A stretch of DNA of 64,000 bases from Flavivirga rizhaonensis. GTDB taxonomy: Bacteria > Bacteroidota > Bacteroidia > Flavobacteriales > Flavobacteriaceae. The notes under the pieces were generated by a model, which ran no database searches, was not told the DNA's origin, and saw only the letters and a list, made by a program, of their open reading frames with translations. A program made the translations under genes and the position numbers. Below are positions 1-64,000 of the stretch, one piece after another (within the stretch, counting starts at the first letter, position 1; every line of letters begins with the position of its first letter). Where the stretch lies: positions 434,001 through 498,000 of the forward strand of contig NZ_SRSO01000001.1 in NCBI RefSeq assembly GCF_004791695.1. Direction: 5' to 3'.

Positions 1-155
1 AAATTAAAAAGGACTGCACTAGAAATAACATTAGTCATTAAACCATTTACAGCTGGAGGTATACAAGAATCTAAAGTGTTATAGTTTCTGTTTGATTTTG
101 AAAAAGCAAATTGAATTATAAGTATATATAATAAAAATGTATAACTTATTTTCAT
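1..155 (-). CDS. Secreted protein, N-terminal fragment (cut by window edge)
   Basis: Reading leftwards from an ATG at 155, the frame stays open to the window edge, giving 51 complete codons. The product begins MKISYTFLLYILIIQFAFS, a convincing Sec signal peptide. The mature part then shows a Cys-Ile-Pro-Pro segment followed by residues like the first strand of a fibronectin type III-like domain (pattern C-PP-x-V-x-G-L ... S-A-V-L-F). This pattern is common in secreted Bacteroidota proteins carrying type IX secretion sorting domains. The rest of the gene lies outside the window, so neither the domain nor the export route can be confirmed. Confidence 0.6.
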   Translation of the reverse strand, partial: MKISYTFLLYILIIQFAFSKSNRNYNTLDSCIPPAVNGLMTNVISSAVLFN

Positions 156-859
156 CTCGGGTGAAATTATTTAAAACAAAAATAAATGATATTGAAACAT
201 TTAACTAGTGTTTTATTGATGATTTTATGCGAATAAAAAAGGCAACCACTTTTAAAGTATTAAATTTCCATAGGAGGAATAGCTTTTTGAGAATCCAAAT
301 TTAATATTTTTTCGTCTAGCTTCTCCATTAAGGGAAGCTTTAATCATATTGAAGATATTTAGAAAGTTTACACCTCGTTTTCCTCTGTAGAGAAGTTCTT
401 TTTTGTCATTACCGTCTGTTCTTCTTTTTTAAATGGTAATGACATTACTCAACATCATTTTGATTTCGTAAACTTTTCAAACAACATCCAACTAAAAGCA
501 ACTAAAGTGTTACACCTTGAAGTCTTCAACCCCAATGAATATGGTAATAATTACTTTCTGTATCAGCAAATAGACAGTAATTTTATTTGATGTCATTTGA
601 ACGCAAATGACTATAAATCAAATAGTTGTTAGTATCTTTTGAAACCTTTCTTTCTCTTGCCTTAACTATTCTTGTACTTTTATACCATTTCTTGTTTGGA
701 ATTACAGTAAAATAAAATAATGATTTTTTGCTTTATACAAAATATAAAAATAAAGCATAGCCTAAGTTACGGTTTCTTTTTCTATTGAAGTAGAAGGCGA
801 AAAAGGGTGTTTTATTACGGTTATTTCAAATGAGAATTGGTATTATTACACCAGATTGA

Positions 860-890
860 CACCTCAAATAAGGTTTTTACACTTGAGGTG
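860..890. repeat. Inverted repeat CACCTCAA / TTGAGGTG
   Basis: Perfect 8-bp arms at 860-867 and 883-890 around a 15-nt spacer, about 160 bp upstream of the macroglobulin gene. It could be an operator or a weak terminator. The A-rich run after the right arm does not decide which. Confidence 0.35.
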
Positions 891-984
891 CAAAAAATGG
901 TAAAAGCAGAATATGAAGTCATGAAAAGGGTATGAATTTAATTCATGACAGACTAACTAGTTGGGTTAGTTTACTCATTGAAAA

Positions 985-1015
985 TTGGGTTTTACGCATT
1001 ATGATTTTACTTTTG
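985..1015 (+). promoter_or_regulatory. Promoter for the macroglobulin gene
   Basis: TTG at 985-987, a 20-bp spacer and TACTTTTG at 1008-1015 match the Bacteroidota housekeeping promoter form TTG/TAnnTTTG. Transcription would start near 1022, about 30 nt before the ATG at 1052. Confidence 0.6.
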
Positions 1016-1051
1016 TTAGATCATGTACTTATTTAGTGAAAAATTAACCAC

Positions 1052-4000
1052 ATGAAAAAAATACTACTTATAGCCATACTGACTTTTGGAATTCAGATTA
1101 TTTATGCACAAGAGAAGTACAATAAGTTATGGTCGGAAGTTGAAACCTTAGAATTAGAAGGAAAGTTTAAGAGCGCTAACGACGTAGTCAACAAAATTTT
1201 AAAAAAGGCTAAGCGGTCTAATAAGAGTAGTCAAGTAGTAAAAGGATTTATATATAAATCAAAATTCACCTTACTTCTAGAAGAAGACGCACAGAAAAGC
1301 ATTATCAATGAATTAGAAACCACCATTGAGGACTCTAGTTTTCCTACTACTGCACTTTTAGAATCTATTTATGCAGGATACCTAAATCAATATTTACAAA
1401 AGAATCGTTATAAAATTCGTAAAAGAACAAAGGCCTATTTTCCTAATGAATCTAGTGATTTTGAGACATGGGATGTGAATACATTTGTCTATCAAATTGC
1501 AAGGCATTATGAGCAATCTTTACTAGAACAAGATGTGTTAAAACAAGTTTCGATCAAGAATTTTAAGGCTATTTTAACGGATAGTAAAACCTCATATAAA
1601 TATAGACCGACACTTTATGATTTCCTAGCCCATCGGGCATTACAGTTTTATGAATTGAATAAATGGTATGTAAAAAGACCAAAAGATCGTTTTTATGTTA
1701 ATAACCCTGTTGTTTTTCAAGCTACTGAGCAATTTACACAAGAGCCTTTTTATACTATTGATAGTATTTATTCCAATAGAAATGCTTTAAAATTATATCA
1801 AAATTTAGAGCGTTTTCATCAAAAATCGGACACGGTAGCATATATAGATGTTGTTTTATCTCGATTGAAATTTTCAAGAAAACACACTACCATAGAGAAT
1901 AAAGAAGCTTTCTATATTAAGGCTTTATATAACTTATCAAATAAATTTAAGGAACATGATATCTCATCAATTATTGATTATAATATTGCAGATTTTTATT
2001 TTGAATCAAGTAAAAAATCTAATGCAAAAAAAGATCCAGTTTTAAAGGAATATAGAATTAAAGCCTTAGCTATATGTGATAGCGTTTTAAATAAGTTTCC
2101 CAATTCAAATGGAGGTTTGTTATGTACCGTATTAAAAAACAAAATTGAAGAACAATCACTAACTATTGAGGCTGAAAGATATATTGTTCCAGAAAAGCCA
2201 TTTCTAGCTAAAGTAACATTTAAAAGTGCGGATAGTCTATTTGTGTCTGCATATAGAGTTTCTCACAACTATTTTAAGAACATGTATTCACATAGAAAAG
2301 ATAGTTTGGTACTTGAGCTTATACAAAGAAATGAACCTATTCAAACCCGATTTTATAAGTTGCAACCGCAAAAAAACTTCTATAAATATTCAACAGAGGT
2401 TGATTTACCCAAACTATCTAAAGGTAGTTATCTAATTGTTGCCTCTAAAAGGGCAGAAATATCATCAATTAAAGAAGTTTATAGTTACGATGTTATTACT
2501 GCTAGTAATTTATCCATGTTAACTATTGACAAGGGTAAAAACTTTGTAATTAAAGTTTTAAATAGAGAAAACGGTAGTCTTGTCAAAGATGTAAATCTAT
2601 CAATATCTGGGTCAAAGAATATTTACCCTCAGGGTAAAACCAATGATCAAGGCGAATTTTACCTTAAAAAAAATAAAGATTATCAAGAAAACCTAAGACT
2701 TATTGCGAGTCATGAAGGTGATACATTAATAAAAGAGAATCTTTATTTATATCATCATTATAGTAGTGATGATGAAGATGAAGAGCATTTAAGCAAGATG
2801 TTTCTATACCTAGATAGAAGTATCTATCGGCCTGGACAAACTGTTCATTTTAAAGGCGTACTAGTTGAAAAGAAGAAAGGGAAATCTAAAGTCGTACCAA
2901 ATGTTTATACATCGGTTATTGTATATGATACAAATGATGAAGAGCTTAAAGAGTATAGGTTGAAAACCAATGAATATGGTTCCGTAAGTGGAGAATTTAA
3001 AATCCCAAGTAATGTGCTTACCGGAGAGTTCTATATTGAAATGGATGAAGATTATGGAACTGATGACGAGGATGAGGATCCATATTATGAGAAAATTGAT
3101 GATTTAGAATATGCTGAAGTATATTTTTCTGTAGAAGAATATAAACGTCCAAAGTTTGAAGTTTTGTTTGATGATGTAACCAAAAGCTATAAAGTAGGAG
3201 ATAGTATTGAGGTTTCAGGCTTCGCAAAGGCGTTTTTCGGTTCTAATATTTCCGATGCTAAAGTTAAATTTTCAATTTCACGAAAGACCATACCAAATTG
3301 GAGTCATAATTATTATGGAGGGAAGTCACAAGTCATAAAAACAGGAGCTACAAAAACCAATAAAAAAGGTGAATTCTATATTGACTTTCTTGCAATTCCA
3401 GATTCAACAGTTACTAAAAAAGATAAGCCTATTTTTATATATACTATTGAAGCTGATGTTACTGATATTAATGGGGAAACAAGGAGTGCCAATAAGACTG
3501 TAAAGGTTGGTTTTCATAATTTAAAAATGGATTTGTTTATAGGAAGTAAACTCAATAGTAATATTTCCCAACAGTTTAAGTTAAGCACAAAAAATTTGAA
3601 TGACCATCCTATTCAGGCAAGGGTTGAACTTTCAATCAACAAATTATCGGGTTCTAAACGTGTACTTCGCCCAAAACCTTGGGGTGTAGTTGACTTGCCA
3701 TTCCTCCAAAGAAATAGATATATTGAACTATTTCCAAATGAAGTTTATGACAGCATTGATTTAAAAAAGCACTGGAAAAATGAAAAACTAGTGTTCTCAA
3801 AGATGTTGAGTGCTGCAGATAATAAAGATGTCATATTGGAAGATATTTCCAATTGGGAGTCGGGGACGTACCTATTAGAGGCAAAAGCTATTGATATATT
3901 CAAAGATACGGTTATAGTCAAAAAACAATTAGAGGTGTACCATCCAAACGATAATTATTTATCGGATTATAGAATGTTTGAATATGAAATTATTAATTCA

Positions 4001-7000
4001 GATTTCAAAAAAGACGGATATGTTGGAGTAAAGTTAAAAACGGCTTCTAAAAACCTAAATGTTGTTTTAGAAGCATATTATAGAGGAAAATCTATTTTTA
4101 ATGAGATCGTATCCATAGAGAATGGTCATAGTTTAGTTAAAATACCTGTATTTAAAAACTACAAAAATAAACTAGATTTCAATGTGTACTTTGCAAAGTT
4201 CAATAGTTTGCATAGTGATCAATTTTCGGTAAACTTTCCAGAAATTGAAAAAGAATTGAAAATAGAAACAATAAGTTTTAGAAATAACTTAATGCCTGAT
4301 CAAAAGGAAACATGGAGTTTTAAGATTACCAACTCCGATAATGAAAGAGCAGAAGCTGAAGTGCTAGCTTCAATGTATGATACTTCTTTAGATCAATTCA
4401 AGGAACATTCATGGAAAACTAATATTGGGTGGAGAAATTATAATTATTCTTATGCACCTAGAGTTCAAAGAGGTAATTTTTTCAGCACAATCACGTTTGA
4501 TGATTTCAATTATTCCAAGCATTACAACTTAAATTCTTTTATTAAAAATTATCACCGCATCAATTGGTTTGGATTTAATTTTGGGGCTATAGATTATGAA
4601 AATAAAAAGTACCTAAATACGCTTTCTATAAGGCAAGATAATCCAAAATATGTTGAGGGGAATATCAGTGGAATTATAGTTGATGAAAGTGGAATGCCTC
4701 TTCCTGGTGTAAATGTAATAGTTAAGGGAACGACTATAGGATCACAGACTGATTTTGATGGATTTTATTCTATAAATGCACCTGCAGGTTCCGAATTGGT
4801 AATTAATTATATTGGATTTACGAGTAAAGAAATAGCCATAACAAAATCAGGAACTTATAACATGACCATGACTGAAGATGTTGCACATCTGGATGAGGTG
4901 GTTGTGGTTGGTTATGGAGTTCAAAAGAAAGCCAGTCTAACGGGATCTATATCATATGTGACAGCAAAGGATATTTCTCAAGATTTTATAAGTAAACTAG
5001 GTGGTAAAATTACAGGAGTAAATATTGTTCAGTCTACAGGAGCTCCAGGGGTGAATACTCAAATTACTATAAGAGGAAATAATTCAATACCCAATAATGA
5101 ACAGACACTTTTTATAATAGATGGAGTGCCTATGAATTCAGAATTAGATGCTCAATTTTCTCCAAATGATATTGAGGATATTACTGTTTTAAAGGGATCA
5201 AGCGCAACGGTTATTTATGGAGCAAGAGCTGCCAATGGTGTGGTTGTAATCACTACTAAAAAAGGATTGAAAGCACTGACTCAAGTGGAGGCCAGAAGTA
5301 ATTTAAAAGAGACGGCTTTTTTCTTTCCCCATTTAAAAACCGATAAGAATGGAGAAGTCCAGTTTAGCTTTGATTCACCTCAGGCTTTAACTAAATGGAG
5401 ATTGATGCTTTTAGCTCATAACAAGGCATTAGAGGTTGGTACACTGGAAAAAACTGCAATAACGCAAAAGGATATTAGTGTCATTCCAAATGCACCACGC
5501 TTTTTAAGAGAAAACGATATAATAAATTTAAGTGCTAAAATTAGTAACCTAACTGATGAATCATTGACAGGTATTTCCGTGTTACAATTGTTCGATGCTG
5601 TGACCATGGAACCAATAGATAATAATCTAATTACCATAAAACCTACTAAAAACTTTAATATTACGCCTAAAGGAAATACTTCAGTGGTATGGAGCTTTAA
5701 GATTCCTGAAGGTATACAGGCTTTGCAATATAAGATAGTTGCTAAATCTGGAAAACATACAGATGGAGAGTCTAGTATTTTACCAGTATTATCTAACAGA
5801 ACTTTGGTGACTGAAGCTAGACCTTTATGGATACCGCCTGGGAAAACAAAAGAAGTTGAATTTAATAAATTAAAGCTTCCTGTGTCAGATTCTCAAACAA
5901 ATCATAAGTTTACCCTAGAATATACCTCTAATCCAGCTTGGCTTGCTATAAAATCATTGCCATATCTAATGGAGTTTCCTTATGAATGTGCTGAGCAAAC
6001 ATTCTCTCGGTTTTATGCAAATGCATTAGCAGAAGATATTATTATAAAAAACCCTCAAATTGAGTCAGTTTTTGAAAGTTGGAGAAAAAGCAATGAATTA
6101 GAGTCTCCACTAGAAAAGAATGAAACTTTAAAATCTATTCTTATTTCAGAATCTCCGTGGATTAGAGATTTAAAAACAGATCAAGAAAATAAGACTAGAA
6201 TTGCTAATTTATTTGATAAAGAAAAGCTAAAAGAGCAACAATTACAGACAATAAGTAAATTAAAGGAGTTACAACATACATCAGGAGGGTTTCCTTGGTT
6301 TTCTGGAGGCAAGGAAAATACCTTTATAACACGGCATATTGTTGCTGGTATTGGGCACTTACAAAAATTAAACGTCCAAATCGAAAATAATTATAAAATC
6401 GACCCTATTGTAAAAAAGGCAATTGCTTATCTTGATTCAGAATTTTCAAAGGATTATTATGATAGCGTTAGGTTGTCCAAGGATTCAACCAATGTTTCCA
6501 TAAGTAATCATACATTACATTATTTGTATTCAAGAAGCTTTTTTATGGATACATATCCGTTATCTAGTAAAACAAAGCGAATCGTGGATGTTTATTTGAG
6601 TAAGAGCAAAGAAAATTGGCTAACACAATCGATATACAGTAAAGGGCTAATTGCTATTGTTCTATATAGAATGAAAGAAATCGAAACAGCTAAAAAGATA
6701 TTAGAGGCGTTGAACGAACAAGCGGTTTATAGTGAAGATAATGGGATGTATTGGAAGGAAAATAATAATAGTTGGTACTGGGATAAAGCGCCTATAGAAA
6801 CACAAGCTTTATTGATTGAAGCCTTCGCTGAAATTAAAGGAGATATAAAAAAGGTTGATCAAATGAAACAATGGTTGATTAAAAATAAACAAACTAATCA
6901 GTGGTCTACAACTAAAGCAACCACAGAAGCTATTTATGCGTTATTAATGCATGGAAATGATTGGTTGGATGTTTCAGATAATACAGTAATTACAATAGGT

Positions 7001-7627
7001 AATGAAAAAATAAAAACAAGTAAACTCGAACCAATAATGAAAGAAGCTGGAACTGGGTATTTGAAAGTGAATTGGAATGAAAATGAAATAGTTCCAGAAA
7101 TGGCTTCGGTTTCAATAAAAAACAAAAGTAATGTTACTGGATTTGGTGGGGTATATTGGCAATACTTTGAAGATTTAGATAAAATCACCTCTTCAGAAAA
7201 TACGCCGTTACACATTAAAAAGAATGTATTTATCAAGAAAGTAACAGATAGGAGTGAAGAGTTAATTTCTGTAACTTCAGAAGTTCCTATAAAATTAGGA
7301 GATTTGATTACCATTCGTGTAGAGATAATATCTAAGGATGATATGGAATTTGTCCACCTTAAAGATTTGAGAGCGTCTGGATTAGAACCGATTGATGTAC
7401 TATCAGAATATAAATGGCAAGATGGACTTGGCTATTATCAAAGTACAAAGGACGTCGCTACACATTTCTTTTTTGATGAACTACCAAAAGGCACTTATGT
7501 TTTTGAGTATAATTTAAGAGCTAGCAACATTGGTGATTTTTCAAATGGTATTACGACTATTCAAAGTATGTATGCACCAAAATTTGCCAATCACTCTAAA
7601 GGTATTAGAGTACAAATAGAAAAATAA
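1052..7627 (+). CDS. Alpha-2-macroglobulin family protein with inserted carboxypeptidase-regulatory and TonB-plug module
   Basis: 2191 residues with a Sec signal peptide (about 1-19) that lacks a lipobox, so likely periplasmic and soluble. Order: helical N-terminal region (20-350), macroglobulin-type beta domains including an MG2-like segment near 590 (RSIYRPGQTVHFKG), an insert at about 1202-1405, the A2M domain near 1420-1455 (ETAFFFPHL...TKWRLMLLAH), a thioester domain with Cys1646 in CAEQ, and C-terminal beta domains. Bacterial family members trap attacking proteases by covalent thioester capture. The insert looks like the front of a SusC receptor: a CarboxypepD_reg-like domain (GNISGIIVDESGMPLPGVNV), a TonB-box-like DEVVVVGYG and a plug domain ending RAANGVVVITTKKG, with no barrel. 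It sits where the bait region would be expected. The protein is clearly intact; its target is unknown. Confidence 0.9.
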   Translation: MKKILLIAILTFGIQIIYAQEKYNKLWSEVETLELEGKFKSANDVVNKILKKAKRSNKSSQVVKGFIYKSKFTLLLEEDAQKSIINELETTIEDSSFPTTALLESIYAGYLNQYLQKNRYKIRKRTKAYFPNESSDFETWDVNTFVYQIARHYEQSLLEQDVLKQVSIKNFKAILTDSKTSYKYRPTLYDFLAHRALQFYELNKWYVKRPKDRFYVNNPVVFQATEQFTQEPFYTIDSIYSNRNALKLYQNLERFHQKSDTVAYIDVVLSRLKFSRKHTTIENKEAFYIKALYNLSNKFKEHDISSIIDYNIADFYFESSKKSNAKKDPVLKEYRIKALAICDSVLNKFPNSNGGLLCTVLKNKIEEQSLTIEAERYIVPEKPFLAKVTFKSADSLFVSAYRVSHNYFKNMYSHRKDSLVLELIQRNEPIQTRFYKLQPQKNFYKYSTEVDLPKLSKGSYLIVASKRAEISSIKEVYSYDVITASNLSMLTIDKGKNFVIKVLNRENGSLVKDVNLSISGSKNIYPQGKTNDQGEFYLKKNKDYQENLRLIASHEGDTLIKENLYLYHHYSSDDEDEEHLSKMFLYLDRSIYRPGQTVHFKGVLVEKKKGKSKVVPNVYTSVIVYDTNDEELKEYRLKTNEYGSVSGEFKIPSNVLTGEFYIEMDEDYGTDDEDEDPYYEKIDDLEYAEVYFSVEEYKRPKFEVLFDDVTKSYKVGDSIEVSGFAKAFFGSNISDAKVKFSISRKTIPNWSHNYYGGKSQVIKTGATKTNKKGEFYIDFLAIPDSTVTKKDKPIFIYTIEADVTDINGETRSANKTVKVGFHNLKMDLFIGSKLNSNISQQFKLSTKNLNDHPIQARVELSINKLSGSKRVLRPKPWGVVDLPFLQRNRYIELFPNEVYDSIDLKKHWKNEKLVFSKMLSAADNKDVILEDISNWESGTYLLEAKAIDIFKDTVIVKKQLEVYHPNDNYLSDYRMFEYEIINSDFKKDGYVGVKLKTASKNLNVVLEAYYRGKSIFNEIVSIENGHSLVKIPVFKNYKNKLDFNVYFAKFNSLHSDQFSVNFPEIEKELKIETISFRNNLMPDQKETWSFKITNSDNERAEAEVLASMYDTSLDQFKEHSWKTNIGWRNYNYSYAPRVQRGNFFSTITFDDFNYSKHYNLNSFIKNYHRINWFGFNFGAIDYENKKYLNTLSIRQDNPKYVEGNISGIIVDESGMPLPGVNVIVKGTTIGSQTDFDGFYSINAPAGSELVINYIGFTSKEIAITKSGTYNMTMTEDVAHLDEVVVVGYGVQKKASLTGSISYVTAKDISQDFISKLGGKITGVNIVQSTGAPGVNTQITIRGNNSIPNNEQTLFIIDGVPMNSELDAQFSPNDIEDITVLKGSSATVIYGARAANGVVVITTKKGLKALTQVEARSNLKETAFFFPHLKTDKNGEVQFSFDSPQALTKWRLMLLAHNKALEVGTLEKTAITQKDISVIPNAPRFLRENDIINLSAKISNLTDESLTGISVLQLFDAVTMEPIDNNLITIKPTKNFNITPKGNTSVVWSFKIPEGIQALQYKIVAKSGKHTDGESSILPVLSNRTLVTEARPLWIPPGKTKEVEFNKLKLPVSDSQTNHKFTLEYTSNPAWLAIKSLPYLMEFPYECAEQTFSRFYANALAEDIIIKNPQIESVFESWRKSNELESPLEKNETLKSILISESPWIRDLKTDQENKTRIANLFDKEKLKEQQLQTISKLKELQHTSGGFPWFSGGKENTFITRHIVAGIGHLQKLNVQIENNYKIDPIVKKAIAYLDSEFSKDYYDSVRLSKDSTNVSISNHTLHYLYSRSFFMDTYPLSSKTKRIVDVYLSKSKENWLTQSIYSKGLIAIVLYRMKEIETAKKILEALNEQAVYSEDNGMYWKENNNSWYWDKAPIETQALLIEAFAEIKGDIKKVDQMKQWLIKNKQTNQWSTTKATTEAIYALLMHGNDWLDVSDNTVITIGNEKIKTSKLEPIMKEAGTGYLKVNWNENEIVPEMASVSIKNKSNVTGFGGVYWQYFEDLDKITSSENTPLHIKKNVFIKKVTDRSEELISVTSEVPIKLGDLITIRVEIISKDDMEFVHLKDLRASGLEPIDVLSEYKWQDGLGYYQSTKDVATHFFFDELPKGTYVFEYNLRASNIGDFSNGITTIQSMYAPKFANHSKGIRVQIEK

Positions 7628-7735
7628 AATTATATAAAAATAGAAAAAATCAAAAATCACAATCAAAAAGTTTTTTATTTATTACAGGATTCAAATAAAG
7701 CTAGTTTTAAGTTTGAAACTTAAATAGAATTATTA

Positions 7736-7758
7736 GCACCATCCTTAGAATAAGGTGC
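7736..7758. terminator. Weak bidirectional hairpin between convergent genes
   Basis: GCACC (7736-7740) pairs with GGTGC (7754-7758), with a short TTA/TAA inner pairing. It lies between the converging macroglobulin and sdhB genes and is followed by an AT-rich run. Confidence 0.3.
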
Positions 7759-7841
7759 ATTTAAAATATCGCAAGCTATTTTAAATAATATTATTGATAA
7801 TCAAAGATTTATGACAAACGTAATTTCAAATTCGTAATTAA

Positions 7842-8585
7842 TTATTCGAACCATTTAGCTTTAAGCCTTCTAACATTCATTTCTGCAATATTTATTATTG
7901 AAATATGTTCGGGGCATTCTACTTCACACGCACCAGTGAAAGTACAACTTCCAAACCCTTCAAGTTCCATTTGTCGTGCCATCTTCAAAACCCTTGTGGA
8001 GGCTTCCTGATGTCCTTGAGGTAAACTATTTAGGTGATTAATTTTTGCGGAGGTAAATAGTGCAGCAGATGAGTTCTTACATGTAGCTACACAAGCACCA
8101 CAACCAATACAAGCAGCGGCATCCATAGCTTTATCTGCAATAGATTTACTAATGAGTATGGCATTTGCTTCTGGCGCTGTACCAGTTTTTGCATTAATGT
8201 AACCACCTTGCTCTATAATTCTGTCTAACGAAGAACGATCAATAACTAGGTCTTTGATTACAGGGAAAGCTGTAGCTCTCCAAGGTTCAACAACAATAGT
8301 TTCACCATCTTTAAAACTTCGCATATGTAATTGGCATGTGGTCATGTTACTGTGAGGACCATGAGCCCTACCATTTATAAATAAACAACATTGGCCACAG
8401 ATACCTTCTCGACAGTCATATTCAAATGCAATGGTTTTTTCATCTCGTTCAACTAGAAGTTCATTAAGATGATCTAAAGCTTCAAGAAAAGACATATCTT
8501 TTGTTAAGTCGTAAACTTCATAAGATTTAAAATCTCCTTTAGTTTTAGCGTTTTCTTGCCTCCAGATTTTGAATGTTACTTTCAT
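7842..8585 (-). CDS. sdhB: Succinate dehydrogenase/fumarate reductase iron-sulfur subunit
   Basis: 247 residues, normal length. It carries electrons between the flavoprotein and the membrane quinone. All three cluster motifs are visible: the N-terminal 2Fe-2S ferredoxin motif (CREGICGQCC with a later Cys in TTCQLH), the 4Fe-4S motif CIGCGACVATCKN and the 3Fe-4S/4Fe-4S motif CTFTGACEVECPEH. It is the last gene of the sdhC-sdhA-sdhB order, 53 nt after sdhA. The sequence alone does not separate succinate oxidation from fumarate reduction. The sdhCAB order with a single large membrane anchor is the Bacteroidota/Bacillus (type B) arrangement. Confidence 0.95.
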   Translation of the reverse strand: MKVTFKIWRQENAKTKGDFKSYEVYDLTKDMSFLEALDHLNELLVERDEKTIAFEYDCREGICGQCCLFINGRAHGPHSNMTTCQLHMRSFKDGETIVVEPWRATAFPVIKDLVIDRSSLDRIIEQGGYINAKTGTAPEANAILISKSIADKAMDAAACIGCGACVATCKNSSAALFTSAKINHLNSLPQGHQEASTRVLKMARQMELEGFGSCTFTGACEVECPEHISIINIAEMNVRRLKAKWFE

Positions 8586-8638
8586 GCGTTTTGTTTAGTT
8601 GTAGAGGAAGTATTAGAGTTTCCAAAATTTTATAACGT

Positions 8639-10546
8639 TCATTTGTAACTTCGAACAGAGGGCTTGACATATTCAAATTCCAATTGCTCTTTATGGAGTT
8701 TAAAGTTTCCATTATTATACTCCCAAGCAGACACGTACGAAAATCTATGATCAACACGCATGGCTTCTCCATCTTTTGTTTGGTATTCTTCTCTAAAATG
8801 AGCACCACATGACTCCTCCCGTTGTAAAGCATCTGTACACATTAGAATGCCTAACTCAATGAAATCTGCTAATCGTAAAGCTTTTTCCAATTCAGTGTTC
8901 ATTTCCTTATCACTACCAGTCACTTTAACATTTTTCCAAAAATCTCTCTTTAAATCTTTGATTTGAACAATAGCTTTTTCAAGTCCTTGTTTATTTCTGC
9001 TCATTGCACATTCTTGCCACATAATTTTACCTAATTCACGATGAAAATGATCAACAGTTTTGTTACCATTTATAGAAAGAAGCTTAGCAATTTGTTGTTC
9101 TATTTCTTTTTGTACATTATCAAATTCGGGATGTTCTAGAGTAGGACGCATTTCATTTAATGTATTCGCTAAATAGTTATTGATGGTATTTGGTAGAATG
9201 AAATACCCATCAATGCTTGCCTGTAGTAAAGAATTTGCTCCAAGACGGTTTGCGCCATGATCAGAAAAATTACATTCGCCAATGGCATATAGTCCTTGTA
9301 TGGTAGTCATCAATTCATAATCTACCCAAAGACCTCCCATAGAGAAGTGTGCTGCAGGCGATATTTGCATAGGTTCTTGGTAGGCATCAACTCCAGTAAT
9401 TTTCTTGTACATTTCAAAAAGATTACTGTATCTGTCTTTTATTGTGTGCATGCCAAATTGTTTAATGGCGTGTCTAAAATCTAAATAAACGGCATTTTTA
9501 AGTTGCCCAACGCCATACCCTTTATCAATACGCTCTTTTGCTGCTCTTGAGGCAATATCCCTTGGAGCAAGGTTTCCAAAATTAGGGTAACGACGTTCAA
9601 GATAATAGTCTCTTTCTTCTTCAGGAATATCATTTGTGTTTCGGTTGTCACCTTTCTTTTTTGGCACCCAAATCCTCCCATCATTTCTCAGCGACTCTGA
9701 CATTAAGGTTAGTTTTGATTGTGCTTCACTGGTTTGAGGTAAGGCAGTAGGGTGTATTTGAGTAAAACTTGGTGCAGCAAAATAAGCCCCTCGTTTATGA
9801 GCCTTCCATATAGCACTGGCGTTGCAGCCAATCGCTAGGGTAGAAAGTCGGAACACTCTTGAATATCCTCCTGTAGCCAATACTACTGCATCGGCTACAA
9901 AACGTTTTAATTGCCCTGTTACCAAATTTCGTGCAATAATACCCTTAGCTTTTCCGTCAATAACAACCAGGTCTAGCATTTCATGGCGAGGAAATAGTTC
10001 CACTTTTTTAGCCTTTTTCATTTTATATAACTGCGAGTAAGCAGCCAACAAAAGTTGTTGTCCTGTCTGTCCCCGAGTATAGAATGTACGTTGCACTTGG
10101 ACGCCTCCAAAACTACGATTTGCGAGTACGCCTCCATATTCACGGGCAAATGGGACACCTTGTTGTACAAAATGGTCAATGAGTGGAGCCGATAATTCTG
10201 CTAATCTGTATACATTAGCTTCACGAGATCTAAAATCTCCACCTTTTAAAGTGTCATAAAACATGCGCCATACACTATCACCATCGTGTTGGTAATTTTT
10301 TGCAGCATTAATTCCTCCTTGTGCAGCAATGGAATGTGCTCTGCGAGCAGAATCCTGATAGTAAAAGCATTTTACATGATATCCCAATTCGGCAAGTGTA
10401 GCAGCAGATCCAGCGCCTGACAACCCAGAGCCCACAACAATAATACTCAGCGCTTTCTTGTTAGCAGGATTTATTAATTTTGCTTTTATCTGGTAATTAA
10501 GCCATTTGTTCTCTATAGGTCCTTCTGGAATTTTTGAATCAAGCAT
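8639..10546 (-). CDS. sdhA: Succinate dehydrogenase/fumarate reductase flavoprotein subunit
   Basis: Catalytic subunit that interconverts succinate and fumarate with covalently bound FAD. The nucleotide-binding start ([19 protein letters not shown]), the FAD-attachment region ([17 protein letters not shown]) and the active-site stretch with HPTALP are all present. I chose the ATG at 10546, giving 635 residues ([15 protein letters not shown]), because it lies 7 nt after the sdhC stop. The open frame continues upstream to 10588, but those 14 extra codons overlap the sdhC end and look unlike a flavoprotein N-terminus. It is translated between sdhC and sdhB, surely in one operon. Confidence 0.95.
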
Positions 10547-10553
10547 GTTTCGG

Positions 10554-11207
10554 CTATTTAAAGAATAAAATAAATGGAATGATACCAAAGCCTACGGTCA
10601 TAATGGTCGCATATATTAATGAGGTTTTGGCTAATATTCGTAATCCTTTTTTATGGTAAAAACCTAAAGTCATAAAAGCACTCTTTAGACCATGGTTAAG
10701 ATGTAGCCCAAGTGGAATCATTAAAACCGTGTAAAACATTACGAAATAGATATTTTGAAAAAGACCATAGGTAACTTCATAGACATTCACATGCCCATTT
10801 GCATCTAAACCTATGTTTTCTCCAATACCTAGTTTAATACGAGCCCAGAAATTAGCCAAGTGTACTAAAATAAATAAAAGAATTATAACACCTAAAAGCC
10901 CCATGTTTTGTGATGCCCAACTACTGTTTTCTCTAAAATTGTTTATTGAGTAGTGTTGTGATTTGGCTTTTCTGTTTCTTAAAGTAATTAATAAAGCATA
11001 AACTACATGCAGGAGAATGGATAGATATAGAACATACGCTATTATTTTGATAAACAGACTTTCTCTTAGAGTTGTAGAATATGAGTTATAAAGATCTCTG
11101 GCAATGTCTTTGGGAAGTAATAAAATACAATTAGCAGATAAATGTACAATTAGGAAAATACAAAGAAATAAACCTGTGAGAGCGATAATGGATTTTTTGA
11201 AAAACAT
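10554..11207 (-). CDS. sdhC: Succinate dehydrogenase/fumarate reductase cytochrome b subunit
   Basis: 217 residues with five hydrophobic segments, the size and topology of the single-subunit dihaem anchor of type B enzymes (Bacillus SdhC class). Histidines suitable as haem ligands lie in or near the membrane segments: [29 protein letters not shown] and [12 protein letters not shown]. It anchors SdhA and SdhB to the inner membrane and exchanges electrons with menaquinone. First of the three sdh genes, starting 22 nt after the small lipoprotein gene, so probably cotranscribed with it. Confidence 0.9.
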
Positions 11208-11229
11208 TGGTTATTTATCTTTTTTAAAA

Positions 11230-11403
11230 CTATCTAGTACTATTTCGTTTCTTCGAATATTTGTTAGAAGCGACATTTGGAGGTAATTCAATTTTATTAG
11301 TCTCAGATTCAAAAGCAGACTGATTTGGAGCATTTTTTGTTGAACCACAACTAAAAATGGTAAATATTGAAACTATTAGAGGTATAATAAATAATTTTTT
11401 CAT
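11230..11403 (-). CDS. Small lipoprotein, 57 residues, unknown function
   Basis: ATG at 11403, TAG stop at 11230-11232. The product starts MKKLFIIPLIVSIFTIFSC: a basic start, a hydrophobic core and a lipobox with Cys19 (IFSCGS), so it should be lipidated after signal peptidase II cleavage. The mature part is only about 39 residues, polar and basic at the end (SKKRNSTR). It is wedged between the stress-protein gene (27 nt upstream) and sdhC (22 nt downstream), which supports it being a real translated gene of this operon. I do not recognise the family. Confidence 0.7.
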   Translation of the reverse strand: MKKLFIIPLIVSIFTIFSCGSTKNAPNQSAFESETNKIELPPNVASNKYSKKRNSTR

Positions 11404-11430
11404 GTCTTAAAGATTTAATCATGTAGAAGA

Positions 11431-12228
11431 TTAATCGTGTAGAATAAGCAATGGAACAGGACTGCTAAATGTTTGCTTTAAAGTAACACTTTCTCCAAAT
11501 AAACGGTCGAAAAAATCTTTCTTACCACGAATTAAACACAGTAATTTAGAATCATTTTTCTTCAGATAATCGTTCAGGTCTGCATTGGTATTACCAGTTC
11601 CAAATGCATAAGTCACAGAAGGATTTAAGTCTTTAAGTTGGTTTAAGGTCTCTTGTATATCTGATGTTTGTTTTTCCGTGATATGTAGGACTTTAATCTT
11701 GCTTTTATGCATCTTAGCGATCTTGCGTAAAGGTTCAATTACAGTTGTATTAGATAATGGGTTATCACTAATAGCAAAAACAATTTCATCGAGTGAATTG
11801 TAATAGTAGAATCTAGGAACAACAATTACGGGAGCTTTTTTAGTTTTAGAAATAACACCACCTGCAATGCTTCCTATAAAAACTTCTTTTAAGCCACTAG
11901 CACCTTTGGTGCCCATAACAATATAGTCGTATTTTCCGCTATTTCCCAGTGAGGTAATAGCAGTAACGGTATCGTTCAGAACTATTTTGGTTTTCATAGC
12001 AATTTTTGGGAACTCTTTCTGAACCTTTTCAATGAGCTCATCCATACTACGTTGTGCATCTTTTTCTAATAGACCATCTATTGATTTCATAAGGAGAGCG
12101 GTTGATTTTATCCCATAAATATGTAAGATTGTAATCTCTACAGATGACGACCCAAATAGTTTAATAGCATAAGACAAAGCATTTAAGGATGTGTCTGAAA
12201 AATCGACAGGAACAAGAATTTTATTCAT
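11431..12228 (-). CDS. Universal stress protein (UspA family), two-domain
   Basis: 265 residues. The first half is a standard UspA fold (MNKILVPVDFSDTSLNALSYA) and ends with the ATP-binding pattern G-2X-G-9X-G-S in MGTKGASGLKEVFIGS, so it is likely an ATP-binding type. The second half (about 140-265) is a diverged UspA repeat without that motif. It heads the minus-strand run stress protein - lipoprotein - sdhCAB, which suggests that this respiratory complex is made under stress, stationary or low-oxygen conditions. Expression is probably driven from the intergenic region to its right. Confidence 0.88.
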   Translation of the reverse strand: MNKILVPVDFSDTSLNALSYAIKLFGSSSVEITILHIYGIKSTALLMKSIDGLLEKDAQRSMDELIEKVQKEFPKIAMKTKIVLNDTVTAITSLGNSGKYDYIVMGTKGASGLKEVFIGSIAGGVISKTKKAPVIVVPRFYYYNSLDEIVFAISDNPLSNTTVIEPLRKIAKMHKSKIKVLHITEKQTSDIQETLNQLKDLNPSVTYAFGTGNTNADLNDYLKKNDSKLLCLIRGKKDFFDRLFGESVTLKQTFSSPVPLLILHD

Positions 12229-12349
12229 TTTTCAAAATATTTAATGTGAGTATATTCTTTGATGTGAAGCTTTTATTTACTTGTCTAAGATTATAAATAC
12301 CCTTGCAGTTTTATTATCTAAAAAAACAGTACTTCATTTTCGCTTATTA

Positions 12350-12377
12350 CAAACCTATAAACAAAATCTTTAGACAA
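12350..12377 (-). promoter_or_regulatory. Promoter toward the UspA-lipoprotein-sdhCAB operon
   Basis: On the minus strand a TTG (complement of 12375-12377), a 17-bp spacer and TAGGTTTG (complement of 12350-12357), an exact TAnnTTTG match. The leader to the ATG at 12228 would be about 115 nt. Confidence 0.5.
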
Positions 12378-12493
12378 ACTTTAGAGAATAAGAAATGGCT
12401 AACTAAGATTAAATATTTTCTTAAATACAAGCATTTTGTAGTAGACTATATCTTAATTAATACTTCCTTAATTCATCAATAGTATTTGCTTGT

Positions 12494-12510
12494 TCTTAAG
12501 TTTTTCTAAA
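12494..12510 (-). promoter_or_regulatory. Two-copy TTAAGA-type direct-repeat box
   Basis: In minus-strand sense TTTAGA, 5 bp, TTAAGA: the same 11-bp phasing as the boxes at 23275, 24603, 31405 and 33647. TACTATTG, one base from TAnnTTTG, lies 9 bp further on (12477-12484). Only two copies are present and the distance to the gene (about 265 bp) is large, so this is weaker than the others. Confidence 0.35.
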
Positions 12511-12694
12511 GAATCAAATAATAGTTTTATAACAAATTACTAGTTGTGTATGCTTCTAATCTAATATCGAAAGAATTATTAATTAGCATTAAATACAAAA
12601 TCTTTTGATTTATGGTTTTTAATGAAATATGCTATAGTTAAACTGATTCTTAAAAATCAAAGTATGAGATTAAGAAATAATAAAATTTAAACAG

Positions 12695-13837
12695 ATGAAA
12701 CTATTAGAAAATATTTTATTGGCAGATGATTTTAGCAAATCTTCTGATAATGTTTTACAAACTGCAATTGAACTTGCAAAAGTAATGCAATCGAAGATTA
12801 CCCCTATTCATATACTCCCTGACGATATTGTTAATGAAAAGGTAAAGACATTGCTAAACGAAACGGCATTAGTGAAGCTAAACGAGACCATGAAAATTAT
12901 AGAAAACGCTGGTGTAGAGGTTGGAGAACCAATACTTGAATTTGGCTCAATTAGCGATAGTGTTGTCCGATCTGCAATCGATGTTAAAACTAATCTCATT
13001 TTAATTGGTTCTGGAGAAGGGCAAAGAGGAAATAAATTTCAATTAGGAACTACAGCTGAACGGATCATTCAAAAAAGTGAAAAACCTGTTTTCGTAGTAA
13101 AAGAAGGTATACTTCTTAATGTTCAAAACATTCTTTGTCCAGTTGATTTTTCTGAATCATCAAAACGTGCTCTTAAAAATGCCATTACAATGGCTCGTAG
13201 GTTTAGGGCAGAATTAACTATTCTTGGTGTTTGCGAATTACAAGGATCTACTTGGTTTGCGTCAGAAACAGAAAGAGCTGAAGAAAACTATATCAGGTGT
13301 GCCCAACACAAAGCTCAATTCAATGCGTTTCTGGAAGAGTTCAATCTAACAGAACTGAATTGGTCTAAAGAAACTCCAAAAGGAAATCCAGCTGAAGAGA
13401 TACTTAGCGCAATTTCAAGAAAAATGGTAGACTTACTTGTAATGGGCACAGCAGGAAGAACAGGTTTGAACCGTTTAATTATGGGTAGCGTTACCGAAAA
13501 AGTAGTAAGAGAAGTACCATGCTCGTTTTTAACTCTAAAATCCGAAGATGTTATCAGTTTGCAACTCGAAAATGATATCAAAGATATTGAAATGTTATAC
13601 AAAACAGGAACTCAACTTATGGAAGACGGATTTTATGAAGACTCTATAGAACAGTTTAAGTCTTGCCTGAGCATAAGCAATATGCATGTGCCAGCTTATT
13701 TTGCAATAGCCAAAGTGTACGATAAAACCAACGAACCTGAAAAAGCAAAACGATACAGGAATAATGGTAGGGAAATAAAAGATAGAATCTGGTATTCAAA
13801 AATTGAAGAAGAAGTTCGAAAATTGAGAGGTAGTTAA
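12695..13837 (+). CDS. Tandem universal stress protein with C-terminal TPR-like tail
   Basis: 380 residues: two UspA domains followed by a helical tail. Domain 1 begins MKLLENILLADDFSKSSDN. Domain 2 begins about residue 145 (VQNILCPVDFSESSKRAL) and carries the complete ATP-binding pattern GTAGRTGLNRLIMGS. Residues from about 295 (TGTQLMEDGFYEDSIEQF) look like one or two tetratricopeptide repeats, which would mediate protein contacts. It is 28 nt upstream of the V-type ATPase A subunit on the same strand, so it probably leads that operon and mirrors the UspA gene heading the diverging sdh operon. Confidence 0.88.
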   Translation: MKLLENILLADDFSKSSDNVLQTAIELAKVMQSKITPIHILPDDIVNEKVKTLLNETALVKLNETMKIIENAGVEVGEPILEFGSISDSVVRSAIDVKTNLILIGSGEGQRGNKFQLGTTAERIIQKSEKPVFVVKEGILLNVQNILCPVDFSESSKRALKNAITMARRFRAELTILGVCELQGSTWFASETERAEENYIRCAQHKAQFNAFLEEFNLTELNWSKETPKGNPAEEILSAISRKMVDLLVMGTAGRTGLNRLIMGSVTEKVVREVPCSFLTLKSEDVISLQLENDIKDIEMLYKTGTQLMEDGFYEDSIEQFKSCLSISNMHVPAYFAIAKVYDKTNEPEKAKRYRNNGREIKDRIWYSKIEEEVRKLRGS

Positions 13838-13865
13838 ATAATAACACTTAAGAAATTCAAATCAC

Positions 13866-15611
13866 TTGGAAAAAGCAAAAGGAAAAGTCGTTAGTGTTAA
13901 CGAATCCTTGGTAGGTGCAGAAAACACTCAAGGAGCTATAATGAATGGTGAAGTAGCTTACATTATCTTAGAAGATGGTAAACGCTTAAAAGCTGAAGTT
14001 ATTGATGTTAAGCCTGGTAAATTAGTGTATTTACAAGTCTTTGAAGATACCTCATGGATGAAAGTCGGTGACATTGTAGAATTCACTGGGCTTCCTTTAG
14101 CCGTAAAATTAGGTCCTGGTATTTTAGGTACTGTAACCGATGGGCTTCAAAACCCTTTGTATAAACTGGCAGAGAAAGAGTGGTTTTTAGAGCGAGGAAT
14201 GGTAGTAGAGCCTTTAGACACTAATGTAAAATGGCATTTTACACCCCAAATAAAAAAGGGTGATGTCGTTAGCGGAAGTTCTATTCTAGGTACAGTACCC
14301 GAAAAAATGTTTCAACATAAAATTTTTGTGCCATTTTCTGTTCAAGGGGATTATACAGTTGAACATATTGTGGCAGAAGGTGATTACACCATAAAAGATA
14401 CCATTAGCACTATTAAAGATAGTTTAGGTAATACTATGGATTTAACTATGGCATTTGATTGGCCTGTTAAAAAACCGATGCCCTTTCACGAGCGTTCAGT
14501 GCCTACGGAAACACTTCCTACAGGAATGCGGATTTTAGATGCACTTTTTCCAATAGCTTATGGTGGTACGGCTTGTAGCCCTGGACCATTTGGAGCAGGA
14601 AAAACAGTACTTCAACATAGTATAGCTAAACACTCAAGAGCAGATGTGGTAATTATAGCAGCATGTGGCGAACGTGCAGGTGAGGCTGTTGAGGTTTTTA
14701 AGGATTTCCCAGAACTTATTGACCCAAGAACAGGAAAATCTTTAATGGACAGAACTTATATTGTTGGTAACACCTCATCAATGCCTGTTGCTGCTCGTGA
14801 AGCATCTGTTTATATGGCAACTGCAGTAGGAGAGTACTATCGTAAACAAGGGCTAGATGTGTTAATTCTTGCAGACTCTACGTCGCGTTGGGCACAAGCA
14901 CTTAGAGAGACTTCTGGTAGAAAAGAAGAGATCCCAGGCCCAGAGGCTTTTCCGATGTATATTTCAACATTGATTTCTGCTTTTTATGATCGGGCTGGTG
15001 TGGAAATTCTACCTGATGGTTCCAAGAGCTCGTTGAGTATTATTGGTACAGTATCACCAGCTGGTGGAAATTTTGATGAACCCGTAACTCAAGCTACTTT
15101 ACTAAGTACAGGAGCCTTTTTAGGATTGTCACGAGAACTATCTGATGCCCGAAAATATCCTGCCATAGACCGTATTGATAGTAACTCAAAATATTCATCA
15201 CTCATTTCAGATGGCGAAGTACGTTTTTTAAAAGATTTACTTCGAGAAGGAAAGACCATTGCATCCAATTTAGTATTGATGGGTGAACGCGGCATCACCA
15301 ATGAAGCTTATACCACATACCAAAAATCCGAATTATTGGATGCTGTGTTTTTACAGCAAAACAGTTTTCAAGATGTAGATGGTGTTACAAACCCTGAACG
15401 ATTGCGTTTAATGTTCAATATGGTTAAGAAGATTATTGATACATCTGTTCATATTGAAACTAAAGAAGATATCAGGTCGCATTTCAATTTTCTTCGTCAA
15501 GCTTTTATTGACTGGAATTACATGAAAATGGATGACTCAAATTTCGATAACCAAAAATCTAAAATCTTAAATCTGGTTAAACAAAAAGCACATGTTAAAG
15601 AAAACGTATGA
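13866..15611 (+). CDS. ntpA: V/A-type ATPase catalytic subunit A
   Basis: 581 residues, full length for the catalytic subunit. The P-loop GPFGAGKT lies near residue 240 in the A-subunit context CSPGPFGAGKTVLQH, and the non-homologous region insert of A subunits precedes it. The start is a TTG codon (product MEKAKGKVVSVNESLV). No in-frame ATG lies nearby upstream, and this start aligns with the usual A-subunit N-terminus. First ATPase gene of the set A-B-E-(DUF2764-like)-D-I-K, overlapping the B gene by 20 nt. With B it forms the cytoplasmic head that hydrolyses or makes ATP. Confidence 0.95.
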   Translation: MEKAKGKVVSVNESLVGAENTQGAIMNGEVAYIILEDGKRLKAEVIDVKPGKLVYLQVFEDTSWMKVGDIVEFTGLPLAVKLGPGILGTVTDGLQNPLYKLAEKEWFLERGMVVEPLDTNVKWHFTPQIKKGDVVSGSSILGTVPEKMFQHKIFVPFSVQGDYTVEHIVAEGDYTIKDTISTIKDSLGNTMDLTMAFDWPVKKPMPFHERSVPTETLPTGMRILDALFPIAYGGTACSPGPFGAGKTVLQHSIAKHSRADVVIIAACGERAGEAVEVFKDFPELIDPRTGKSLMDRTYIVGNTSSMPVAAREASVYMATAVGEYYRKQGLDVLILADSTSRWAQALRETSGRKEEIPGPEAFPMYISTLISAFYDRAGVEILPDGSKSSLSIIGTVSPAGGNFDEPVTQATLLSTGAFLGLSRELSDARKYPAIDRIDSNSKYSSLISDGEVRFLKDLLREGKTIASNLVLMGERGITNEAYTTYQKSELLDAVFLQQNSFQDVDGVTNPERLRLMFNMVKKIIDTSVHIETKEDIRSHFNFLRQAFIDWNYMKMDDSNFDNQKSKILNLVKQKAHVKENV

Positions 15612-16923
15612 GAATATAGATAGTATTGGTAGAGCCATTCTTACCATTCAAGCTAAAGATGTGCACAATAAGGAGTTGGCTGAAGTCATTTACCCTGATG
15701 GTAGAAAGGCATTTGCTCAGGTCATTGCTCTCAATGGTTCTAAAGTTACGTTACAGTTGTTTGCTGGTGGTTTTGGTGTATCAACGAACTGTAAAGTACG
15801 CTTCTTGGGAAATCCAGTTCAGGTTGGTTTTTCAGATGAGATGTTAGGTCGTGTGTATGCTGGTAATGGACAGCCTATAGATGGTGGGCCTCAATTAGTA
15901 TCAGACATGACACGTGTTGCAGGACCATCAATAAATCCAGTAAAACGACTCATTCCTAAGAATATGATTCGTACAGGTGTACCCATGATTGATGTATTTA
16001 ATACGCTAGTACGCTCACAAAAAATCCCAATTTTTGCTAGGGCAGGCGAGCCGTATAACAGGCTGCTTGCCAATGTTGCTACACAAACCGATGCAGATGT
16101 TATCATTATTGGTGGTGTAGGGTTAAAGTATGATGAGTACCATTATTTTAAGGAACGTATTGAAGAAGCGGGGAGTAAGAGCAAAACTATTATGTTCATC
16201 CACACGCATAGAGATTCTATCGTTGAAGGTTTAATGGTGCCAGATTTGGCATTAGCAGTAGGTGAACGTTTTGCATTACAAGGTAAAAATGTGTTTGTGC
16301 TACTATCAGATATGACACAATGGTCGGATTATCTGAGACAAGTTGCTAATGCACAAGACCAAATTCCTGCCAATCAAGGATATCCAGGTGATTTGTACTC
16401 ACAATTAGCGAGTCGTTACGAAAAGGCTGCCGATATTGATGGTGCGGGTAGTTTAACTATTTTGGGTGTAACCACTATGGACGACGTAACGCATCCAGTA
16501 CCAGATAACACAGGATATATTACTGAGGGACAATTTTTTATGAAAGATGGTTATCTAGAATTGTTTGGGTCGCTAAGTCGATTAAAACAACAGGTTAATG
16601 ATAAAACGCGTGATGACCACAGAAGTATTATGAATGCCATGGCACGCTTATTTTCTGAAGCTGAAGAACGTGTAAAAGCACAAAAATTTGGCTCGGTTAA
16701 GGACGAATATTCTTTACGCTTGCTAGATTATCGTAAAACGTTTCAAAAGGAATTGATGGATCCGTTCCGCTATCTAGAATTAGAAGATGCTTTGGATTTA
16801 TGCTGGGATATTTTAGCTAATCATTTCAAAAAAGAAGAAGTTGTATTATCGTCAGAACTTGTAAATATGTATTGGCCAGAAAACCAAAAATTTAAGATTT
16901 TAAAAAACAGTACGAATGAGTAA
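15592..16923 (+). CDS. ntpB: V/A-type ATPase subunit B
   Basis: 443 residues. Non-catalytic nucleotide-interface subunit alternating with A in the head. As usual for B subunits there is no Walker A lysine motif; the equivalent region reads FARAGEPYNRLLANVATQ. Conserved stretches include GGVGLKYDEYHYF, TMDDVTHPVPDNTGYITEGQ and a C-terminal helical domain. The ATG lies inside the end of ntpA (20-nt overlap) and the end overlaps ntpE by 8 nt, which points to translational coupling. Confidence 0.95.
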   Translation: MLKKTYENIDSIGRAILTIQAKDVHNKELAEVIYPDGRKAFAQVIALNGSKVTLQLFAGGFGVSTNCKVRFLGNPVQVGFSDEMLGRVYAGNGQPIDGGPQLVSDMTRVAGPSINPVKRLIPKNMIRTGVPMIDVFNTLVRSQKIPIFARAGEPYNRLLANVATQTDADVIIIGGVGLKYDEYHYFKERIEEAGSKSKTIMFIHTHRDSIVEGLMVPDLALAVGERFALQGKNVFVLLSDMTQWSDYLRQVANAQDQIPANQGYPGDLYSQLASRYEKAADIDGAGSLTILGVTTMDDVTHPVPDNTGYITEGQFFMKDGYLELFGSLSRLKQQVNDKTRDDHRSIMNAMARLFSEAEERVKAQKFGSVKDEYSLRLLDYRKTFQKELMDPFRYLELEDALDLCWDILANHFKKEEVVLSSELVNMYWPENQKFKILKNSTNE

Positions 16924-17506
16924 TAACACCTTAGATGAGTTAATTGCCAAGGTTAAATCTGAAGCCATTGATAGTGCAGAAAAAGAATCGCAGCAAATTA
17001 TTAATGATGCTAAACAAAAGGCGGAGCAATTATTAAAAAATACAGAAGAAGAGAGGCTACAAATTTTAAATGAAGCTAAAAAAGAAGCTGATGCTACACT
17101 TGATAAAGGTAAAATTGCTCTGAAACAGGCCGCACGAGATGTTCATATTTCTGTTAAGAACGATTTACTCAAGCTATTTAAAGCTGTATTAGAGGCTGAA
17201 GTAGAAACTGCATTTACGCCAGAGCTCTATACCTTAGTAATTACCAAGATTATAGATACTATAGGTAATAATGTAGACATTGTGCTTCCTGCAAATGTTG
17301 AAGACCAAATGGTAGATGCTATTCGACAAAAAGTGGCGGATTCAAAGCGTAATTTTAAAATACTAAAAAGAGAGCAATTATTCTCAGGTCTGTCAGTTAC
17401 TAAAATAGATGAAGGCTGGAGCTATCAGATTACAGCAGAAGAAGTGTCAGAGCTATTAAGTCACCACTTGAGCCAAAAGTGGGTGGAAATTTTAAAGGGA
17501 AAATAG
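16916..17506 (+). CDS. ntpE: V/A-type ATPase subunit E (peripheral stalk)
   Basis: 196 residues. The N-terminal half (about 1-75) is a long charged helix rich in Glu, Lys and Ala (EKESQQIINDAKQKAEQLL), the coiled coil of the peripheral stalk. The C-terminal half has the mixed globular domain of E subunits (ELYTLVITKIIDTIG ... DEGWSYQI). It overlaps ntpB by 8 nt and is one base from the next gene. No separate G/H stalk partner gene is visible in the cluster. Confidence 0.88.
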   Translation: MSNNTLDELIAKVKSEAIDSAEKESQQIINDAKQKAEQLLKNTEEERLQILNEAKKEADATLDKGKIALKQAARDVHISVKNDLLKLFKAVLEAEVETAFTPELYTLVITKIIDTIGNNVDIVLPANVEDQMVDAIRQKVADSKRNFKILKREQLFSGLSVTKIDEGWSYQITAEEVSELLSHHLSQKWVEILKGK

Positions 17507-17507
17507 A

Positions 17508-18077
17508 ATGCTTGCAGGAAACCTAGAATATGTAATAAGTAGTCTTCCGAATCTATCTTTTAATGATTCGGAGGCATTGCAGCATGAGGTATCCTCAATA
17601 TTCCATAAATATGCTTTAGTTACTGAAGCTTCAAGTGATTTAATTTCAATTCTAAATACAGAAACAAAGAAATTCTTGTCCTCTCGTGAGTTTGAACACT
17701 TTCAACAAATTCAGTTAAAAACCATTCATTTAGCAAAGTTTCAGAATTCTAAAAATGCAGTAATAGCTGAATTTTCAAATTTTATGTTTCAACTGAAACA
17801 AGAACTACGAACATACAGAATAGCTAAAAAATCCGATAAAACTATAAGCAAGATAAACTACGAAATTATAGAGGTCTTGTATGAAAACCCTTTGGAAGCT
17901 GAACAGCAGTTACTGGAACTACAGTGGCAAAAGTTAGAAGCATTATCTATTGGTCATTATTCTGATTTTTCCTCTCTAATTCTTTATAAGTTTAAATTAG
18001 AGTTATTATTACGTTGGTGGTGTTTTGATACCGAAATAGGTTTTGAAATTTTTCAACAAACCTTAAATGTAGAATGA
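17508..18077 (+). CDS. V-ATPase cluster protein, DUF2764-like (possible subunit C equivalent)
   Basis: 189 residues, mostly helical, no signal peptide or membrane segment. The N-terminus (LEYVISSLPNLSF) and C-terminus (NPLEAEQQLLELQWQKLEAL, then GHYSDFSSLILYKFKLELLLRW) match my memory of the DUF2764 family, found only inside Bacteroidota and spirochaete V/A-ATPase operons. Position and size suggest a central-stalk or rotor-cap component replacing subunit C/d, which is otherwise missing here. The role is inferred from context, not shown. Confidence 0.7.
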   Translation: MLAGNLEYVISSLPNLSFNDSEALQHEVSSIFHKYALVTEASSDLISILNTETKKFLSSREFEHFQQIQLKTIHLAKFQNSKNAVIAEFSNFMFQLKQELRTYRIAKKSDKTISKINYEIIEVLYENPLEAEQQLLELQWQKLEALSIGHYSDFSSLILYKFKLELLLRWWCFDTEIGFEIFQQTLNVE

Positions 18078-18078
18078 T

Positions 18079-18690
18079 ATGGCGGATAAGATTCTAATGA
18101 ATAAAAACACATTGACGACCTTAAAGAATGAACTTAAAGGTTACCATACAGCCTTACCTGTTTTTGAAATGAAAGAACAGCAATTAAAGGAAGTGATTCA
18201 AGTTATAGAGACTGCCGTAGACCGATTAGAAGGTGCTATAGCCAAAACTAATAAAGATACCAAAACTTGGGCTGCAGTTATGGCAGAGGACACTATCAAT
18301 TTATCTCATTTTGTATTAGTAAATGAACTCAAAACTAAAACAAAAGAAATCGCTGGTGTTATCATTGAACAGTTTGTAGATCTCAGTTTTGAAGAACAAG
18401 ACATTGATTATCTCACCACACCACTTTGGGTTGATGCTGCTATCGAAGCCATCAAAGACCAAAAGACCAATCAGTTGATGCTACAATTGGAATTAAAAAA
18501 TTTGGAAAGTGTTAAAGAAGAATTGGCAGAGGCACGACGAATGAAAAATGCACTGAAAGAAGTCTTTATCCCAGAAACCAAGAATAATATCCGAAAGATT
18601 GAGATTTATTTGGGAGATGTAGAACGCTTGGCAATAGGCTGTGCCAAATTGGTAAAAAAGAAAAAACAAGTAAAAAGTGAAGTAGTATGA
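18079..18690 (+). CDS. ntpD: V/A-type ATPase subunit D (central shaft)
   Basis: 203 residues. Long N- and C-terminal helices (KNTLTTLKNELKGYHTALPV; ARRMKNALKEVFIPETKNN) form the antiparallel coiled coil that turns inside the A/B head. The tail is basic (KLVKKKKQVKSEVV), typical of D subunits. One base after the preceding stop, and its own stop overlaps the start of ntpI (ATGA). There is no subunit F gene next to it. Confidence 0.92.
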   Translation: MADKILMNKNTLTTLKNELKGYHTALPVFEMKEQQLKEVIQVIETAVDRLEGAIAKTNKDTKTWAAVMAEDTINLSHFVLVNELKTKTKEIAGVIIEQFVDLSFEEQDIDYLTTPLWVDAAIEAIKDQKTNQLMLQLELKNLESVKEELAEARRMKNALKEVFIPETKNNIRKIEIYLGDVERLAIGCAKLVKKKKQVKSEVV

Positions 18691-20510
18691 TTGTGCGGAT
18701 GAAAGAAATACTGCTTTTTACCAGTGCTCTTACTGTGGATGCTGCCATACAGAAGCTTGGTGAACTTGGTGTTATAGATATTAAGGAAATCAGTAAACCG
18801 TCGGGTGAAGTTCTGGAACGTTGTTTAAGTGACATTGAAGACACTAAAAGAGCGATTTCAATTTTAGAAAGCCATAATATAACTAAAGATACACCTTCAA
18901 TTAATGGTTTGTATACTAATGGTAAAGACCCTAAACGCATTGTTGGGAGATTGTTGAAATCTAAAATCATTAGTCAAAATATTCAAAAAGCACTAGAAGA
19001 ATTAGATGGACAATTAGAATTTTATAAGACTTGGGGAGAAAATTTCAATAAAAATGACCTTAAACATATAGAACGGAAAGGAATTTATGTACCATTATAT
19101 TGTATAGATAAATCGTTGGTCAAGACCCTTTCAAAAGATAATACCATAATAACATTTCCTGAAAAAGAAGGGAAAGTACCAGTTGCTTTATTTTCACAGA
19201 GCGTTTCTGATAAGCTAGACTTTAAGGAAGAAGTAATTCCTGAATTATCTTATATAGTATTGGAAGAAATTAGAAAACGAAAAGAGCGACAGCTAGCTCA
19301 GGTTAATGTGTTTTTAAATAATCAAAAAGAGCACCAATCGGTTTTAGAAAGTTATCTTAAGGTATTGGAAGATCGTTTGAATTCTGAAACAGCGCTTGAA
19401 GGTATGGGAGATATTGAAGGTAAGGTAAAATATCTAAAAGGTTATTTGCCTAAAGATGCTGTAGGTGGCTTTTCAGCCACCGCTAAAGCACAACATTGGG
19501 GTTATTCAATTTCTGAGCCAAATAATGTTGATGAAGTGCCTGTATATATCAAAAATCCAAGGTGGATTAACATCATCAAGCCCATGATGAAGTTTATAGA
19601 TATTGTTCCAGGATATAAGGAAATAGATGTATCTATATACTTTCTCATTGCCTTTGCATTGTTTTTTGCTATGTTGGTTGGAGATGCTGGTTATGGTCTT
19701 ATTTTTTTAATGCTAACCATTTTATTCAGAAAAAAAATGGCATCAAAGCTACGCACACTTATTTATGTGCTTAGCAGTTCTACTATAGTTTGGGGTATAT
19801 TGAGTGGTACGTATTTTGGTGCTGAACAAATTGCACAACTACCACTCCTTAAGAACTTGGTCATTCCAAATATTGCAAGCTTTGGCGTAGACAATATTTC
19901 ATTTATGATGCACTTATCGTTTCTTATAGGTGCAATTCACCTTACCGTAGCACATGGTATTCGAGTGGTTCAATTTATAAACTCAATCAAAGCATTAAGT
20001 GAAGTTGGGTGGATATGCCTCATTTGGGGTTTATTTTTTATTACAGAACAGCTCGTTTTAGGAAATCCTGCACCAAATTGGTACAACTGGTTATTTATAG
20101 TTGGTGCTGCCTTTGTTATTTTATTTTCTAATGAAAGTACAAATTTCTTAAAGAGTATGGGCGCATCTGTTGCCAATTTACCCTTGAGTTTAATCAGTGG
20201 GTTTTCAGATATTGTTTCGTATGTACGATTGTTTGCTGTAGGAATGGCAACTGCTGCTGTAGCTTCTAGTTTTAACAATATGGCATTGCCAGATGGTGTT
20301 GTAGGTATGGGGATTTTAGATTTGGTGATGGCAGCTATAGCTTTACTTTTAGGACATACTTTAAATATAGCATTGGCTCTAATGGCAGTAATGGTTCACG
20401 GTATACGATTAAATATGCTTGAATTTGCAGGGCATTTAGGTGTACAATTTTCAGGCGAAGCCTATAAGCCATTCAAATTAATGGTTTCTGAAAACAATTT
20501 TAAAGAATAG
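18687..20510 (+). CDS. ntpI: V/A-type ATPase membrane subunit I (a subunit)
   Basis: 607 residues. The cytoplasmic N-terminal half (about 1-300) has two coiled-coil arms; the C-terminal half has about seven or eight membrane segments starting near 315 (ISIYFLIAFALFFAMLVGDAGYG). The hallmark FALFFAMLVGDAGYGLI and the late segment with the essential arginine (SYVRLFAVGMATAAVASSF) are both present, so the ion half-channels look intact. Overlaps ntpD by 4 nt; followed after 50 nt by ntpK. Links the peripheral stalk to the ring and conducts ions. Confidence 0.95.
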   Translation: MIVRMKEILLFTSALTVDAAIQKLGELGVIDIKEISKPSGEVLERCLSDIEDTKRAISILESHNITKDTPSINGLYTNGKDPKRIVGRLLKSKIISQNIQKALEELDGQLEFYKTWGENFNKNDLKHIERKGIYVPLYCIDKSLVKTLSKDNTIITFPEKEGKVPVALFSQSVSDKLDFKEEVIPELSYIVLEEIRKRKERQLAQVNVFLNNQKEHQSVLESYLKVLEDRLNSETALEGMGDIEGKVKYLKGYLPKDAVGGFSATAKAQHWGYSISEPNNVDEVPVYIKNPRWINIIKPMMKFIDIVPGYKEIDVSIYFLIAFALFFAMLVGDAGYGLIFLMLTILFRKKMASKLRTLIYVLSSSTIVWGILSGTYFGAEQIAQLPLLKNLVIPNIASFGVDNISFMMHLSFLIGAIHLTVAHGIRVVQFINSIKALSEVGWICLIWGLFFITEQLVLGNPAPNWYNWLFIVGAAFVILFSNESTNFLKSMGASVANLPLSLISGFSDIVSYVRLFAVGMATAAVASSFNNMALPDGVVGMGILDLVMAAIALLLGHTLNIALALMAVMVHGIRLNMLEFAGHLGVQFSGEAYKPFKLMVSENNFKE

Positions 20511-20560
20511 TAAAAAGAATATAATAATAAAAACAAGAACATTTCAAAAACAATATAACT

Positions 20561-21031
20561 ATGGGATTTTTAGCATTTATTGAAACAACAGTACAAGGTT
20601 TGGGAGATATGGGAATGTCTTTGAGTATTGCCGCTATTGGTTCTGCAATAGGAACAGGAATTGCAGGAATGGCCGCCATTGGTGCCTGGAAAAAAATGAT
20701 AACTAGCGGACAGAAAGCAGCAACCGCACTACTTATTTTTGTTGGAGCACCCCTATCTCAAGTTATATATGGTATGATACTTAAAAATGCCATTGCTGAT
20801 GCTAATCTTAGTCCAGATTCCTATGTATGGCAAATAATCATTGGTCTTTTTGCTGGTGCTGCTATGGCAGGTTCAGCCATTTTTCAAGGGAAAGCTGGGG
20901 CAAGAGCTTGTGATGCCATTGCTTCTGGTGCTAACGATACAGCCAAATATATCATGATTATTGGCGTGGTAGAAACCGTTGCCCTTTTTGTGATGATATT
21001 TACAATGACTGGGTTACCAATAGTTCAATAA
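20561..21031 (+). CDS. ntpK: V/A-type ATPase ring subunit K (c subunit), duplicated hairpin
   Basis: 156 residues with four membrane segments, i.e. the fused double-hairpin proteolipid. The ion-binding carboxylate is Glu138 in the fourth segment (IGVVETVALF); the matching place in the first hairpin is filled by Gln67. Compared from memory with Enterococcus hirae NtpK, the sodium ligands Thr64, Gln65, Gln110 and Glu139 correspond to Ser66, Gln67 (LSQVIYG), Gln109 (FQGKAGA) and Glu138. This suggests sodium rather than proton coupling. Last gene of the operon. Confidence 0.93.
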   Translation: MGFLAFIETTVQGLGDMGMSLSIAAIGSAIGTGIAGMAAIGAWKKMITSGQKAATALLIFVGAPLSQVIYGMILKNAIADANLSPDSYVWQIIIGLFAGAAMAGSAIFQGKAGARACDAIASGANDTAKYIMIIGVVETVALFVMIFTMTGLPIVQ

Positions 21032-21110
21032 AAAATGATGCCATGTTTTTTGATCCTACATAGAATTAAGGAAGTGACTTGATAAAAGTCATAGTTTAAT
21101 AGCTGTTTTC

Positions 21111-21130
21111 TGTAAAACTTTGTAAAACTA
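21111..21130 (+). repeat. Tandem 10-bp repeat before response regulator 1
   Basis: TGTAAAACTT followed directly by TGTAAAACTA, ending 9 nt before the ATG at 21140. It could be an operator or a leader element affecting translation. It does not match the TTAAGA-type boxes found elsewhere in the island. Confidence 0.4.
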
Positions 21131-21139
21131 AATAGTATT

Positions 21140-21814
21140 ATGAAAATACTGGTTATAGAAGATAACGTAGAACTACTTAAAGATATCAAGAACTTTTTAG
21201 AAGATCAAGGTAACATCTGCGAGATTGCTTCAGACTACCAATCGGCTTTAATGAAGGCTGTTATCTTTCCTTATGATATTTTAGTTGTTGATATTATGTT
21301 ACCCGACGGAACGGGACTTGATATAATTAAGGAAGTTAAGAAAGAGAATATTGATGTAGGCATAATTATCATTTCCGCTAAAAATGCCGTTGGAGATAAA
21401 GTGAACGGATTAGAAATAGGAGCTGATGATTATTTGACTAAACCGTTTTATCTTGCAGAACTTAACGCTAGAATTAAGGCACTTTACAGAAGGAAAGCTT
21501 ATAAAGGTAGCAAAGAAATAATCTTTAATGAAATTAAAATAAGACCAGAAAATCATGAAATTTTTGTAAACGATCGTTTGATGAGCCTCACCAAAAAAGA
21601 GTTTGACATCATTCATTTTTTTGTAGCGAACAGAAACAGATTATTAACAAAAGAAGCTATCGCCGAACATCTTTGGGGTGACCATATCGAAATGGCTGAT
21701 TCTTTTAATTTTATTTATACACATTTGGCTAATTTGAGAAAAAAAATAACCAAGTTTGGAGGGAAAGACTATATTAAGTCTATTTACAGTGTAGGATATA
21801 AATTCAGTGACTAA
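21140..21814 (+). CDS. OmpR-family response regulator (system 1)
   Basis: 224 residues. Receiver domain 1-120 with acidic pocket (IEDN), phospho-acceptor Asp51 (VVDIMLPDG) and Lys in TKPF. C-terminal winged helix from about 130, with SLTKKEFDIIHFF, the recognition region DSFNFIYTHLANLRKK and the closing GYKFSD. Clear paralogue of the regulator at 32928-33608. Followed 1 nt later by its kinase. By analogy with neighbours it should bind tandem direct repeats at 11-bp spacing, and the box before the PAP2 gene at 23370 is a candidate target. Confidence 0.93.
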   Translation: MKILVIEDNVELLKDIKNFLEDQGNICEIASDYQSALMKAVIFPYDILVVDIMLPDGTGLDIIKEVKKENIDVGIIIISAKNAVGDKVNGLEIGADDYLTKPFYLAELNARIKALYRRKAYKGSKEIIFNEIKIRPENHEIFVNDRLMSLTKKEFDIIHFFVANRNRLLTKEAIAEHLWGDHIEMADSFNFIYTHLANLRKKITKFGGKDYIKSIYSVGYKFSD

Positions 21815-21815
21815 A

Positions 21816-23069
21816 ATGAATTTAGTAAACAGAACCAATAAGTACTACTTAATATTTTTCATATTTCTTTTTCCACTCATGGTTGCGGTAGATTATTACC
21901 TCATCAAGTATGTTGTAAACAAGGAGGTAGATGAGATATTGATACACGAAAGTGAACGTATTACTTTTAGTTTAAATGAAAATGGAGAACTCCCATCTTC
22001 TAGCTATTTATTGTCCATAACTCCCATTGATAAGGACTTTCCTGTTTTAAATAATAAATCGAGAGACACGCTGATTTATCAAGCCTATAAAGATAAACTA
22101 GTACCGCATCGTACTTATGATTTTGGGGCTAAAATAAATTCGAAAAAAGTAAAGATATCGTTAAAGCATGCTCTTTTAGAGATGAATAAATTGATTATAT
22201 GGCTTTTTGTTACAACTACATTGATTATTTTATTACTTGTAGTGGGACTGTTTCTTATCAATCAAGGCATATATAAATGGGCTTGGAAACCTTTTTTTGA
22301 AAACTTATCAAAACTTACTAATTACGACGTTACTAAAAAAAGCCCAGTGCAACTTGAAAATTCCAGTATTGCTGAATTTCAAGAGCTTAATCAAATTGTT
22401 ACAGTTTTAATGGATCAAGTGAGGAAAGATTTTCAGAACCTTAAAGAATTCAACGAGAATATTTCTCATGAAATCCAAACCCCTCTTGCCATTATACGCA
22501 ACAAAATGGTGCTTCTTCTAGAAAGTCAAAATCTTAATAAAAAAGAACTTCAATGGGTACAGACCGTTTATCAAGAAGCCAATAAGCTATCAAAAATTGG
22601 GAAGTCTTTGACCTTGATTTCTAGAATAGAAAATCAAGAATTTACGAGATTGGATAATGTTGATGTTCGAGCTGTTGTAGAAAATATTGTTAGTAATATG
22701 GAAGAAATGATTGCATTCAAAGATCTCAAAATGGATGTTAAATTAAATCCCGTTACGATGAAATGTGATCTCATTTTGATAAACATCCTCTTAACTAACT
22801 TAATTAAAAATGCTATACAACATAACCATGAAAGAGGCTCTATTAAAATCTTGTTGAATGAAAAGAAATTCGAAATTGTAAACACAGGTAAGGTTTCTAA
22901 AGTAGAAACTGCACAGTTATTTAATCGCTTCCAAAGAGGAGATAAAACAAAAGAATCATTAGGGTTAGGTTTAGCTATCAATAAAAAAATATGTGAACTT
23001 TATGGATTTCAACTTGACTATGGCTATCATGACGAAAAGCATAAACTTTCTTTGGGTTTTAACAAATAA
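21816..23069 (+). CDS. Sensor histidine kinase (system 1)
   Basis: 417 residues from the ATG at 21816, one base after the regulator stop. A GTG at 21807 would add three codons, but the ATG gives the same length as the paralogue at 31671-32924. Two membrane segments (about 10-35 and 130-155) enclose a small periplasmic sensor domain of roughly 95 residues. Then come a HAMP-like linker, the phospho-acceptor His218 (NISHEIQTPLA), an N box (LLTNLIKNAIQHN) and a G box (KESLGLGLAINKKICE). The signal sensed is not evident; the location suggests envelope stress or cationic peptides. Confidence 0.92.
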   Translation: MNLVNRTNKYYLIFFIFLFPLMVAVDYYLIKYVVNKEVDEILIHESERITFSLNENGELPSSSYLLSITPIDKDFPVLNNKSRDTLIYQAYKDKLVPHRTYDFGAKINSKKVKISLKHALLEMNKLIIWLFVTTTLIILLLVVGLFLINQGIYKWAWKPFFENLSKLTNYDVTKKSPVQLENSSIAEFQELNQIVTVLMDQVRKDFQNLKEFNENISHEIQTPLAIIRNKMVLLLESQNLNKKELQWVQTVYQEANKLSKIGKSLTLISRIENQEFTRLDNVDVRAVVENIVSNMEEMIAFKDLKMDVKLNPVTMKCDLILINILLTNLIKNAIQHNHERGSIKILLNEKKFEIVNTGKVSKVETAQLFNRFQRGDKTKESLGLGLAINKKICELYGFQLDYGYHDEKHKLSLGFNK

Positions 23070-23274
23070 GGTTCTGCTTTGTGATGTTTAATTTAACTTT
23101 GATTTGAATTAAAGGTTATAAGTGAAACTTGTTTTAATATTGAAATTATTGGTTCTGTATTTGTGCCTTTCTTACCAAAATAGCAGTTTTAACTAAATAA
23201 TTACTTTCTATATCAAAAATAGGTTAACAAAATAAAAGTAACCGAATACCTCAATTACCATAGGATGCTATTGG

Positions 23275-23302
23275 TTAAGAATTGCTTTAGAAGCATTTAA
23301 GA
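23275..23302 (+). promoter_or_regulatory. Three-copy TTAAGA-type box before PAP2 gene 1
   Basis: TTAAGA (23275-23280), TTTAGA (23286-23291) and TTAAGA (23297-23302), each 11 bp apart and facing the gene. Typical layout for an OmpR/PhoP-family regulator. The downstream edge is 67 nt before the ATG at 23370. A TATTGC motif follows at 23313, a poor -7 match. This is the only signal in the otherwise empty 300-bp gap 23070-23369. Confidence 0.6.
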
Positions 23303-23369
23303 TTAGCTTCAATATTGCTAAAGAATAATCTTAGAATGCACTTATACATTCGTTTTAAAATCGAATGTT

Positions 23370-24134
23370 ATGAGTTATATAAGAATAATTACTTTAGTTA
23401 TAAGTGTATTTACTTTTCCTGCTTTAAATAGTCAAATAATTTTATTAGATAAAAAACACTTAAAAAAAGAGAAAAGCTTATTGCAAAAAAGTATTTTACC
23501 TGTAAGCATTATAATAAGTGGAGCGGCATTAAGTAAGAGTTTTTTTGAAAAAAACCTACAAAAGGATATTAGAAAATTTGCAGGTAATAATTTTCACTCA
23601 TCAATAGAAGACTACACGCGTTACGCACCTATTATTGAATTGTACGCAGCAGATATTCTTAATATAAAAGCTAAGAATCACTGGTTTGATCAAACAAAAA
23701 ATTTAACCATGTCTATCTTAATAACAGATTTTATAACTTATAAATTAAAAAGAGGAATAAAAAAGGAAAGACCAGGCAGTACTATAACACATCCTTCATA
23801 CGAATCTTTTCCTTCTGGGCATACATCTTTTGCTTTTGCAAATGCTTCAGTACTATATCAGGAATTTAAAGACTCTAATAAAATCTTGGCATATAGTGGC
23901 TATGCCTTTGCTATAACAACAGGTTCTTTTAGAATGCTTAATAATGCACATTATCTTTCTGATGTGTTAGTAGGAGCTGGAATTGCAATTTTGGTCACAG
24001 AACTTATATATCATTTTGAGCCTATTAAGTGGAATCCTTTTAAAAAGAAGGAAAATATTACCTTTGTACCAAAAATAGGAAGAGACGATTTTGGTAAAGA
24101 AAACTATGGCTTATATTTTAATATTCGTTTTTAA
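23370..24134 (+). CDS. PAP2-family phosphatase, periplasmic (LpxF-like candidate 1)
   Basis: 254 residues with an N-terminal signal or anchor (MSYIRIITLVISVFTFPALNS). All three acid-phosphatase motifs are present: KRGIKKERP, FPSGHTSFAFA and SFRMLNNAHYLSDVLVG with catalytic histidines. Family members remove phosphate from lipids such as lipid A, undecaprenyl pyrophosphate or phosphatidate. In Bacteroidota, PAP2 enzymes of the LpxF type dephosphorylate lipid A and give resistance to cationic peptides. It follows the first two-component system and has a three-copy regulator box in front. Substrate not proven. Confidence 0.85.
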   Translation: MSYIRIITLVISVFTFPALNSQIILLDKKHLKKEKSLLQKSILPVSIIISGAALSKSFFEKNLQKDIRKFAGNNFHSSIEDYTRYAPIIELYAADILNIKAKNHWFDQTKNLTMSILITDFITYKLKRGIKKERPGSTITHPSYESFPSGHTSFAFANASVLYQEFKDSNKILAYSGYAFAITTGSFRMLNNAHYLSDVLVGAGIAILVTELIYHFEPIKWNPFKKKENITFVPKIGRDDFGKENYGLYFNIRF

Positions 24135-24146
24135 ATTTGGGTTAAA

Positions 24147-24571
24147 CTAATCTTCAGCCCCATTTATATATTCTTTAACAACATGACCTTCTTTGTCATA
24201 GAGACCTTCAATTTCTGTTCTAACTCAATTTCGTAAAATTCTCGTTCATTTGGCTCGATAAACTCCACTTCATTAACATCATATTTATCATAGCAAGTTT
24301 GCAAATTTTTCAGAATAATTAGAGGTAGATTGTTCCTGTCAATTTCATGTTCAGTTTCTATCCAACTTCCTTGTTCATCAAAGGTTGATGAATATTTTTG
24401 GTAATTTTTATTAAAGTCAACTTCCCATATACCATTTTCATATGCCCATTTTAGATTTTTTGCTTCAGAAAACTTTGTTGCAAAAGCTTTTTTTACTAGT
24501 TCTGGTATATCTTTTTGTTTTTGACAACAAAATAGCAAACTAAGAATAATAAAAAGTATATAATTTTTCAC
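24147..24571 (-). pseudogene. PepSY-like lipoprotein with a C-terminal frameshift
   Basis: The ATG at 24571 opens a frame of 135 residues ending at 24164. It has a lipobox (LSLLFCCQK) and the PepSY-like (DUF2874-type) pattern VKKAFATKFSEAKNLKWAYE ... FDEQGSW. Near 24229-24232 the family pattern jumps frame. As read, the end is KLKVSMTKKVMLLKNI, whereas the next frame continues RTEIEGLYDKEGHVVKEYI and stops at 24147, which fits the expected YEIE...G.YDKEGHVVKEY ending. The span 24147-24571 is 425 nt, one short of whole codons, consistent with a one-base deletion or a sequencing error. Such periplasmic proteins often sit beside two-component systems. It may still work if the last strand is dispensable. 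Confidence 0.75.
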
Positions 24572-24585
24572 ACATTAAATTTTAT

Positions 24586-24630
24586 CAAACCTAATCACTA
24601 ATTCTAAAATTACTTTTAAGTAAATCTAAA
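24586..24630 (-). promoter_or_regulatory. Promoter with three-copy TTAAGA-type box for the PepSY-like gene
   Basis: In minus sense TTTAGA, TTAAAA and TTTAGA at 11-bp spacing (24603-24630), then 9 bp, then an exact TAGGTTTG -7 element (24586-24593), 14 nt before the ATG at 24571. The spacer between the two nearest hexamers (GTAAT) is identical to that in front of PAP2 gene 2. The box also lies 59 bp from the diverging TonB-receptor start. Confidence 0.65.
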
Positions 24631-24689
24631 ACCATAAAAGTTTCATTAAATTTAGGCATAAGTTTATATTTAGAAACTTATAAATATTA

Positions 24690-27536
24690 ATGAAAAACAT
24701 TTTAATTATTATAGTATTGTTAATACGTTCGGCTTCCATGGCGCAAGGAAGTATGATACAAGGTCGGGTTATTGATGATAACGGAATTAACATTTCTGGA
24801 GCTATAGTGGTTATAGAAAGTATTAATAGGCAAACTTCAACAGACATTCAAGGAAACTTTTTTCTTTTAGATTTACATGAGGGAAACTATATACTAAAAA
24901 TCTATTATTCAGGATATAAAACACTAGAAAAAGAAATAAAGCTTGAAGAGAATCATAGAAATATTGAAATTTTCACATTAACTACAAATAGTGTTTTGTT
25001 GGAAGATGTAGTTTTAAATGTTTATTTAAATGATAATCGTTTAAGAGACATTAATTCACAAAAGAATAAAGCGAATATCACAAATGTTGTATCAATAGAC
25101 CAAACAGGTAAATTTCCTGATGCGAATATAGGAGATGCTTTAAAAAGAATTTCGGGAATTAGCATGCAGGTAAAAGAGGGAGAAGCACAGGACATAATAA
25201 TAAGAGGACTCGCACCCGAGCTAAATTCTGTTACTATAAATGGTAGTAGAGCTCCTTCTACAAATGGTGATAATAGAAGTGTTCAATTAGATGTTATTCC
25301 TACAGATATGATTGAGTCTATAGAAGTGACTAAAGCTCTTACGCCCGATATGGAAGCTGATGCATTGGGCGGATCTGTAAATTTAATTACCAGAACGGCA
25401 CCACAAGGATTTAGGCTTTCTACGACATTAGGCTCAGGAATTAATTTAATTTCTAACAAACGTATTTGGAATACTAATTTCTTAATAGGTAACCGATCTA
25501 AAAATAAAAAATTTGGTTGGATGATTTCGGCTACTGTGAATGATAATGATTATGGATCGCATAGTATTGAAGCTGAATGGAGCAATATTTTTGAGTATAA
25601 TACCGGAAGTACAAATATGCAGGGCGAAGCAATTATAGAAGAAGTAGATGTTTCCCCATATACAAATACACTATTAGAACAAACATTTTTTTTACAAAGA
25701 GTTCGCCGTAGTCTTGCTGCAAACTTTGAGTATATGTTTAATAATAACCACACCATATTTTTAAAGTCTTTTTTAAATTGGAGAGATGACAGAGAAAATA
25801 GGTTTGTCTTTGAGAGCGAAATATTGAATCCAATTGATATAGCACAGGAAAATTTTACTTTAAACGGAACCAATCTTATAGATTTTCCAGTTGAAATTAG
25901 CAGGCAAACCATTGGAGGAGCAAATAGTAGTAGTAGCAAAAATGGGCGTTTAGAAGTTAAAAGACTGCAAAACTTTAGTATAGGAGGGACTCATTTATTT
26001 AAAAATGTAAAAACAGATTGGTTAGCTTCATTTGCTGATGCTTCAGAAAAAGTTAACGAACGATTAGCTGAATATAAATCTGAATACAATGTATTTAACG
26101 ATATTTCAAATACTCGATTTCCTTTTTTAAGACCACTGGACTTAGATGATGCAAATAATTTATCAAATTTTGAATTTGAAGAAATAGTAGAAGAAGTACT
26201 ATTTAATGAAGAAGAGGACTTTAATTTCTTGATCAATACTGAAATACCATCAAATATATTGGGGTTTAATAATGGTACCATAAAATTTGGTCTTAAAAAT
26301 AGATTTAAGTATAAAGCAAGAAATAATGATTTTACGTTTTTTAATTTTGAAGACGAATACCCAACCTTAGGCGATGTTCCTGTAACGAATTATTCAGATC
26401 CCGATTTTTTAGTTGGTGAAAAATATAAATCTGGCTTTTTTACAGATAAGAAGTGGTTGAGTGGTTTGAATTTGATTAATGGTGAAACCATAGGAGAAGA
26501 GTTTTTAAGACAACATTATTCGATTAAAGAAAATGTCTTTGCCAGTTATATGATGCTTAATGAAAAAATAAAAGATAAACTACATGTGGTTGCTGGAGTT
26601 AGGTTGGAACATACAAATATTAAAGCGAAAGCAAATAATATTGAGAATCCAGATAACTTTAATAGGATTACTAATGAGAAATCGTACACAAACATATTGC
26701 CTGGAATTCATTTAAAATATAATTTTTATAAACAATCAATTATAAAATTTGCTTGGACTAATACTTTGGCAAGGCCTAATTATGTCGATTTAGTTCCAAC
26801 ATTAGAGATTGTGTTGGCAGATGAAGAAATTATACTTGGTAACCCAGCTTTAGATGCAACGACCTCTATGAATTTTGATATTTCGGTAGAACATTATTTT
26901 AAATCTTTTGGAATTATTTCTGCAGGTCTTTTTTACAAAAATATTAAGGGTTTTATCTATACTTTTAAAAGTGAAACCACAGATGATAGATTTGGTGCAG
27001 GAACCAGTGGGTTTACAACATTTAAGCCACTTAATGGTGATAGCGCATCTCTTTTTGGTACAGAAATTGCTTTTCAAAAAGGACTTTCTTTTTTGCCTGG
27101 ATTTGCCAAAAACTTTAATGTCAATATTAATTATACTTACATAGATTCTAATGCAAATGGAATAAGAAATTCCAAAGGGGAGGAGCGAGATGATTTAAAC
27201 CTTCCTAATACTGCCAGACATACTTTAAATACAGCTTTAGGTTATGATGATAAGAATTTAAGTACCCGATTAGCTTTAAACTTTTCTGACAGATATATTG
27301 AAAATATAGGAGGCAATAGCTTTGAAGATATTTATTATGACAAACAACTATTTTTAGATTTTAACATAAATTATGTATTAAAAAAACATTTAAGCATTTA
27401 TGTTGCAGTAAATAATATAACAAATCAACCGCTTCGATTATATCAGGGGACATCCGCAAGAACAGCACAAGCTGAGTATTATGATAGAAGGTTTGCTTTT
27501 GGGTTAAAATATGACCTCTTTAAAAAACAAAAATAA
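24690..27536 (+). CDS. TonB-dependent outer-membrane receptor
   Basis: 948 residues. Signal peptide ending near MAQG, a CarboxypepD_reg-like domain (IQGRVIDDNGINISGAIVVI, about 22-105), a plug domain (about 120-240: GDALKRISGISMQVKEGE, DIIIRGLAPELNSVTINGS, ALGGSVNLITRTA) and a long beta barrel ending in RRFAFGLKYDLF. The form resembles the Caulobacter/Xanthomonas-type carbohydrate or metal receptors rather than SusC; no SusD partner follows. It diverges from the PepSY-like gene, with the regulator box between them, so it could belong to the same regulon. Its end is one base from the converging ArnT-like gene. Ligand unknown. Confidence 0.9.
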   Translation: MKNILIIIVLLIRSASMAQGSMIQGRVIDDNGINISGAIVVIESINRQTSTDIQGNFFLLDLHEGNYILKIYYSGYKTLEKEIKLEENHRNIEIFTLTTNSVLLEDVVLNVYLNDNRLRDINSQKNKANITNVVSIDQTGKFPDANIGDALKRISGISMQVKEGEAQDIIIRGLAPELNSVTINGSRAPSTNGDNRSVQLDVIPTDMIESIEVTKALTPDMEADALGGSVNLITRTAPQGFRLSTTLGSGINLISNKRIWNTNFLIGNRSKNKKFGWMISATVNDNDYGSHSIEAEWSNIFEYNTGSTNMQGEAIIEEVDVSPYTNTLLEQTFFLQRVRRSLAANFEYMFNNNHTIFLKSFLNWRDDRENRFVFESEILNPIDIAQENFTLNGTNLIDFPVEISRQTIGGANSSSSKNGRLEVKRLQNFSIGGTHLFKNVKTDWLASFADASEKVNERLAEYKSEYNVFNDISNTRFPFLRPLDLDDANNLSNFEFEEIVEEVLFNEEEDFNFLINTEIPSNILGFNNGTIKFGLKNRFKYKARNNDFTFFNFEDEYPTLGDVPVTNYSDPDFLVGEKYKSGFFTDKKWLSGLNLINGETIGEEFLRQHYSIKENVFASYMMLNEKIKDKLHVVAGVRLEHTNIKAKANNIENPDNFNRITNEKSYTNILPGIHLKYNFYKQSIIKFAWTNTLARPNYVDLVPTLEIVLADEEIILGNPALDATTSMNFDISVEHYFKSFGIISAGLFYKNIKGFIYTFKSETTDDRFGAGTSGFTTFKPLNGDSASLFGTEIAFQKGLSFLPGFAKNFNVNINYTYIDSNANGIRNSKGEERDDLNLPNTARHTLNTALGYDDKNLSTRLALNFSDRYIENIGGNSFEDIYYDKQLFLDFNINYVLKKHLSIYVAVNNITNQPLRLYQGTSARTAQAEYYDRRFAFGLKYDLFKKQK

Positions 27537-27537
27537 T

Positions 27538-28950
27538 TTATTGATGAGAATAGATACTTTTGTATTTATTAGACTGTATTTTTTTTAACTTAGTTTTTTG
27601 CTCATTTTTTAATGTAAGTGTGTCACGGTGCGAAATAAGTATTAAAAAAGGAGTTCTTATTTGCAATGCTTCATTGAATTGATTTGAAGTCATTAATTTA
27701 ATTTTACCATTTGAATAAAATCCGCTAGAATAACTTTTCTTATGCAAATGATAAATTGGAATACCTTCAATGGTTTTATTTTTCAACAAATATTTGTCGG
27801 TTTTACTATAAAACTCTAGACTTTTATTCTGAAGAGAGATAGAAAATAAAATAACTGCAATTACTGGTATCATTAAACTGGTTATTAAATAAGTTTTTTG
27901 CCATTTTATGGATCTCCACCAGAAAACAATCAACAATGCTAACGGGATCATAACAGGCATAATGTATGGATGGATTAAACTTTTGGAAAGGGTAAAGAAA
28001 AAGGGTGTCCATAAGAGCCATAAAATGAGGAACAATAACCATTTGTTTGTTTTTAGATTAAGTCGCACATTCCATACTTTTTTAATAACTAAGGTAATCC
28101 ACGGAAGTGTAAATAAAATAAGGAATACCCAAATCATACCTATAGGTTGAGATTTTGGAAAACCGTATTTATCACCGCTCCAGCTAGAATCTAAAAAACG
28201 TTTAAAGTGCTCTCCCACTATGAAATAGTCCCAAAAACCAGGAGTAGCTTTTTCTGCAAGATAATACCAGGGAACACTTATTATGCCTATAATAAGTATT
28301 CCTATTAACCAAGGCATTTTAGTTATTACTTTTATATGATCTTTAAAAAACAACAGCCAGAGAAACAGTGGAGGCAAAGTTAAAATTATGATGATAGGAC
28401 CTTTTGCCAGTAGTCCTAATCCTATTCCTATAAAGAATAAATAATTCCAAGCAGTTCTTTTTTCAGTGTTACTACTTTCCCAAAAAGAAAGCATAGTTAG
28501 CACAATGCAAAAACAAAGTGACATGTCTGTAGAGACAACACCAGTGTGTAATAAAAACTCAGGAATAGTTAATAGAATAAAGGCAGGTAAAAAGAAAGGT
28601 AGCCCTTGCTGCCTAGAATATTTACCAATCACAAAAAATATTAAAATGGCAAATATTAAAGAAGGTAACCTGACCGCAAATTCTGTTACCCCAAAAAGAT
28701 TTATACTAAAAGCAGATAGCCAGGTTGATAGAGGCGGTTTAGCCCAAAAAGGAATGTTATAATCGATTTGTAACGTTACCCAATGATTAGTCTCGGACAT
28801 TATTCGGGCAATCTCGGCATATCGAGCCTCGGTTTTATCCATTAGAGGAAGAGCAGTATTTATAAAAACCCTTATTATTAATAAAACCAATATGCTTAAC
28901 AAATAAAATATAGGCTTGTTTAAAGCATGCTTTGAAGAACTGCCTTCCAT
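27538..28950 (-). CDS. ArnT-like glycosyltransferase (GT83/PMT superfamily), integral membrane
   Basis: 470 residues with a dozen or so hydrophobic segments. The N-terminal signature LPLMDKTEARYAEIAR with the acidic pair, then FWAKPPLSTWLSAFS and EFAVRLPSL, matches ArnT, which moves 4-amino-4-deoxy-L-arabinose from undecaprenyl phosphate to lipid A. It is shorter than ArnT (about 550) at the periplasmic C-terminus, so the sugar may differ. The ATG overlaps the end of the GT2 gene by 31 nt; no closer start exists before the conserved motif. Last gene of the second two-component operon. The GT2 next door could make its lipid-linked donor. Confidence 0.85.
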   Translation of the reverse strand: MEGSSSKHALNKPIFYLLSILVLLIIRVFINTALPLMDKTEARYAEIARIMSETNHWVTLQIDYNIPFWAKPPLSTWLSAFSINLFGVTEFAVRLPSLIFAILIFFVIGKYSRQQGLPFFLPAFILLTIPEFLLHTGVVSTDMSLCFCIVLTMLSFWESSNTEKRTAWNYLFFIGIGLGLLAKGPIIIILTLPPLFLWLLFFKDHIKVITKMPWLIGILIIGIISVPWYYLAEKATPGFWDYFIVGEHFKRFLDSSWSGDKYGFPKSQPIGMIWVFLILFTLPWITLVIKKVWNVRLNLKTNKWLLFLILWLLWTPFFFTLSKSLIHPYIMPVMIPLALLIVFWWRSIKWQKTYLITSLMIPVIAVILFSISLQNKSLEFYSKTDKYLLKNKTIEGIPIYHLHKKSYSSGFYSNGKIKLMTSNQFNEALQIRTPFLILISHRDTLTLKNEQKTKLKKIQSNKYKSIYSHQ

Positions 28951-29714
28951 GAGGTTTTTGTTTGTGTTTTATACTTTTTTGAGATTAATATAAGGTCGTA
29001 CCAAAGTGTAAAGAAATAAGATATCTTGACTTTAGAATTGCTAGTGTCTATCCATGACTCTAAAGGGATTTCTTTTACAGTGTGTTTAATACTATTTTTG
29101 CCTATTAGCTGAATTAAACGATGAAATAGCTCAACATCAAATAACCATTTTGAAAGAAATCTTTCTTTAAACAATTGCCTGGCTAAATCTGCTCTAAATA
29201 CCTTACAACCACACTGTGAGTCATAAATAGAAAGTTCTAATTGCATAGAAATTAAGGTAGCAATAAGCCGTCCAATAAAAAACCTAAACAACTTTCTATT
29301 AATAATATTATCTATTTTAGATATTCTTGACCCAAAAACAAATAAAACCTTGGTGTCTATAAGTTTACTTAATTTTAAGCATTCATCTAAAGTTGTCGAT
29401 AAATCCGCATCCAAATAAGCAATTTTACTAAACCTTAAGTGCTTTTCTGCAAATAGAAACCCCGAACGAACTGCTGCTGCCTTCCCTCTATTTGTTTTTA
29501 AGTTATTAATAAAAACATGGTTAGTAGCTCCCGCTTTTATTTTTTGAAGTACTTTAAGTGTATTATCGCGAGAGCCATCATTAGAAAAAACAATAGCTAC
29601 ATTATTATTCTCCTGTAAGAAAGAATGGAATACCTCCGTTTGTAGCCTTCCAAATTCATTATAACAAGGAATAACTAGTAACAAAGAAAAATTTGTATGA
29701 TTATAATGATTCAT
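28920..29714 (-). CDS. Family 2 glycosyltransferase (polyprenyl-phosphate sugar synthase-like)
   Basis: 264 residues, no membrane anchor obvious. GT-A fold signs: start LLLVIPCYNEFGRLQTEV, FSNDGSRDNTLKVL, NRGKAAAVRSGF and the metal-binding AYLDADLSTTLDECLKL. The pattern is that of dolichyl/undecaprenyl-phosphate glucosyl- or mannosyltransferases (Alg5/DPM class), which load a sugar onto the lipid carrier used by ArnT-like enzymes. This gives a plausible two-step pathway with the overlapping downstream gene. Starts 7 nt after the GT9 gene. Confidence 0.85.
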   Translation of the reverse strand: MNHYNHTNFSLLLVIPCYNEFGRLQTEVFHSFLQENNNVAIVFSNDGSRDNTLKVLQKIKAGATNHVFINNLKTNRGKAAAVRSGFLFAEKHLRFSKIAYLDADLSTTLDECLKLSKLIDTKVLFVFGSRISKIDNIINRKLFRFFIGRLIATLISMQLELSIYDSQCGCKVFRADLARQLFKERFLSKWLFDVELFHRLIQLIGKNSIKHTVKEIPLESWIDTSNSKVKISYFFTLWYDLILISKKYKTQTKTSWKAVLQSML

Positions 29715-29721
29715 AAAATAG

Positions 29722-30801
29722 TTAAACGGCTAGTTTTTTTACTGGATTTAAACTATTTTTTATTTTTTTAATAATATCTTCTGTTGATTCAATGTTTGTA
29801 TTGACAGCAGTACTATTATTACTATAAGGATAGTATCTTTTTATATCAGAAACAGAGAACAAACCAATGGTTGTGGTTTGTGATGCAGATGCTAAATGCA
29901 TAATACCGCTATCTGCACCAATAAAAATTTCTGTGTTAGCAATTACAGCAGCTATTTCTCGGATATCCTTACTGTAAAATGAAGGTGCCTTAAATTGAAT
30001 CTGGGAGACATTTTCTACAGGTAAAATTTCAAGAATATTATATTCATTAAATTCGGCTTTTAATTTTTCATAAAAAGGAAGCCACCAAGATTCACTGTAG
30101 CACTTTTCATCAGTAGCATAAGTAAATATGCTAATGCTTTTATTTTTTTTGTTAGTAGCCAATTTGTCTACAATTTTTTTTCCATGATTTATTTCTGCAG
30201 GATCAAGCTTTATATCTAATGAAGGAATAACTTCTTTACTTTTATTACCAAAAAGGGTTAGGTATTCCCTTAACAAATAGATCTGTTCTTTTGCAATATG
30301 ATTTTCAGTTTTATGTATAAGGCGCTTATTTTCATCAGGATTACCTATTATTTTATGCCTTGAGGATGATAATAGAGTGAATAACCTCCCTGAGGATGAA
30401 TCGCTTACCCCATTAATAGCTATATCGTAATTTTTTTTTCTTAAAGACATACACCTTTTTATATATTGTAATGGGTATTTAAAAGGTCTTTTTGGTAGTT
30501 GGATAATCTTATCTACATTATTGTAATTTTTAAAAATAATAGGAGATAAATCACCATTTACAATTAAATCAACTTTACAATTTGGAAATGTTGAAATAAC
30601 TTCCTTTACCAAAGGAGAAGTAAGTAGTTGATTGCCTAACCTATGGTTTGGTCTACAAATTAGTATGTTTTTTATTTCATTTACATTTATGCTGTCACCT
30701 TTTTTTGAAACCTTAGTGTTAGAAATGTTTTTGGTGATAGCATGCATGAATTTCCTCTTGTAAACATTTATTCTTTTTAAAAACTTTTTACGCTGATTCA
30801 T
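29722..30801 (-). CDS. Family 9 glycosyltransferase (heptosyltransferase-like)
   Basis: 359 residues. GT-B fold of the WaaC/WaaF/RfaF type: IKNILICRPNHRLGNQLLTSPLVKE at about residue 45, and the donor-binding region IFIGADSGIMHLASASQTTTIGLF near 295-318. Such enzymes add heptose or other sugars to the LPS inner core on the cytoplasmic face. A basic N-terminal extension of about 40 residues precedes the core fold. Its ATG overlaps the stop of PAP2 gene 2 by one base (TAATG), a sign of translational coupling. Confidence 0.85.
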   Translation of the reverse strand: MNQRKKFLKRINVYKRKFMHAITKNISNTKVSKKGDSINVNEIKNILICRPNHRLGNQLLTSPLVKEVISTFPNCKVDLIVNGDLSPIIFKNYNNVDKIIQLPKRPFKYPLQYIKRCMSLRKKNYDIAINGVSDSSSGRLFTLLSSSRHKIIGNPDENKRLIHKTENHIAKEQIYLLREYLTLFGNKSKEVIPSLDIKLDPAEINHGKKIVDKLATNKKNKSISIFTYATDEKCYSESWWLPFYEKLKAEFNEYNILEILPVENVSQIQFKAPSFYSKDIREIAAVIANTEIFIGADSGIMHLASASQTTTIGLFSVSDIKRYYPYSNNSTAVNTNIESTEDIIKKIKNSLNPVKKLAV

Positions 30802-31367
30802 TAAAATTTATATTTGAAACCTATGAGGTAATTATTGTTATTATTTAAAAAAGAGAGGTTGAGTTTTTTCTTTTGATAAGGTGTTGTAAACAAGTAAGAA
30901 CTACCAATACCAATAAAAGCACCAACAAGTATATCCCAGAAGTCATGTTTTTTAGCATGTATCCTGCTAAAAGCTGTGAATCCAGCTAAAGCATAAAAAG
31001 GGATACTTTTTTTAAAGCCGTATCTTTTATGAATAAATGAAGCTGCTTGGAAAGTAACAGATGTATGACCCGAAGGAAATGAGTTTTCGTTGCTGGCGTC
31101 TGGTCTTGATTTGTTAATCGTTAACTTTAGGCCATAAGTAATGATACTTGAAAGGGTGACACTTTTGGTGAATTGACAACTTCCTTCGCTATCATCAAAT
31201 AACAAAGTTGCTGCAACTGTAGCAACAGGAGCAGTAAATAGTATAACATCTCCTGTAGTTTCTATAGTTTTGTTTTGTGAAAACGAATAGAAACAATTAA
31301 CAAGTAGAGTTATTAATAGCCAAATTGTTGTGAAAGAATCATACGTATGTTTTAAGACTGGCAGCAT
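30801..31367 (-). CDS. PAP2-family phosphatase (LpxF-like candidate 2)
   Basis: 188 residues, smaller than the copy at 23370. Motifs: KLTINKSRP, FPSGHTSVTFQAA and FSRIHAKKHDFWDILVG, all catalytic residues kept, plus several hydrophobic segments and a signal-anchor near 15-30. Likely dephosphorylates a lipid such as lipid A or an undecaprenyl carrier on the periplasmic side. It has its own upstream box and -7 element although it lies inside the regulator-kinase operon, so it may be boosted separately. It is coupled to the LPS-type glycosyltransferase genes that follow. Confidence 0.85.
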   Translation of the reverse strand: MLPVLKHTYDSFTTIWLLITLLVNCFYSFSQNKTIETTGDVILFTAPVATVAATLLFDDSEGSCQFTKSVTLSSIITYGLKLTINKSRPDASNENSFPSGHTSVTFQAASFIHKRYGFKKSIPFYALAGFTAFSRIHAKKHDFWDILVGAFIGIGSSYLFTTPYQKKKLNLSFLNNNNNYLIGFKYKF

Positions 31368-31387
31368 CTGGTTTTTCTAATGAATCG

Positions 31388-31432
31388 CCAAAGTAGATGC
31401 AGAATCTTAAATTACTCTTAAGAGAAGTTTAA
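31388..31432 (-). promoter_or_regulatory. Internal promoter with three-copy TTAAGA-type box before PAP2 gene 2
   Basis: In minus sense TTAAAC, TTAAGA and TTAAGA at 11-bp spacing (31405-31432). Nine bp downstream lies TACTTTGG (31388-31395), a -7-like TA-n-TTTG, then the ATG at 31367. The two nearest hexamers are exact copies of those before response regulator 2, and the spacer differs by one base (GTAAT against GTAAC). Confidence 0.65.
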
Positions 31433-31464
31433 GAAGATCTATAGTTAAATGTTGGTAGAAATGA

Positions 31465-31671
31465 TTAACCTTCTAAGATCTTTTGAGAACTAGGGCATGT
31501 AGTATTACCATAAGAACAGAAAATACAACAGCTACCCTCAAGCGGTCTCAATATTTTTTTGCAATTATTGCATTCGTGTATAAAATGAATACTGGTTTCG
31601 GACATTTTTATATTCATTTTATGATTACAATAAGGACAAGAAATAGTTGTTTCTAATAGTATAGGCATCAT
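31465..31671 (-). CDS. Small cysteine-rich zinc-ribbon protein, GDCCVxC-like
   Basis: 68 residues with four Cys pairs: CPYC, CNNC, the GSCCIFCSYG motif and a final CP. This resembles the GDCCVxC domain family, in which the first Cys of the motif may be selenocysteine in some species; here the motif is GSCCIFC with ordinary cysteines. The two CxxC pairs probably bind zinc. The ATG at 31671 overlaps the stop of the kinase gene by one base, with an alternative ATG one codon later. Function unknown; family members often occur near metal or envelope genes. Confidence 0.7.
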   Translation of the reverse strand: MMPILLETTISCPYCNHKMNIKMSETSIHFIHECNNCKKILRPLEGSCCIFCSYGNTTCPSSQKILEG

Positions 31672-32924
31672 TAGTTAAAAGTTAATTTAAAAACATGCAT
31701 ATTATTGCTAAATGTGTAGCTAATGGTATAACCATAATTATCACAAATTTTCTTAACGATAGCCAGTCCAAGGCCAAGAGATTTTTTGGTTGTATTCTCT
31801 TTATAAAATCGATCGTATAATTTTTCAGGATTTTTAATAGCCGCTTCTCCAGAGTTTGAAACTATAAATTCATTAGTAGTGGTTTTTATAATAATCTCTC
31901 CTTCAGAAGACGTGTATTTTATAGCATTTGATAATAAATTATCAGCAATTATTCCTGCTAAATATGGATCACCATTAATTTCAAGGGGCTCCATTTCTCT
32001 CGTTAGAATAGGAACCTTATTTAATCCTTCAAAAGATTCTATAGATTTTTTTAGAATATTGGTGAAATTAATCTGATTAGAGGTTTTAAATTGTTGATTT
32101 TCAATTTTTGCTAATAGAATTAATTTTTTATTAAGTGTCGCTAGCCTGCGGGCATTATTAGATATTTCTATTAAAAGGTTGTACTGTTTTTCATTAATTT
32201 GATTCTCATCAAATAAATTACCAATCTTAGCTTGAATATTAGCTAAGGGAGTTTGGATTTCATGAGAGACATCTTCTGTAAATTGTTTTAAATTTTGGTA
32301 GTCTGAAATAACTTTATTCGTTAATGTTTTTATTTCTGTATTTAATTCGGAAAACTCTTCTATATCTGTTTCTTCCAGATTGATAGCTTTGTTAGATTGT
32401 ATAGAAAACGTTTTTATTTTTTTAAGGTTATTAAAAAAAGGCTTCCAAACTAATGCGGTGTTTTTTCTGCTTAAATAATACTGTGCCAGAAATACTGTTA
32501 GAAGAATTACGATATAAGACAAAATAATAGCTTGTAAAATATCATATAACTCAACAACCTTGGTTCTAACGGAAATTTTATACGCCCTTTCATTTATTTT
32601 TTTATATGTGATTAGCTCCATATAAGGTTCTAATTCTTCCTCTGCAGGATCATATAAAATAGTGTCTTTTATTCTCTGTGTCCCTATATATTTAACTTCT
32701 TGGGTGTTTATTATTGGATGTACATTAATAGGAACTCCTTCTTTTTCAATTAATTTTTCAATTCTAAATGCTTGTGAATTTAACGACTCTTCAGTTTCGT
32801 CTTTTATAATATACTTGGTAATAAAGTATAAAGCAATAACACTCAAAATCATTGCAAGCAAACCATAAGTCAAAAAACTTCGAGATATTTTTTTTAGTAA
32901 TTTTATTTTCTTTTTATGGTTCAT
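31671..32924 (-). CDS. Sensor histidine kinase (system 2)
   Basis: 417 residues, paralogue of the kinase at 21816 with the same length and layout. Membrane segments at about 18-40 and 128-150 bound a periplasmic domain of roughly 90 residues. Then His221 in DVSHEIQTPLANIQ, N box LLSNAIKYTS and G box KKSLGLGLAIVKKICD. It starts 3 nt after the regulator gene. The sensor domain differs from system 1 in sequence but shares the pattern RI(K)DTL(I)-Y before the second membrane segment, so the two may sense related signals. Confidence 0.92.
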   Translation of the reverse strand: MNHKKKIKLLKKISRSFLTYGLLAMILSVIALYFITKYIIKDETEESLNSQAFRIEKLIEKEGVPINVHPIINTQEVKYIGTQRIKDTILYDPAEEELEPYMELITYKKINERAYKISVRTKVVELYDILQAIILSYIVILLTVFLAQYYLSRKNTALVWKPFFNNLKKIKTFSIQSNKAINLEETDIEEFSELNTEIKTLTNKVISDYQNLKQFTEDVSHEIQTPLANIQAKIGNLFDENQINEKQYNLLIEISNNARRLATLNKKLILLAKIENQQFKTSNQINFTNILKKSIESFEGLNKVPILTREMEPLEINGDPYLAGIIADNLLSNAIKYTSSEGEIIIKTTTNEFIVSNSGEAAIKNPEKLYDRFYKENTTKKSLGLGLAIVKKICDNYGYTISYTFSNNMHVFKLTFN

Positions 32925-32927
32925 AAT

Positions 32928-33608
32928 TTACATGTCTTCATCCATAAATTTGTACCCAATTCTGTAAACTGTTCTAATATAGTTAGCAGCAACATCTGTT
33001 AGTTTTTTTCGTAAATGATTGATGTGTACATAGATGAAATCAAAACTATCAACAGTATCAATATTATCGCCCCATAGATGTTCTGCGATAACTTCTTTTG
33101 AAAGCACTCTGTTTTTATTAGTAATAAAATAAACCAGTAAATCATACTCTTTTTTAGTTAACTGTATTGGTTTTTCATTAACGTAAGCTTGCATAGCATC
33201 TGTTTTAATTTTTATTTCGTTAAAAGAGATATTGGAATCTCCATCGTATTTACCTCTTCGCATCACAGCTTTAATACGTGAATTTAGTTCTGTAAGATGA
33301 AAAGGTTTCGTTAAATAGTCATCAGCCCCTAAATCTAATCCTTCTACTTTGTCGTCAAGCGAGTTATTTGCCGAAATAATAATTACAGGAATTTTTTTGC
33401 CCTCTTTTTTTATTAGCTTTAATAAATCCAATCCATTACCGGTTATTAAATTTATATCTAAAAGAATGAGGTCGTATTCATAAATAGAAACTTTGGAGAT
33501 TGCTTCATAATAATCGGAAGCAGTTTCACATATGTGAGCATCTCTATTTAAAAATTTAATGATAGATTCTTGTAATGTTATTTCATCTTCAGCGATTAAT
33601 ATTTTCAT
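32928..33608 (-). CDS. OmpR-family response regulator (system 2)
   Basis: 226 residues. Receiver with AEDE pocket, phospho-acceptor Asp51 (LILLDINLITGNG) and TKPFHL; winged helix from about 130 with QLTKKEYDLLVYF and recognition region DSFDFIYVHINHLRKK. Nearly the same DNA-binding helix as system 1, so the two regulators may share sites. Heads the operon regulator - kinase - zinc ribbon - PAP2 - GT9 - GT2 - ArnT-like. A three-copy box lies 38 bp upstream of its start, consistent with autoregulation. Confidence 0.93.
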   Translation of the reverse strand: MKILIAEDEITLQESIIKFLNRDAHICETASDYYEAISKVSIYEYDLILLDINLITGNGLDLLKLIKKEGKKIPVIIISANNSLDDKVEGLDLGADDYLTKPFHLTELNSRIKAVMRRGKYDGDSNISFNEIKIKTDAMQAYVNEKPIQLTKKEYDLLVYFITNKNRVLSKEVIAEHLWGDNIDTVDSFDFIYVHINHLRKKLTDVAANYIRTVYRIGYKFMDEDM

Positions 33609-33630
33609 TTATTCTTTAATTGTGATTTTG

Positions 33631-33674
33631 CAAAATATATTAAGAATCTTAAGTTACTCTTAAGTACCTCTAAA
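33631..33674 (-). promoter_or_regulatory. Autoregulatory promoter with three-copy TTAAGA-type box
   Basis: In minus sense TTTAGA, TTAAGA and TTAAGA at 11-bp spacing (33647-33674), followed after 9 bp by TATTTTG, a TA-n-TTTG -7 element, then the ATG at 33608. The best-conserved copy of the island box, placed where an activator would cover the -33 region. Confidence 0.65.
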
Positions 33675-34469
33675 GATAAGTTTTATAAAAGTATAAAAAT
33701 TCAGAGTTTCTAATCTAAATTTTTGCCCTAACTTATCTGTTGGTAATTAGAGTCTTTTACCAAATTTATAGGTACTCATCCAGATACTTGATAAGTCGAA
33801 GTCGAAGGTATATTGATTTTAAGTACAAAATCCCCTCAATTCAAAACCAGTTTTACTAAATTAACGTGAGATCGATATATTAAAACCTGACAAATCTGTT
33901 GTTTAATTGTTTTAATAAAGAAACTATGTCATTCCGGAAGAAGAACGAAGAGGAATCCCATCCTTAACGAGATTTCTCGAAAGTTTATCTTGAGCACTTC
34001 GACTCCGCTCGGTATAAACTAAAGTCGAAAGGCTCATACATCGATTTGTAGAAATGACAAATACTTGAAAATCATTTTTTTAAAAAATTAAATCAAACTG
34101 ACGTTAAATTAATTGAGATACTTAATAATAAATAATCTTAATCTCTCAATTTATATGGCATCTATTTTTAGAAAACTATTAATTTGTTACAGCAAAAAAT
34201 ATAAACACTGGCATAACAAAATGATTCACAACCTACTCAGAAAGCATGACATTTTTTATATAAGTAAATAAAATAGTGAAGAAAAAACAATCTATTTACA
34301 GTAAATACTGACGTATTTTACTTGCTATTTTTCTTAGATCATTGATTAAGAGCGAGTAATATTTCGCATTTAGAAACAAAAATTTTAATTTTTATCTAAT
34401 TGTAACTCACTATTATACTATAAAATTTAACAAAATTCAGGATAAAATGCAAAAAAATCGGTTAAAATG
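33675..34469. other. Intergenic stretch with a structured repeat
   Basis: No well-supported gene. It holds the repeat element at 33927-34059 (separate entry). A 38-codon open frame at 34155-34271 (begins MASIFRKLLICYSKKYKH) is basic and has no visible family or signal; I do not call it a gene. The rest is AT-rich without clear signals. Confidence 0.5.
33927..34059. repeat. MITE-like or intergenic repeat element with long internal hairpin
   Basis: About 133 bp, less AT-rich than its surroundings, bounded by short inverted ends (TGTCATT ... AATGACA). Inside, 33985-34020 folds into a stem whose outer arms are AGTTTAT and ATAAACT and inner arms GAGC and GCTC, with one mismatch and two G-T pairs, around the core ACTTCGACTCC. 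The phrase CTTCGACTCCGCTC is typical of dispersed non-coding repeats in Flavobacteriaceae genomes, so this is probably a multi-copy family. It carries no gene. Confidence 0.6.
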
Positions 34470-34499
34470 TTGTTTTTTAAGATTAATTGCATAGTTTTG
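34470..34499 (+). promoter_or_regulatory. Promoter for the secreted 149-residue protein
   Basis: TTG at 34470-34472, a 19-bp spacer and TAGTTTTG at 34492-34499: an ideal Bacteroidota promoter. Transcription would start near 34506, about 22 nt before the ATG. Confidence 0.75.
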
Positions 34500-34527
34500 C
34501 TATTCATAATCAAGAAAATTTTGTAAT

Positions 34528-34977
34528 ATGAAAATGAAAATTATATTTTTTAGTCTTAGTTTATTTTTAATAACTGGTGCTACCTTTGCCCAAAAAAAGG
34601 ATACACCTAAAAGTATTATTAGTGAAAAAGTTGGTATAAAGAAATACCACGATAAAGAAGAATTAGACCGTATGCAAAAAGGTCAATTATTAGAGCTTTA
34701 TATTGAGCGAATAAAACTTCTTGTAAAAACGTTACCTTACATAGCATTTGCAACAAAACCAGGTGTTACAATGTCTACTTTAGGTATCCCTAATACAAAA
34801 GATAACAGAGAAACTTTGGAGGATGAGTTTGAAGCTTCAGATGCTTTTCTTGAAACGACTCTGAATTTCCAGCGGACTATGTTGCCATATTCAGATAAAA
34901 GTAATTTGATTGCTGCGATTATCTTTTATGAAGATACTATGAAATCATTGCATCAATACAGTGAATTTCATAATTAA
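34528..34977 (+). CDS. Secreted protein of unknown function
   Basis: 149 residues with a clear signal peptide (MKMKIIFFSLSLFLITGATFA, cut before QKK). The mature part is a helical, charged protein of about 128 residues (ELDRMQKGQLLELYIERIKLL; ETLEDEFEASDAFLETTLNF) without cysteines, membrane spans or a type IX sorting domain, so probably periplasmic. I do not recognise the family. It has its own strong promoter and a hairpin about 80 nt downstream (35058-35086), so it is likely transcribed alone. Confidence 0.8.
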   Translation: MKMKIIFFSLSLFLITGATFAQKKDTPKSIISEKVGIKKYHDKEELDRMQKGQLLELYIERIKLLVKTLPYIAFATKPGVTMSTLGIPNTKDNRETLEDEFEASDAFLETTLNFQRTMLPYSDKSNLIAAIIFYEDTMKSLHQYSEFHN

Positions 34978-35057
34978 GAATTTATTTATACATTATTTGT
35001 GTTCATCTGATACTGAATGATGATTTACAAATAGTTAAAATTTTCATTATATAATAT

Positions 35058-35086
35058 AATAAGGTATAAAATAATTAAACCTTATT
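35058..35086 (+). terminator. Hairpin terminator after the 149-residue protein
   Basis: Perfect 8-bp stem AATAAGGT / ACCTTATT with a 13-nt loop, followed by CCTTTTATTC. Lies about 80 nt after the stop at 34977. Confidence 0.55.
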
Positions 35087-35177
35087 CCTTTTATTCTATA
35101 AATTATTTTTATAGTACAAAATAATTTGTGCAAAAGATAGGATAACAAAAATCATTATAACATTACAGATTTTCTAT

Positions 35178-35232
35178 AAGTTTTAAACCTTAATAAACAC
35201 AAGTTTTTTTTATTTATTAAGGTTTAAAACTT
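35178..35232. repeat. Perfect 20-bp inverted repeat
   Basis: Arms at 35178-35197 and 35213-35232 are exact reverse complements (20 of 20) around a 15-nt loop containing eight T in a row. It may be a second, bidirectional terminator, or a protected stem in an uncharacterised transcript. The loop-side T run and the location 190 bp upstream of the next gene leave the role open. Confidence 0.6.
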
Positions 35233-35280
35233 TAGCTATATAACATTTTCTATTCGTATTAAAGTAGAAGAAGTAGGCAA

Positions 35281-35364
35281 ATGCATTACATCGAATAAAT
35301 TAATAAGTAAAAACTTACATAATTATGCATTTCATCGAATTTATTCGCTTTTTATGGAATTAAA
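35281..35364. repeat. Direct repeats overlapping an inverted repeat, upstream of the beta-helix gene
   Basis: ATGCATTACATCGAAT at 35281-35296 recurs as ATGCATTTCATCGAAT at 35325-35340 (one mismatch, 44 bp apart). The pair also forms an inverted repeat, CGAATAAATT facing AATTTATTCG. Forty-four bp is close to four helical turns, as for cooperative operator pairs. It lies just upstream of the -7 element at 35378. Confidence 0.5.
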
Positions 35365-35377
35365 TTGTAAATAATTG

Positions 35378-35385
35378 TAAATTTG
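35378..35385 (+). promoter_or_regulatory. -7 promoter element for the beta-helix gene
   Basis: TAAATTTG matches TAnnTTTG exactly, about 35 nt before the ATG at 35421. No TTG is seen at the proper upstream distance, which fits an activator-dependent promoter using the repeats at 35281-35340. Confidence 0.45.
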
Positions 35386-35420
35386 AATACTGAACTTAAC
35401 AAGTGTTAATAATAACAGCT

Positions 35421-36725
35421 ATGAAAAAAATTATACAAATAATGGTGTTCCTTTTACTGGTTGGAAGTGCATCAGCGCAGCAAGAAAAAGGAATAATTGG
35501 TACAGATAATTGGTTAGATAATTGGACGGATTTTTATCCTAAAAGTGCTGACTATGGAGAACCTAATCAGATTCTTACAGGAAACATTACTAAGGATACC
35601 AAATTATATAAGAAAGATACTTATCTATTAATGGGTAATGTTTTTGTTACAGATAGTACGACGCTTACCATAGAACCAGGAACCGTAATCATTGGTGATT
35701 GGGAATCAAAAGCATCTTTAACTATTGCCAAAGGAGCAACTATAATGGCTGAAGGTTTAGATACCGACCCCATAGTGTTTACTTCTAATAGAAGTGTCAA
35801 AAAAGCTGGTGATTGGGGAGGCATTATTTTATTAGGTGATGCTCCAACTAATAAATTTGGAAATGGTTCTGTTGCATCTATGTATGCGAATCTTGACCAA
35901 TCTTCTTATGGACATACAAATTACGGTGGCAAAAATATTAAAAGTAATTCTGGGGTATTAAAATATGTTAGAATTGAATATGCAGGAAAGAGAAAAAGAG
36001 GAGGAACAAATTTTAACGGCTTATTATTAGCTGGTGTAGGTAATGAAACTATATTGGAAAATATAATGGTAAGTTATTGCGCTGGAGATTCTTTTGAGGT
36101 AATAGGCGGGGAAGTTAATTTACTTAAAGCTGTTTCTTATAGATCTAATAGTAACGATTTTAAATTTAATCTAGGAACACAATCTAGATTAGATAATTCA
36201 TTAGCAATTCGATCTCCATATTCAACCAGTAGTAATGGAGCAAGATGTTTAGAAATTACTTCATACGATAAAAAAGAAGAAGTTGATTTCACAAAAGCAG
36301 GAACAACGGTAATTGCTAAAAATATGACGATGTTAAATCTAAGTGATGATTTAAATGCCCATATAGGATTAGGGTTGATTAAAGAAGCTGTTTTTATTGG
36401 TGAAAATGCTTCACTTGATATTAATAAGAGTGTTATTTCTGGATTTAATCCAGCAGTAATATTAGATGATAAAATAATTATAAATCAAGAAAATTTAGAA
36501 AAAATTAAATTTGTTGATATGTTTTTCAACAATTGTAACGGAAACATATTTAAAGAGTATAATTCTAATAATGAAGACTTGGAAAATTGGTATGGTAACA
36601 GATCTTTTTATAATGTCTATTCAAAAACTCAAAATTCAGAAACGTTTATTGATTTGAAGAATAAGAAAAGACCTGATTATAGATTGCGTATTAATAAAAT
36701 AATAGCAGCCAATGGAAAAAATTAA
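35421..36725 (+). CDS. Secreted beta-helix-like protein
   Basis: 434 residues from the ATG at 35421, which gives a clean signal peptide (MKKIIQIMVFLLLVGSASAQ). A GTG at 35403 is in frame, but its extra residues spoil the signal. The body looks like a right-handed parallel beta-helix: TTLTIEPGTVIIGD, SLTIAKGATIMAEG, PIVFTSNRSVKKAGDWGGII, VLKYVRIEYAGK. No catalytic residues of a known polysaccharide lyase are recognisable and there is no type IX sorting domain at the end (KIIAANGKN). It precedes the sprC-like gene but is separated from it by a terminator. Possibly a surface or periplasmic structural protein of the gliding locus; function unknown. Confidence 0.8.
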   Translation: MKKIIQIMVFLLLVGSASAQQEKGIIGTDNWLDNWTDFYPKSADYGEPNQILTGNITKDTKLYKKDTYLLMGNVFVTDSTTLTIEPGTVIIGDWESKASLTIAKGATIMAEGLDTDPIVFTSNRSVKKAGDWGGIILLGDAPTNKFGNGSVASMYANLDQSSYGHTNYGGKNIKSNSGVLKYVRIEYAGKRKRGGTNFNGLLLAGVGNETILENIMVSYCAGDSFEVIGGEVNLLKAVSYRSNSNDFKFNLGTQSRLDNSLAIRSPYSTSSNGARCLEITSYDKKEEVDFTKAGTTVIAKNMTMLNLSDDLNAHIGLGLIKEAVFIGENASLDINKSVISGFNPAVILDDKIIINQENLEKIKFVDMFFNNCNGNIFKEYNSNNEDLENWYGNRSFYNVYSKTQNSETFIDLKNKKRPDYRLRINKIIAANGKN

Positions 36726-36779
36726 ATTTAAAGGGAAGGTTCTCATCTAAAAATAAAAAATGTGAACCTTCCATAAATT
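36724..36779 (+). terminator. Terminator after the beta-helix gene
   Basis: GGAAGGTTC (36734-36742) pairs perfectly with GAACCTTCC (36764-36772). AT-rich outer arms extend the stem (AAATTTA / TAAATTT), with a 21-nt loop. It separates this gene from the sprC-like operon. Confidence 0.65.
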
Positions 36780-36848
36780 TAAAATAAGTTTTCTTTTTAT
36801 TAAACCAACCAACAATTATTAAAAGTGATTTTCAATTATTCTAATGGT

Positions 36849-36862
36849 ATCGTTAGAACGAT
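36849..36862. promoter_or_regulatory. 14-bp palindrome, possible operator of the spr operon
   Basis: ATCGTT-AG-AACGAT is a perfect palindrome 46 bp before the sprC-like ATG at 36908. Directly after it TAATTGTT resembles a weak -7 element. A dyad this compact suggests a dimeric repressor or activator site. Confidence 0.4.
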
Positions 36863-36907
36863 AATTGTTTCCCAAAGTTTTTTATTAACTAAAGAGAATG
36901 ATATCGT

Positions 36908-38356
36908 ATGAAGAACTTTACTATTACAACTAATCTTATCATTGTTATTTTTCTGTTTTTTGCGGATCAGATGAAGGCGCAAATTGTAAATCCTCCTAGC
37001 ACAGAATTTACAAATGCTTGTGCGAGTCCTTCCTTTAACACTTATAATGTAAAGTTTTCATTTGAATCTACATTAATAAATGCCTCTAATCAATTTATAT
37101 TGGAGCTTTCTGATGAAAATGGGAGTTTTTCAAGCCCGGAAATACTTTTCACATCTGCTGCTGGAACAATTACAACGTCGCCAGCTACGATTAATTTTCC
37201 TGTACCAACTACAATTGCAGGAGAAGCGTATAAAGTACGAGTAAAAAGTACTTCACCGGCATCAACAAGTAGCGGTTCTAATTCTTTTGCTGCATATTAT
37301 AAATTTCAAGACACGCCTTTTACTATTAATAACTTAAATGAGACAGGTGTTTACTGTGCTGGCGGAAGTTATTTGCTAACTATAGATAATCCGGGAACAG
37401 GAGACAACGATTCGCCATTACAATATCCTTCATTAACATTTAATTGGTTTAAAGAAACAAGCCCAACGACATCCGTTTTTGTAGATTCTGGGGCTAGTTT
37501 AGCTGTTAGTGAACCTGGAACCTATTTTGTTGAAACAAATTATGGGTCCTGTTCTTCAAATTCGTTTTCAAATAGAGTAACCGTTAGTCAAGCCTCATCT
37601 GGAGGCTCTACTAGTATAAGTTCTAGTTTTGGTAATCCATATTGTTCTAGTTTAGGGGCAACCACCTTAAGTACTGTTTCTGGTGGTGTTAGCTATCAGT
37701 GGTTTAAAGATGGTAATGAGATTGCAGATGCTACAAGTGATACATATACAACAGACCAATCTGGATTATACGAGGTAAATGTTTCTTTAGGAGGATGTTC
37801 AACAAGTGGATCCATCAATTTAGATGCCAATCAATTTACAAGTAGTATTGATGTTGAGGAAATACCAGCTGTTAATTTAATGCCAGCAAGTGGGACTTTA
37901 ACAATTACTTTAATAGATACAGCTACTAATCCAGAATATGAATGGTATTTAAACGACGTATTAATTCCAGGAGCTACTGGTGATAGTTTTGAAGCATCGC
38001 AGACAGGTGACTATAAGGCTGTTATAAAACAAACGGCAGGATGTATATCATCAAAAGAGTTTCTTTTTGTTATACAAGAAACCTTTCCCGATGTTGAAAA
38101 TATTCCCAATTTAATAAGTCCTAATGGAGACGGTGTAAATGATACTTGGGTAATTCCTAAAGAGTATATAAGCGGAACAAATGCAGAAATTATATTAATT
38201 AGCTCTCAAGGAGAAATTGTATTTCAAACAAATGATTATCAGAATAATTGGCCTCAAACCGAATTAAATTTTATAGATGTAAACCCAGTTTATTATTACA
38301 TTATAACAACTGAAGACCAAAAAACAAAAAAGGGTTCTATTACGGTTGTAAAATAG
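36908..38356 (+). CDS. SprC-like surface protein with type B (CHU_C) sorting domain
   Basis: 482 residues with a signal peptide (to about residue 25, MKAQ). Ig-like or PKD-like beta domains follow, one with SYQWFKDGNEIADATSDTY, typical of cell-surface proteins. The last 85 residues form a gliding-motility-associated C-terminal domain: LISPNGDGVNDTWVIPKEY ... YYYIITTEDQKTKKGSITVVK. In Bacteroidota this type B domain directs export by the type IX system, helped by a PorP/SprF partner; the next gene encodes one. Position matches sprC of the Flavobacterium johnsoniae sprC-sprD-sprB-sprF operon, but I could not compare sequences. Confidence 0.8.
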   Translation: MKNFTITTNLIIVIFLFFADQMKAQIVNPPSTEFTNACASPSFNTYNVKFSFESTLINASNQFILELSDENGSFSSPEILFTSAAGTITTSPATINFPVPTTIAGEAYKVRVKSTSPASTSSGSNSFAAYYKFQDTPFTINNLNETGVYCAGGSYLLTIDNPGTGDNDSPLQYPSLTFNWFKETSPTTSVFVDSGASLAVSEPGTYFVETNYGSCSSNSFSNRVTVSQASSGGSTSISSSFGNPYCSSLGATTLSTVSGGVSYQWFKDGNEIADATSDTYTTDQSGLYEVNVSLGGCSTSGSINLDANQFTSSIDVEEIPAVNLMPASGTLTITLIDTATNPEYEWYLNDVLIPGATGDSFEASQTGDYKAVIKQTAGCISSKEFLFVIQETFPDVENIPNLISPNGDGVNDTWVIPKEYISGTNAEIILISSQGEIVFQTNDYQNNWPQTELNFIDVNPVYYYIITTEDQKTKKGSITVVK

Positions 38357-38357
38357 C

Positions 38358-41036
38358 ATGAAGAAATATTTAATACATATCGTTTTATTTTTATGTTTTA
38401 CGCAACAATTCCATACTCAAGAAGATGGAGTTGTTTCGTTTGCTATACCTGTAAGGAATTCTTTAAAATTTAATAGACATATTATTAACCCTACCTTTAG
38501 TTTTGTAAGAGAACAAAATAAATATATTAGTTTTAATAATAAAAGGCAATGGGTTCAATTCAATGATGCCCCACAAACATATTTATTTGGGTATTCTGGT
38601 AGGTTTAGAGAAGACATAGGAGTTGGCGTTAGTTTATTTCAACAAAACTATGGCGTATTAACAACTTTTGGAGGGCTTTTAAATTTTGCATATAATGTTG
38701 TTTTAAATAGGGATAGTAATCTAACTTTTGGTATAAATTTAGGGTTTTACAAAAGTGGCTTAAACGATGGTAAAGTGGTGACAAATTTCCCGGATTCATC
38801 ATTAGATAATATCCCTTCAAACTCACTATTAACCATAAACCCTGGAATAAATTACGGTACAGACTTTCTTGATTTTGGACTCTCAATAAACAATGCTGTT
38901 TTGTATAATCTTAATGCATCTAAAATAGTTGAAGAAGATCCAGAACAAAGTGTACAAGCTCATGTTATGTATACTGGTTATACAAATACCCGTGGTTTTT
39001 TTGACGAAAGTAAATTTTCTGGACTAATCAAGTCAGAATTCAAAAAAGATAATACAGTTATTTCTGGAATAGCCATGCTAACAGTACCCAAAGGTATTTG
39101 GGCACAAGCAGGGTATAATACTTTGTACGGATTATTTGGTGGCATAGGTTTTAATATAAGCACTCAGATCTCTATAGAGTATAATTATGAAAAAGCCATG
39201 GGAGACCTAGTAAATTTTGGTAGTTCCCATGATATTACTTTAGCTTATAAATTTAAAAACCGTTACAGATATAGATATAGTGGTGATGATGAAGAAGGTT
39301 CTGTTATTATTCCAGATAAAAAATCAAGACGTTATGTTGCAAAGCGAAGAGTTCCTTCCAAACCAAAAGTATCAGCTCAAGATAGAGCATCGGCAAGAGC
39401 CAAAGCTAAAGCTGATGCTGAAGCCAGAGTAGCAGCAGCGGAAGAAAGAGCAAAAGAAAGAGCAGCTGCAGCAGAAAGAGTTAAAGCTGAAGCTGAAGCC
39501 AAGGCGGACGAAGAGGCTAGGCTGAAACGAGAAGCAGACGCGGCAGCGGCCAAGGCCAGAGCAGACGAAGAAGCCAGGTTGAAACGAGAAGCAGACGCGG
39601 CAGCGGCCAAGGCCAGAGCGGACGAAGAAGCCAGGTTGAAACGAGAAGCAGACGCGGCAGCGGCCAAGGCCAGAGCGGACGAAGAAGCCAGGTTGAAACG
39701 AGAAGCAGACGCGGCAGCGGCCAAGGCCAGAGCAGACGAAGAGGCCAGGTTGAAACGAGAAGCAGACGCGGCAGCGGCCAAGGCCAAAGCAGACGAAGAG
39801 GCCAGGTTGAAACGAGAAGCAGACGCGGCAGCGGCCAAGGCCAAAGCAGACGAAGAGGCCAGGTTGAAACGAGAAGCAGACGCGGCAGCGGCCAAGGCCA
39901 GAGCAGACGAAGAGGCCAGGTTGAAACGAGAAGCAGACGCGGCAGCGGCCAAGGCCAGAGCAGACGAAGAGGCCAGGTTGAAACGAGAAGCAGACGCGGC
40001 AGCGGCCAAGGCCAGAGCTGACGAAGAGGCCAGGTTGAAACGAGAAGCGGACGCGGCAGCGGCCAAGGCCAGAGCTGACGAAGAAGCCAGGTTGAAACGA
40101 GAAGCAGATGCCGCAGCAAAAGCCAAAGCAGACGAAGAAGCCAGGTTGAAACGAGAAGCAGATGCAGCAGCAAAAGCCAAAGCAGACGAAGAAGCCAGGT
40201 TGAAACGAGAGGCCGAAGCGGCAGCAGCAACACCAGTTGATGATATTACTAAATCGATGAATGATTTATTAACAAGGCTAGATGAAACGGTAGCTAGTAG
40301 AGATAAAGACCTTAAAGATTTGAAAGAAGAAAATGATTTAGGCGAAAAAGGAATTGTTACAGCTCCAAAACCTTTTAAAAGTATATCAGCAGAAAATGCA
40401 GCACTAGAGTCTTTGAAGTCAGAGCTTGATGGTGTTATAAACACCCGAAATGAAAAAATTACAGAGTTAGAAAAATCATATAAAGGTTCAATAAATCCTG
40501 CAGAATTAAAAATGCTGGAAAGGTTGAAATTAGAACAAACACAAGCTTTAAATTCAAGAAAAAATTTAATGGCCACATTAGAAAAAATTAAAATAGCCAC
40601 AGAAATAGAGAGAAAACGAAGAATTAAACGAGCGGCTTACGATAATGCAGATGATAGATATTCTAAGGATATGGCAACATTAAATAGAATTAAGCAAAAT
40701 ACTCCTGTAAGTTCAGTACCTCTTAAAGAAGAAGATTTTGATTTTGGTGAAAAACAGAGTGGTAATATACGGATTGTAAAAGATGTTAAAAATGTAGAGA
40801 GTGGTTATTATTTAGTAATTGCTGTACATGATGATGTTGATAAAAGAGACGAATTTGTGAAGAAAACAGTATCTGCTGGACAATCAAACGTAAACTTCTT
40901 CTACGATGAAAACACTAGTAAATATTTCATTTATTATGAAAAATATAGTAGCGTAGAACAAGCAACAAGAGCTTTACAGTCCAAAGGAGATAAGCCATAT
41001 AACGGAGAAATGTCTATGGTTAAAATAGAAAATTAA
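38358..41036 (+). CDS. PorP/SprF-type outer-membrane protein with alanine-rich coiled coil and SPOR-like end (SprD-like)
   Basis: 892 residues, one base after the preceding stop. Residues 1-18 are a signal peptide; about 20-310 form a PorP/SprF-type barrel (RHIINPTFSFVREQNKYISF ... YNYEKAMGDLVNFGSSHDITL). A basic linker leads to a coiled coil at 383-624 built of 13 near-identical units of 18-19 residues (ADEEARLKREADAAAAKAR). After a further helical region, the last 75 residues (YYLVIAVHDDVDKRDEFVKK ...) resemble a SPOR peptidoglycan-binding domain. The coiled coil could bridge the outer membrane to the cell wall. Place and layout suggest the sprD position of the spr operon; the partner protein may be the upstream CHU_C protein or SprB. 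Confidence 0.8.
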   Translation: MKKYLIHIVLFLCFTQQFHTQEDGVVSFAIPVRNSLKFNRHIINPTFSFVREQNKYISFNNKRQWVQFNDAPQTYLFGYSGRFREDIGVGVSLFQQNYGVLTTFGGLLNFAYNVVLNRDSNLTFGINLGFYKSGLNDGKVVTNFPDSSLDNIPSNSLLTINPGINYGTDFLDFGLSINNAVLYNLNASKIVEEDPEQSVQAHVMYTGYTNTRGFFDESKFSGLIKSEFKKDNTVISGIAMLTVPKGIWAQAGYNTLYGLFGGIGFNISTQISIEYNYEKAMGDLVNFGSSHDITLAYKFKNRYRYRYSGDDEEGSVIIPDKKSRRYVAKRRVPSKPKVSAQDRASARAKAKADAEARVAAAEERAKERAAAAERVKAEAEAKADEEARLKREADAAAAKARADEEARLKREADAAAAKARADEEARLKREADAAAAKARADEEARLKREADAAAAKARADEEARLKREADAAAAKAKADEEARLKREADAAAAKAKADEEARLKREADAAAAKARADEEARLKREADAAAAKARADEEARLKREADAAAAKARADEEARLKREADAAAAKARADEEARLKREADAAAKAKADEEARLKREADAAAKAKADEEARLKREAEAAAATPVDDITKSMNDLLTRLDETVASRDKDLKDLKEENDLGEKGIVTAPKPFKSISAENAALESLKSELDGVINTRNEKITELEKSYKGSINPAELKMLERLKLEQTQALNSRKNLMATLEKIKIATEIERKRRIKRAAYDNADDRYSKDMATLNRIKQNTPVSSVPLKEEDFDFGEKQSGNIRIVKDVKNVESGYYLVIAVHDDVDKRDEFVKKTVSAGQSNVNFFYDENTSKYFIYYEKYSSVEQATRALQSKGDKPYNGEMSMVKIEN
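39504..40230 (+). repeat. 57-bp tandem repeat array, 13 units
   Basis: Thirteen consecutive units inside the SprD-like gene; most are 57 bp, units 11 and 12 are 54 bp. Middle units are almost identical at the DNA level, differing mainly by AGA/AAA and GAA/GAG or GCA/GCG/GCT swaps. The array is far richer in G and C than its surroundings. Copy number is a multiple of whole codons, so length changes keep the frame. The long open frame on the opposite strand here is a by-product of the repeat. Confidence 0.95.
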
Positions 41037-41070
41037 AAAAATATATATGTAATAAAATTAGCCCAGCTTG

Positions 41071-41108
41071 CTTTATCTGACTATGCCCCTAAACCTATGA
41101 GGATAAAG
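41071..41108. other. Inverted repeat in the sprD-sprB gap
   Basis: CTTTATC (41071-41077) and GATAAAG (41102-41108) are perfect arms, extended by GCT/AGC, around a 24-nt loop. It lies 22 nt before the giant gene and could modulate read-through or translation. Confidence 0.3.
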
Positions 41109-41129
41109 AAGCATCAAATATAAACTATT

Positions 41130-44100
41130 ATGAAAAAACCTACTACTTTAAAAAAAGAACTAATTGTGTTGCTGATATTACTATTCAGCATACAATTATT
41201 TGCTCAAAATCAAGTGCCCTTCACACCTAGATTTAATCAAGATTTGAAGGGTGATATCATACTGATAGGTAATAATATTTTGGGACCAAATAACAATGAT
41301 TTCAATAATAATTCGACATATAACGATGAGGTTAATATGCGATATATTGACATTGATTCTGATGGAACCACGTTTAGTTCATCAAGTGCGGATTTACTAA
41401 TCCCTATTAATCCTAATATCCCACCCGCAGCTAATGATTGTTATGAAATTGTACATGCCGGCTTATATTGGAGTGCCGTTACAGATGGTACAGAGCCTAT
41501 TGATGCTGTGAAATTAAGGGGGCCAACCGGTGGATATAATGATATTACTGGAACCGTTATTTTCAATGCAGGAAGCACATCGGTAGATGGGGGTAATAGT
41601 TTTCCATATGCATGTTATGCAGATGTAACAAATATTATAAGGGCATTAGGTACCGATCAAGGAACATATACTGTTGCTAATGTATCATCAGCCCAAGGTC
41701 AGACAGAACTTTTTGATAATTATACAGGAAACTCAGCTGGATGGTCTTTATTTATAGTTTATCAAAACCCGTCATTACCAGGTAAATCCATAACTAGTTT
41801 TGATGGTTTTAGTACTATTACAAGAAATACTCCTGGATTAGATGTTACGGTTTCAGGATTTAGAACCGTACCAGCACCAGCTCCAGTTAGAGCGAATTTC
41901 GCATTTGCTGCTTTAGAAGGTGATAAGCCAATTACAGGTGACCGATTAATAATTAATGGAACCAGGTTGTCTGACCTGAATCGAGGTGAAAATAACTTTT
42001 TCAACAGTTCAGTAACAGGTCCACCTGTCAGAGTACCTAATAGTAGTAATGCTTTAGGGTTTGATACGGGTATATTGGCCGTACCTAATCCAGCAAATGG
42101 CGTTATTAATAATAATGACACAAGTGCTACAGTACGTTTGGAAACAGGTAGAGATACCTATTTCCCATATTTCTTCGCTTTTGCGGTAGATATTATTGCG
42201 CCTAACATGGTGCTTACAAAGACCGTTGAGGATGAATTTGGAAATAACATTGGAGGCGGATTAGTAGATCTCGGAGATGAATTAAATTATGTAATAGGTT
42301 TTCAAAATACAGGAAACGATGATGCTACGGGACTAACCATTAGAGATGTACTTCCTAATAATATTGAATTTGATTACCCAGCCGATATGGGTTTATTGCC
42401 TCCAGGGGTTACAGTTCAAAGCTATAATCAAGCAACGCGAGAGCTTATTTTTGCTGTAGATGATTCTGTAATAGAGGAAAATGACCCTGTACTGGAAATC
42501 CGTTTTAGAGTTACAGTAGTAAGGGAATGTAGTTTGCTGAATGATGCCTGTGATAATATTGTAAGTAACCAAGCTTTTTCAACTTATAGAGGTACTTTAA
42601 ATCCTTTGTTTGTTATTTCAGATGATCCAAGTTTCAGCACCAATACAGGTTGTCTGTTAATACCTGGGGCTACTAACTTTATTGCCGATATTGATTGTAC
42701 GTTTGAAGAAGATGTGATTCTTTGTGGCGATAATGTGGTATTAATGGCAGGAGATGATTACGATTCATATTTGTGGTCCACGGGAGAAATAACACAATCC
42801 ATAACAGTTACAGCCCCAGGAACGTATACGGTTCGTAATACAGCAACCGCACCTTGTCAATCTATCGACCAGATTTTTAATGTAATTACTTATGGAGCAG
42901 GAGTTCCAAATCCAGTGATTCCATTTGCAGATCAGGTCGTTGAATGTCCTGATGACGGAACAGAATTACCTAATATTTTTATGTGCGGTGCCTCCGATAC
43001 AACATTTATTGATACAAATATTACTGATGCCAACTCAATAATTTGGCAAAGACTGGACGAAACAAGCTGTGCAGCAGTTGCAGATATAAGATGTGCCAAT
43101 GAGGAAGCAACTTGTACATGGAATACAGTACAAACCGGACCAGATTATTTAGTAGACACGGCTGGACAATACCGATTAACGTTAAATTATACAGGTGGTT
43201 GTTTTAATGAGTATTATTTTAATGTTTATGAAAATGTATTGCTGCCAACTGCAACATCAAATGATATTATTTGTACAACACCAGGAGAAATAGTTGTAGC
43301 AGATGTGCCTTCTGGCTATGAGTATAGTATTGACAATGTGAATTTTCAACCTAGTAATGTTTTCTCTATTACTACGGCAGGTATCTATACCGTTTATATT
43401 AGACAGATAGGTGTTACACCTAACCCTTGTGTCTTCACAATACCAGATATTCAAATAAGAGAAAGAAATTTTACTGTTACAACAGACATCACACAACCTT
43501 TATGTCATAACGGACAGGGAAGTGTCTTAGTAGCGGCTAATGATGTGCGCCCACAATATTATTTTTCAATTTCCCAAGGAGGTACATTAGTAAATAGTGT
43601 AGGTCCTATTGTAGCAAGTGATTATACATTTCCTAACTTAAATCCGGGAACATATACTATAGACGTTACTACAGACGATGGTTGTGTATTTAATGGTGAT
43701 ATAGATATTATAAACCCGACATTGTTGGAAGCTACAGCGGCTTTAACAAGTCCTTTAACTTGTACCGATGGAGAAATTACCGTGTATCCTGTTGGAGGAA
43801 CATCGCCTTATTTCTATTTTGTAAATAGTACAACGGTATTCCAAACACTACCACAAATACCAGTTACAGCAGCAGGAACATATGATATTAGAGTTGTAGA
43901 TTCTAACAACTGTTTTGTAGATATCTCAATAGATGTAGATGCCATACAACCTCCTGCCTATACTGTTTCTAAGACGGATATTTTATGTGCAGGTACTGGA
44001 AACGTTGGAGAAATAGATATTAATGTTACGAATGCTAACGGAAATACATTACGATATAGTATTGATAATGGAGCGACATATTCCAATTCACCTGTTTTCA

Positions 44101-47100
44101 CAGGACTTGCAGTTGGAAGTTATGAGGTATTAGTTGAATATACTTCAGGAACAGATGTGTGTGTTACGGCACCACAAACTATAGATATCATAGAGCTTTC
44201 TGCGGTTACAGGAACAGCAACCTTAACAACTCCATATACGTGTACTACTAATGGAGAAATAACGGTTTCAGGAGTTTCTGGAGGAACTGCACCTTATTCA
44301 TATAGTATTGATGGCATAAATTTTCAACCAGGGCTTACATTTACAGGTTTAATTAATGGTAATTATACAGTAACAATAAGAGATGCAAATAATTGTACAT
44401 CTGTAACAGCTCCTATAACTATAGATCCATTAAACCCTCCAACGGATTTAACATTTACATACGGAGGTTTTGATTGTGATGATGAGACCTCTTCTTTTAA
44501 TGTTAATTTGCCATCATGGGGTGGTGGTTTACCACCAATAAGATTCCAAATTATAGCAGTCCCACCACATATAACAGTTGGTTCTCCTCTATATAATTAT
44601 TTAACTCAAGTAAATTCAGATGGACAATATTCTGGAGTACCTGCAGGAGTATATACATTCGAGGTAACGGACAGAAATGGTTGTGTTTACCAAGAAGATT
44701 ATAGTCTTGCACCAGAACCACCAATAGAAGTTACAGGAACATTACTAAGCAATGTTGACTGTTTTAATTCAGCAACAGGATCAATTGAATTTAATGTAAT
44801 TGGAACTTTTACAGGTGGTAACGATGTTTATGATTATGATATTACTGGTCCTGTAAATAGTTCAGACACTAGACAAACAGCACCAACTATTACATTGAAT
44901 AATTTACCAGTAGGTACTTATTCTATTACAGTGACTGAAAGAGGTACGGGTTGTACTTCGACAGCATCAGTTACTGTTACAGGTCCCCCATCGGGATTAA
45001 CAATTACAGCAACTGAATCTCCTATTACCTGTCTTACAGATGGTAGCGTTGTTCTTAATGCCGTAGGCGGTTGGGGTGGAAATTCATATACATTAACACA
45101 ACCAGATACAACTGTTTTAGGACCACAAGGAAGTAGTACTTTTGGAGGTTTAACACAAGCAGGAACTTATACAGCGACTGTTACAGATTCAAATGGATGT
45201 ACGGCGACAGATACATTTACCTTAAGTTTGCCAATATTACCAGTTGCTTCTATAGATGTGGCATCAGACTTATGTTATGATACGACTAATGCAGCAACAC
45301 TAGTGGCAACGGTAACATCTGGAGGACAAGCTCCTTTTGAATATAATATTAATGGAGGCCCTTTTGGTTCTAGCAATACATTTACTGGTTTAACTCCTGG
45401 TAGCTATACCATTATAGTAAGGGATGCTTACGGTTGTCAAGTTACTTTACCAGCGCAAACCATAGCACCACAATTAACATTAAGTGCCGTTTTAACCAAA
45501 GACATAGATTGTTCTGCTGCACCTGATGCTTTAATTACAGGTAATATTTCGGGAGGCACACCACCATATGAATATACAACCTCTTTTAATGGAGGGGCGT
45601 ATAATCCATTGTCTACAGCAATAGCGGGAACAACATTTGTTAGAGCCGTAGCTTCCCCGGGAGATTATAGATTTAGAGTAACCGATGCACAAGGATGTCA
45701 GGTAGAATCTGGAGTTGTTACTGTAAATCCAGCAGTAAACCCAACGGCTTCGGTAACTACGGTGAACCCTACTTGTAATGGCGGGGCAAATGGTTCGGTA
45801 CAAATAATAGCCTCAGGAGGTGAAGGTCCTTATGAATATCGTTTTAACGGAAGCGCTTTTACAACAACATCATTTTATGATACATTAAGTGCTGGTATTG
45901 CTTACACATACCAAGTGAGGGATAGTAAAGAGTGTCTTTTTAATGGTACGGTAACTTTAACAGAACCTGATGCTTTAGCAGCAACACATGCGGTAACACC
46001 ATTTAGTTGTAGTGCTACAAATGCAAGCCAACCAGCTACGGTAACTGTAACTGCTACAGATGGAACAGCACCTTATCAATATAGCTTTAATGGATCTGGT
46101 TACAGTGCTACCAATACATTCAATGTGAATGATGATGGTACAAACCAAAACATTACATATTCAGTAAGAGATAATCAAGGATGTATTTTTAATGGTTCAG
46201 TAATTATTACAGCTCTAAACCCGCCAACGGCAGGTACCATTACTAGTACACCTATAACATGTATAAGTACAACAAGTACAGCTACAGTAACGCAAGCAGT
46301 TGGAACGGGTGTAGGAGTATTGACTTATGAAATAACGTCACCTGCAGCTTTTGTAACTTCAAATGGAACAGGAGTTTTCCCAGGATTAGCACCAGATACT
46401 ACTTATACTTTTAGAGTAACAGATGCTGATGGTTGTTATTATACAGAATCACATAGAATAGAGCCTGTAGTAAATATTACAGTAACAGGAGCATTGGTAA
46501 ACGATGTAAGCTGTAATGGTGGTACAGATGGTGCTGTAACTTTTACAGTTTCTAATTTTGCTACCACATATAGTTATACTATTAATGGTGTATTACCAGC
46601 AACAACAGGACAATCGGCAGTAACAATTCCTTTAACATTATTACCTGCAGGAGATCAGGTAATTGTTGTAACAGATGAAGCAACTGGATGTACAGACACG
46701 TTTACTGTACCAGTTAGTGAACCAGCAGCTGCTTTAGCACTTAGCGCTACGTCAACAAATGTATTTTGTACGAATGATAATTCACAAATTACAGTTACAG
46801 CAACAGATGGTACGCCAGGTTATACTTATGCCGCAGTTATTACAGGAGCTCCAGCTCCAGCAATTGGAGCATATAGTAGTGGTAATGTTATAACAGTCGA
46901 TACAAATTCGGCGGCAGATTTAGTTTGGGATGTATATGTAAGAGATGCTAATGATTGTATAGAAATGACTACGGTTACTATTGTTAGCGATCCATTACCA
47001 ACAGTAAGTACACCACCTTTAGCATCTAATCAATGTAGCGTAACTTCTGGATTTACTTTTACAGCAACTCCAGGGGCAGGTGCAATTACACCGCTAACAT

Positions 47101-50100
47101 ATAGTATAGATGGAGGAACCTCTTATCAAACTAGTCCAACGTTTACAGTTAATGGACCAGGAACTTATACCGTAACTATTAGAGATGGTAATGGGTGTAC
47201 GGCAACTAGTGCTACCACTACAGAAGTTTTTGCACCAGTTACAGCAGGTGCTATTTTAACAAAAGACTTAACATGTTCAATACCGCAAGAAGCGACCATG
47301 GATATAACAGTATCTGGAGGTAATAGCCCTTACTCTTATAGAGTTAGTATAGGAGGCGTTGCTTATGCAGGACCACAAATACCAATTGTCGGGTCAGTAT
47401 TTACTTATACGCCAGTTTCTCTTGTTGGAACTACGTATCGATTTGAAATTACTGATGCCAATGGTTGTACAGTAGAAACGAATATCATAACAACAAATAC
47501 TGCGGTTAATCCAGTTATTACTAGTGTAACACAAACACAGTTTATTTCATGTTTTGGAGACCCGACAGCTGCTATTGATATTGTTATAGATAATACAGTA
47601 GGTTTAGCGCCTTATACCATAAATGTTAATAATGATACAACAACCACAAATTATGGTACGCAGACTAGTGGACTGCCAGCGGGAAGTTATACTATAACTG
47701 TTACAGATGCCAATGGGTGTACGACTACTGATACTATTGCAATTAGTGAACCATCAGTTATTGTTACGACTCATCATGAAATACCTATTACATGTAGCGG
47801 AGCAGGAGTAACCAGTGGATCTATTATAATTGACGGTGTTACAGGAGGAACAGCTCCTTATGATTATTATGTTACAGGAATAAATGGTTATTCTAATTCT
47901 GAAAATAACCTAACTGGTACAACATCTACAAGTTTTGATGTTGTTGATTTCGGATTATATCAAATCCGTATTGTTGATGCTAATGGTTGTACTGATTTGA
48001 TTCAGGATGTATTAGTCGCATCACCACCAGACGATCTGGATATAAGTATTAGCGCACCACCACCACCAGATTGTTCTACTGGAGGATCTGTTTTGGTAGA
48101 AGTGGGAACTACATTGGCAGGAGTTGGTCCGTATCATTTTGCTATTTATACTGGACCTGGAATGACTTATGCTCCAGGACCACCATGGCAAGATGAAGAT
48201 GCACTAGGTAGTCAACAAACAACATTTACTAATTTATTGCCAGGGGTAACCTATACGTTTATTATATATGATGCAGGAACAAATTGTTATTATTATGAAA
48301 CATCGACAATTCCGATTCCAACAAATTCAACATTAACAACTAGTCCAGTTGTTGAAAATAATATTACTTGTACAGGAAGTGACGATGGAAATGTAAGCTT
48401 TGATATTACCAGTGTTTATCCAGCAACGACCGATGTTACTTATGAGATTTTTAACTCCGATACAGTAGCTACAACGGGTGTGACTGGCTCGGGAACAGTT
48501 CCTGCTAATGGGACATTATCAGTCTCTAATTTAGGCCCATTGCCAGTAGGTAATTATTTTGTTCTAGTAACGGAGTCCGCCGGAGCCACTAATGCAGGTT
48601 GTAGTGTTTCAACTACTACATTTAGTATTACAGAGTCAGCGGCCTTATTAACCATTAGTGCTTCAGTTTCAAAAAATGCAAATTGTAATGAATTAGGTAC
48701 TATTACAGCTACAGCAGCGAATGGTACTGGACCATATGAATATCAAGCGGTAGTATCAGGAAGTCCTGTAGTGCCAGCCAATTGGGCTGCTGCTAATACG
48801 TTTAATTTAGCAGGAAGCACAACTTATCGTATTTATGTAAGAGATGCTTACGGATGTGTTCAATTTGATACAGAGGTATTACCTACAGATCAACCACCTA
48901 CTATAAACCCAGTTGCTCAACAATGTTATACGGGAACTCCTATTAACATTACGCTATCTGGAAACGTATTTGTAGGTACAGCTGCATACAGTATTAATGG
49001 GGTTGCTGGTCCTTACCAGGCAAGCCCTAACTTTACAATTGCTTCACCTGGAACCTATACTTTAAGTATTCGTGATGGTAACGGCTGTACTGCAACGACA
49101 TCTTATGTTGTAGAGCCTCAATTATTACTTAATGCTAATATGACACAGGATTTAGAATGTCAAGGCGTTGATGCAAGTATTACGTTAACACCAACTGGTG
49201 GAGTAGGACCGTACACTTTTGAAGTGAGTTTTAACAGTGGAGGCTTTACTCCTGCTGTTTCTCCTTTTACAACAAGTGTCGCTGGAGATTATGTGTTTAG
49301 AGTTACTGATTCTCAGGGACCTCCTGCATGTCCAGCTTTATCTAATACTGTTACAGTAACACCAAGAACAACGCCAATCGCTACAGAAAGTCATTTTGAT
49401 GTAACTTGTATTGGTCTGGGAGATGGGCGCATTGTAGCAACAGCATCTAATGGAATACCACCATATCAATACAGTAATGATAATGGAGTTACATTCCAGG
49501 CATCTAATGAATTTAATGGATTAGTGCCAGCAACATATAACATTGTTGTGAGAGATAGTAAAAATTGTGACTCAGCAGCGGTACCAGTAGTTATTGATGA
49601 ACCTTTAGTGGTTACTTCAGCACCAGTTTTAACACAAGGATTAACTTGTGGAACGGGTAATGCTGCTCAAGCTGCTACGATAACGATTAATGCAGGGGGA
49701 GGTACCTCTCCGTATGTATATAGTTTTGATGGAGGTGTGAATTTTACACCAGTAAATATTTTTACAACCACTACAGCTGGTTCAGTAAATACTATGGTTA
49801 GAGATAGTAGAGGATGTTTAAGTGCTGTAGTACCAATAAATATTCCAGCATTAGTGCCTCCAACAGATTTAATTTTTAGTTCAACCCCAGTAACGTGTAC
49901 AAATTTAACAAGCGATATTACTTTAACTACAACAGGTGGTGTAGGCGTGTTAGCTTATGCTATTTTATCTCCGGCAAGTGCCACAGGAAATACTACAGGA
50001 GCTGCTTCTGGAATTTTTACAGGATTAGCCCCAGATATTTATTTATTTGAAGTAACTGATGCTAACGGATGTACATATGAAGAATCATATACGGTAGAAG

Positions 50101-53100
50101 ATGTAACAAACATTACAGTTTTAGGAGTGTTTGGTAACGATGTAACTTGTAATGGTACTCCAACTGGAGCAGGAAGTTTTACAGTTGGAAATTTTGCTGG
50201 AACTTATAGCTATAGTATTAATGGAGCAGCAGCAGTGGTTGGTCAATCAGCTACAACAATTAATTTGCCGCCATCAATTGCTGGAACCTATACAATCGTT
50301 GTAACAGACGAAACAACAGACTGTACTGCAACCGATTCAGTAGTGATTAATGAACCAGCTTTATTAACACTTACTGAAACAGGAAATATAAATGCGAATT
50401 GTAATGAAGATGCACAGGTAACTGTTGAAGCAAACTTTGGAACACCAGGTTATACATATGCCTTTGTTCAAGATGGCGTTGCGCCAGTGCCTGCGGATTT
50501 TACAAGTAATGCGACTGCGTTTTTAAACCCAGCAACAAACACAGATTGGGATGTTTGGGTACAAGATGCTAACGGATGTCAAGAACAAATAGATGTTACT
50601 ATAGCTACAGATCCATTACCATCGGTAACAGCTGCTGTAGATAATCAGTGTACAGGAACTGCATCATTTACTATTACAGCAACACCAGGAGCGGGTGCAA
50701 TAACACCATTAAGCTACAGTATTGATGGCGGTATGTCTTATCAAACAAGTCCCGTATTTACGGTAAGTACAGCTGGAAGTTATACTGTAACTATTAGAGA
50801 TGGAAACAATTGTACTGCCAATACTGTGGCGCCAATAGACGTTTTTGCACCACTTGCAGCAAGTGCCACTTTAACTAAAGATTTAACATGTTCAGTTCCA
50901 ACTGATGCCTCTATGGATATTGAAGTGCTTGGAGGAAATGGACCGTATTCTTATAGAGTTAGTATAGGGGGTGTTGCTTATGCAGGGCCACAAATACCAT
51001 TTGTAGGAACTACATTTACTTATAACAACGCTACGGCAGATACATATCAGTTTGAAATTACTGATGTAAATGGTTGTACAACAGAAACAAATGTAATAAC
51101 AACCAATGCTACAATACCTGTAACATTTACAACAGCTGTAGTTGATGTTAGTTGTACTAATGGTAATGATGGTTCCATTACTGTAAACCTAAGCCCTGGT
51201 AATGATGATCCAAATTATACTTATGAGATTATTGCAGGACCTATTTTAAGACCTTCGCAAACCTCAAATCTTTTTGAAGATTTAGTAGCTGGAGATTACA
51301 CAGTAGAAGTAACTTCTGGTAAGGGGTGCACTAATACTGCAGTTGTTCGAGTTGATGAGCCGTTAGCTTTAACGGTTTCAGGAACCGCAACGCCTTATAC
51401 ATGTGCACCAGATAATTCTGTAAACACAAGCACATTAACTATTAATGAAGGCGCAGGAACAGGAACCGCACCATATACATATAGTATTGATGGTACAAAT
51501 TATTTCACAACGAATACATTTGATATCATTGATACAGGTGTTCCGCAAACCATTAATATTTTTGTAAGAGATAATAATGGGTGTATTGAGAGCAATACTG
51601 TAAATATTGCACCATTACCAACGCTAACTGCTGCAACAGTAGCGGTAGCTACACCTATTGATTGTAATGGCACAGGTTCGGTTGATATAACTGTAACAGG
51701 AGGATCTGGTAACTTTACTTTTCAAATGTTGCCTAGTGGAACGCCACAAGCATCTAATATATTTAGTATAACTAATCCAGGAACTTACCATTTCCAAGTG
51801 AATGATTTAGATACTGGATGTACTATAGATGCATCATATGAAGTACTGCCTTTTGATACTATTGATGCAGTAATAAATACACCAACTCAAGTCACCTGTT
51901 TTACAGATAATAATGGTGGATTTGAACTTAATATAAGTGGTTATACAGGACCTTATAATTATGATATATTAGATAGCACAGGAGCTTCAGTAAGAGGTCT
52001 TACAGCAGCTAATACATTAACAAACCCTGAACTGGTAACAGGATTAACAGGAGGTAATTATACTGTGGTAGTAACAGAAACGGCAAGCCCATTCTGTACT
52101 ACAACATCAAATGTAATTACTATAGATTCTCCTGCCAGTGCATTAACATTGGTAGCAACAGAAACAGCAAATGTAACCTGCGATAATAATGTAGGTACTA
52201 TTACGGCTGTAGCTAGTGGGGGAAGAATACCTTATGAGTATGAATTAACAGGAGCGGCAACGGTAGCATATTCTCCAAACGGAACGTTTACAAATTTATC
52301 AGCAGGTGCTTATACAGTAAATGTTAGAGATGCTGGGGGCTGTATAGCTTCCGATCCAATTACTTTGGATATTCCAACACCAATTTCAGCGACTGTGACT
52401 CCAAGTGCAAGCTTATTATCTTGTTTTGGTGATACAAATGCAACAATAACTGTAAGTGCAGTTACAGGTGGACAAGGAAGTAATTTTTCATATACGCTTA
52501 ATATGGTTTCACCTGCGGTAACGTCGTCAGGACCTCAAACAGATCCAGTATTTACAAATCTGGGTGCAGGAACTTATAACGTTACAGTAACCGATGGATA
52601 TAATTGTGAATTTAATTCGCCTAACGTCGTTATAAATGAGCCAACTCAAGTACAAGTAACTTTAGCAAAAGAGACTTCACAAACTTGTTTAACAAGTGCT
52701 ACGTTAACATTAAGCGCTACAGGAGGAACAGGACCCTATACATATAGTGATACTCAAAATTTTGTTACGACTCTAGGATCATTCCCTTCATCGGTAACAT
52801 TCCCTGTATCAGTAGGATCTCATGTTTATTATGTAAGAGATGCTAATGGTTGTAATGCGAATGTTTCTAATGAAATTATAATAGACCCACTACCAGCTTT
52901 AACAGTTGATTTGGAGTCTGTTAATATAAATTGTGCTGGTGATAACACGGGTGTTATAACCGCAACAGCTCAAGGTGGTTTAGGCAGTTATGTTTATACC
53001 TTACAGGATACATCTGGAAATGATATAACTCCAGTAACTCAAAATAGTCCAGGTGTTTTCACCGAACTTGTTGCAGGAAGTTACCAGGTAAGAGTAGAAA

Positions 53101-54374
53101 GCCTTGATTGTTTAATCACTTCTGCAAGAATTGATATTACTGAGCCTGCACAACCATTAATCGCAGATTTTGTAACGACAGAAGTGACTTGTCCAGGTTC
53201 TGATGATGGTATTTTACAAATAAATGCATCTGGTGGTACTGGATTGATTAGATATGCCATTTCACCAAGATTAGATCAGTTTTTCGAAACATCTACATTT
53301 GAAAACCTTGCTCCTGGTACTTATCAGGCCATTGCACAGGATGAATTAGGATGTTTCGTGTTTGATACTTTTACCATTGGTTCGCCAACTCCAGTATTAG
53401 TAAGTCTAGTACCTGGTTCATTAATTCCTGAGATTTGCGAGGGTGATGCAGATGGATCATTTAGCATTGATATTTCAGGAGGTAATTTACCATACAGTGT
53501 CGCTATAGATGATATAAATGGTACTTATGTGGCTGGAACAGCCACTCAAACACAGTTTGATTTTGATAATCTAGGTGGAGGAGACCATATTGTGTATGTT
53601 AGAGATGCTCGTAATTGTGAATCTGAATGGACTATCGCATTCCCGTCATCAGTAAGGATTAATCCTGAAACTGCTGTAGAGTATGCTTGTACTGGAAATA
53701 TAACAACAAACACCGTTACGGTAACTGTAGATGTTAGTATAACAGACTTAACAGATCTTGATTATTCATTAGATGGTGCACCATATCAAGCTAGCAATGT
53801 ATTTGTAAATGTGCCAGCTGGGTTAGATCATTATGTAGATGTAAGACATACAAATGGATGTATTCAAAGAACGGAAGGTTTTGATATTGATCAATCGGAT
53901 CCATTAACGCTTGTTTTAGAAGATGGCGGATTAAACGAAATCGTTGCTGTGACAACAGGAGGATCAGAACCGTATGAATACACGCTTAATGACGAGTCTT
54001 ATGGCAGTACTAACACATTCCTTATTTATTCATCTGGAGATTATACCGTTACTGTAACAGATAGAAATGGTTGTGTGGCGACTGTTACCAGATATTTTGA
54101 ATATATAGATGTATGTATTTCTAATTACTTTACCCCGAATGGAGATAATGATCAAGACGAATGGGGACCAGGTTGTACATCTCAATACAAAGATCTTACT
54201 TTCGATATTTTCGATAGATATGGTCGAGCAATTGCAACATTACATGTTGGAGATACATGGGATGGTAAATATAATAATGCAGAGCTTCCAACTGGAGATT
54301 ATTGGTATATATTAAAACTTAATGATCCAAAAGATGATCGCGAATTTGTTGGACACTTTACACTTTATAGATAA
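41130..54374 (+). CDS. sprB: Giant SprB-like gliding-motility adhesin
   Basis: 4414 residues, one open frame. Signal peptide to about residue 25 (SIQLFAQNQ). Residues up to about 360 form a unique surface domain, then a DUF11-like segment near 380-460 (DELNYVIGFQNTGNDDATGL). From about 700 to 4300 there are dozens of SprB-type repeats of 70-110 residues, each with a Cys near a C-x-G/N-x-x-G turn and a closing V-x-D-x-x-G-C. The end (about 4325-4414, ISNYFTPNGDNDQDEWGPGC) is a type B CHU_C sorting domain for type IX secretion. F. johnsoniae SprB, about 6500 residues, moves along the cell surface to drive gliding. The next gene is its SprF-type partner. Threonine-, serine- and glycine-rich, very poor in lysine, as expected for an extracellular filament. 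Confidence 0.9.
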   Translation: MKKPTTLKKELIVLLILLFSIQLFAQNQVPFTPRFNQDLKGDIILIGNNILGPNNNDFNNNSTYNDEVNMRYIDIDSDGTTFSSSSADLLIPINPNIPPAANDCYEIVHAGLYWSAVTDGTEPIDAVKLRGPTGGYNDITGTVIFNAGSTSVDGGNSFPYACYADVTNIIRALGTDQGTYTVANVSSAQGQTELFDNYTGNSAGWSLFIVYQNPSLPGKSITSFDGFSTITRNTPGLDVTVSGFRTVPAPAPVRANFAFAALEGDKPITGDRLIINGTRLSDLNRGENNFFNSSVTGPPVRVPNSSNALGFDTGILAVPNPANGVINNNDTSATVRLETGRDTYFPYFFAFAVDIIAPNMVLTKTVEDEFGNNIGGGLVDLGDELNYVIGFQNTGNDDATGLTIRDVLPNNIEFDYPADMGLLPPGVTVQSYNQATRELIFAVDDSVIEENDPVLEIRFRVTVVRECSLLNDACDNIVSNQAFSTYRGTLNPLFVISDDPSFSTNTGCLLIPGATNFIADIDCTFEEDVILCGDNVVLMAGDDYDSYLWSTGEITQSITVTAPGTYTVRNTATAPCQSIDQIFNVITYGAGVPNPVIPFADQVVECPDDGTELPNIFMCGASDTTFIDTNITDANSIIWQRLDETSCAAVADIRCANEEATCTWNTVQTGPDYLVDTAGQYRLTLNYTGGCFNEYYFNVYENVLLPTATSNDIICTTPGEIVVADVPSGYEYSIDNVNFQPSNVFSITTAGIYTVYIRQIGVTPNPCVFTIPDIQIRERNFTVTTDITQPLCHNGQGSVLVAANDVRPQYYFSISQGGTLVNSVGPIVASDYTFPNLNPGTYTIDVTTDDGCVFNGDIDIINPTLLEATAALTSPLTCTDGEITVYPVGGTSPYFYFVNSTTVFQTLPQIPVTAAGTYDIRVVDSNNCFVDISIDVDAIQPPAYTVSKTDILCAGTGNVGEIDINVTNANGNTLRYSIDNGATYSNSPVFTGLAVGSYEVLVEYTSGTDVCVTAPQTIDIIELSAVTGTATLTTPYTCTTNGEITVSGVSGGTAPYSYSIDGINFQPGLTFTGLINGNYTVTIRDANNCTSVTAPITIDPLNPPTDLTFTYGGFDCDDETSSFNVNLPSWGGGLPPIRFQIIAVPPHITVGSPLYNYLTQVNSDGQYSGVPAGVYTFEVTDRNGCVYQEDYSLAPEPPIEVTGTLLSNVDCFNSATGSIEFNVIGTFTGGNDVYDYDITGPVNSSDTRQTAPTITLNNLPVGTYSITVTERGTGCTSTASVTVTGPPSGLTITATESPITCLTDGSVVLNAVGGWGGNSYTLTQPDTTVLGPQGSSTFGGLTQAGTYTATVTDSNGCTATDTFTLSLPILPVASIDVASDLCYDTTNAATLVATVTSGGQAPFEYNINGGPFGSSNTFTGLTPGSYTIIVRDAYGCQVTLPAQTIAPQLTLSAVLTKDIDCSAAPDALITGNISGGTPPYEYTTSFNGGAYNPLSTAIAGTTFVRAVASPGDYRFRVTDAQGCQVESGVVTVNPAVNPTASVTTVNPTCNGGANGSVQIIASGGEGPYEYRFNGSAFTTTSFYDTLSAGIAYTYQVRDSKECLFNGTVTLTEPDALAATHAVTPFSCSATNASQPATVTVTATDGTAPYQYSFNGSGYSATNTFNVNDDGTNQNITYSVRDNQGCIFNGSVIITALNPPTAGTITSTPITCISTTSTATVTQAVGTGVGVLTYEITSPAAFVTSNGTGVFPGLAPDTTYTFRVTDADGCYYTESHRIEPVVNITVTGALVNDVSCNGGTDGAVTFTVSNFATTYSYTINGVLPATTGQSAVTIPLTLLPAGDQVIVVTDEATGCTDTFTVPVSEPAAALALSATSTNVFCTNDNSQITVTATDGTPGYTYAAVITGAPAPAIGAYSSGNVITVDTNSAADLVWDVYVRDANDCIEMTTVTIVSDPLPTVSTPPLASNQCSVTSGFTFTATPGAGAITPLTYSIDGGTSYQTSPTFTVNGPGTYTVTIRDGNGCTATSATTTEVFAPVTAGAILTKDLTCSIPQEATMDITVSGGNSPYSYRVSIGGVAYAGPQIPIVGSVFTYTPVSLVGTTYRFEITDANGCTVETNIITTNTAVNPVITSVTQTQFISCFGDPTAAIDIVIDNTVGLAPYTINVNNDTTTTNYGTQTSGLPAGSYTITVTDANGCTTTDTIAISEPSVIVTTHHEIPITCSGAGVTSGSIIIDGVTGGTAPYDYYVTGINGYSNSENNLTGTTSTSFDVVDFGLYQIRIVDANGCTDLIQDVLVASPPDDLDISISAPPPPDCSTGGSVLVEVGTTLAGVGPYHFAIYTGPGMTYAPGPPWQDEDALGSQQTTFTNLLPGVTYTFIIYDAGTNCYYYETSTIPIPTNSTLTTSPVVENNITCTGSDDGNVSFDITSVYPATTDVTYEIFNSDTVATTGVTGSGTVPANGTLSVSNLGPLPVGNYFVLVTESAGATNAGCSVSTTTFSITESAALLTISASVSKNANCNELGTITATAANGTGPYEYQAVVSGSPVVPANWAAANTFNLAGSTTYRIYVRDAYGCVQFDTEVLPTDQPPTINPVAQQCYTGTPINITLSGNVFVGTAAYSINGVAGPYQASPNFTIASPGTYTLSIRDGNGCTATTSYVVEPQLLLNANMTQDLECQGVDASITLTPTGGVGPYTFEVSFNSGGFTPAVSPFTTSVAGDYVFRVTDSQGPPACPALSNTVTVTPRTTPIATESHFDVTCIGLGDGRIVATASNGIPPYQYSNDNGVTFQASNEFNGLVPATYNIVVRDSKNCDSAAVPVVIDEPLVVTSAPVLTQGLTCGTGNAAQAATITINAGGGTSPYVYSFDGGVNFTPVNIFTTTTAGSVNTMVRDSRGCLSAVVPINIPALVPPTDLIFSSTPVTCTNLTSDITLTTTGGVGVLAYAILSPASATGNTTGAASGIFTGLAPDIYLFEVTDANGCTYEESYTVEDVTNITVLGVFGNDVTCNGTPTGAGSFTVGNFAGTYSYSINGAAAVVGQSATTINLPPSIAGTYTIVVTDETTDCTATDSVVINEPALLTLTETGNINANCNEDAQVTVEANFGTPGYTYAFVQDGVAPVPADFTSNATAFLNPATNTDWDVWVQDANGCQEQIDVTIATDPLPSVTAAVDNQCTGTASFTITATPGAGAITPLSYSIDGGMSYQTSPVFTVSTAGSYTVTIRDGNNCTANTVAPIDVFAPLAASATLTKDLTCSVPTDASMDIEVLGGNGPYSYRVSIGGVAYAGPQIPFVGTTFTYNNATADTYQFEITDVNGCTTETNVITTNATIPVTFTTAVVDVSCTNGNDGSITVNLSPGNDDPNYTYEIIAGPILRPSQTSNLFEDLVAGDYTVEVTSGKGCTNTAVVRVDEPLALTVSGTATPYTCAPDNSVNTSTLTINEGAGTGTAPYTYSIDGTNYFTTNTFDIIDTGVPQTINIFVRDNNGCIESNTVNIAPLPTLTAATVAVATPIDCNGTGSVDITVTGGSGNFTFQMLPSGTPQASNIFSITNPGTYHFQVNDLDTGCTIDASYEVLPFDTIDAVINTPTQVTCFTDNNGGFELNISGYTGPYNYDILDSTGASVRGLTAANTLTNPELVTGLTGGNYTVVVTETASPFCTTTSNVITIDSPASALTLVATETANVTCDNNVGTITAVASGGRIPYEYELTGAATVAYSPNGTFTNLSAGAYTVNVRDAGGCIASDPITLDIPTPISATVTPSASLLSCFGDTNATITVSAVTGGQGSNFSYTLNMVSPAVTSSGPQTDPVFTNLGAGTYNVTVTDGYNCEFNSPNVVINEPTQVQVTLAKETSQTCLTSATLTLSATGGTGPYTYSDTQNFVTTLGSFPSSVTFPVSVGSHVYYVRDANGCNANVSNEIIIDPLPALTVDLESVNINCAGDNTGVITATAQGGLGSYVYTLQDTSGNDITPVTQNSPGVFTELVAGSYQVRVESLDCLITSARIDITEPAQPLIADFVTTEVTCPGSDDGILQINASGGTGLIRYAISPRLDQFFETSTFENLAPGTYQAIAQDELGCFVFDTFTIGSPTPVLVSLVPGSLIPEICEGDADGSFSIDISGGNLPYSVAIDDINGTYVAGTATQTQFDFDNLGGGDHIVYVRDARNCESEWTIAFPSSVRINPETAVEYACTGNITTNTVTVTVDVSITDLTDLDYSLDGAPYQASNVFVNVPAGLDHYVDVRHTNGCIQRTEGFDIDQSDPLTLVLEDGGLNEIVAVTTGGSEPYEYTLNDESYGSTNTFLIYSSGDYTVTVTDRNGCVATVTRYFEYIDVCISNYFTPNGDNDQDEWGPGCTSQYKDLTFDIFDRYGRAIATLHVGDTWDGKYNNAELPTGDYWYILKLNDPKDDREFVGHFTLYR
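46219..47500 (+). repeat. SprB super-repeat block, copy 1
   Basis: About 425 residues, several SprB repeats in fixed order. It is matched 3615 bp further on by copy 2 (49850-51105) in repeat order and long near-identical DNA runs, for example the stretch encoding SYRVSIGGVAYAGPQIP. Confidence 0.75.
49850..51105 (+). repeat. SprB super-repeat block, copy 2
   Basis: Second copy of the block starting at 46219, at a constant offset of 3615 bp (1205 residues) at the ATPGAGAITPL motif. Diverged mostly at silent and conservative sites in the best-conserved repeat. Confidence 0.75.
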
Positions 54375-54389
54375 TGAAAATAAAGGATT

Positions 54390-55400
54390 ATGATATTGAA
54401 AATTAGAATGATACGAATACAAAAATTATTTATATATATGTTTCTCTTGGTTATAGCTAACAGCTATAGCCAAGAGTTAAACTTACCTGTTTTTACACAA
54501 TATTTGGCAGAAAATAATTTTGTAGTCTCTCCAGCATATGCAGGAATTGGAGACAATTTAAAGGTTAGAGCTAACGGATTAACACAGTGGGTAGGTATAA
54601 AAGATGCACCACAGAATCAATCTGTCTATGCTGATTTTAGAATTGCTGATCGTTCTGGAGTAGGTGTGTCGCTTTATAATGATAGCAATGGGCTTACCAT
54701 TCAAAAAGGTGCTAAATTTTCGTTTGCACATCACCTTATTTTAGATTACTATGCAAAAATGTACTTATCATTTGGTATTTCTTATAACTTGAATAGTTTT
54801 AGAATTGACGTTGATAAATTTGAAAATAATTCTCAAAACCCAGTTACTAATATTCCAACAGATGACAGAGCAATTACAAATAATAACTTTGATGTTAGTG
54901 CTTTGTATCGATTTAAAGGGTTTTTTATGAGCTTTAATGCAAATAATATATTAGGTAAGGGTAAAGATTTCGATGAAACTATTAGAGCTTTAAAAGATGA
55001 GCCTAATTTACTTTTAAATTATCAAATTTATTCAGGATACACATTTAGAGGTCCTAAAAAGAGTGGTTTAGAATATGAGCCATCAATTTATTATCAATTA
55101 TTCAGTAGTGATAGCAGATCAAGTACCGATATTAATTTTAAATTCAGAAAATTTAATAGAAAGGAAGATTATTATTGGGCTGGGATATCCTATCGTTTTC
55201 TTAATGATCAATTTTTTAAACCTTTAAACATAGGGCCCATGGTAGGATTTAAGAAATCTATTTTCTATTTAGGATATGCGTATCAAATAACAACCAATAA
55301 CTTATCTGGGTTCAACTCAGGAACTCATATGGTAACTATCGGATTAGACTTTTTACGAGGTATTAGTAACTGTCCATGTACACAAAGCCCAGTGCATTAA
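54390..55400 (+). CDS. sprF: SprF/PorP-family type IX secretion outer-membrane protein
   Basis: 336 residues with a signal peptide ending near SYSQ. The PorP/SprF pattern is plain: LPVFTQYLAENNFVVSPAYA, ANGLTQWVGIKDAPQNQS, and a barrel ending HMVTIGLDFLRG. In F. johnsoniae SprF is needed to secrete SprB, and each type B substrate tends to have its own SprF-like partner. Starts 15 nt after the giant adhesin gene. The ATG at 54390 is used here; an ATG six codons later (MIRIQKLF) would give an equally good signal peptide. Confidence 0.9.
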   Translation: MILKIRMIRIQKLFIYMFLLVIANSYSQELNLPVFTQYLAENNFVVSPAYAGIGDNLKVRANGLTQWVGIKDAPQNQSVYADFRIADRSGVGVSLYNDSNGLTIQKGAKFSFAHHLILDYYAKMYLSFGISYNLNSFRIDVDKFENNSQNPVTNIPTDDRAITNNNFDVSALYRFKGFFMSFNANNILGKGKDFDETIRALKDEPNLLLNYQIYSGYTFRGPKKSGLEYEPSIYYQLFSSDSRSSTDINFKFRKFNRKEDYYWAGISYRFLNDQFFKPLNIGPMVGFKKSIFYLGYAYQITTNNLSGFNSGTHMVTIGLDFLRGISNCPCTQSPVH

Positions 55401-55553
55401 TTAGTCGATCATCAGATTATTTTTATAATATCCAACTAATAATCCGTTATCGGTTTGTATTAAGAGGGTTTATATTGTATTAGTGAATAATAATTCGTTT
55501 CATTTTTTTGGTGTGTTTTATTTTAAATAATTTAACAATCTAATTTCTTTTTA

Positions 55554-55561
55554 TAGATTTG
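55554..55561 (+). promoter_or_regulatory. -7 promoter element for the ECF sigma-factor gene
   Basis: TAGATTTG, an exact TAnnTTTG match, 28 nt before the ATG at 55590. No clear TTG at the upstream distance. The 189-bp gap separates the spr locus from the SusCD locus. Confidence 0.5.
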
Positions 55562-55589
55562 TTTAAATTTTAATCCCTCACCTAACTTA

Positions 55590-56147
55590 ATGAACCTTGT
55601 ACTAAAGGAAATAAGTAAAAAAAATGAAAAAGTCTTTAAAATCTTTTTTGATAAACATTATAAAGATTTAGTTGTTTACGCGAATACGTATCTTTTTGAT
55701 AAGGATTCGAGTGAAGATGTTGTGCAAGACATTTTTATTTATATCTGGGAAAATGCAGGGAAATTAAAAATAGAAAGCTCACTAAAAGGCTATCTATATG
55801 CCATGGTAAGAAACAAGTGCTTAAACTTTTTAAAATCTATAAAGATTACCGATAGTTATGAGCTTTTAGAGTTTAATATAAATTTGATAACCGAACACGT
55901 CTTTAATTCTACTTCCAAAGAAGAAAAAAAAATAGTATATCATCAAATATTAAAAATTGTAGATACGCTACCGGAAAAAATGCAACAAGTAGTCAGACTA
56001 AAGTTTATGCATAATTATAAATATTCTGAGATTGCCACTGAGTTAAATATTTCTGTAAATACGGTTAAAACACAGCTTAAAAGGGCAAAAGTTAAAATTA
56101 TAGAAATGGTAACAGCCATCCTTATTTTGCTTCAAATAAATCAATAA
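55590..56147 (+). CDS. ECF-type RNA polymerase sigma factor (FecI-like)
   Basis: 185 residues. Region 2 at about 10-80 (FDKHYKDLVVYANTYLFDKD, EDVVQDIFIYIWENAGKL) and region 4 at about 120-180 with the helix-turn-helix YSEIATELNISVNTVKTQLKRA; no region 3. It should be held inactive by the FecR-type protein encoded next, released by a signal from the SusC receptor with its STN domain, and then switch on the susC-susD genes. The sigma - anti-sigma - SusC - SusD order is the standard glycan-uptake arrangement of Bacteroidota. Confidence 0.93.
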   Translation: MNLVLKEISKKNEKVFKIFFDKHYKDLVVYANTYLFDKDSSEDVVQDIFIYIWENAGKLKIESSLKGYLYAMVRNKCLNFLKSIKITDSYELLEFNINLITEHVFNSTSKEEKKIVYHQILKIVDTLPEKMQQVVRLKFMHNYKYSEIATELNISVNTVKTQLKRAKVKIIEMVTAILILLQINQ

Positions 56148-56262
56148 AAGAACTTTTTTTTTGATTTATTATTAAGCTTTTTTCATTTTTATTAAAAATA
56201 AATTATTTTTTTGTCACCCATTATTAATTTTTTGTTGTCTTATTGTTAAAAGAAAGTAAATA

Positions 56263-57390
56263 ATGGAATTTAAGCTAATTATAAAGAAGCTAAATAACAA
56301 ACTCACAAATCAGGAGGAGGTTATTTTTAATACTTGGTATAATGAGTCGGCTAAGCATAAAGCTTATTTTGATAATGTCACTGAAAATTATTCTAAAGAT
56401 TTAGATATCATTGATCTTGAAAAAGGATGGAATGCTATTGAAAGACAAATAAAACCAGCATCTAATACTAAGAAAAATTATTGGAAATATGCTGTTGCTG
56501 CATCTATAGTGTTATTGATTTCTATCATTTTTATCAAAAATAAAAGGGATACCTCACAAATTGTTACTCCCATAATTGCAAACGACATTATTGAACCTGG
56601 TACCAATAAAGCAATTTTAACTTTAGAAGACGGCACCACAATAACACTAGAAAAGGGACAAAAATATACATCACAAAACCTTAGAAGTAATGGTGAAGAT
56701 TTAGTTTACGTTGCTTTAAATGAAAAAAAAGTGGAAATAGCATATAACTATTTAACGATTCCTCGCGGTGGTCAATACCATGTAAAACTATCTGATGGTA
56801 CCGAAGTTTGGTTAAATTCAGAATCTCAAATAAAATATCCCGTAGCATTTATAGATGGAGAACCCAGGCAAGTGGAATTGGTTTATGGAGAAGCTTATTT
56901 TGATGTATCTCCAAGTACCGAACACCAAGGGGCAACATTCAAAGTATTTAATAAATATCAAGAAGTTGAGGTTTTGGGAACCGAGTTTAACATAAAAGCC
57001 TATAAAGATGAAGATCGCATGTATACCACACTGGTCGAAGGGAAAGTTTCTGTTTTTAACGAGGTAAAACAGGATGTTTTAAGCCCTGATCAGCAATATG
57101 TTTTAAATGTTAATACTAATGAATCTCAAATCAAAACAGTTGATGTATTTAATGCTACAGCTTGGAGAAAAGGTGTTTTTAGTTTTGAAAATATGCCACT
57201 TAACAAAATAATGAAAGTCATATCAAGGTGGTATGATGTAGAGGTGATTTTTGTTAATGCTGAAGTTGAAAATGTAACCTTTAATGGTATTCTAAGAAAA
57301 AATCAAAAGATGGAAGATATTTTACAACCAATAAAAACCATAAATAATATAGCCTATGAAATAAAAAACAACACTGTGATTTTTAGATAA
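56263..57390 (+). CDS. FecR-family anti-sigma factor
   Basis: 375 residues. Cytoplasmic N-terminal domain (1-75, with EEVIFNTWYNESAKHKAYFD), one membrane segment at about 80-96 (YAVAASIVLLISIIFI), then a periplasmic FecR domain (TIPRGGQYHVKLSDGTEVWL, FKVFNKYQEVEVLGTEFNIK) and a C-terminal DUF4974-type domain (FENMPLNKIMKVISRWYDVE) that contacts the receptor's STN domain. It carries the uptake signal across the inner membrane to the sigma factor. 115 nt after the sigma-factor gene, 93 nt before susC. Confidence 0.93.
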   Translation: MEFKLIIKKLNNKLTNQEEVIFNTWYNESAKHKAYFDNVTENYSKDLDIIDLEKGWNAIERQIKPASNTKKNYWKYAVAASIVLLISIIFIKNKRDTSQIVTPIIANDIIEPGTNKAILTLEDGTTITLEKGQKYTSQNLRSNGEDLVYVALNEKKVEIAYNYLTIPRGGQYHVKLSDGTEVWLNSESQIKYPVAFIDGEPRQVELVYGEAYFDVSPSTEHQGATFKVFNKYQEVEVLGTEFNIKAYKDEDRMYTTLVEGKVSVFNEVKQDVLSPDQQYVLNVNTNESQIKTVDVFNATAWRKGVFSFENMPLNKIMKVISRWYDVEVIFVNAEVENVTFNGILRKNQKMEDILQPIKTINNIAYEIKNNTVIFR

Positions 57391-57395
57391 CAAAA

Positions 57396-57444
57396 AAGGG
57401 AATGAGGTTCGAATATCTCACCAAACAAACCATCATTTCCCCTT
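57396..57444 (+). terminator. Hairpin between fecR and susC
   Basis: AAGGGAATGA (57396-57405) pairs with TCATTTCCCCTT (57433-57444) with one bulged base. It would partly end transcription from the regulatory genes and leave susC under its own control. The TTCGAAT inside the loop is not part of a tRNA. Confidence 0.45.
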
Positions 57445-57483
57445 AAACATTAATTAATTAAATATTAACTAACACACAAATTT

Positions 57484-60400
57484 ATGGAAATTAAACTAAC
57501 CCATGTGCTTTCCCTTAAAAGAAAAGACATGCTAAACATTATTATGAGAACACTGATTTTCTTGTTTTGCACCACCGTTTTTAGCTTTTCTTCAGAAGGT
57601 GTATTTTCTCAAAATACAAAAGTTGAAATTGAAACAGACCAAATTTTAACCATTGATGAAGTTTTTAATCTGATTAAACAACAAACAGATTATAATTTTA
57701 TTTATAAATCTGATATGTTTAAAAATTACCCTAATGTTAAGGTTAAAAAAGGGACTATAAAAGCCAATAAATTACTTGAAAAAAGCCTTTCAATAGGAGA
57801 TTTTAATTTTGTTATTTCAGATAATAATACCATAATCATTAAACAAAATTCTGAATTTCAGGAGTTAAATATATCTGGTAAGGTAACAGACATTAATGGG
57901 CTTCCTATTGCAGGAATTACAGTCTATGTTACAGATAGAAAACCTGAAAGAGATCGTGTTTCGAATGACTTTATTGTACGAGGAACCTCTACAGATTTTG
58001 ATGGTGCTTTTTCTTTAGAAGCAAAAGAAGGGTATTATTTAGTAGCTTTTGGTTTAGGTTATGAATATTTTACGCAACAAGTAACATCCCAAACAGTTTA
58101 TAATATTACATTAAATGAACGAGCTAGTGCTCTTGATGAAGTAGTGGTTGTAGGATACGGCTCAACCGTGAAAAAAGATTTAACAGGATCTGTTGGTACT
58201 GTTAGTGCTAAAGAAATAGCGCAAATTAAAACTCAAACAGTAGAAAACGCCTTGTATGGTAAAGTGCCAGGAGTTATGGTAACAAGTGCAGGTGGCCGTC
58301 CAGGAGCAGCGTCTTCAATAATTATAAGAGGGCTTAGCCAGATTAATGGTGATAATCAACCCCTATATGTTGTAGACAATATACCAATTAATGTAACAGC
58401 CAACAGCAGAAATGGCACTGATGGATTACTTAACAATAGTCGTTTCTCAGGTACACGATCTAATCCGTTGTTGACTATTAATCCATCAGATATTGAGAGC
58501 TTAACTGTACTAAAAGATGCTTCAGCAGCAGCTATTTATGGATCTCGTGCTGCAAATGGTGTTATAATTATTACAACCAAAAGAGGTAAACGTGGAGAAA
58601 AACCTAGATTTACTTTCGAAACAAACATGAGTATTCAAAATCCAAGAGCAAGACAGCCATTTTTAAATATTCAACAATATAAAGAAGTGTATACAGACCT
58701 TGCTTTAGCTAATGGTCAACCTGAACCTGTTTTTGGTGATGCAAATACCGACTGGCAAGATGAAATTACTAATAATGATGCTTTATGGACAGATTACCGC
58801 ATAGGTTTATCAGGCGGAACTGATAAAGTAAATTATTCTATGTCTGCTAATATACAAAATCAGGATGCCCTTTTTATTGGGGGTAATTTTAAGCGTTATA
58901 CATATGCTGGAAATATTGACGCAAATGTTTCAGATAAAATAAAAATAGGAGCTTCGGTTAGTTATGGTCATACAGTTGACAAAAGCTCAGGTATAATCAG
59001 TCTTAAGAGTGATGGTAGTTTTAGACCAGACGTCCCTGTATTTAATGAAGACGGTTCTTATTCTGATAATGGTACTATGGTCTTTGGGGTAATACGAGAC
59101 ATAAACCCAGTGGGTATGGATGGTCGCGTACGTAATAAAACTGTTACCAATAATATTTTTGGTTCGATATATGGCGAATTAAAAATATTAAAGAATCTAA
59201 CGTTCAGATCGCAGCTTAGTGCAAGCATATCAAATGATAAAGTGGGCAACTTTACCCCTTCATTTACAACGGCTGCAGTAATAGATGGTATTACTGGTAA
59301 TTTAACTTCTTTTGGAGACGCTCCAGTTAGCATTTTAGACACGCAACATAATGATTCTCATTCAATCACATTTTCAAACACATTAAATTATAATACTACA
59401 ATTGCAGAAGACCACAATATAAATGCTTTAATAGGATTGTCTTGGGACAGTTCACAAAATGAAGCAATAGGAACTTCTTTTGCAGGCTTTCCAGATGATT
59501 TTAAATTAGTCGATCCAGCATCTTCTTCCTTCATTTTTAATGGTGATAGTGATTTTGCACAAAAAGCATTAAATTCATTCTTTGCAAGACTTAATTATAA
59601 TTATAAAGATAAATATTTATTAACCTTAACTGGTCGTGCCGATCGTTCTACGCAATTTGGAGAAGATAACCGAACTGGTTTTTTCCCTTCGGTAGGTGCT
59701 GCTTGGAATATACATAATGAGTCCTTTCTGGAAAACAGTAATAGCATTAGCCAGTTAAAATTGCGTGCTACCATGGGTAGAACGGGTAATGATAATTTAC
59801 CAGCCTTTGCATTTAAACCACTTTTTGGGGTAGATAATAGTGGAAATCTTACTAACGCTTCCAGTTATAATGGTCTTAGCGGAATTAGATTACAAGGCGT
59901 ATCAAATTCAGAAATACGTTGGGAAGAAACTGATCAGATAGATATTGCTTTAGAATTGGGATTATTTAATAACCGTTTAAATGCTGAAATTGTATGGTTT
60001 GACAAGAAAACGTCTGACCTTATCCTGCTAACACCTGTATCGGCACAAACGGGTTTTACTGATTACAGGTTTAATATTGCCGATGTAAGTAATAAGGGTT
60101 GGGAATTTCTAATAGGAGGAGACATTATTAGAACAGACGATTTTAACTGGAATTCCTCATTTAATATTTCATTTATAAGCAATAACGTAGATGATTTAAA
60201 AGGAGGTCAAGCAGATACTTTCAATAATTTTGGTGTAACCGAGGGATATCCTTTAGGTACAATTTTTGGTAGAGAAATTATTGGTATCGCGCAGACTCAA
60301 GCAGAGATTGATGCCTTAAATGCAAGCGCACCAGATGGTCAATACGATGTCATTCTTAATGCTCCTGGTGATTTTATCTCCAGAGATGTTGATGGTGATG

Positions 60401-60957
60401 GTCAATATACTTCATTGGATGATGTAGCTCTTGCTGATGGAAATGAATCTGATTTTTTTGGTGGCTGGAATAACACGCTTAGATATAAGAATTTTGACCT
60501 ATCATTTAATTTTCAATTTGTACAAGGTATAGATAAATTAAGAAGTTTTGATGAAAGTATAAGCGGTATTTTATTTGATCGGATGCCAAATTTATTGGAT
60601 GATGTGTTTGAGACTTGGACTCCAGAAAATACAGATGCCAAATATGCCAGAGCTGGTTCTAATGGTTTAGATATTCCAAACTCTCGTTTAGTATCAGATG
60701 CCTCTTATATATCATTACGTTCAGCCTCAATAGGTTATAGCTTCTCAGGAGACTGGCTAACAGAAATGGGTATTAGTAACGCTAAATTAAACTTTGCTGG
60801 TAATAACCTGTTTTTGATTCATAATTATGATGGCATAGACCCAGAAACTAGTGAAGAAACTATAGGGCAATTAACTACCCTAAATAATGGTAGTGATAGT
60901 AATTTTTCTTACCCACAAGCAAGAACATTCACTTTAGGCTTAAGCGTAACCTTTTAA
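57484..60957 (+). CDS. SusC/RagA-family TonB-dependent receptor with STN signalling domain
   Basis: 1157 residues. Signal region to about 43, a secretin/TonB N-terminal (STN) domain at about 48-115 (TIDEVFNLIKQQTDYNFIYK), a CarboxypepD_reg-like domain at 128-215 (ISGKVTDINGLPIAGITVYV), TonB-box region DEVVVVGYG near 218, plug to about 370 (RAANGVIIITTKRG) and a large barrel to ARTFTLGLSVTF. With SusD it imports oligosaccharides or peptides. The STN domain is what lets it signal to FecR, so it is a transducing receptor. The substrate cannot be told: no glycan-degrading gene lies in the window. Confidence 0.94.
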   Translation: MEIKLTHVLSLKRKDMLNIIMRTLIFLFCTTVFSFSSEGVFSQNTKVEIETDQILTIDEVFNLIKQQTDYNFIYKSDMFKNYPNVKVKKGTIKANKLLEKSLSIGDFNFVISDNNTIIIKQNSEFQELNISGKVTDINGLPIAGITVYVTDRKPERDRVSNDFIVRGTSTDFDGAFSLEAKEGYYLVAFGLGYEYFTQQVTSQTVYNITLNERASALDEVVVVGYGSTVKKDLTGSVGTVSAKEIAQIKTQTVENALYGKVPGVMVTSAGGRPGAASSIIIRGLSQINGDNQPLYVVDNIPINVTANSRNGTDGLLNNSRFSGTRSNPLLTINPSDIESLTVLKDASAAAIYGSRAANGVIIITTKRGKRGEKPRFTFETNMSIQNPRARQPFLNIQQYKEVYTDLALANGQPEPVFGDANTDWQDEITNNDALWTDYRIGLSGGTDKVNYSMSANIQNQDALFIGGNFKRYTYAGNIDANVSDKIKIGASVSYGHTVDKSSGIISLKSDGSFRPDVPVFNEDGSYSDNGTMVFGVIRDINPVGMDGRVRNKTVTNNIFGSIYGELKILKNLTFRSQLSASISNDKVGNFTPSFTTAAVIDGITGNLTSFGDAPVSILDTQHNDSHSITFSNTLNYNTTIAEDHNINALIGLSWDSSQNEAIGTSFAGFPDDFKLVDPASSSFIFNGDSDFAQKALNSFFARLNYNYKDKYLLTLTGRADRSTQFGEDNRTGFFPSVGAAWNIHNESFLENSNSISQLKLRATMGRTGNDNLPAFAFKPLFGVDNSGNLTNASSYNGLSGIRLQGVSNSEIRWEETDQIDIALELGLFNNRLNAEIVWFDKKTSDLILLTPVSAQTGFTDYRFNIADVSNKGWEFLIGGDIIRTDDFNWNSSFNISFISNNVDDLKGGQADTFNNFGVTEGYPLGTIFGREIIGIAQTQAEIDALNASAPDGQYDVILNAPGDFISRDVDGDGQYTSLDDVALADGNESDFFGGWNNTLRYKNFDLSFNFQFVQGIDKLRSFDESISGILFDRMPNLLDDVFETWTPENTDAKYARAGSNGLDIPNSRLVSDASYISLRSASIGYSFSGDWLTEMGISNAKLNFAGNNLFLIHNYDGIDPETSEETIGQLTTLNNGSDSNFSYPQARTFTLGLSVTF

Positions 60958-60968
60958 AAAAATTTAAC

Positions 60969-62462
60969 ATGAAAAATATTATAAAAATAAAAATATTAAG
61001 TATCGTAGCGGTATGTGTATGTTTTACTTCATGCGAAATAACCGAACCAATTGATGATCAAGAATTGCAATTTCAGTTAGATGCTGAAACAGCTATAAAT
61101 GATGAATCCTCAGTTAATTTAGCATTGGCTGGTGCTTACGCAAGTTTTAAATTAGGTCCAGAAAACCTCACATTAGTACCAAATGTATTAAGTGGAATTG
61201 GGGTTCCTACTTCAAATCCTTTCCTTGATTTGTTTGAATTACAATCATGGCAAATCAATCAACCATTAAATAGTGAATCTTCTGGTAGTGTGACTTCTGC
61301 TGGTATGGCAGGATTATACAGGGTAATTAATGATGCCAACTGGATCATTGAAAAGGTAAGTGAATTAGGTGATGGCGTGTTTACAACTCCTGGTCGCCGT
61401 GAAGAAGTTTTGGGTGAAGCCTATGGCCTACGTGCTTTGGCACATTTTTACTTGTTACGCAACTGGGGACAATGGTATGATGAATCTTCGATTTACGGAA
61501 TTGCATTAAGATTAGAACCTATAAGAAGTGGACTCGCATTACCTAGAAATAATGTTGCTGATACTTATGCGCAAATTCATAGTGATCTTGATTTTGCCAT
61601 TACAAACGCACCAGATCTTACAGAAGGCTTTTATATGAATAAAATAGCAGCTAGAGCTACAAAAGCCAAAGTGTATTTGTACCAAGGAAATTACCCTATG
61701 GCTGCAAGCACTGCAAAAGGATTAATTGACGAGGCTGGTGGAGCATTTAGCTTGTCTCCTACTTTTTTAGAAATGTTTGATAATACTTCAACTGATTTGT
61801 TTAATAACCCAGAATTATTATTTGGCCTTAGAGGAGATATGCAAGCACCATTAGCTTTTGGTGGATGGGACTTTTCTGTAGCTGTTAATCCAGCATTTAT
61901 TAATAATGTTAATGCAGGAACAATGACTGTAGGTACTCAAACTATAAATTATGATTCAGATAGGGTGACCAGTACAACTTTTAATAATTTTGGAAATGTA
62001 TTCAACTTAAAAAGAGTAGATGTTTTTGCGTTTGTACCTGAAGAGAATGAATTGGTTTACTTTTCAAGATTATCAGAAGTCTATTTAATTTATGCCGAGG
62101 CTGAGGCACGCAGTACTAATAGCGTTACTACGGATGCTTTAAATGCGTTGAATGCTATTCGTCTAAGAGCTGGAGCTACAACTACTGGTGGTGATGGTTT
62201 TGAAACTTACCCTGCTACTATAAGCTTAGATCAATTTTTAGAAGCTGTACGTATAGAAAAAATGGTAGAGTTTGCAGGAGAGATAGGTGAAGAATGGTTT
62301 GATTTAGTACGTTACGATTGGATAGATGGCTTTGGTTCAGGATTTCAGGTGTCAGATTTTAAAGCATCTGCCACAGATCCTAATAAATTTATTTTACCAA
62401 TTCCTTTATCGTCCATTCAAGCTGGTGGAAACGTAGAAATACAAAACCCAAGCTACGAATAA
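60969..62462 (+). CDS. SusD/RagB-family substrate-binding lipoprotein
   Basis: 497 residues. Lipobox FTSC with Cys22, followed by acidic residues (EITEPIDDQEL) that fit the surface-export signal of Bacteroidota lipoproteins. SusD hallmarks: RVINDANWIIEKV, EAYGLRALAHFYLLRNWGQ, TKAKVYLYQGNYPMAA, and the C-terminal IRLRAGATT ... ALRIEK-type segment (AVRIEKMVEFAGEIGEEWFDLVRY), ending in NVEIQNPSYE. It forms the lid over the SusC barrel. 11 nt after susC and followed by a strong terminator, so the pair ends its transcript. Confidence 0.94.
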   Translation: MKNIIKIKILSIVAVCVCFTSCEITEPIDDQELQFQLDAETAINDESSVNLALAGAYASFKLGPENLTLVPNVLSGIGVPTSNPFLDLFELQSWQINQPLNSESSGSVTSAGMAGLYRVINDANWIIEKVSELGDGVFTTPGRREEVLGEAYGLRALAHFYLLRNWGQWYDESSIYGIALRLEPIRSGLALPRNNVADTYAQIHSDLDFAITNAPDLTEGFYMNKIAARATKAKVYLYQGNYPMAASTAKGLIDEAGGAFSLSPTFLEMFDNTSTDLFNNPELLFGLRGDMQAPLAFGGWDFSVAVNPAFINNVNAGTMTVGTQTINYDSDRVTSTTFNNFGNVFNLKRVDVFAFVPEENELVYFSRLSEVYLIYAEAEARSTNSVTTDALNALNAIRLRAGATTTGGDGFETYPATISLDQFLEAVRIEKMVEFAGEIGEEWFDLVRYDWIDGFGSGFQVSDFKASATDPNKFILPIPLSSIQAGGNVEIQNPSYE

Positions 62463-62470
62463 TAAATAAT

Positions 62471-62507
62471 AATGAGCCTTTTGGATAATTTGTCCAAAAG
62501 GCTCATT
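62471..62507 (+). terminator. Strong terminator after susD
   Basis: Perfect 15-bp stem, AATGAGCCTTTTGGA (62471-62485) with TCCAAAAGGCTCATT (62493-62507), a 7-nt loop, then a T-rich run. Eight nt after the susD stop. Confidence 0.9.
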
Positions 62508-62543
62508 TATTATAATTGGTTTTTTTGAAGCCTTCAATGTAAT

Positions 62544-62561
62544 GGACTAATCTTTTAGTCC
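62544..62561. other. Small hairpin in the gap before the MORN gene
   Basis: GGACTAA and TTAGTCC form a perfect 7-bp stem with a 4-nt loop. Possibly a backup terminator. The rest of 62508-62729 shows nothing clear. Confidence 0.3.
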
Positions 62562-62729
62562 CAAAGATGTTTTGAGCGAAGTTGTTTTTCGAAAATAACA
62601 TTTCCAAAAGGGAATAATTTATCTACATCTCATTAGCCAATTAAGAGATCTATAATATAAAATTCAAGATGGTTTTTGCTAATCTTAAATAAATATAGCG
62701 TATTGAACCAATAATTAAAATAAATAAAA

Positions 62730-63410
62730 ATGAAACGACTAATTATTCTTATGGGCCTTTTGTTGCAAATAGTTAGTTTACAGGCTCAGGACTGTAAAGT
62801 AATGTTAAAAACAATAAACGAAGATTATACTGGTGATTGTAAAAATGGTAAAGCTGATGGCACTGGAATAGCAAAAGGGATAGATAGTTATACAGGACAA
62901 TTTAAAAAAGGCTGGCCAAATGGAGATGGCATTTATACTTGGAGTAATGGTAACTCATTTGAAGGAATTTTTAAAAAGGGCAAAAAAGAAGGCCAAGGTA
63001 AAATGACCTATAAAACAAATACATTAAAAGATAGCGTAGTTACAGGTTTCTGGAAAAAAGATACTTATGTAGGCTTATTTGAAAAACCCTATAAAAAAAT
63101 TGATAAATCACAAAATGTTACAGGTTTAAATTTTACAAAAACCAAAGGAGCTACAAATAATATACGTTTATATGTTAGGAAAAATCGTAGTCAGGTTAGT
63201 TATCCTGAATTTAATGTTGTTTTGCATCATGGGACATTTCAAAATTTAAATATCCTTAGTGATTTTATAGAATTGACTAATGTAACTTTCCCTATAAAGG
63301 TGAGAGCAACTAGTGGTCAAGATTTTATTGAATTTGAAATTTTAGAATCTGGTAATTGGGAGGTTAGAATCGCAATTGAAGAAATTCAAGGTTTGAGTAC
63401 TAACAATTAA
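62730..63410 (+). CDS. Secreted MORN-repeat protein
   Basis: 226 residues with a signal peptide (MKRLIILMGLLLQIVSLQAQ). Residues about 33-110 contain three or four MORN repeats (YTGDCKNGKADGTGIAKG, YTGQFKKGWPNGDGIYTW, FEGIFKKGKKEGQGKMTY), a beta-hairpin motif linked to membrane or lipid contact in other proteins. The second half (VTGLNFTKTKGATNNIRLYV onwards) looks like a small beta domain. Function unknown. It lies after the susD terminator, so it is its own unit. Confidence 0.85.
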   Translation: MKRLIILMGLLLQIVSLQAQDCKVMLKTINEDYTGDCKNGKADGTGIAKGIDSYTGQFKKGWPNGDGIYTWSNGNSFEGIFKKGKKEGQGKMTYKTNTLKDSVVTGFWKKDTYVGLFEKPYKKIDKSQNVTGLNFTKTKGATNNIRLYVRKNRSQVSYPEFNVVLHHGTFQNLNILSDFIELTNVTFPIKVRATSGQDFIEFEILESGNWEVRIAIEEIQGLSTNN

Positions 63411-63487
63411 TGCTTGACCATAATTAAGGTGAAACTCTTCATTATAATTATAACAAATTACTATAGTTACAAATATTAAATAGGTAG

Positions 63488-64000
63488 ATGAAAACAACTA
63501 CTAAAATTTTTCTTATTGTAATTGCATTACTTGAGGTTAATTTAACTTTTGGTCAAAATCCCGTATTTAAAGAGTTATCTGTATCTATAGGGATTGAAGA
63601 TGTGACAAAGGTTTCAGACTGGGCTGGGAACGGTGCATCATTAGCAGATTATGACAATGATGGAGATATTGACTTCTTTTTAGCTACAGCTTTTGATATT
63701 CCAGATCGATTATATAGAAATAAGGGAGATGGAACGTTTGAAGAAATCGCAAATACAGTTGGCTTAGCTTCCTCCACCAGAAGCCGTAGTTCTGTATGGT
63801 TTGATTACAATAATGATGGTTTACTTGATTTATTAGTATTAGGAGATTGTTTTAATACAGATATTTGTACCACTAATATAATGATGACCTTATATAAGCA
63901 AACTTCAACTGGTAATTTTGAAGATATTACCAATATTTCAAATATTGTTTTTAATATTAATGACTATCCTAATGCATCAAATATTGCTGTGGCAGGATCT
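63488..64000 (+). CDS. Secreted FG-GAP/VCBS-repeat protein, N-terminal part (cut by window edge)
   Basis: Starts at the ATG at 63488 and stays open to the window end (171 codons). Signal peptide MKTTTKIFLIVIALLEVNLTFGQ. FG-GAP-like repeats follow, each with a calcium-loop pattern: LADYDNDGDIDFFLAT and WFDYNNDGLLDLLVLGD, separated by NKGDGTFEEIANTVGL. Such beta-propeller proteins are usually large, surface-exposed and exported by type IX secretion in this group; the sorting domain would lie beyond the window. Confidence 0.85.
   Translation, partial: MKTTTKIFLIVIALLEVNLTFGQNPVFKELSVSIGIEDVTKVSDWAGNGASLADYDNDGDIDFFLATAFDIPDRLYRNKGDGTFEEIANTVGLASSTRSRSSVWFDYNNDGLLDLLVLGDCFNTDICTTNIMMTLYKQTSTGNFEDITNISNIVFNINDYPNASNIAVAGS

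Follow-up and report, generated by a model that had tools for sequence, protein, structure and literature searches.

A phased direct-repeat box, most likely read by an OmpR/PhoB-type response regulator, precedes envelope genes in Flavivirga rizhaonensis

The window analysed here, a stretch of 64,000 nucleotides from the marine flavobacterium Flavivirga rizhaonensis (NZ_SRSO01000001.1 of assembly GCF_004791695.1, positions 434,001-498,000 of the forward strand), carries two pairs of OmpR/PhoB-type response regulators and sensor kinases (RR1/HK1 and RR2/HK2), a V-type ATPase, and an island of genes for PAP2 phosphatases, glycosyltransferases and a PepSY-like protein (Table 1). Upon rechecking the coordinates, we found the four arrays of a preliminary description exactly in place: three hexamers each, 11 bp apart, facing PAP2a, the PepSY-like gene, PAP2b and RR2, respectively. 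The TAn(n)TTTG element reported for three sites indeed lies exactly 9 bp downstream of the PepSY, PAP2b and RR2 arrays. At PAP2a, the weakest of the four sites, no -7 element in register was found at 9 bp. The individual hexamers are not all perfect (TTAAAC and TTAAAA occur). The half-site of the window is mostly CTTAAGA, like the Salmonella PmrA half-site, and the box in the RR2 promoter contains CTTAAG-AGTAA-CTTAAG (CTTAAG-N5-CTTAAG).

Table 1. Boxes, -7 elements and genes in the window (bits: score by R1, the model built from relatives)
Feature	Position	Strand	Sequence or remark	Bits
V-ATPase-operon box	12492..12532	+	CTTAAG TTTTT CTAAAGA, 9 bp, TAGTTTT; second best in window	19.8
Presumed Usp-V-ATPase-RR1-HK1 operon	12695..23069	+	presumed from gene order	
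V-type ATPase subunits	13866..21031	+		
RR1	21140..21814	+		
HK1	21807..23069	+		
PAP2a array	23275..23302	+	TTAAGA ATTGC TTTAGA AGCAT TTAAGA; perfect genome match	8.9
PAP2a, PAP2 phosphatase	23370..24134	+	directly after HK1	
PepSY-like protein	24164..24571	-		
PepSY -7 element	24586..24593	-	TAGGTTTG; 9 bp past last hexamer	
PepSY-like-gene box	24603..24630	-	TTTAGA TTTAC TTAAAA GTAAT TTTAGA	17.1
PMT, ArnT-like transferase	27538..28950	-	below ArnT cut-off	
GT2 glycosyltransferase	28920..29714	-	weak ArnC match	
GT9, heptosyltransferase-like	29722..30801	-		
PAP2b phosphatase	30801..31367	-	closest to LpxE in NCBIfam, under the cut-off	
PAP2b -7 element	31389..31395	-	TACTTTG; 9 bp past last hexamer	
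PAP2b box	31405..31432	-	TTAAAC TTCTC TTAAGA GTAAT TTAAGA; model alignment with 11-base insertion	13.6
HK2, sensor histidine kinase	31671..32924	-	PorY family by NCBIfam; ExxE after first membrane helix	
RR2, OmpR/PhoB-type response regulator	32928..33608	-	proposed box binder	
RR2 -7 element	33631..33637	-	TATTTTG; starts 9 bp past last hexamer	
RR2-promoter box	33647..33674	-	TTTAGA GGTAC TTAAGA GTAAC TTAAGA; perfect genome match; best score in window	20.7

Both RR1 and RR2 consist of a receiver and a Trans_reg_C winged-helix domain, each above its Pfam cut-off. The recognition helix is highly conserved among the homologues in the Flavobacteriaceae. PmrA is among the nearest solved-structure relatives; both regulators score well below the NCBIfam equivalogs for PmrA (PRK10643.1; RR2 165.5 and RR1 146.4 bits, cut-off 330) and PhoP (PRK10816.1; 122.2 and 132.9 bits, cut-off 336). 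HK1 and HK2 belong to the PorY family (NF052314; 414.5 and 394 bits, cut-off 350). An E..E motif within residues 21-75 occurs in 34 of 43 kinases including HK1 and HK2, a raw count uncorrected for chance in which a few kinases have the motif away from the first membrane helix; PmrB also carries an ExxE motif. The LpxE-, ArnT- and ArnC-like matches of the island all fall below their equivalog cut-offs (50.7 versus 177 bits for PAP2b as LpxE, 109.3 versus 567 for PMT as ArnT). Searching the own genome for the sulfatase family gave 37 matches, none within the window. In G208 and G199, the two nearest relatives, no homologue of the PepSY-like protein was found.

The arrays had been judged unlikely to be accidental, and simulated sequence supports this idea: At a score of at least 16.5 of 18, which all four reach, the window holds five three-copy matches at four places, the PAP2b site being counted on both strands because CTTAAG is palindromic, as compared to a mean of 0.02 (maximum 1) in 100 order-2 Markov simulations of the window. 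At this score, spacings of 7-10 and 12-15 yield no three-copy match in the window. The pattern TTWAGA-N5-TTWAGA-N5-TTWAR has two perfect matches in the 4.91-Mb genome, both inside the window, and with one mismatch it occurs at 17 places, three of them in the window. Eight of the remaining 14 places are within ORFs and six are intergenic; four of the latter lie no more than 260 bp upstream of an ORF (DUF7793, a 2Fe-2S protein, a protein of no family and CarboxypepD_reg), and none of these four has TAnnTTT at 9 bp (in one, L209, it is at 10 bp, which leaves it a possible site). Near-equal matches in unrelated positions, which in large numbers would have spoken against the preliminary proposal, are thus few. 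Looser patterns are uninformative, because with two mismatches allowed the two-hexamer pattern shows no excess in the window (32 versus 27.6 expected), and across the genome the three-copy pattern is only modestly more frequent than its reversed control (239 versus 181).

Conservation upstream of corresponding genes, on which the proposal also depended, was found in relatives. When the matrix fixed on the window was applied to 34 related loci (threshold 15.5), it gave 28 sites when the spacing was 11, as compared to 0-6 for any other value within 7-15, and none of 200 permuted matrices reached 28 sites (largest 18). This preference fits the head-to-tail repeats with a period of 10-11 bp of OmpR/PhoB regulators at the sequence level. 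The unit conserved in 54 ungapped sites (set A1) is CTTTARA-N4-CTTTAGA-N9-TAnnTTT. The three-copy array stands in part: a third upstream copy is present in 14 of the 54 sites (2.2 expected from shuffled rows, 2-5 in off-register controls), whereas the conserved unit has two copies. The GTAAY spacer, described as recurrent, is the inner spacer at the PepSY, PAP2b and RR2 sites only and is absent from the consensus of the relatives. A strict 28-mer derived from the window matches only the own genome among 199, as the relatives use CTTTARA. Conversely, a model built from relatives without any window sequence recovers three of the four window arrays and also finds sites in loci outside its training set, down to E 1e-9; 19 of 20 matches outside the training ranges lie no more than 260 bp upstream of a gene on the same strand (background 0.143). 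The window sites fit this model poorly, with 8.9-20.7 bits as compared to up to 38.7. A scan of the own genome gave 75 matches at E <= 10, among which the V-ATPase box ranks first, RR2 fourth, PepSY eighth, PAP2b 20th and PAP2a last. Nine of the best 12 are outside the window; eight of these overlap ORFs, and we treat all nine as chance. Two of the eight (L090 and L096) overlap the 3' end of an ORF that is closely followed by the next, and the ninth, L092, lies between ORFs and precedes one of 449 amino acids by 151 bp. Among these best 12 and the 14 one-mismatch places, no convincing site was found elsewhere in the own genome.

The boxes are closely linked to genes of the RR2 type. Among 199 sampled genomes of the family Flavobacteriaceae, scanned with the relatives' model at E <= 3e-4, box matches were present in 16 of 17 genomes with a close RR2 homologue and in 5 of 182 others; at this threshold, the own genome gave no match. 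Of the 58 matches in genomes that have an RR2- or RR1-type gene, 49 are no more than 10 kb away from this gene and nine are far from it. In relatives that have RR2, boxes precede the PAP2, PepSY and RR2 genes. Across relatives, the genes behind a box are those of LpxE-like PAP2 enzymes, ArnC/ArnT-like glycosyltransferases and a sulfatase-fold protein with diacylglycerol kinase, as well as PepSY-like proteins, TonB-dependent receptors and efflux genes. The box is most likely the operator of RR2 in a local, autoregulated regulon. The boxes had originally been assigned to one or both regulators, acting also on their own operon: The latter agrees with the box before the regulator gene in many relatives, whereas the choice most likely falls on RR2, with RR1 having a separate box.

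This separate box, which is new relative to the four arrays described previously, stands at the head of the presumed Usp-V-ATPase-RR1-HK1 operon, 12.5 kb into the window; directly before RR1, no box was seen. The gene order is identical in two other genomes, G019 and G176, which have RR1 but no RR2, and there, too, the operon head carries a box. Most likely, RR1 recognises a box of the same kind in front of its own operon. This would tie a V-type ATPase to the same kind of control; that of Bacteroides fragilis is reported to be normally dispensable and to become essential in deoxycholate (PMC10197588). RR1 might also act at the PAP2a, PepSY and PAP2b boxes, instead of RR2 or interchangeably with it, so that a shared box causes cross-regulation. 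This is the less likely arrangement, even if it retains some weight: the two regulators are 52% identical, the box at the RR1 operon head resembles that of RR2 down to the 9-bp distance, and PAP2a directly follows HK1. However, in the regions read from G019 (30 kb) and G176 (19.5 kb) the V-ATPase box is the sole match above 11 bits, boxes at PAP2, PepSY and RR2 are present in relatives with RR2 (a search of five of them for RR1-type genes gave one match each in G199, G204, G207 and G208 and two in G209), and the recognition helices of RR1 and RR2 differ.

Taken together, we consider it probable that the boxes are RR2 operators in an activated local regulon for lipid A/LPS remodelling, with RR1 likely reading the same box type. 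What the computations establish is where the boxes lie, that relatives keep them, that they are linked to RR2-type genes and which domains the proteins contain; binding, activation, the signal, lipid A as substrate and the division of labour between RR1 and RR2 are inferred. HK2 would phosphorylate RR2, which would bind as a dimer to two CTTAAGA/CTTTAGA half-sites arranged head to tail about one helical turn apart; here there are often three, a further subunit being optional. Between the last half-site and the Bacteroidota -7 element TAnnTTT(G) lie 9 bp, a common position for an activator in contact with RNA polymerase; RR2 is therefore expected to activate its own operon as well as the other units of the island. 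These code for the LpxE-like PAP2 phosphatase, glycosyltransferases including the ArnC/ArnT-like ones, the PepSY-like protein and possibly PAP2a. When the envelope is stressed, or in cation stress, the response would remodel lipid A or LPS, similar to PmrAB or ColRS/RaxRH. The boxes adjoin the core promoter, and bound RR2 might instead block RNA polymerase in a negative autoregulation; but the constant distance of 9 bp to TAnnTTT throughout the 54 A1 sites, with 8-11 allowed, is what activator contact would produce, and makes repression improbable.

Could the boxes be bound by a different regulator, whose own gene travels along with the island? Four genomes without a regulator match at E <= 1e-60 nevertheless have a box match, but the box before the regulator gene itself in many relatives, the clustering of the matches around it and the variation of the other island genes from genome to genome leave this explanation little room. 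Finally, phased A/T tracts can bend DNA and the base composition is AT-rich, but 11-bp-phased curvature without a specific binder is hardly credible given the C before the middle hexamer (54/54 A1 sites), the G in the fifth position of the last hexamer (53/54), the permuted-matrix control and the linkage to one regulator gene. RR2 remains our preferred binder.

To our knowledge, how Bacteroidota regulate the remodelling of their outer membrane has been poorly mapped, and among the matches listed in open-licence PMC text there was no description of this box. The neighbouring box-bearing genes probably remodel the outer membrane, and the box appears to be an equivalent of the switch that governs polymyxin resistance in gut bacteria. 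It is tempting to speculate, though we are inclined to doubt it, that a phylum-wide counterpart of PmrA/ColR exists, composed of a response regulator and a PorY-family kinase: the operator CTTTARA-N4-CTTTAGA-N9-TAnnTTT would mark most transcription units of a modular island, its half-site would have shifted to CTTAAGA in a Flavivirga-like lineage alongside an N-to-H exchange in the recognition helix, and a paralogue would put the V-type ATPase operon under the same code. This might be a natural case of a response regulator and its box changing together. A box that is readable from sequence, and for which a regulator, a kinase and a set of genes can be named, makes the question of envelope remodelling directly testable, and may allow annotation of unknown island genes (PepSY-like, DUF347, OMP_b-brl_3) as one response.

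The box had been described as PhoP/OmpR-type; the regulator class holds, whereas the core, CTTAAG-N5-CTTAAG, is PmrA-like rather than that of the PhoP box. PmrA half-sites, likewise 5 bp apart, are CTTAAG and XTTAAT in Salmonella and CTTAAT and CCTAAG in Klebsiella (PMC3973317), and eptA and arnT are among the PmrA targets (PMC8306577). RR2 resembles PmrA/PmrB (BasRS) in regulator type and in the half-sites of its promoter, but it does not reach the PmrA equivalog cut-off, the family consensus is CTTTARA rather than CTTAAG, and the box has an optional third copy and is coupled to the Bacteroidota -7 element. Moreover, the regulator gene is no further than 10 kb away from most strong matches (49/58), and the targets extend to TonB receptor, PepSY-like and efflux genes. 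In Xanthomonas, RaxRH adjoins arnT, lpxE and eptA, in Pseudomonas, ColRS adjoins lpxE, and the sensors of both bear an ExxE motif (PMC8306577). Likeness to these systems comes from gene neighbourhood; they belong to another phylum, and the flavobacterial kinases are of the PorY family. With PhoP/PhoQ, RR2 shares the OmpR class and direct repeats beside the core promoter, but it scores 122.2 bits against a cut-off of 336, and the half-site is nearer to that of PmrA. HK1 and HK2 are related to PorXY of Porphyromonas gingivalis through the PorY family, but each adjoins an OmpR/PhoB-type regulator. As a separate observation, a regulator of the Lachnospiraceae (L080) has CTTAGA-N5-CTTAGA at -64, in one case.

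The arrays of TTAAGA-like hexamers are very probably real operators. Inspection of the window sequence confirmed the four arrays of the preliminary description at their positions, with a period of 11 bp and each facing its named gene, and the proposal that they are unlikely to arise by chance holds as well: A weighted hexamer matrix (TTWARA) fixed from the window finds, at a cut-off of 16.5 of 18, five three-copy matches at the four places, simulated sequence averages 0.02, and spacings of 7-10 and 12-15 give none in the window. For a near-consensus three-copy pattern, the only two perfect matches of the whole genome are both inside the window; once the pattern is loosened, the excess is slight or absent in the window and the whole genome. 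The -7 element, claimed for three sites, starts 9 bp downstream at RR2, PAP2b and PepSY, and 22-29 bases ahead of the start codon; at PAP2a, none was found in register. The best candidate site elsewhere in this genome is a one-mismatch three-copy array (L209, G000:C92:117315-117341, minus strand) with a GTAAT spacer and TATATTTT 10 bp further, which precedes an ORF of 154 aa with no Pfam family assigned.

Features of the window (G000:C16:434001-498000 of the 4.91-Mb genome) and scores of the boxes with R1, the model of the relatives' sites
Feature	Position	Strand	R1 bits	Rank in window	Rank among 75 in own genome
Two-copy box	12359-12385	+
Two-copy box	12482-12520	-
Box at 12.5 kb	12492-12532	+	19.8	2nd	1st
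Universal stress protein gene (start)	12695
RR1/HK1 pair	21140-23069	+
PAP2a box	23275-23302	+	8.9		last
PepSY box	24603-24630	-	17.1	3rd	8th
PAP2b box	31405-31432	-	13.6 (11-base insertion)	4th	20th
Small Cys-rich ORF	31490-31660	-
RR2/HK2 pair	33608-31671	-
RR2 promoter box	33647-33674	-	20.7	1st	4th
892-aa protein with long EEARLKREADAAAAKA-type repeat	38358-41036
Repetitive surface-type protein, 4414 aa	41130-54374

Besides the two response regulator/histidine kinase pairs, the region carries PAP2a, the PepSY-like gene, a TonB-dependent receptor and PAP2b-GT9-GT2-PMT, all four in the same orientation. The small Cys-rich ORF lies just after HK2, and a 66-aa ORF takes the same position in the related loci L008 and L009.

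The arrays are kept before the corresponding genes of relatives, and here, too, spacing 11 is favoured over 7-10 and 12-15. A search with RR2 returned 80 loci carrying RR2 homologues. Scanning the 34 nearest (L008-L041) with the matrix from the window at a threshold of 15.5 yields 28 sites at spacing 11, spread over 16 loci, versus 0-6 sites for any other spacing between 7 and 15; none of 200 column-permuted matrices reached 28 (mean 2.1, largest 18). Of the arrays no more than 300 bp from the RR gene, the best one begins between -61 and -65 in 21/34 loci, irrespective of its score. Three-copy arrays scoring at least 14.4 and lying at most 200 bp upstream precede 7/11 PepSY, 3/7 PAP2, 4/13 TonB receptor, 10/37 RR, 2/7 GT, 0/34 HK and 10/187 other genes in the 35 loci L008-L042. 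A gapless alignment of 54 picked relatives' sites (A1) has the consensus ACTTTAAAnTnTCTTTAGAATTnnnnnnTAnTTTTAT: every site has C directly ahead of the middle hexamer, 53 have G as the fifth base of the last one, and 14 have a third upstream copy (shuffled rows 2.2, off-register 2-5).

R1, a sequence-only model of these 54 sites made without any window sequence, also matched loci outside its training set (e. g. L047, L051, L052 and L050), with E values as low as 1e-9. As judged from their ranks among the 75 own-genome matches (see table), the window boxes have diverged from the family's form. In twelve fetched stretches, 43/47 matches of at least 14.7 bits have a same-strand gene starting at most 260 bp downstream; this is true for 19 of 20 matches outside the training ranges (background 0.143, binomial 1.5e-15). 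In nine relatives' whole genomes, 41 of 57 matches at E <= 0.02 are in the region of an RR2-type gene, as counted by coordinates and with training sites forming part of them.

RR2 is the best candidate for the protein that binds the boxes. Among 199 sampled family genomes, R1 matches at E <= 3e-4 occur in 16 of the 17 that have an RR of at least 57% identity versus 5 of the 182 others (Fisher 2e-18), the sole miss being the window's own genome; with the preset RR cut-off of E <= 1e-60 instead, the counts are 17/35 versus 4/164. Genomes that carry an RR2-like gene, together with G176, which has one of RR1 type, account for 58 matches: 49 are no more than 10 kb from the regulator gene and nine farther away, four of the latter in G119. 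Strong distant matches were seen in G119 (four on three other contigs), G037, G125, G025 and G144, which suggests that the regulon is dispersed in some family genomes. G076, G148, G174 and G188 have matches at E <= 3e-4 and no RR2 homologue that reaches E <= 1e-60.

RR2, which is 90% identical to the RR2 proteins of Flavivirga algicola and of an uncultured Flavobacteriaceae bacterium, consists of a receiver and a winged-helix domain, and its nearest solved structures are DrrD and PmrA/BasR. It falls outside the PmrA equivalog family; it may well act in a PmrA-like way. The RR2 promoter reads CTTAAG-AGTAA-CTTAAG, and the Salmonella PmrA box is reported as CTTAAG and XTTAAT, 5 bp apart (PMC3973317). 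The recognition helix is highly conserved in Flavobacteriaceae homologues, mostly FDFIYVHINNLRKKL; in the window, L008 and L009 it is HINHLRKK instead, and their boxes are mostly CTTAAGA, those of A1 mostly CTTTARA (base 3 is T in 46 and 45 of 54). Because these three represent one lineage, we offer it only as a hypothesis that the two changes are paired. In Klebsiella PmrA, bases are reportedly read by Asn188 and Asn196 and contacted by Thr187, Val192 and His195 (PMC4660055). Both kinases belong to the PorY family (NCBIfam). An E..E motif within residues 21-75, mostly directly after the first membrane helix, is present in 34/43 kinases and may be comparable to the sensor motif reported for ColS/RaxH (PMC8306577).

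In relatives, boxed genes include those for TonB receptors/OMP_b-brl_3, PepSY-like proteins, PAP2 enzymes, and GT2 and PMT glycosyltransferases. Boxes also precede the gene of a sulfatase-fold protein (660 aa), behind which a diacylglycerol kinase is encoded, as well as genes for efflux parts (OEP, HlyD, AcrB-type), for DUF347 proteins and for a protein of the Omp85 type. In the window, the top NCBIfam name of PAP2b is LpxE, that of PMT ArnT and that of GT9 heptosyltransferase III, and ArnC ranks third for GT2, all below cut-off. Taken together, the set suggests that lipid A and the outer membrane are remodelled, with substrates inferred. The interpretation to be preferred, short of demonstration, is that the boxes activate envelope remodelling as PmrAB/ColRS do. 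In the only such island scanned (L177), a LAB_N (lipid A biosynthesis N-terminal) protein sits between GT2 and PMT of the boxed island (L177:13819-14445).

Directly before RR1, no box was seen. The presumed RR1 operon starts at the universal stress protein gene, and the box at 12.5 kb, which the preliminary description did not contain, reads CTTAAG-TTTTT-CTAAAGA, 9 bp, TAGTTTT. Both G019 (RR1 93%) and G176 (RR1 78%) have the gene order of the window and a box in the same position (20.5 and 24.3 bits), that of G019 falling, on visual inspection, within an intergenic block of better conservation. At the thresholds used, G019 and G176 have no RR2, and G259, a third genome of the genus, has neither regulator. 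The Usp/V-ATPase operon in which RR1 lies is thus probably under RR1 control. Further two-copy boxes (12359-12385 and 12482-12520) occupy the intergenic region of two divergently oriented universal stress protein genes, and the first of them is conserved in G019 (CTTWAGACAAACTTTAGA). A conserved two-copy motif at 12369-12385 is located farther upstream than the 12.5-kb box. In the genome of L026, a second RR1-type regulator (46% identical) adjoins a PepSY-like homologue (G209:C3:288610-289843). In G019, MerC, GTP cyclohydrolase I and PhoX follow the RR1 operon in place of PAP2a/PepSY (L171:12473-15257).
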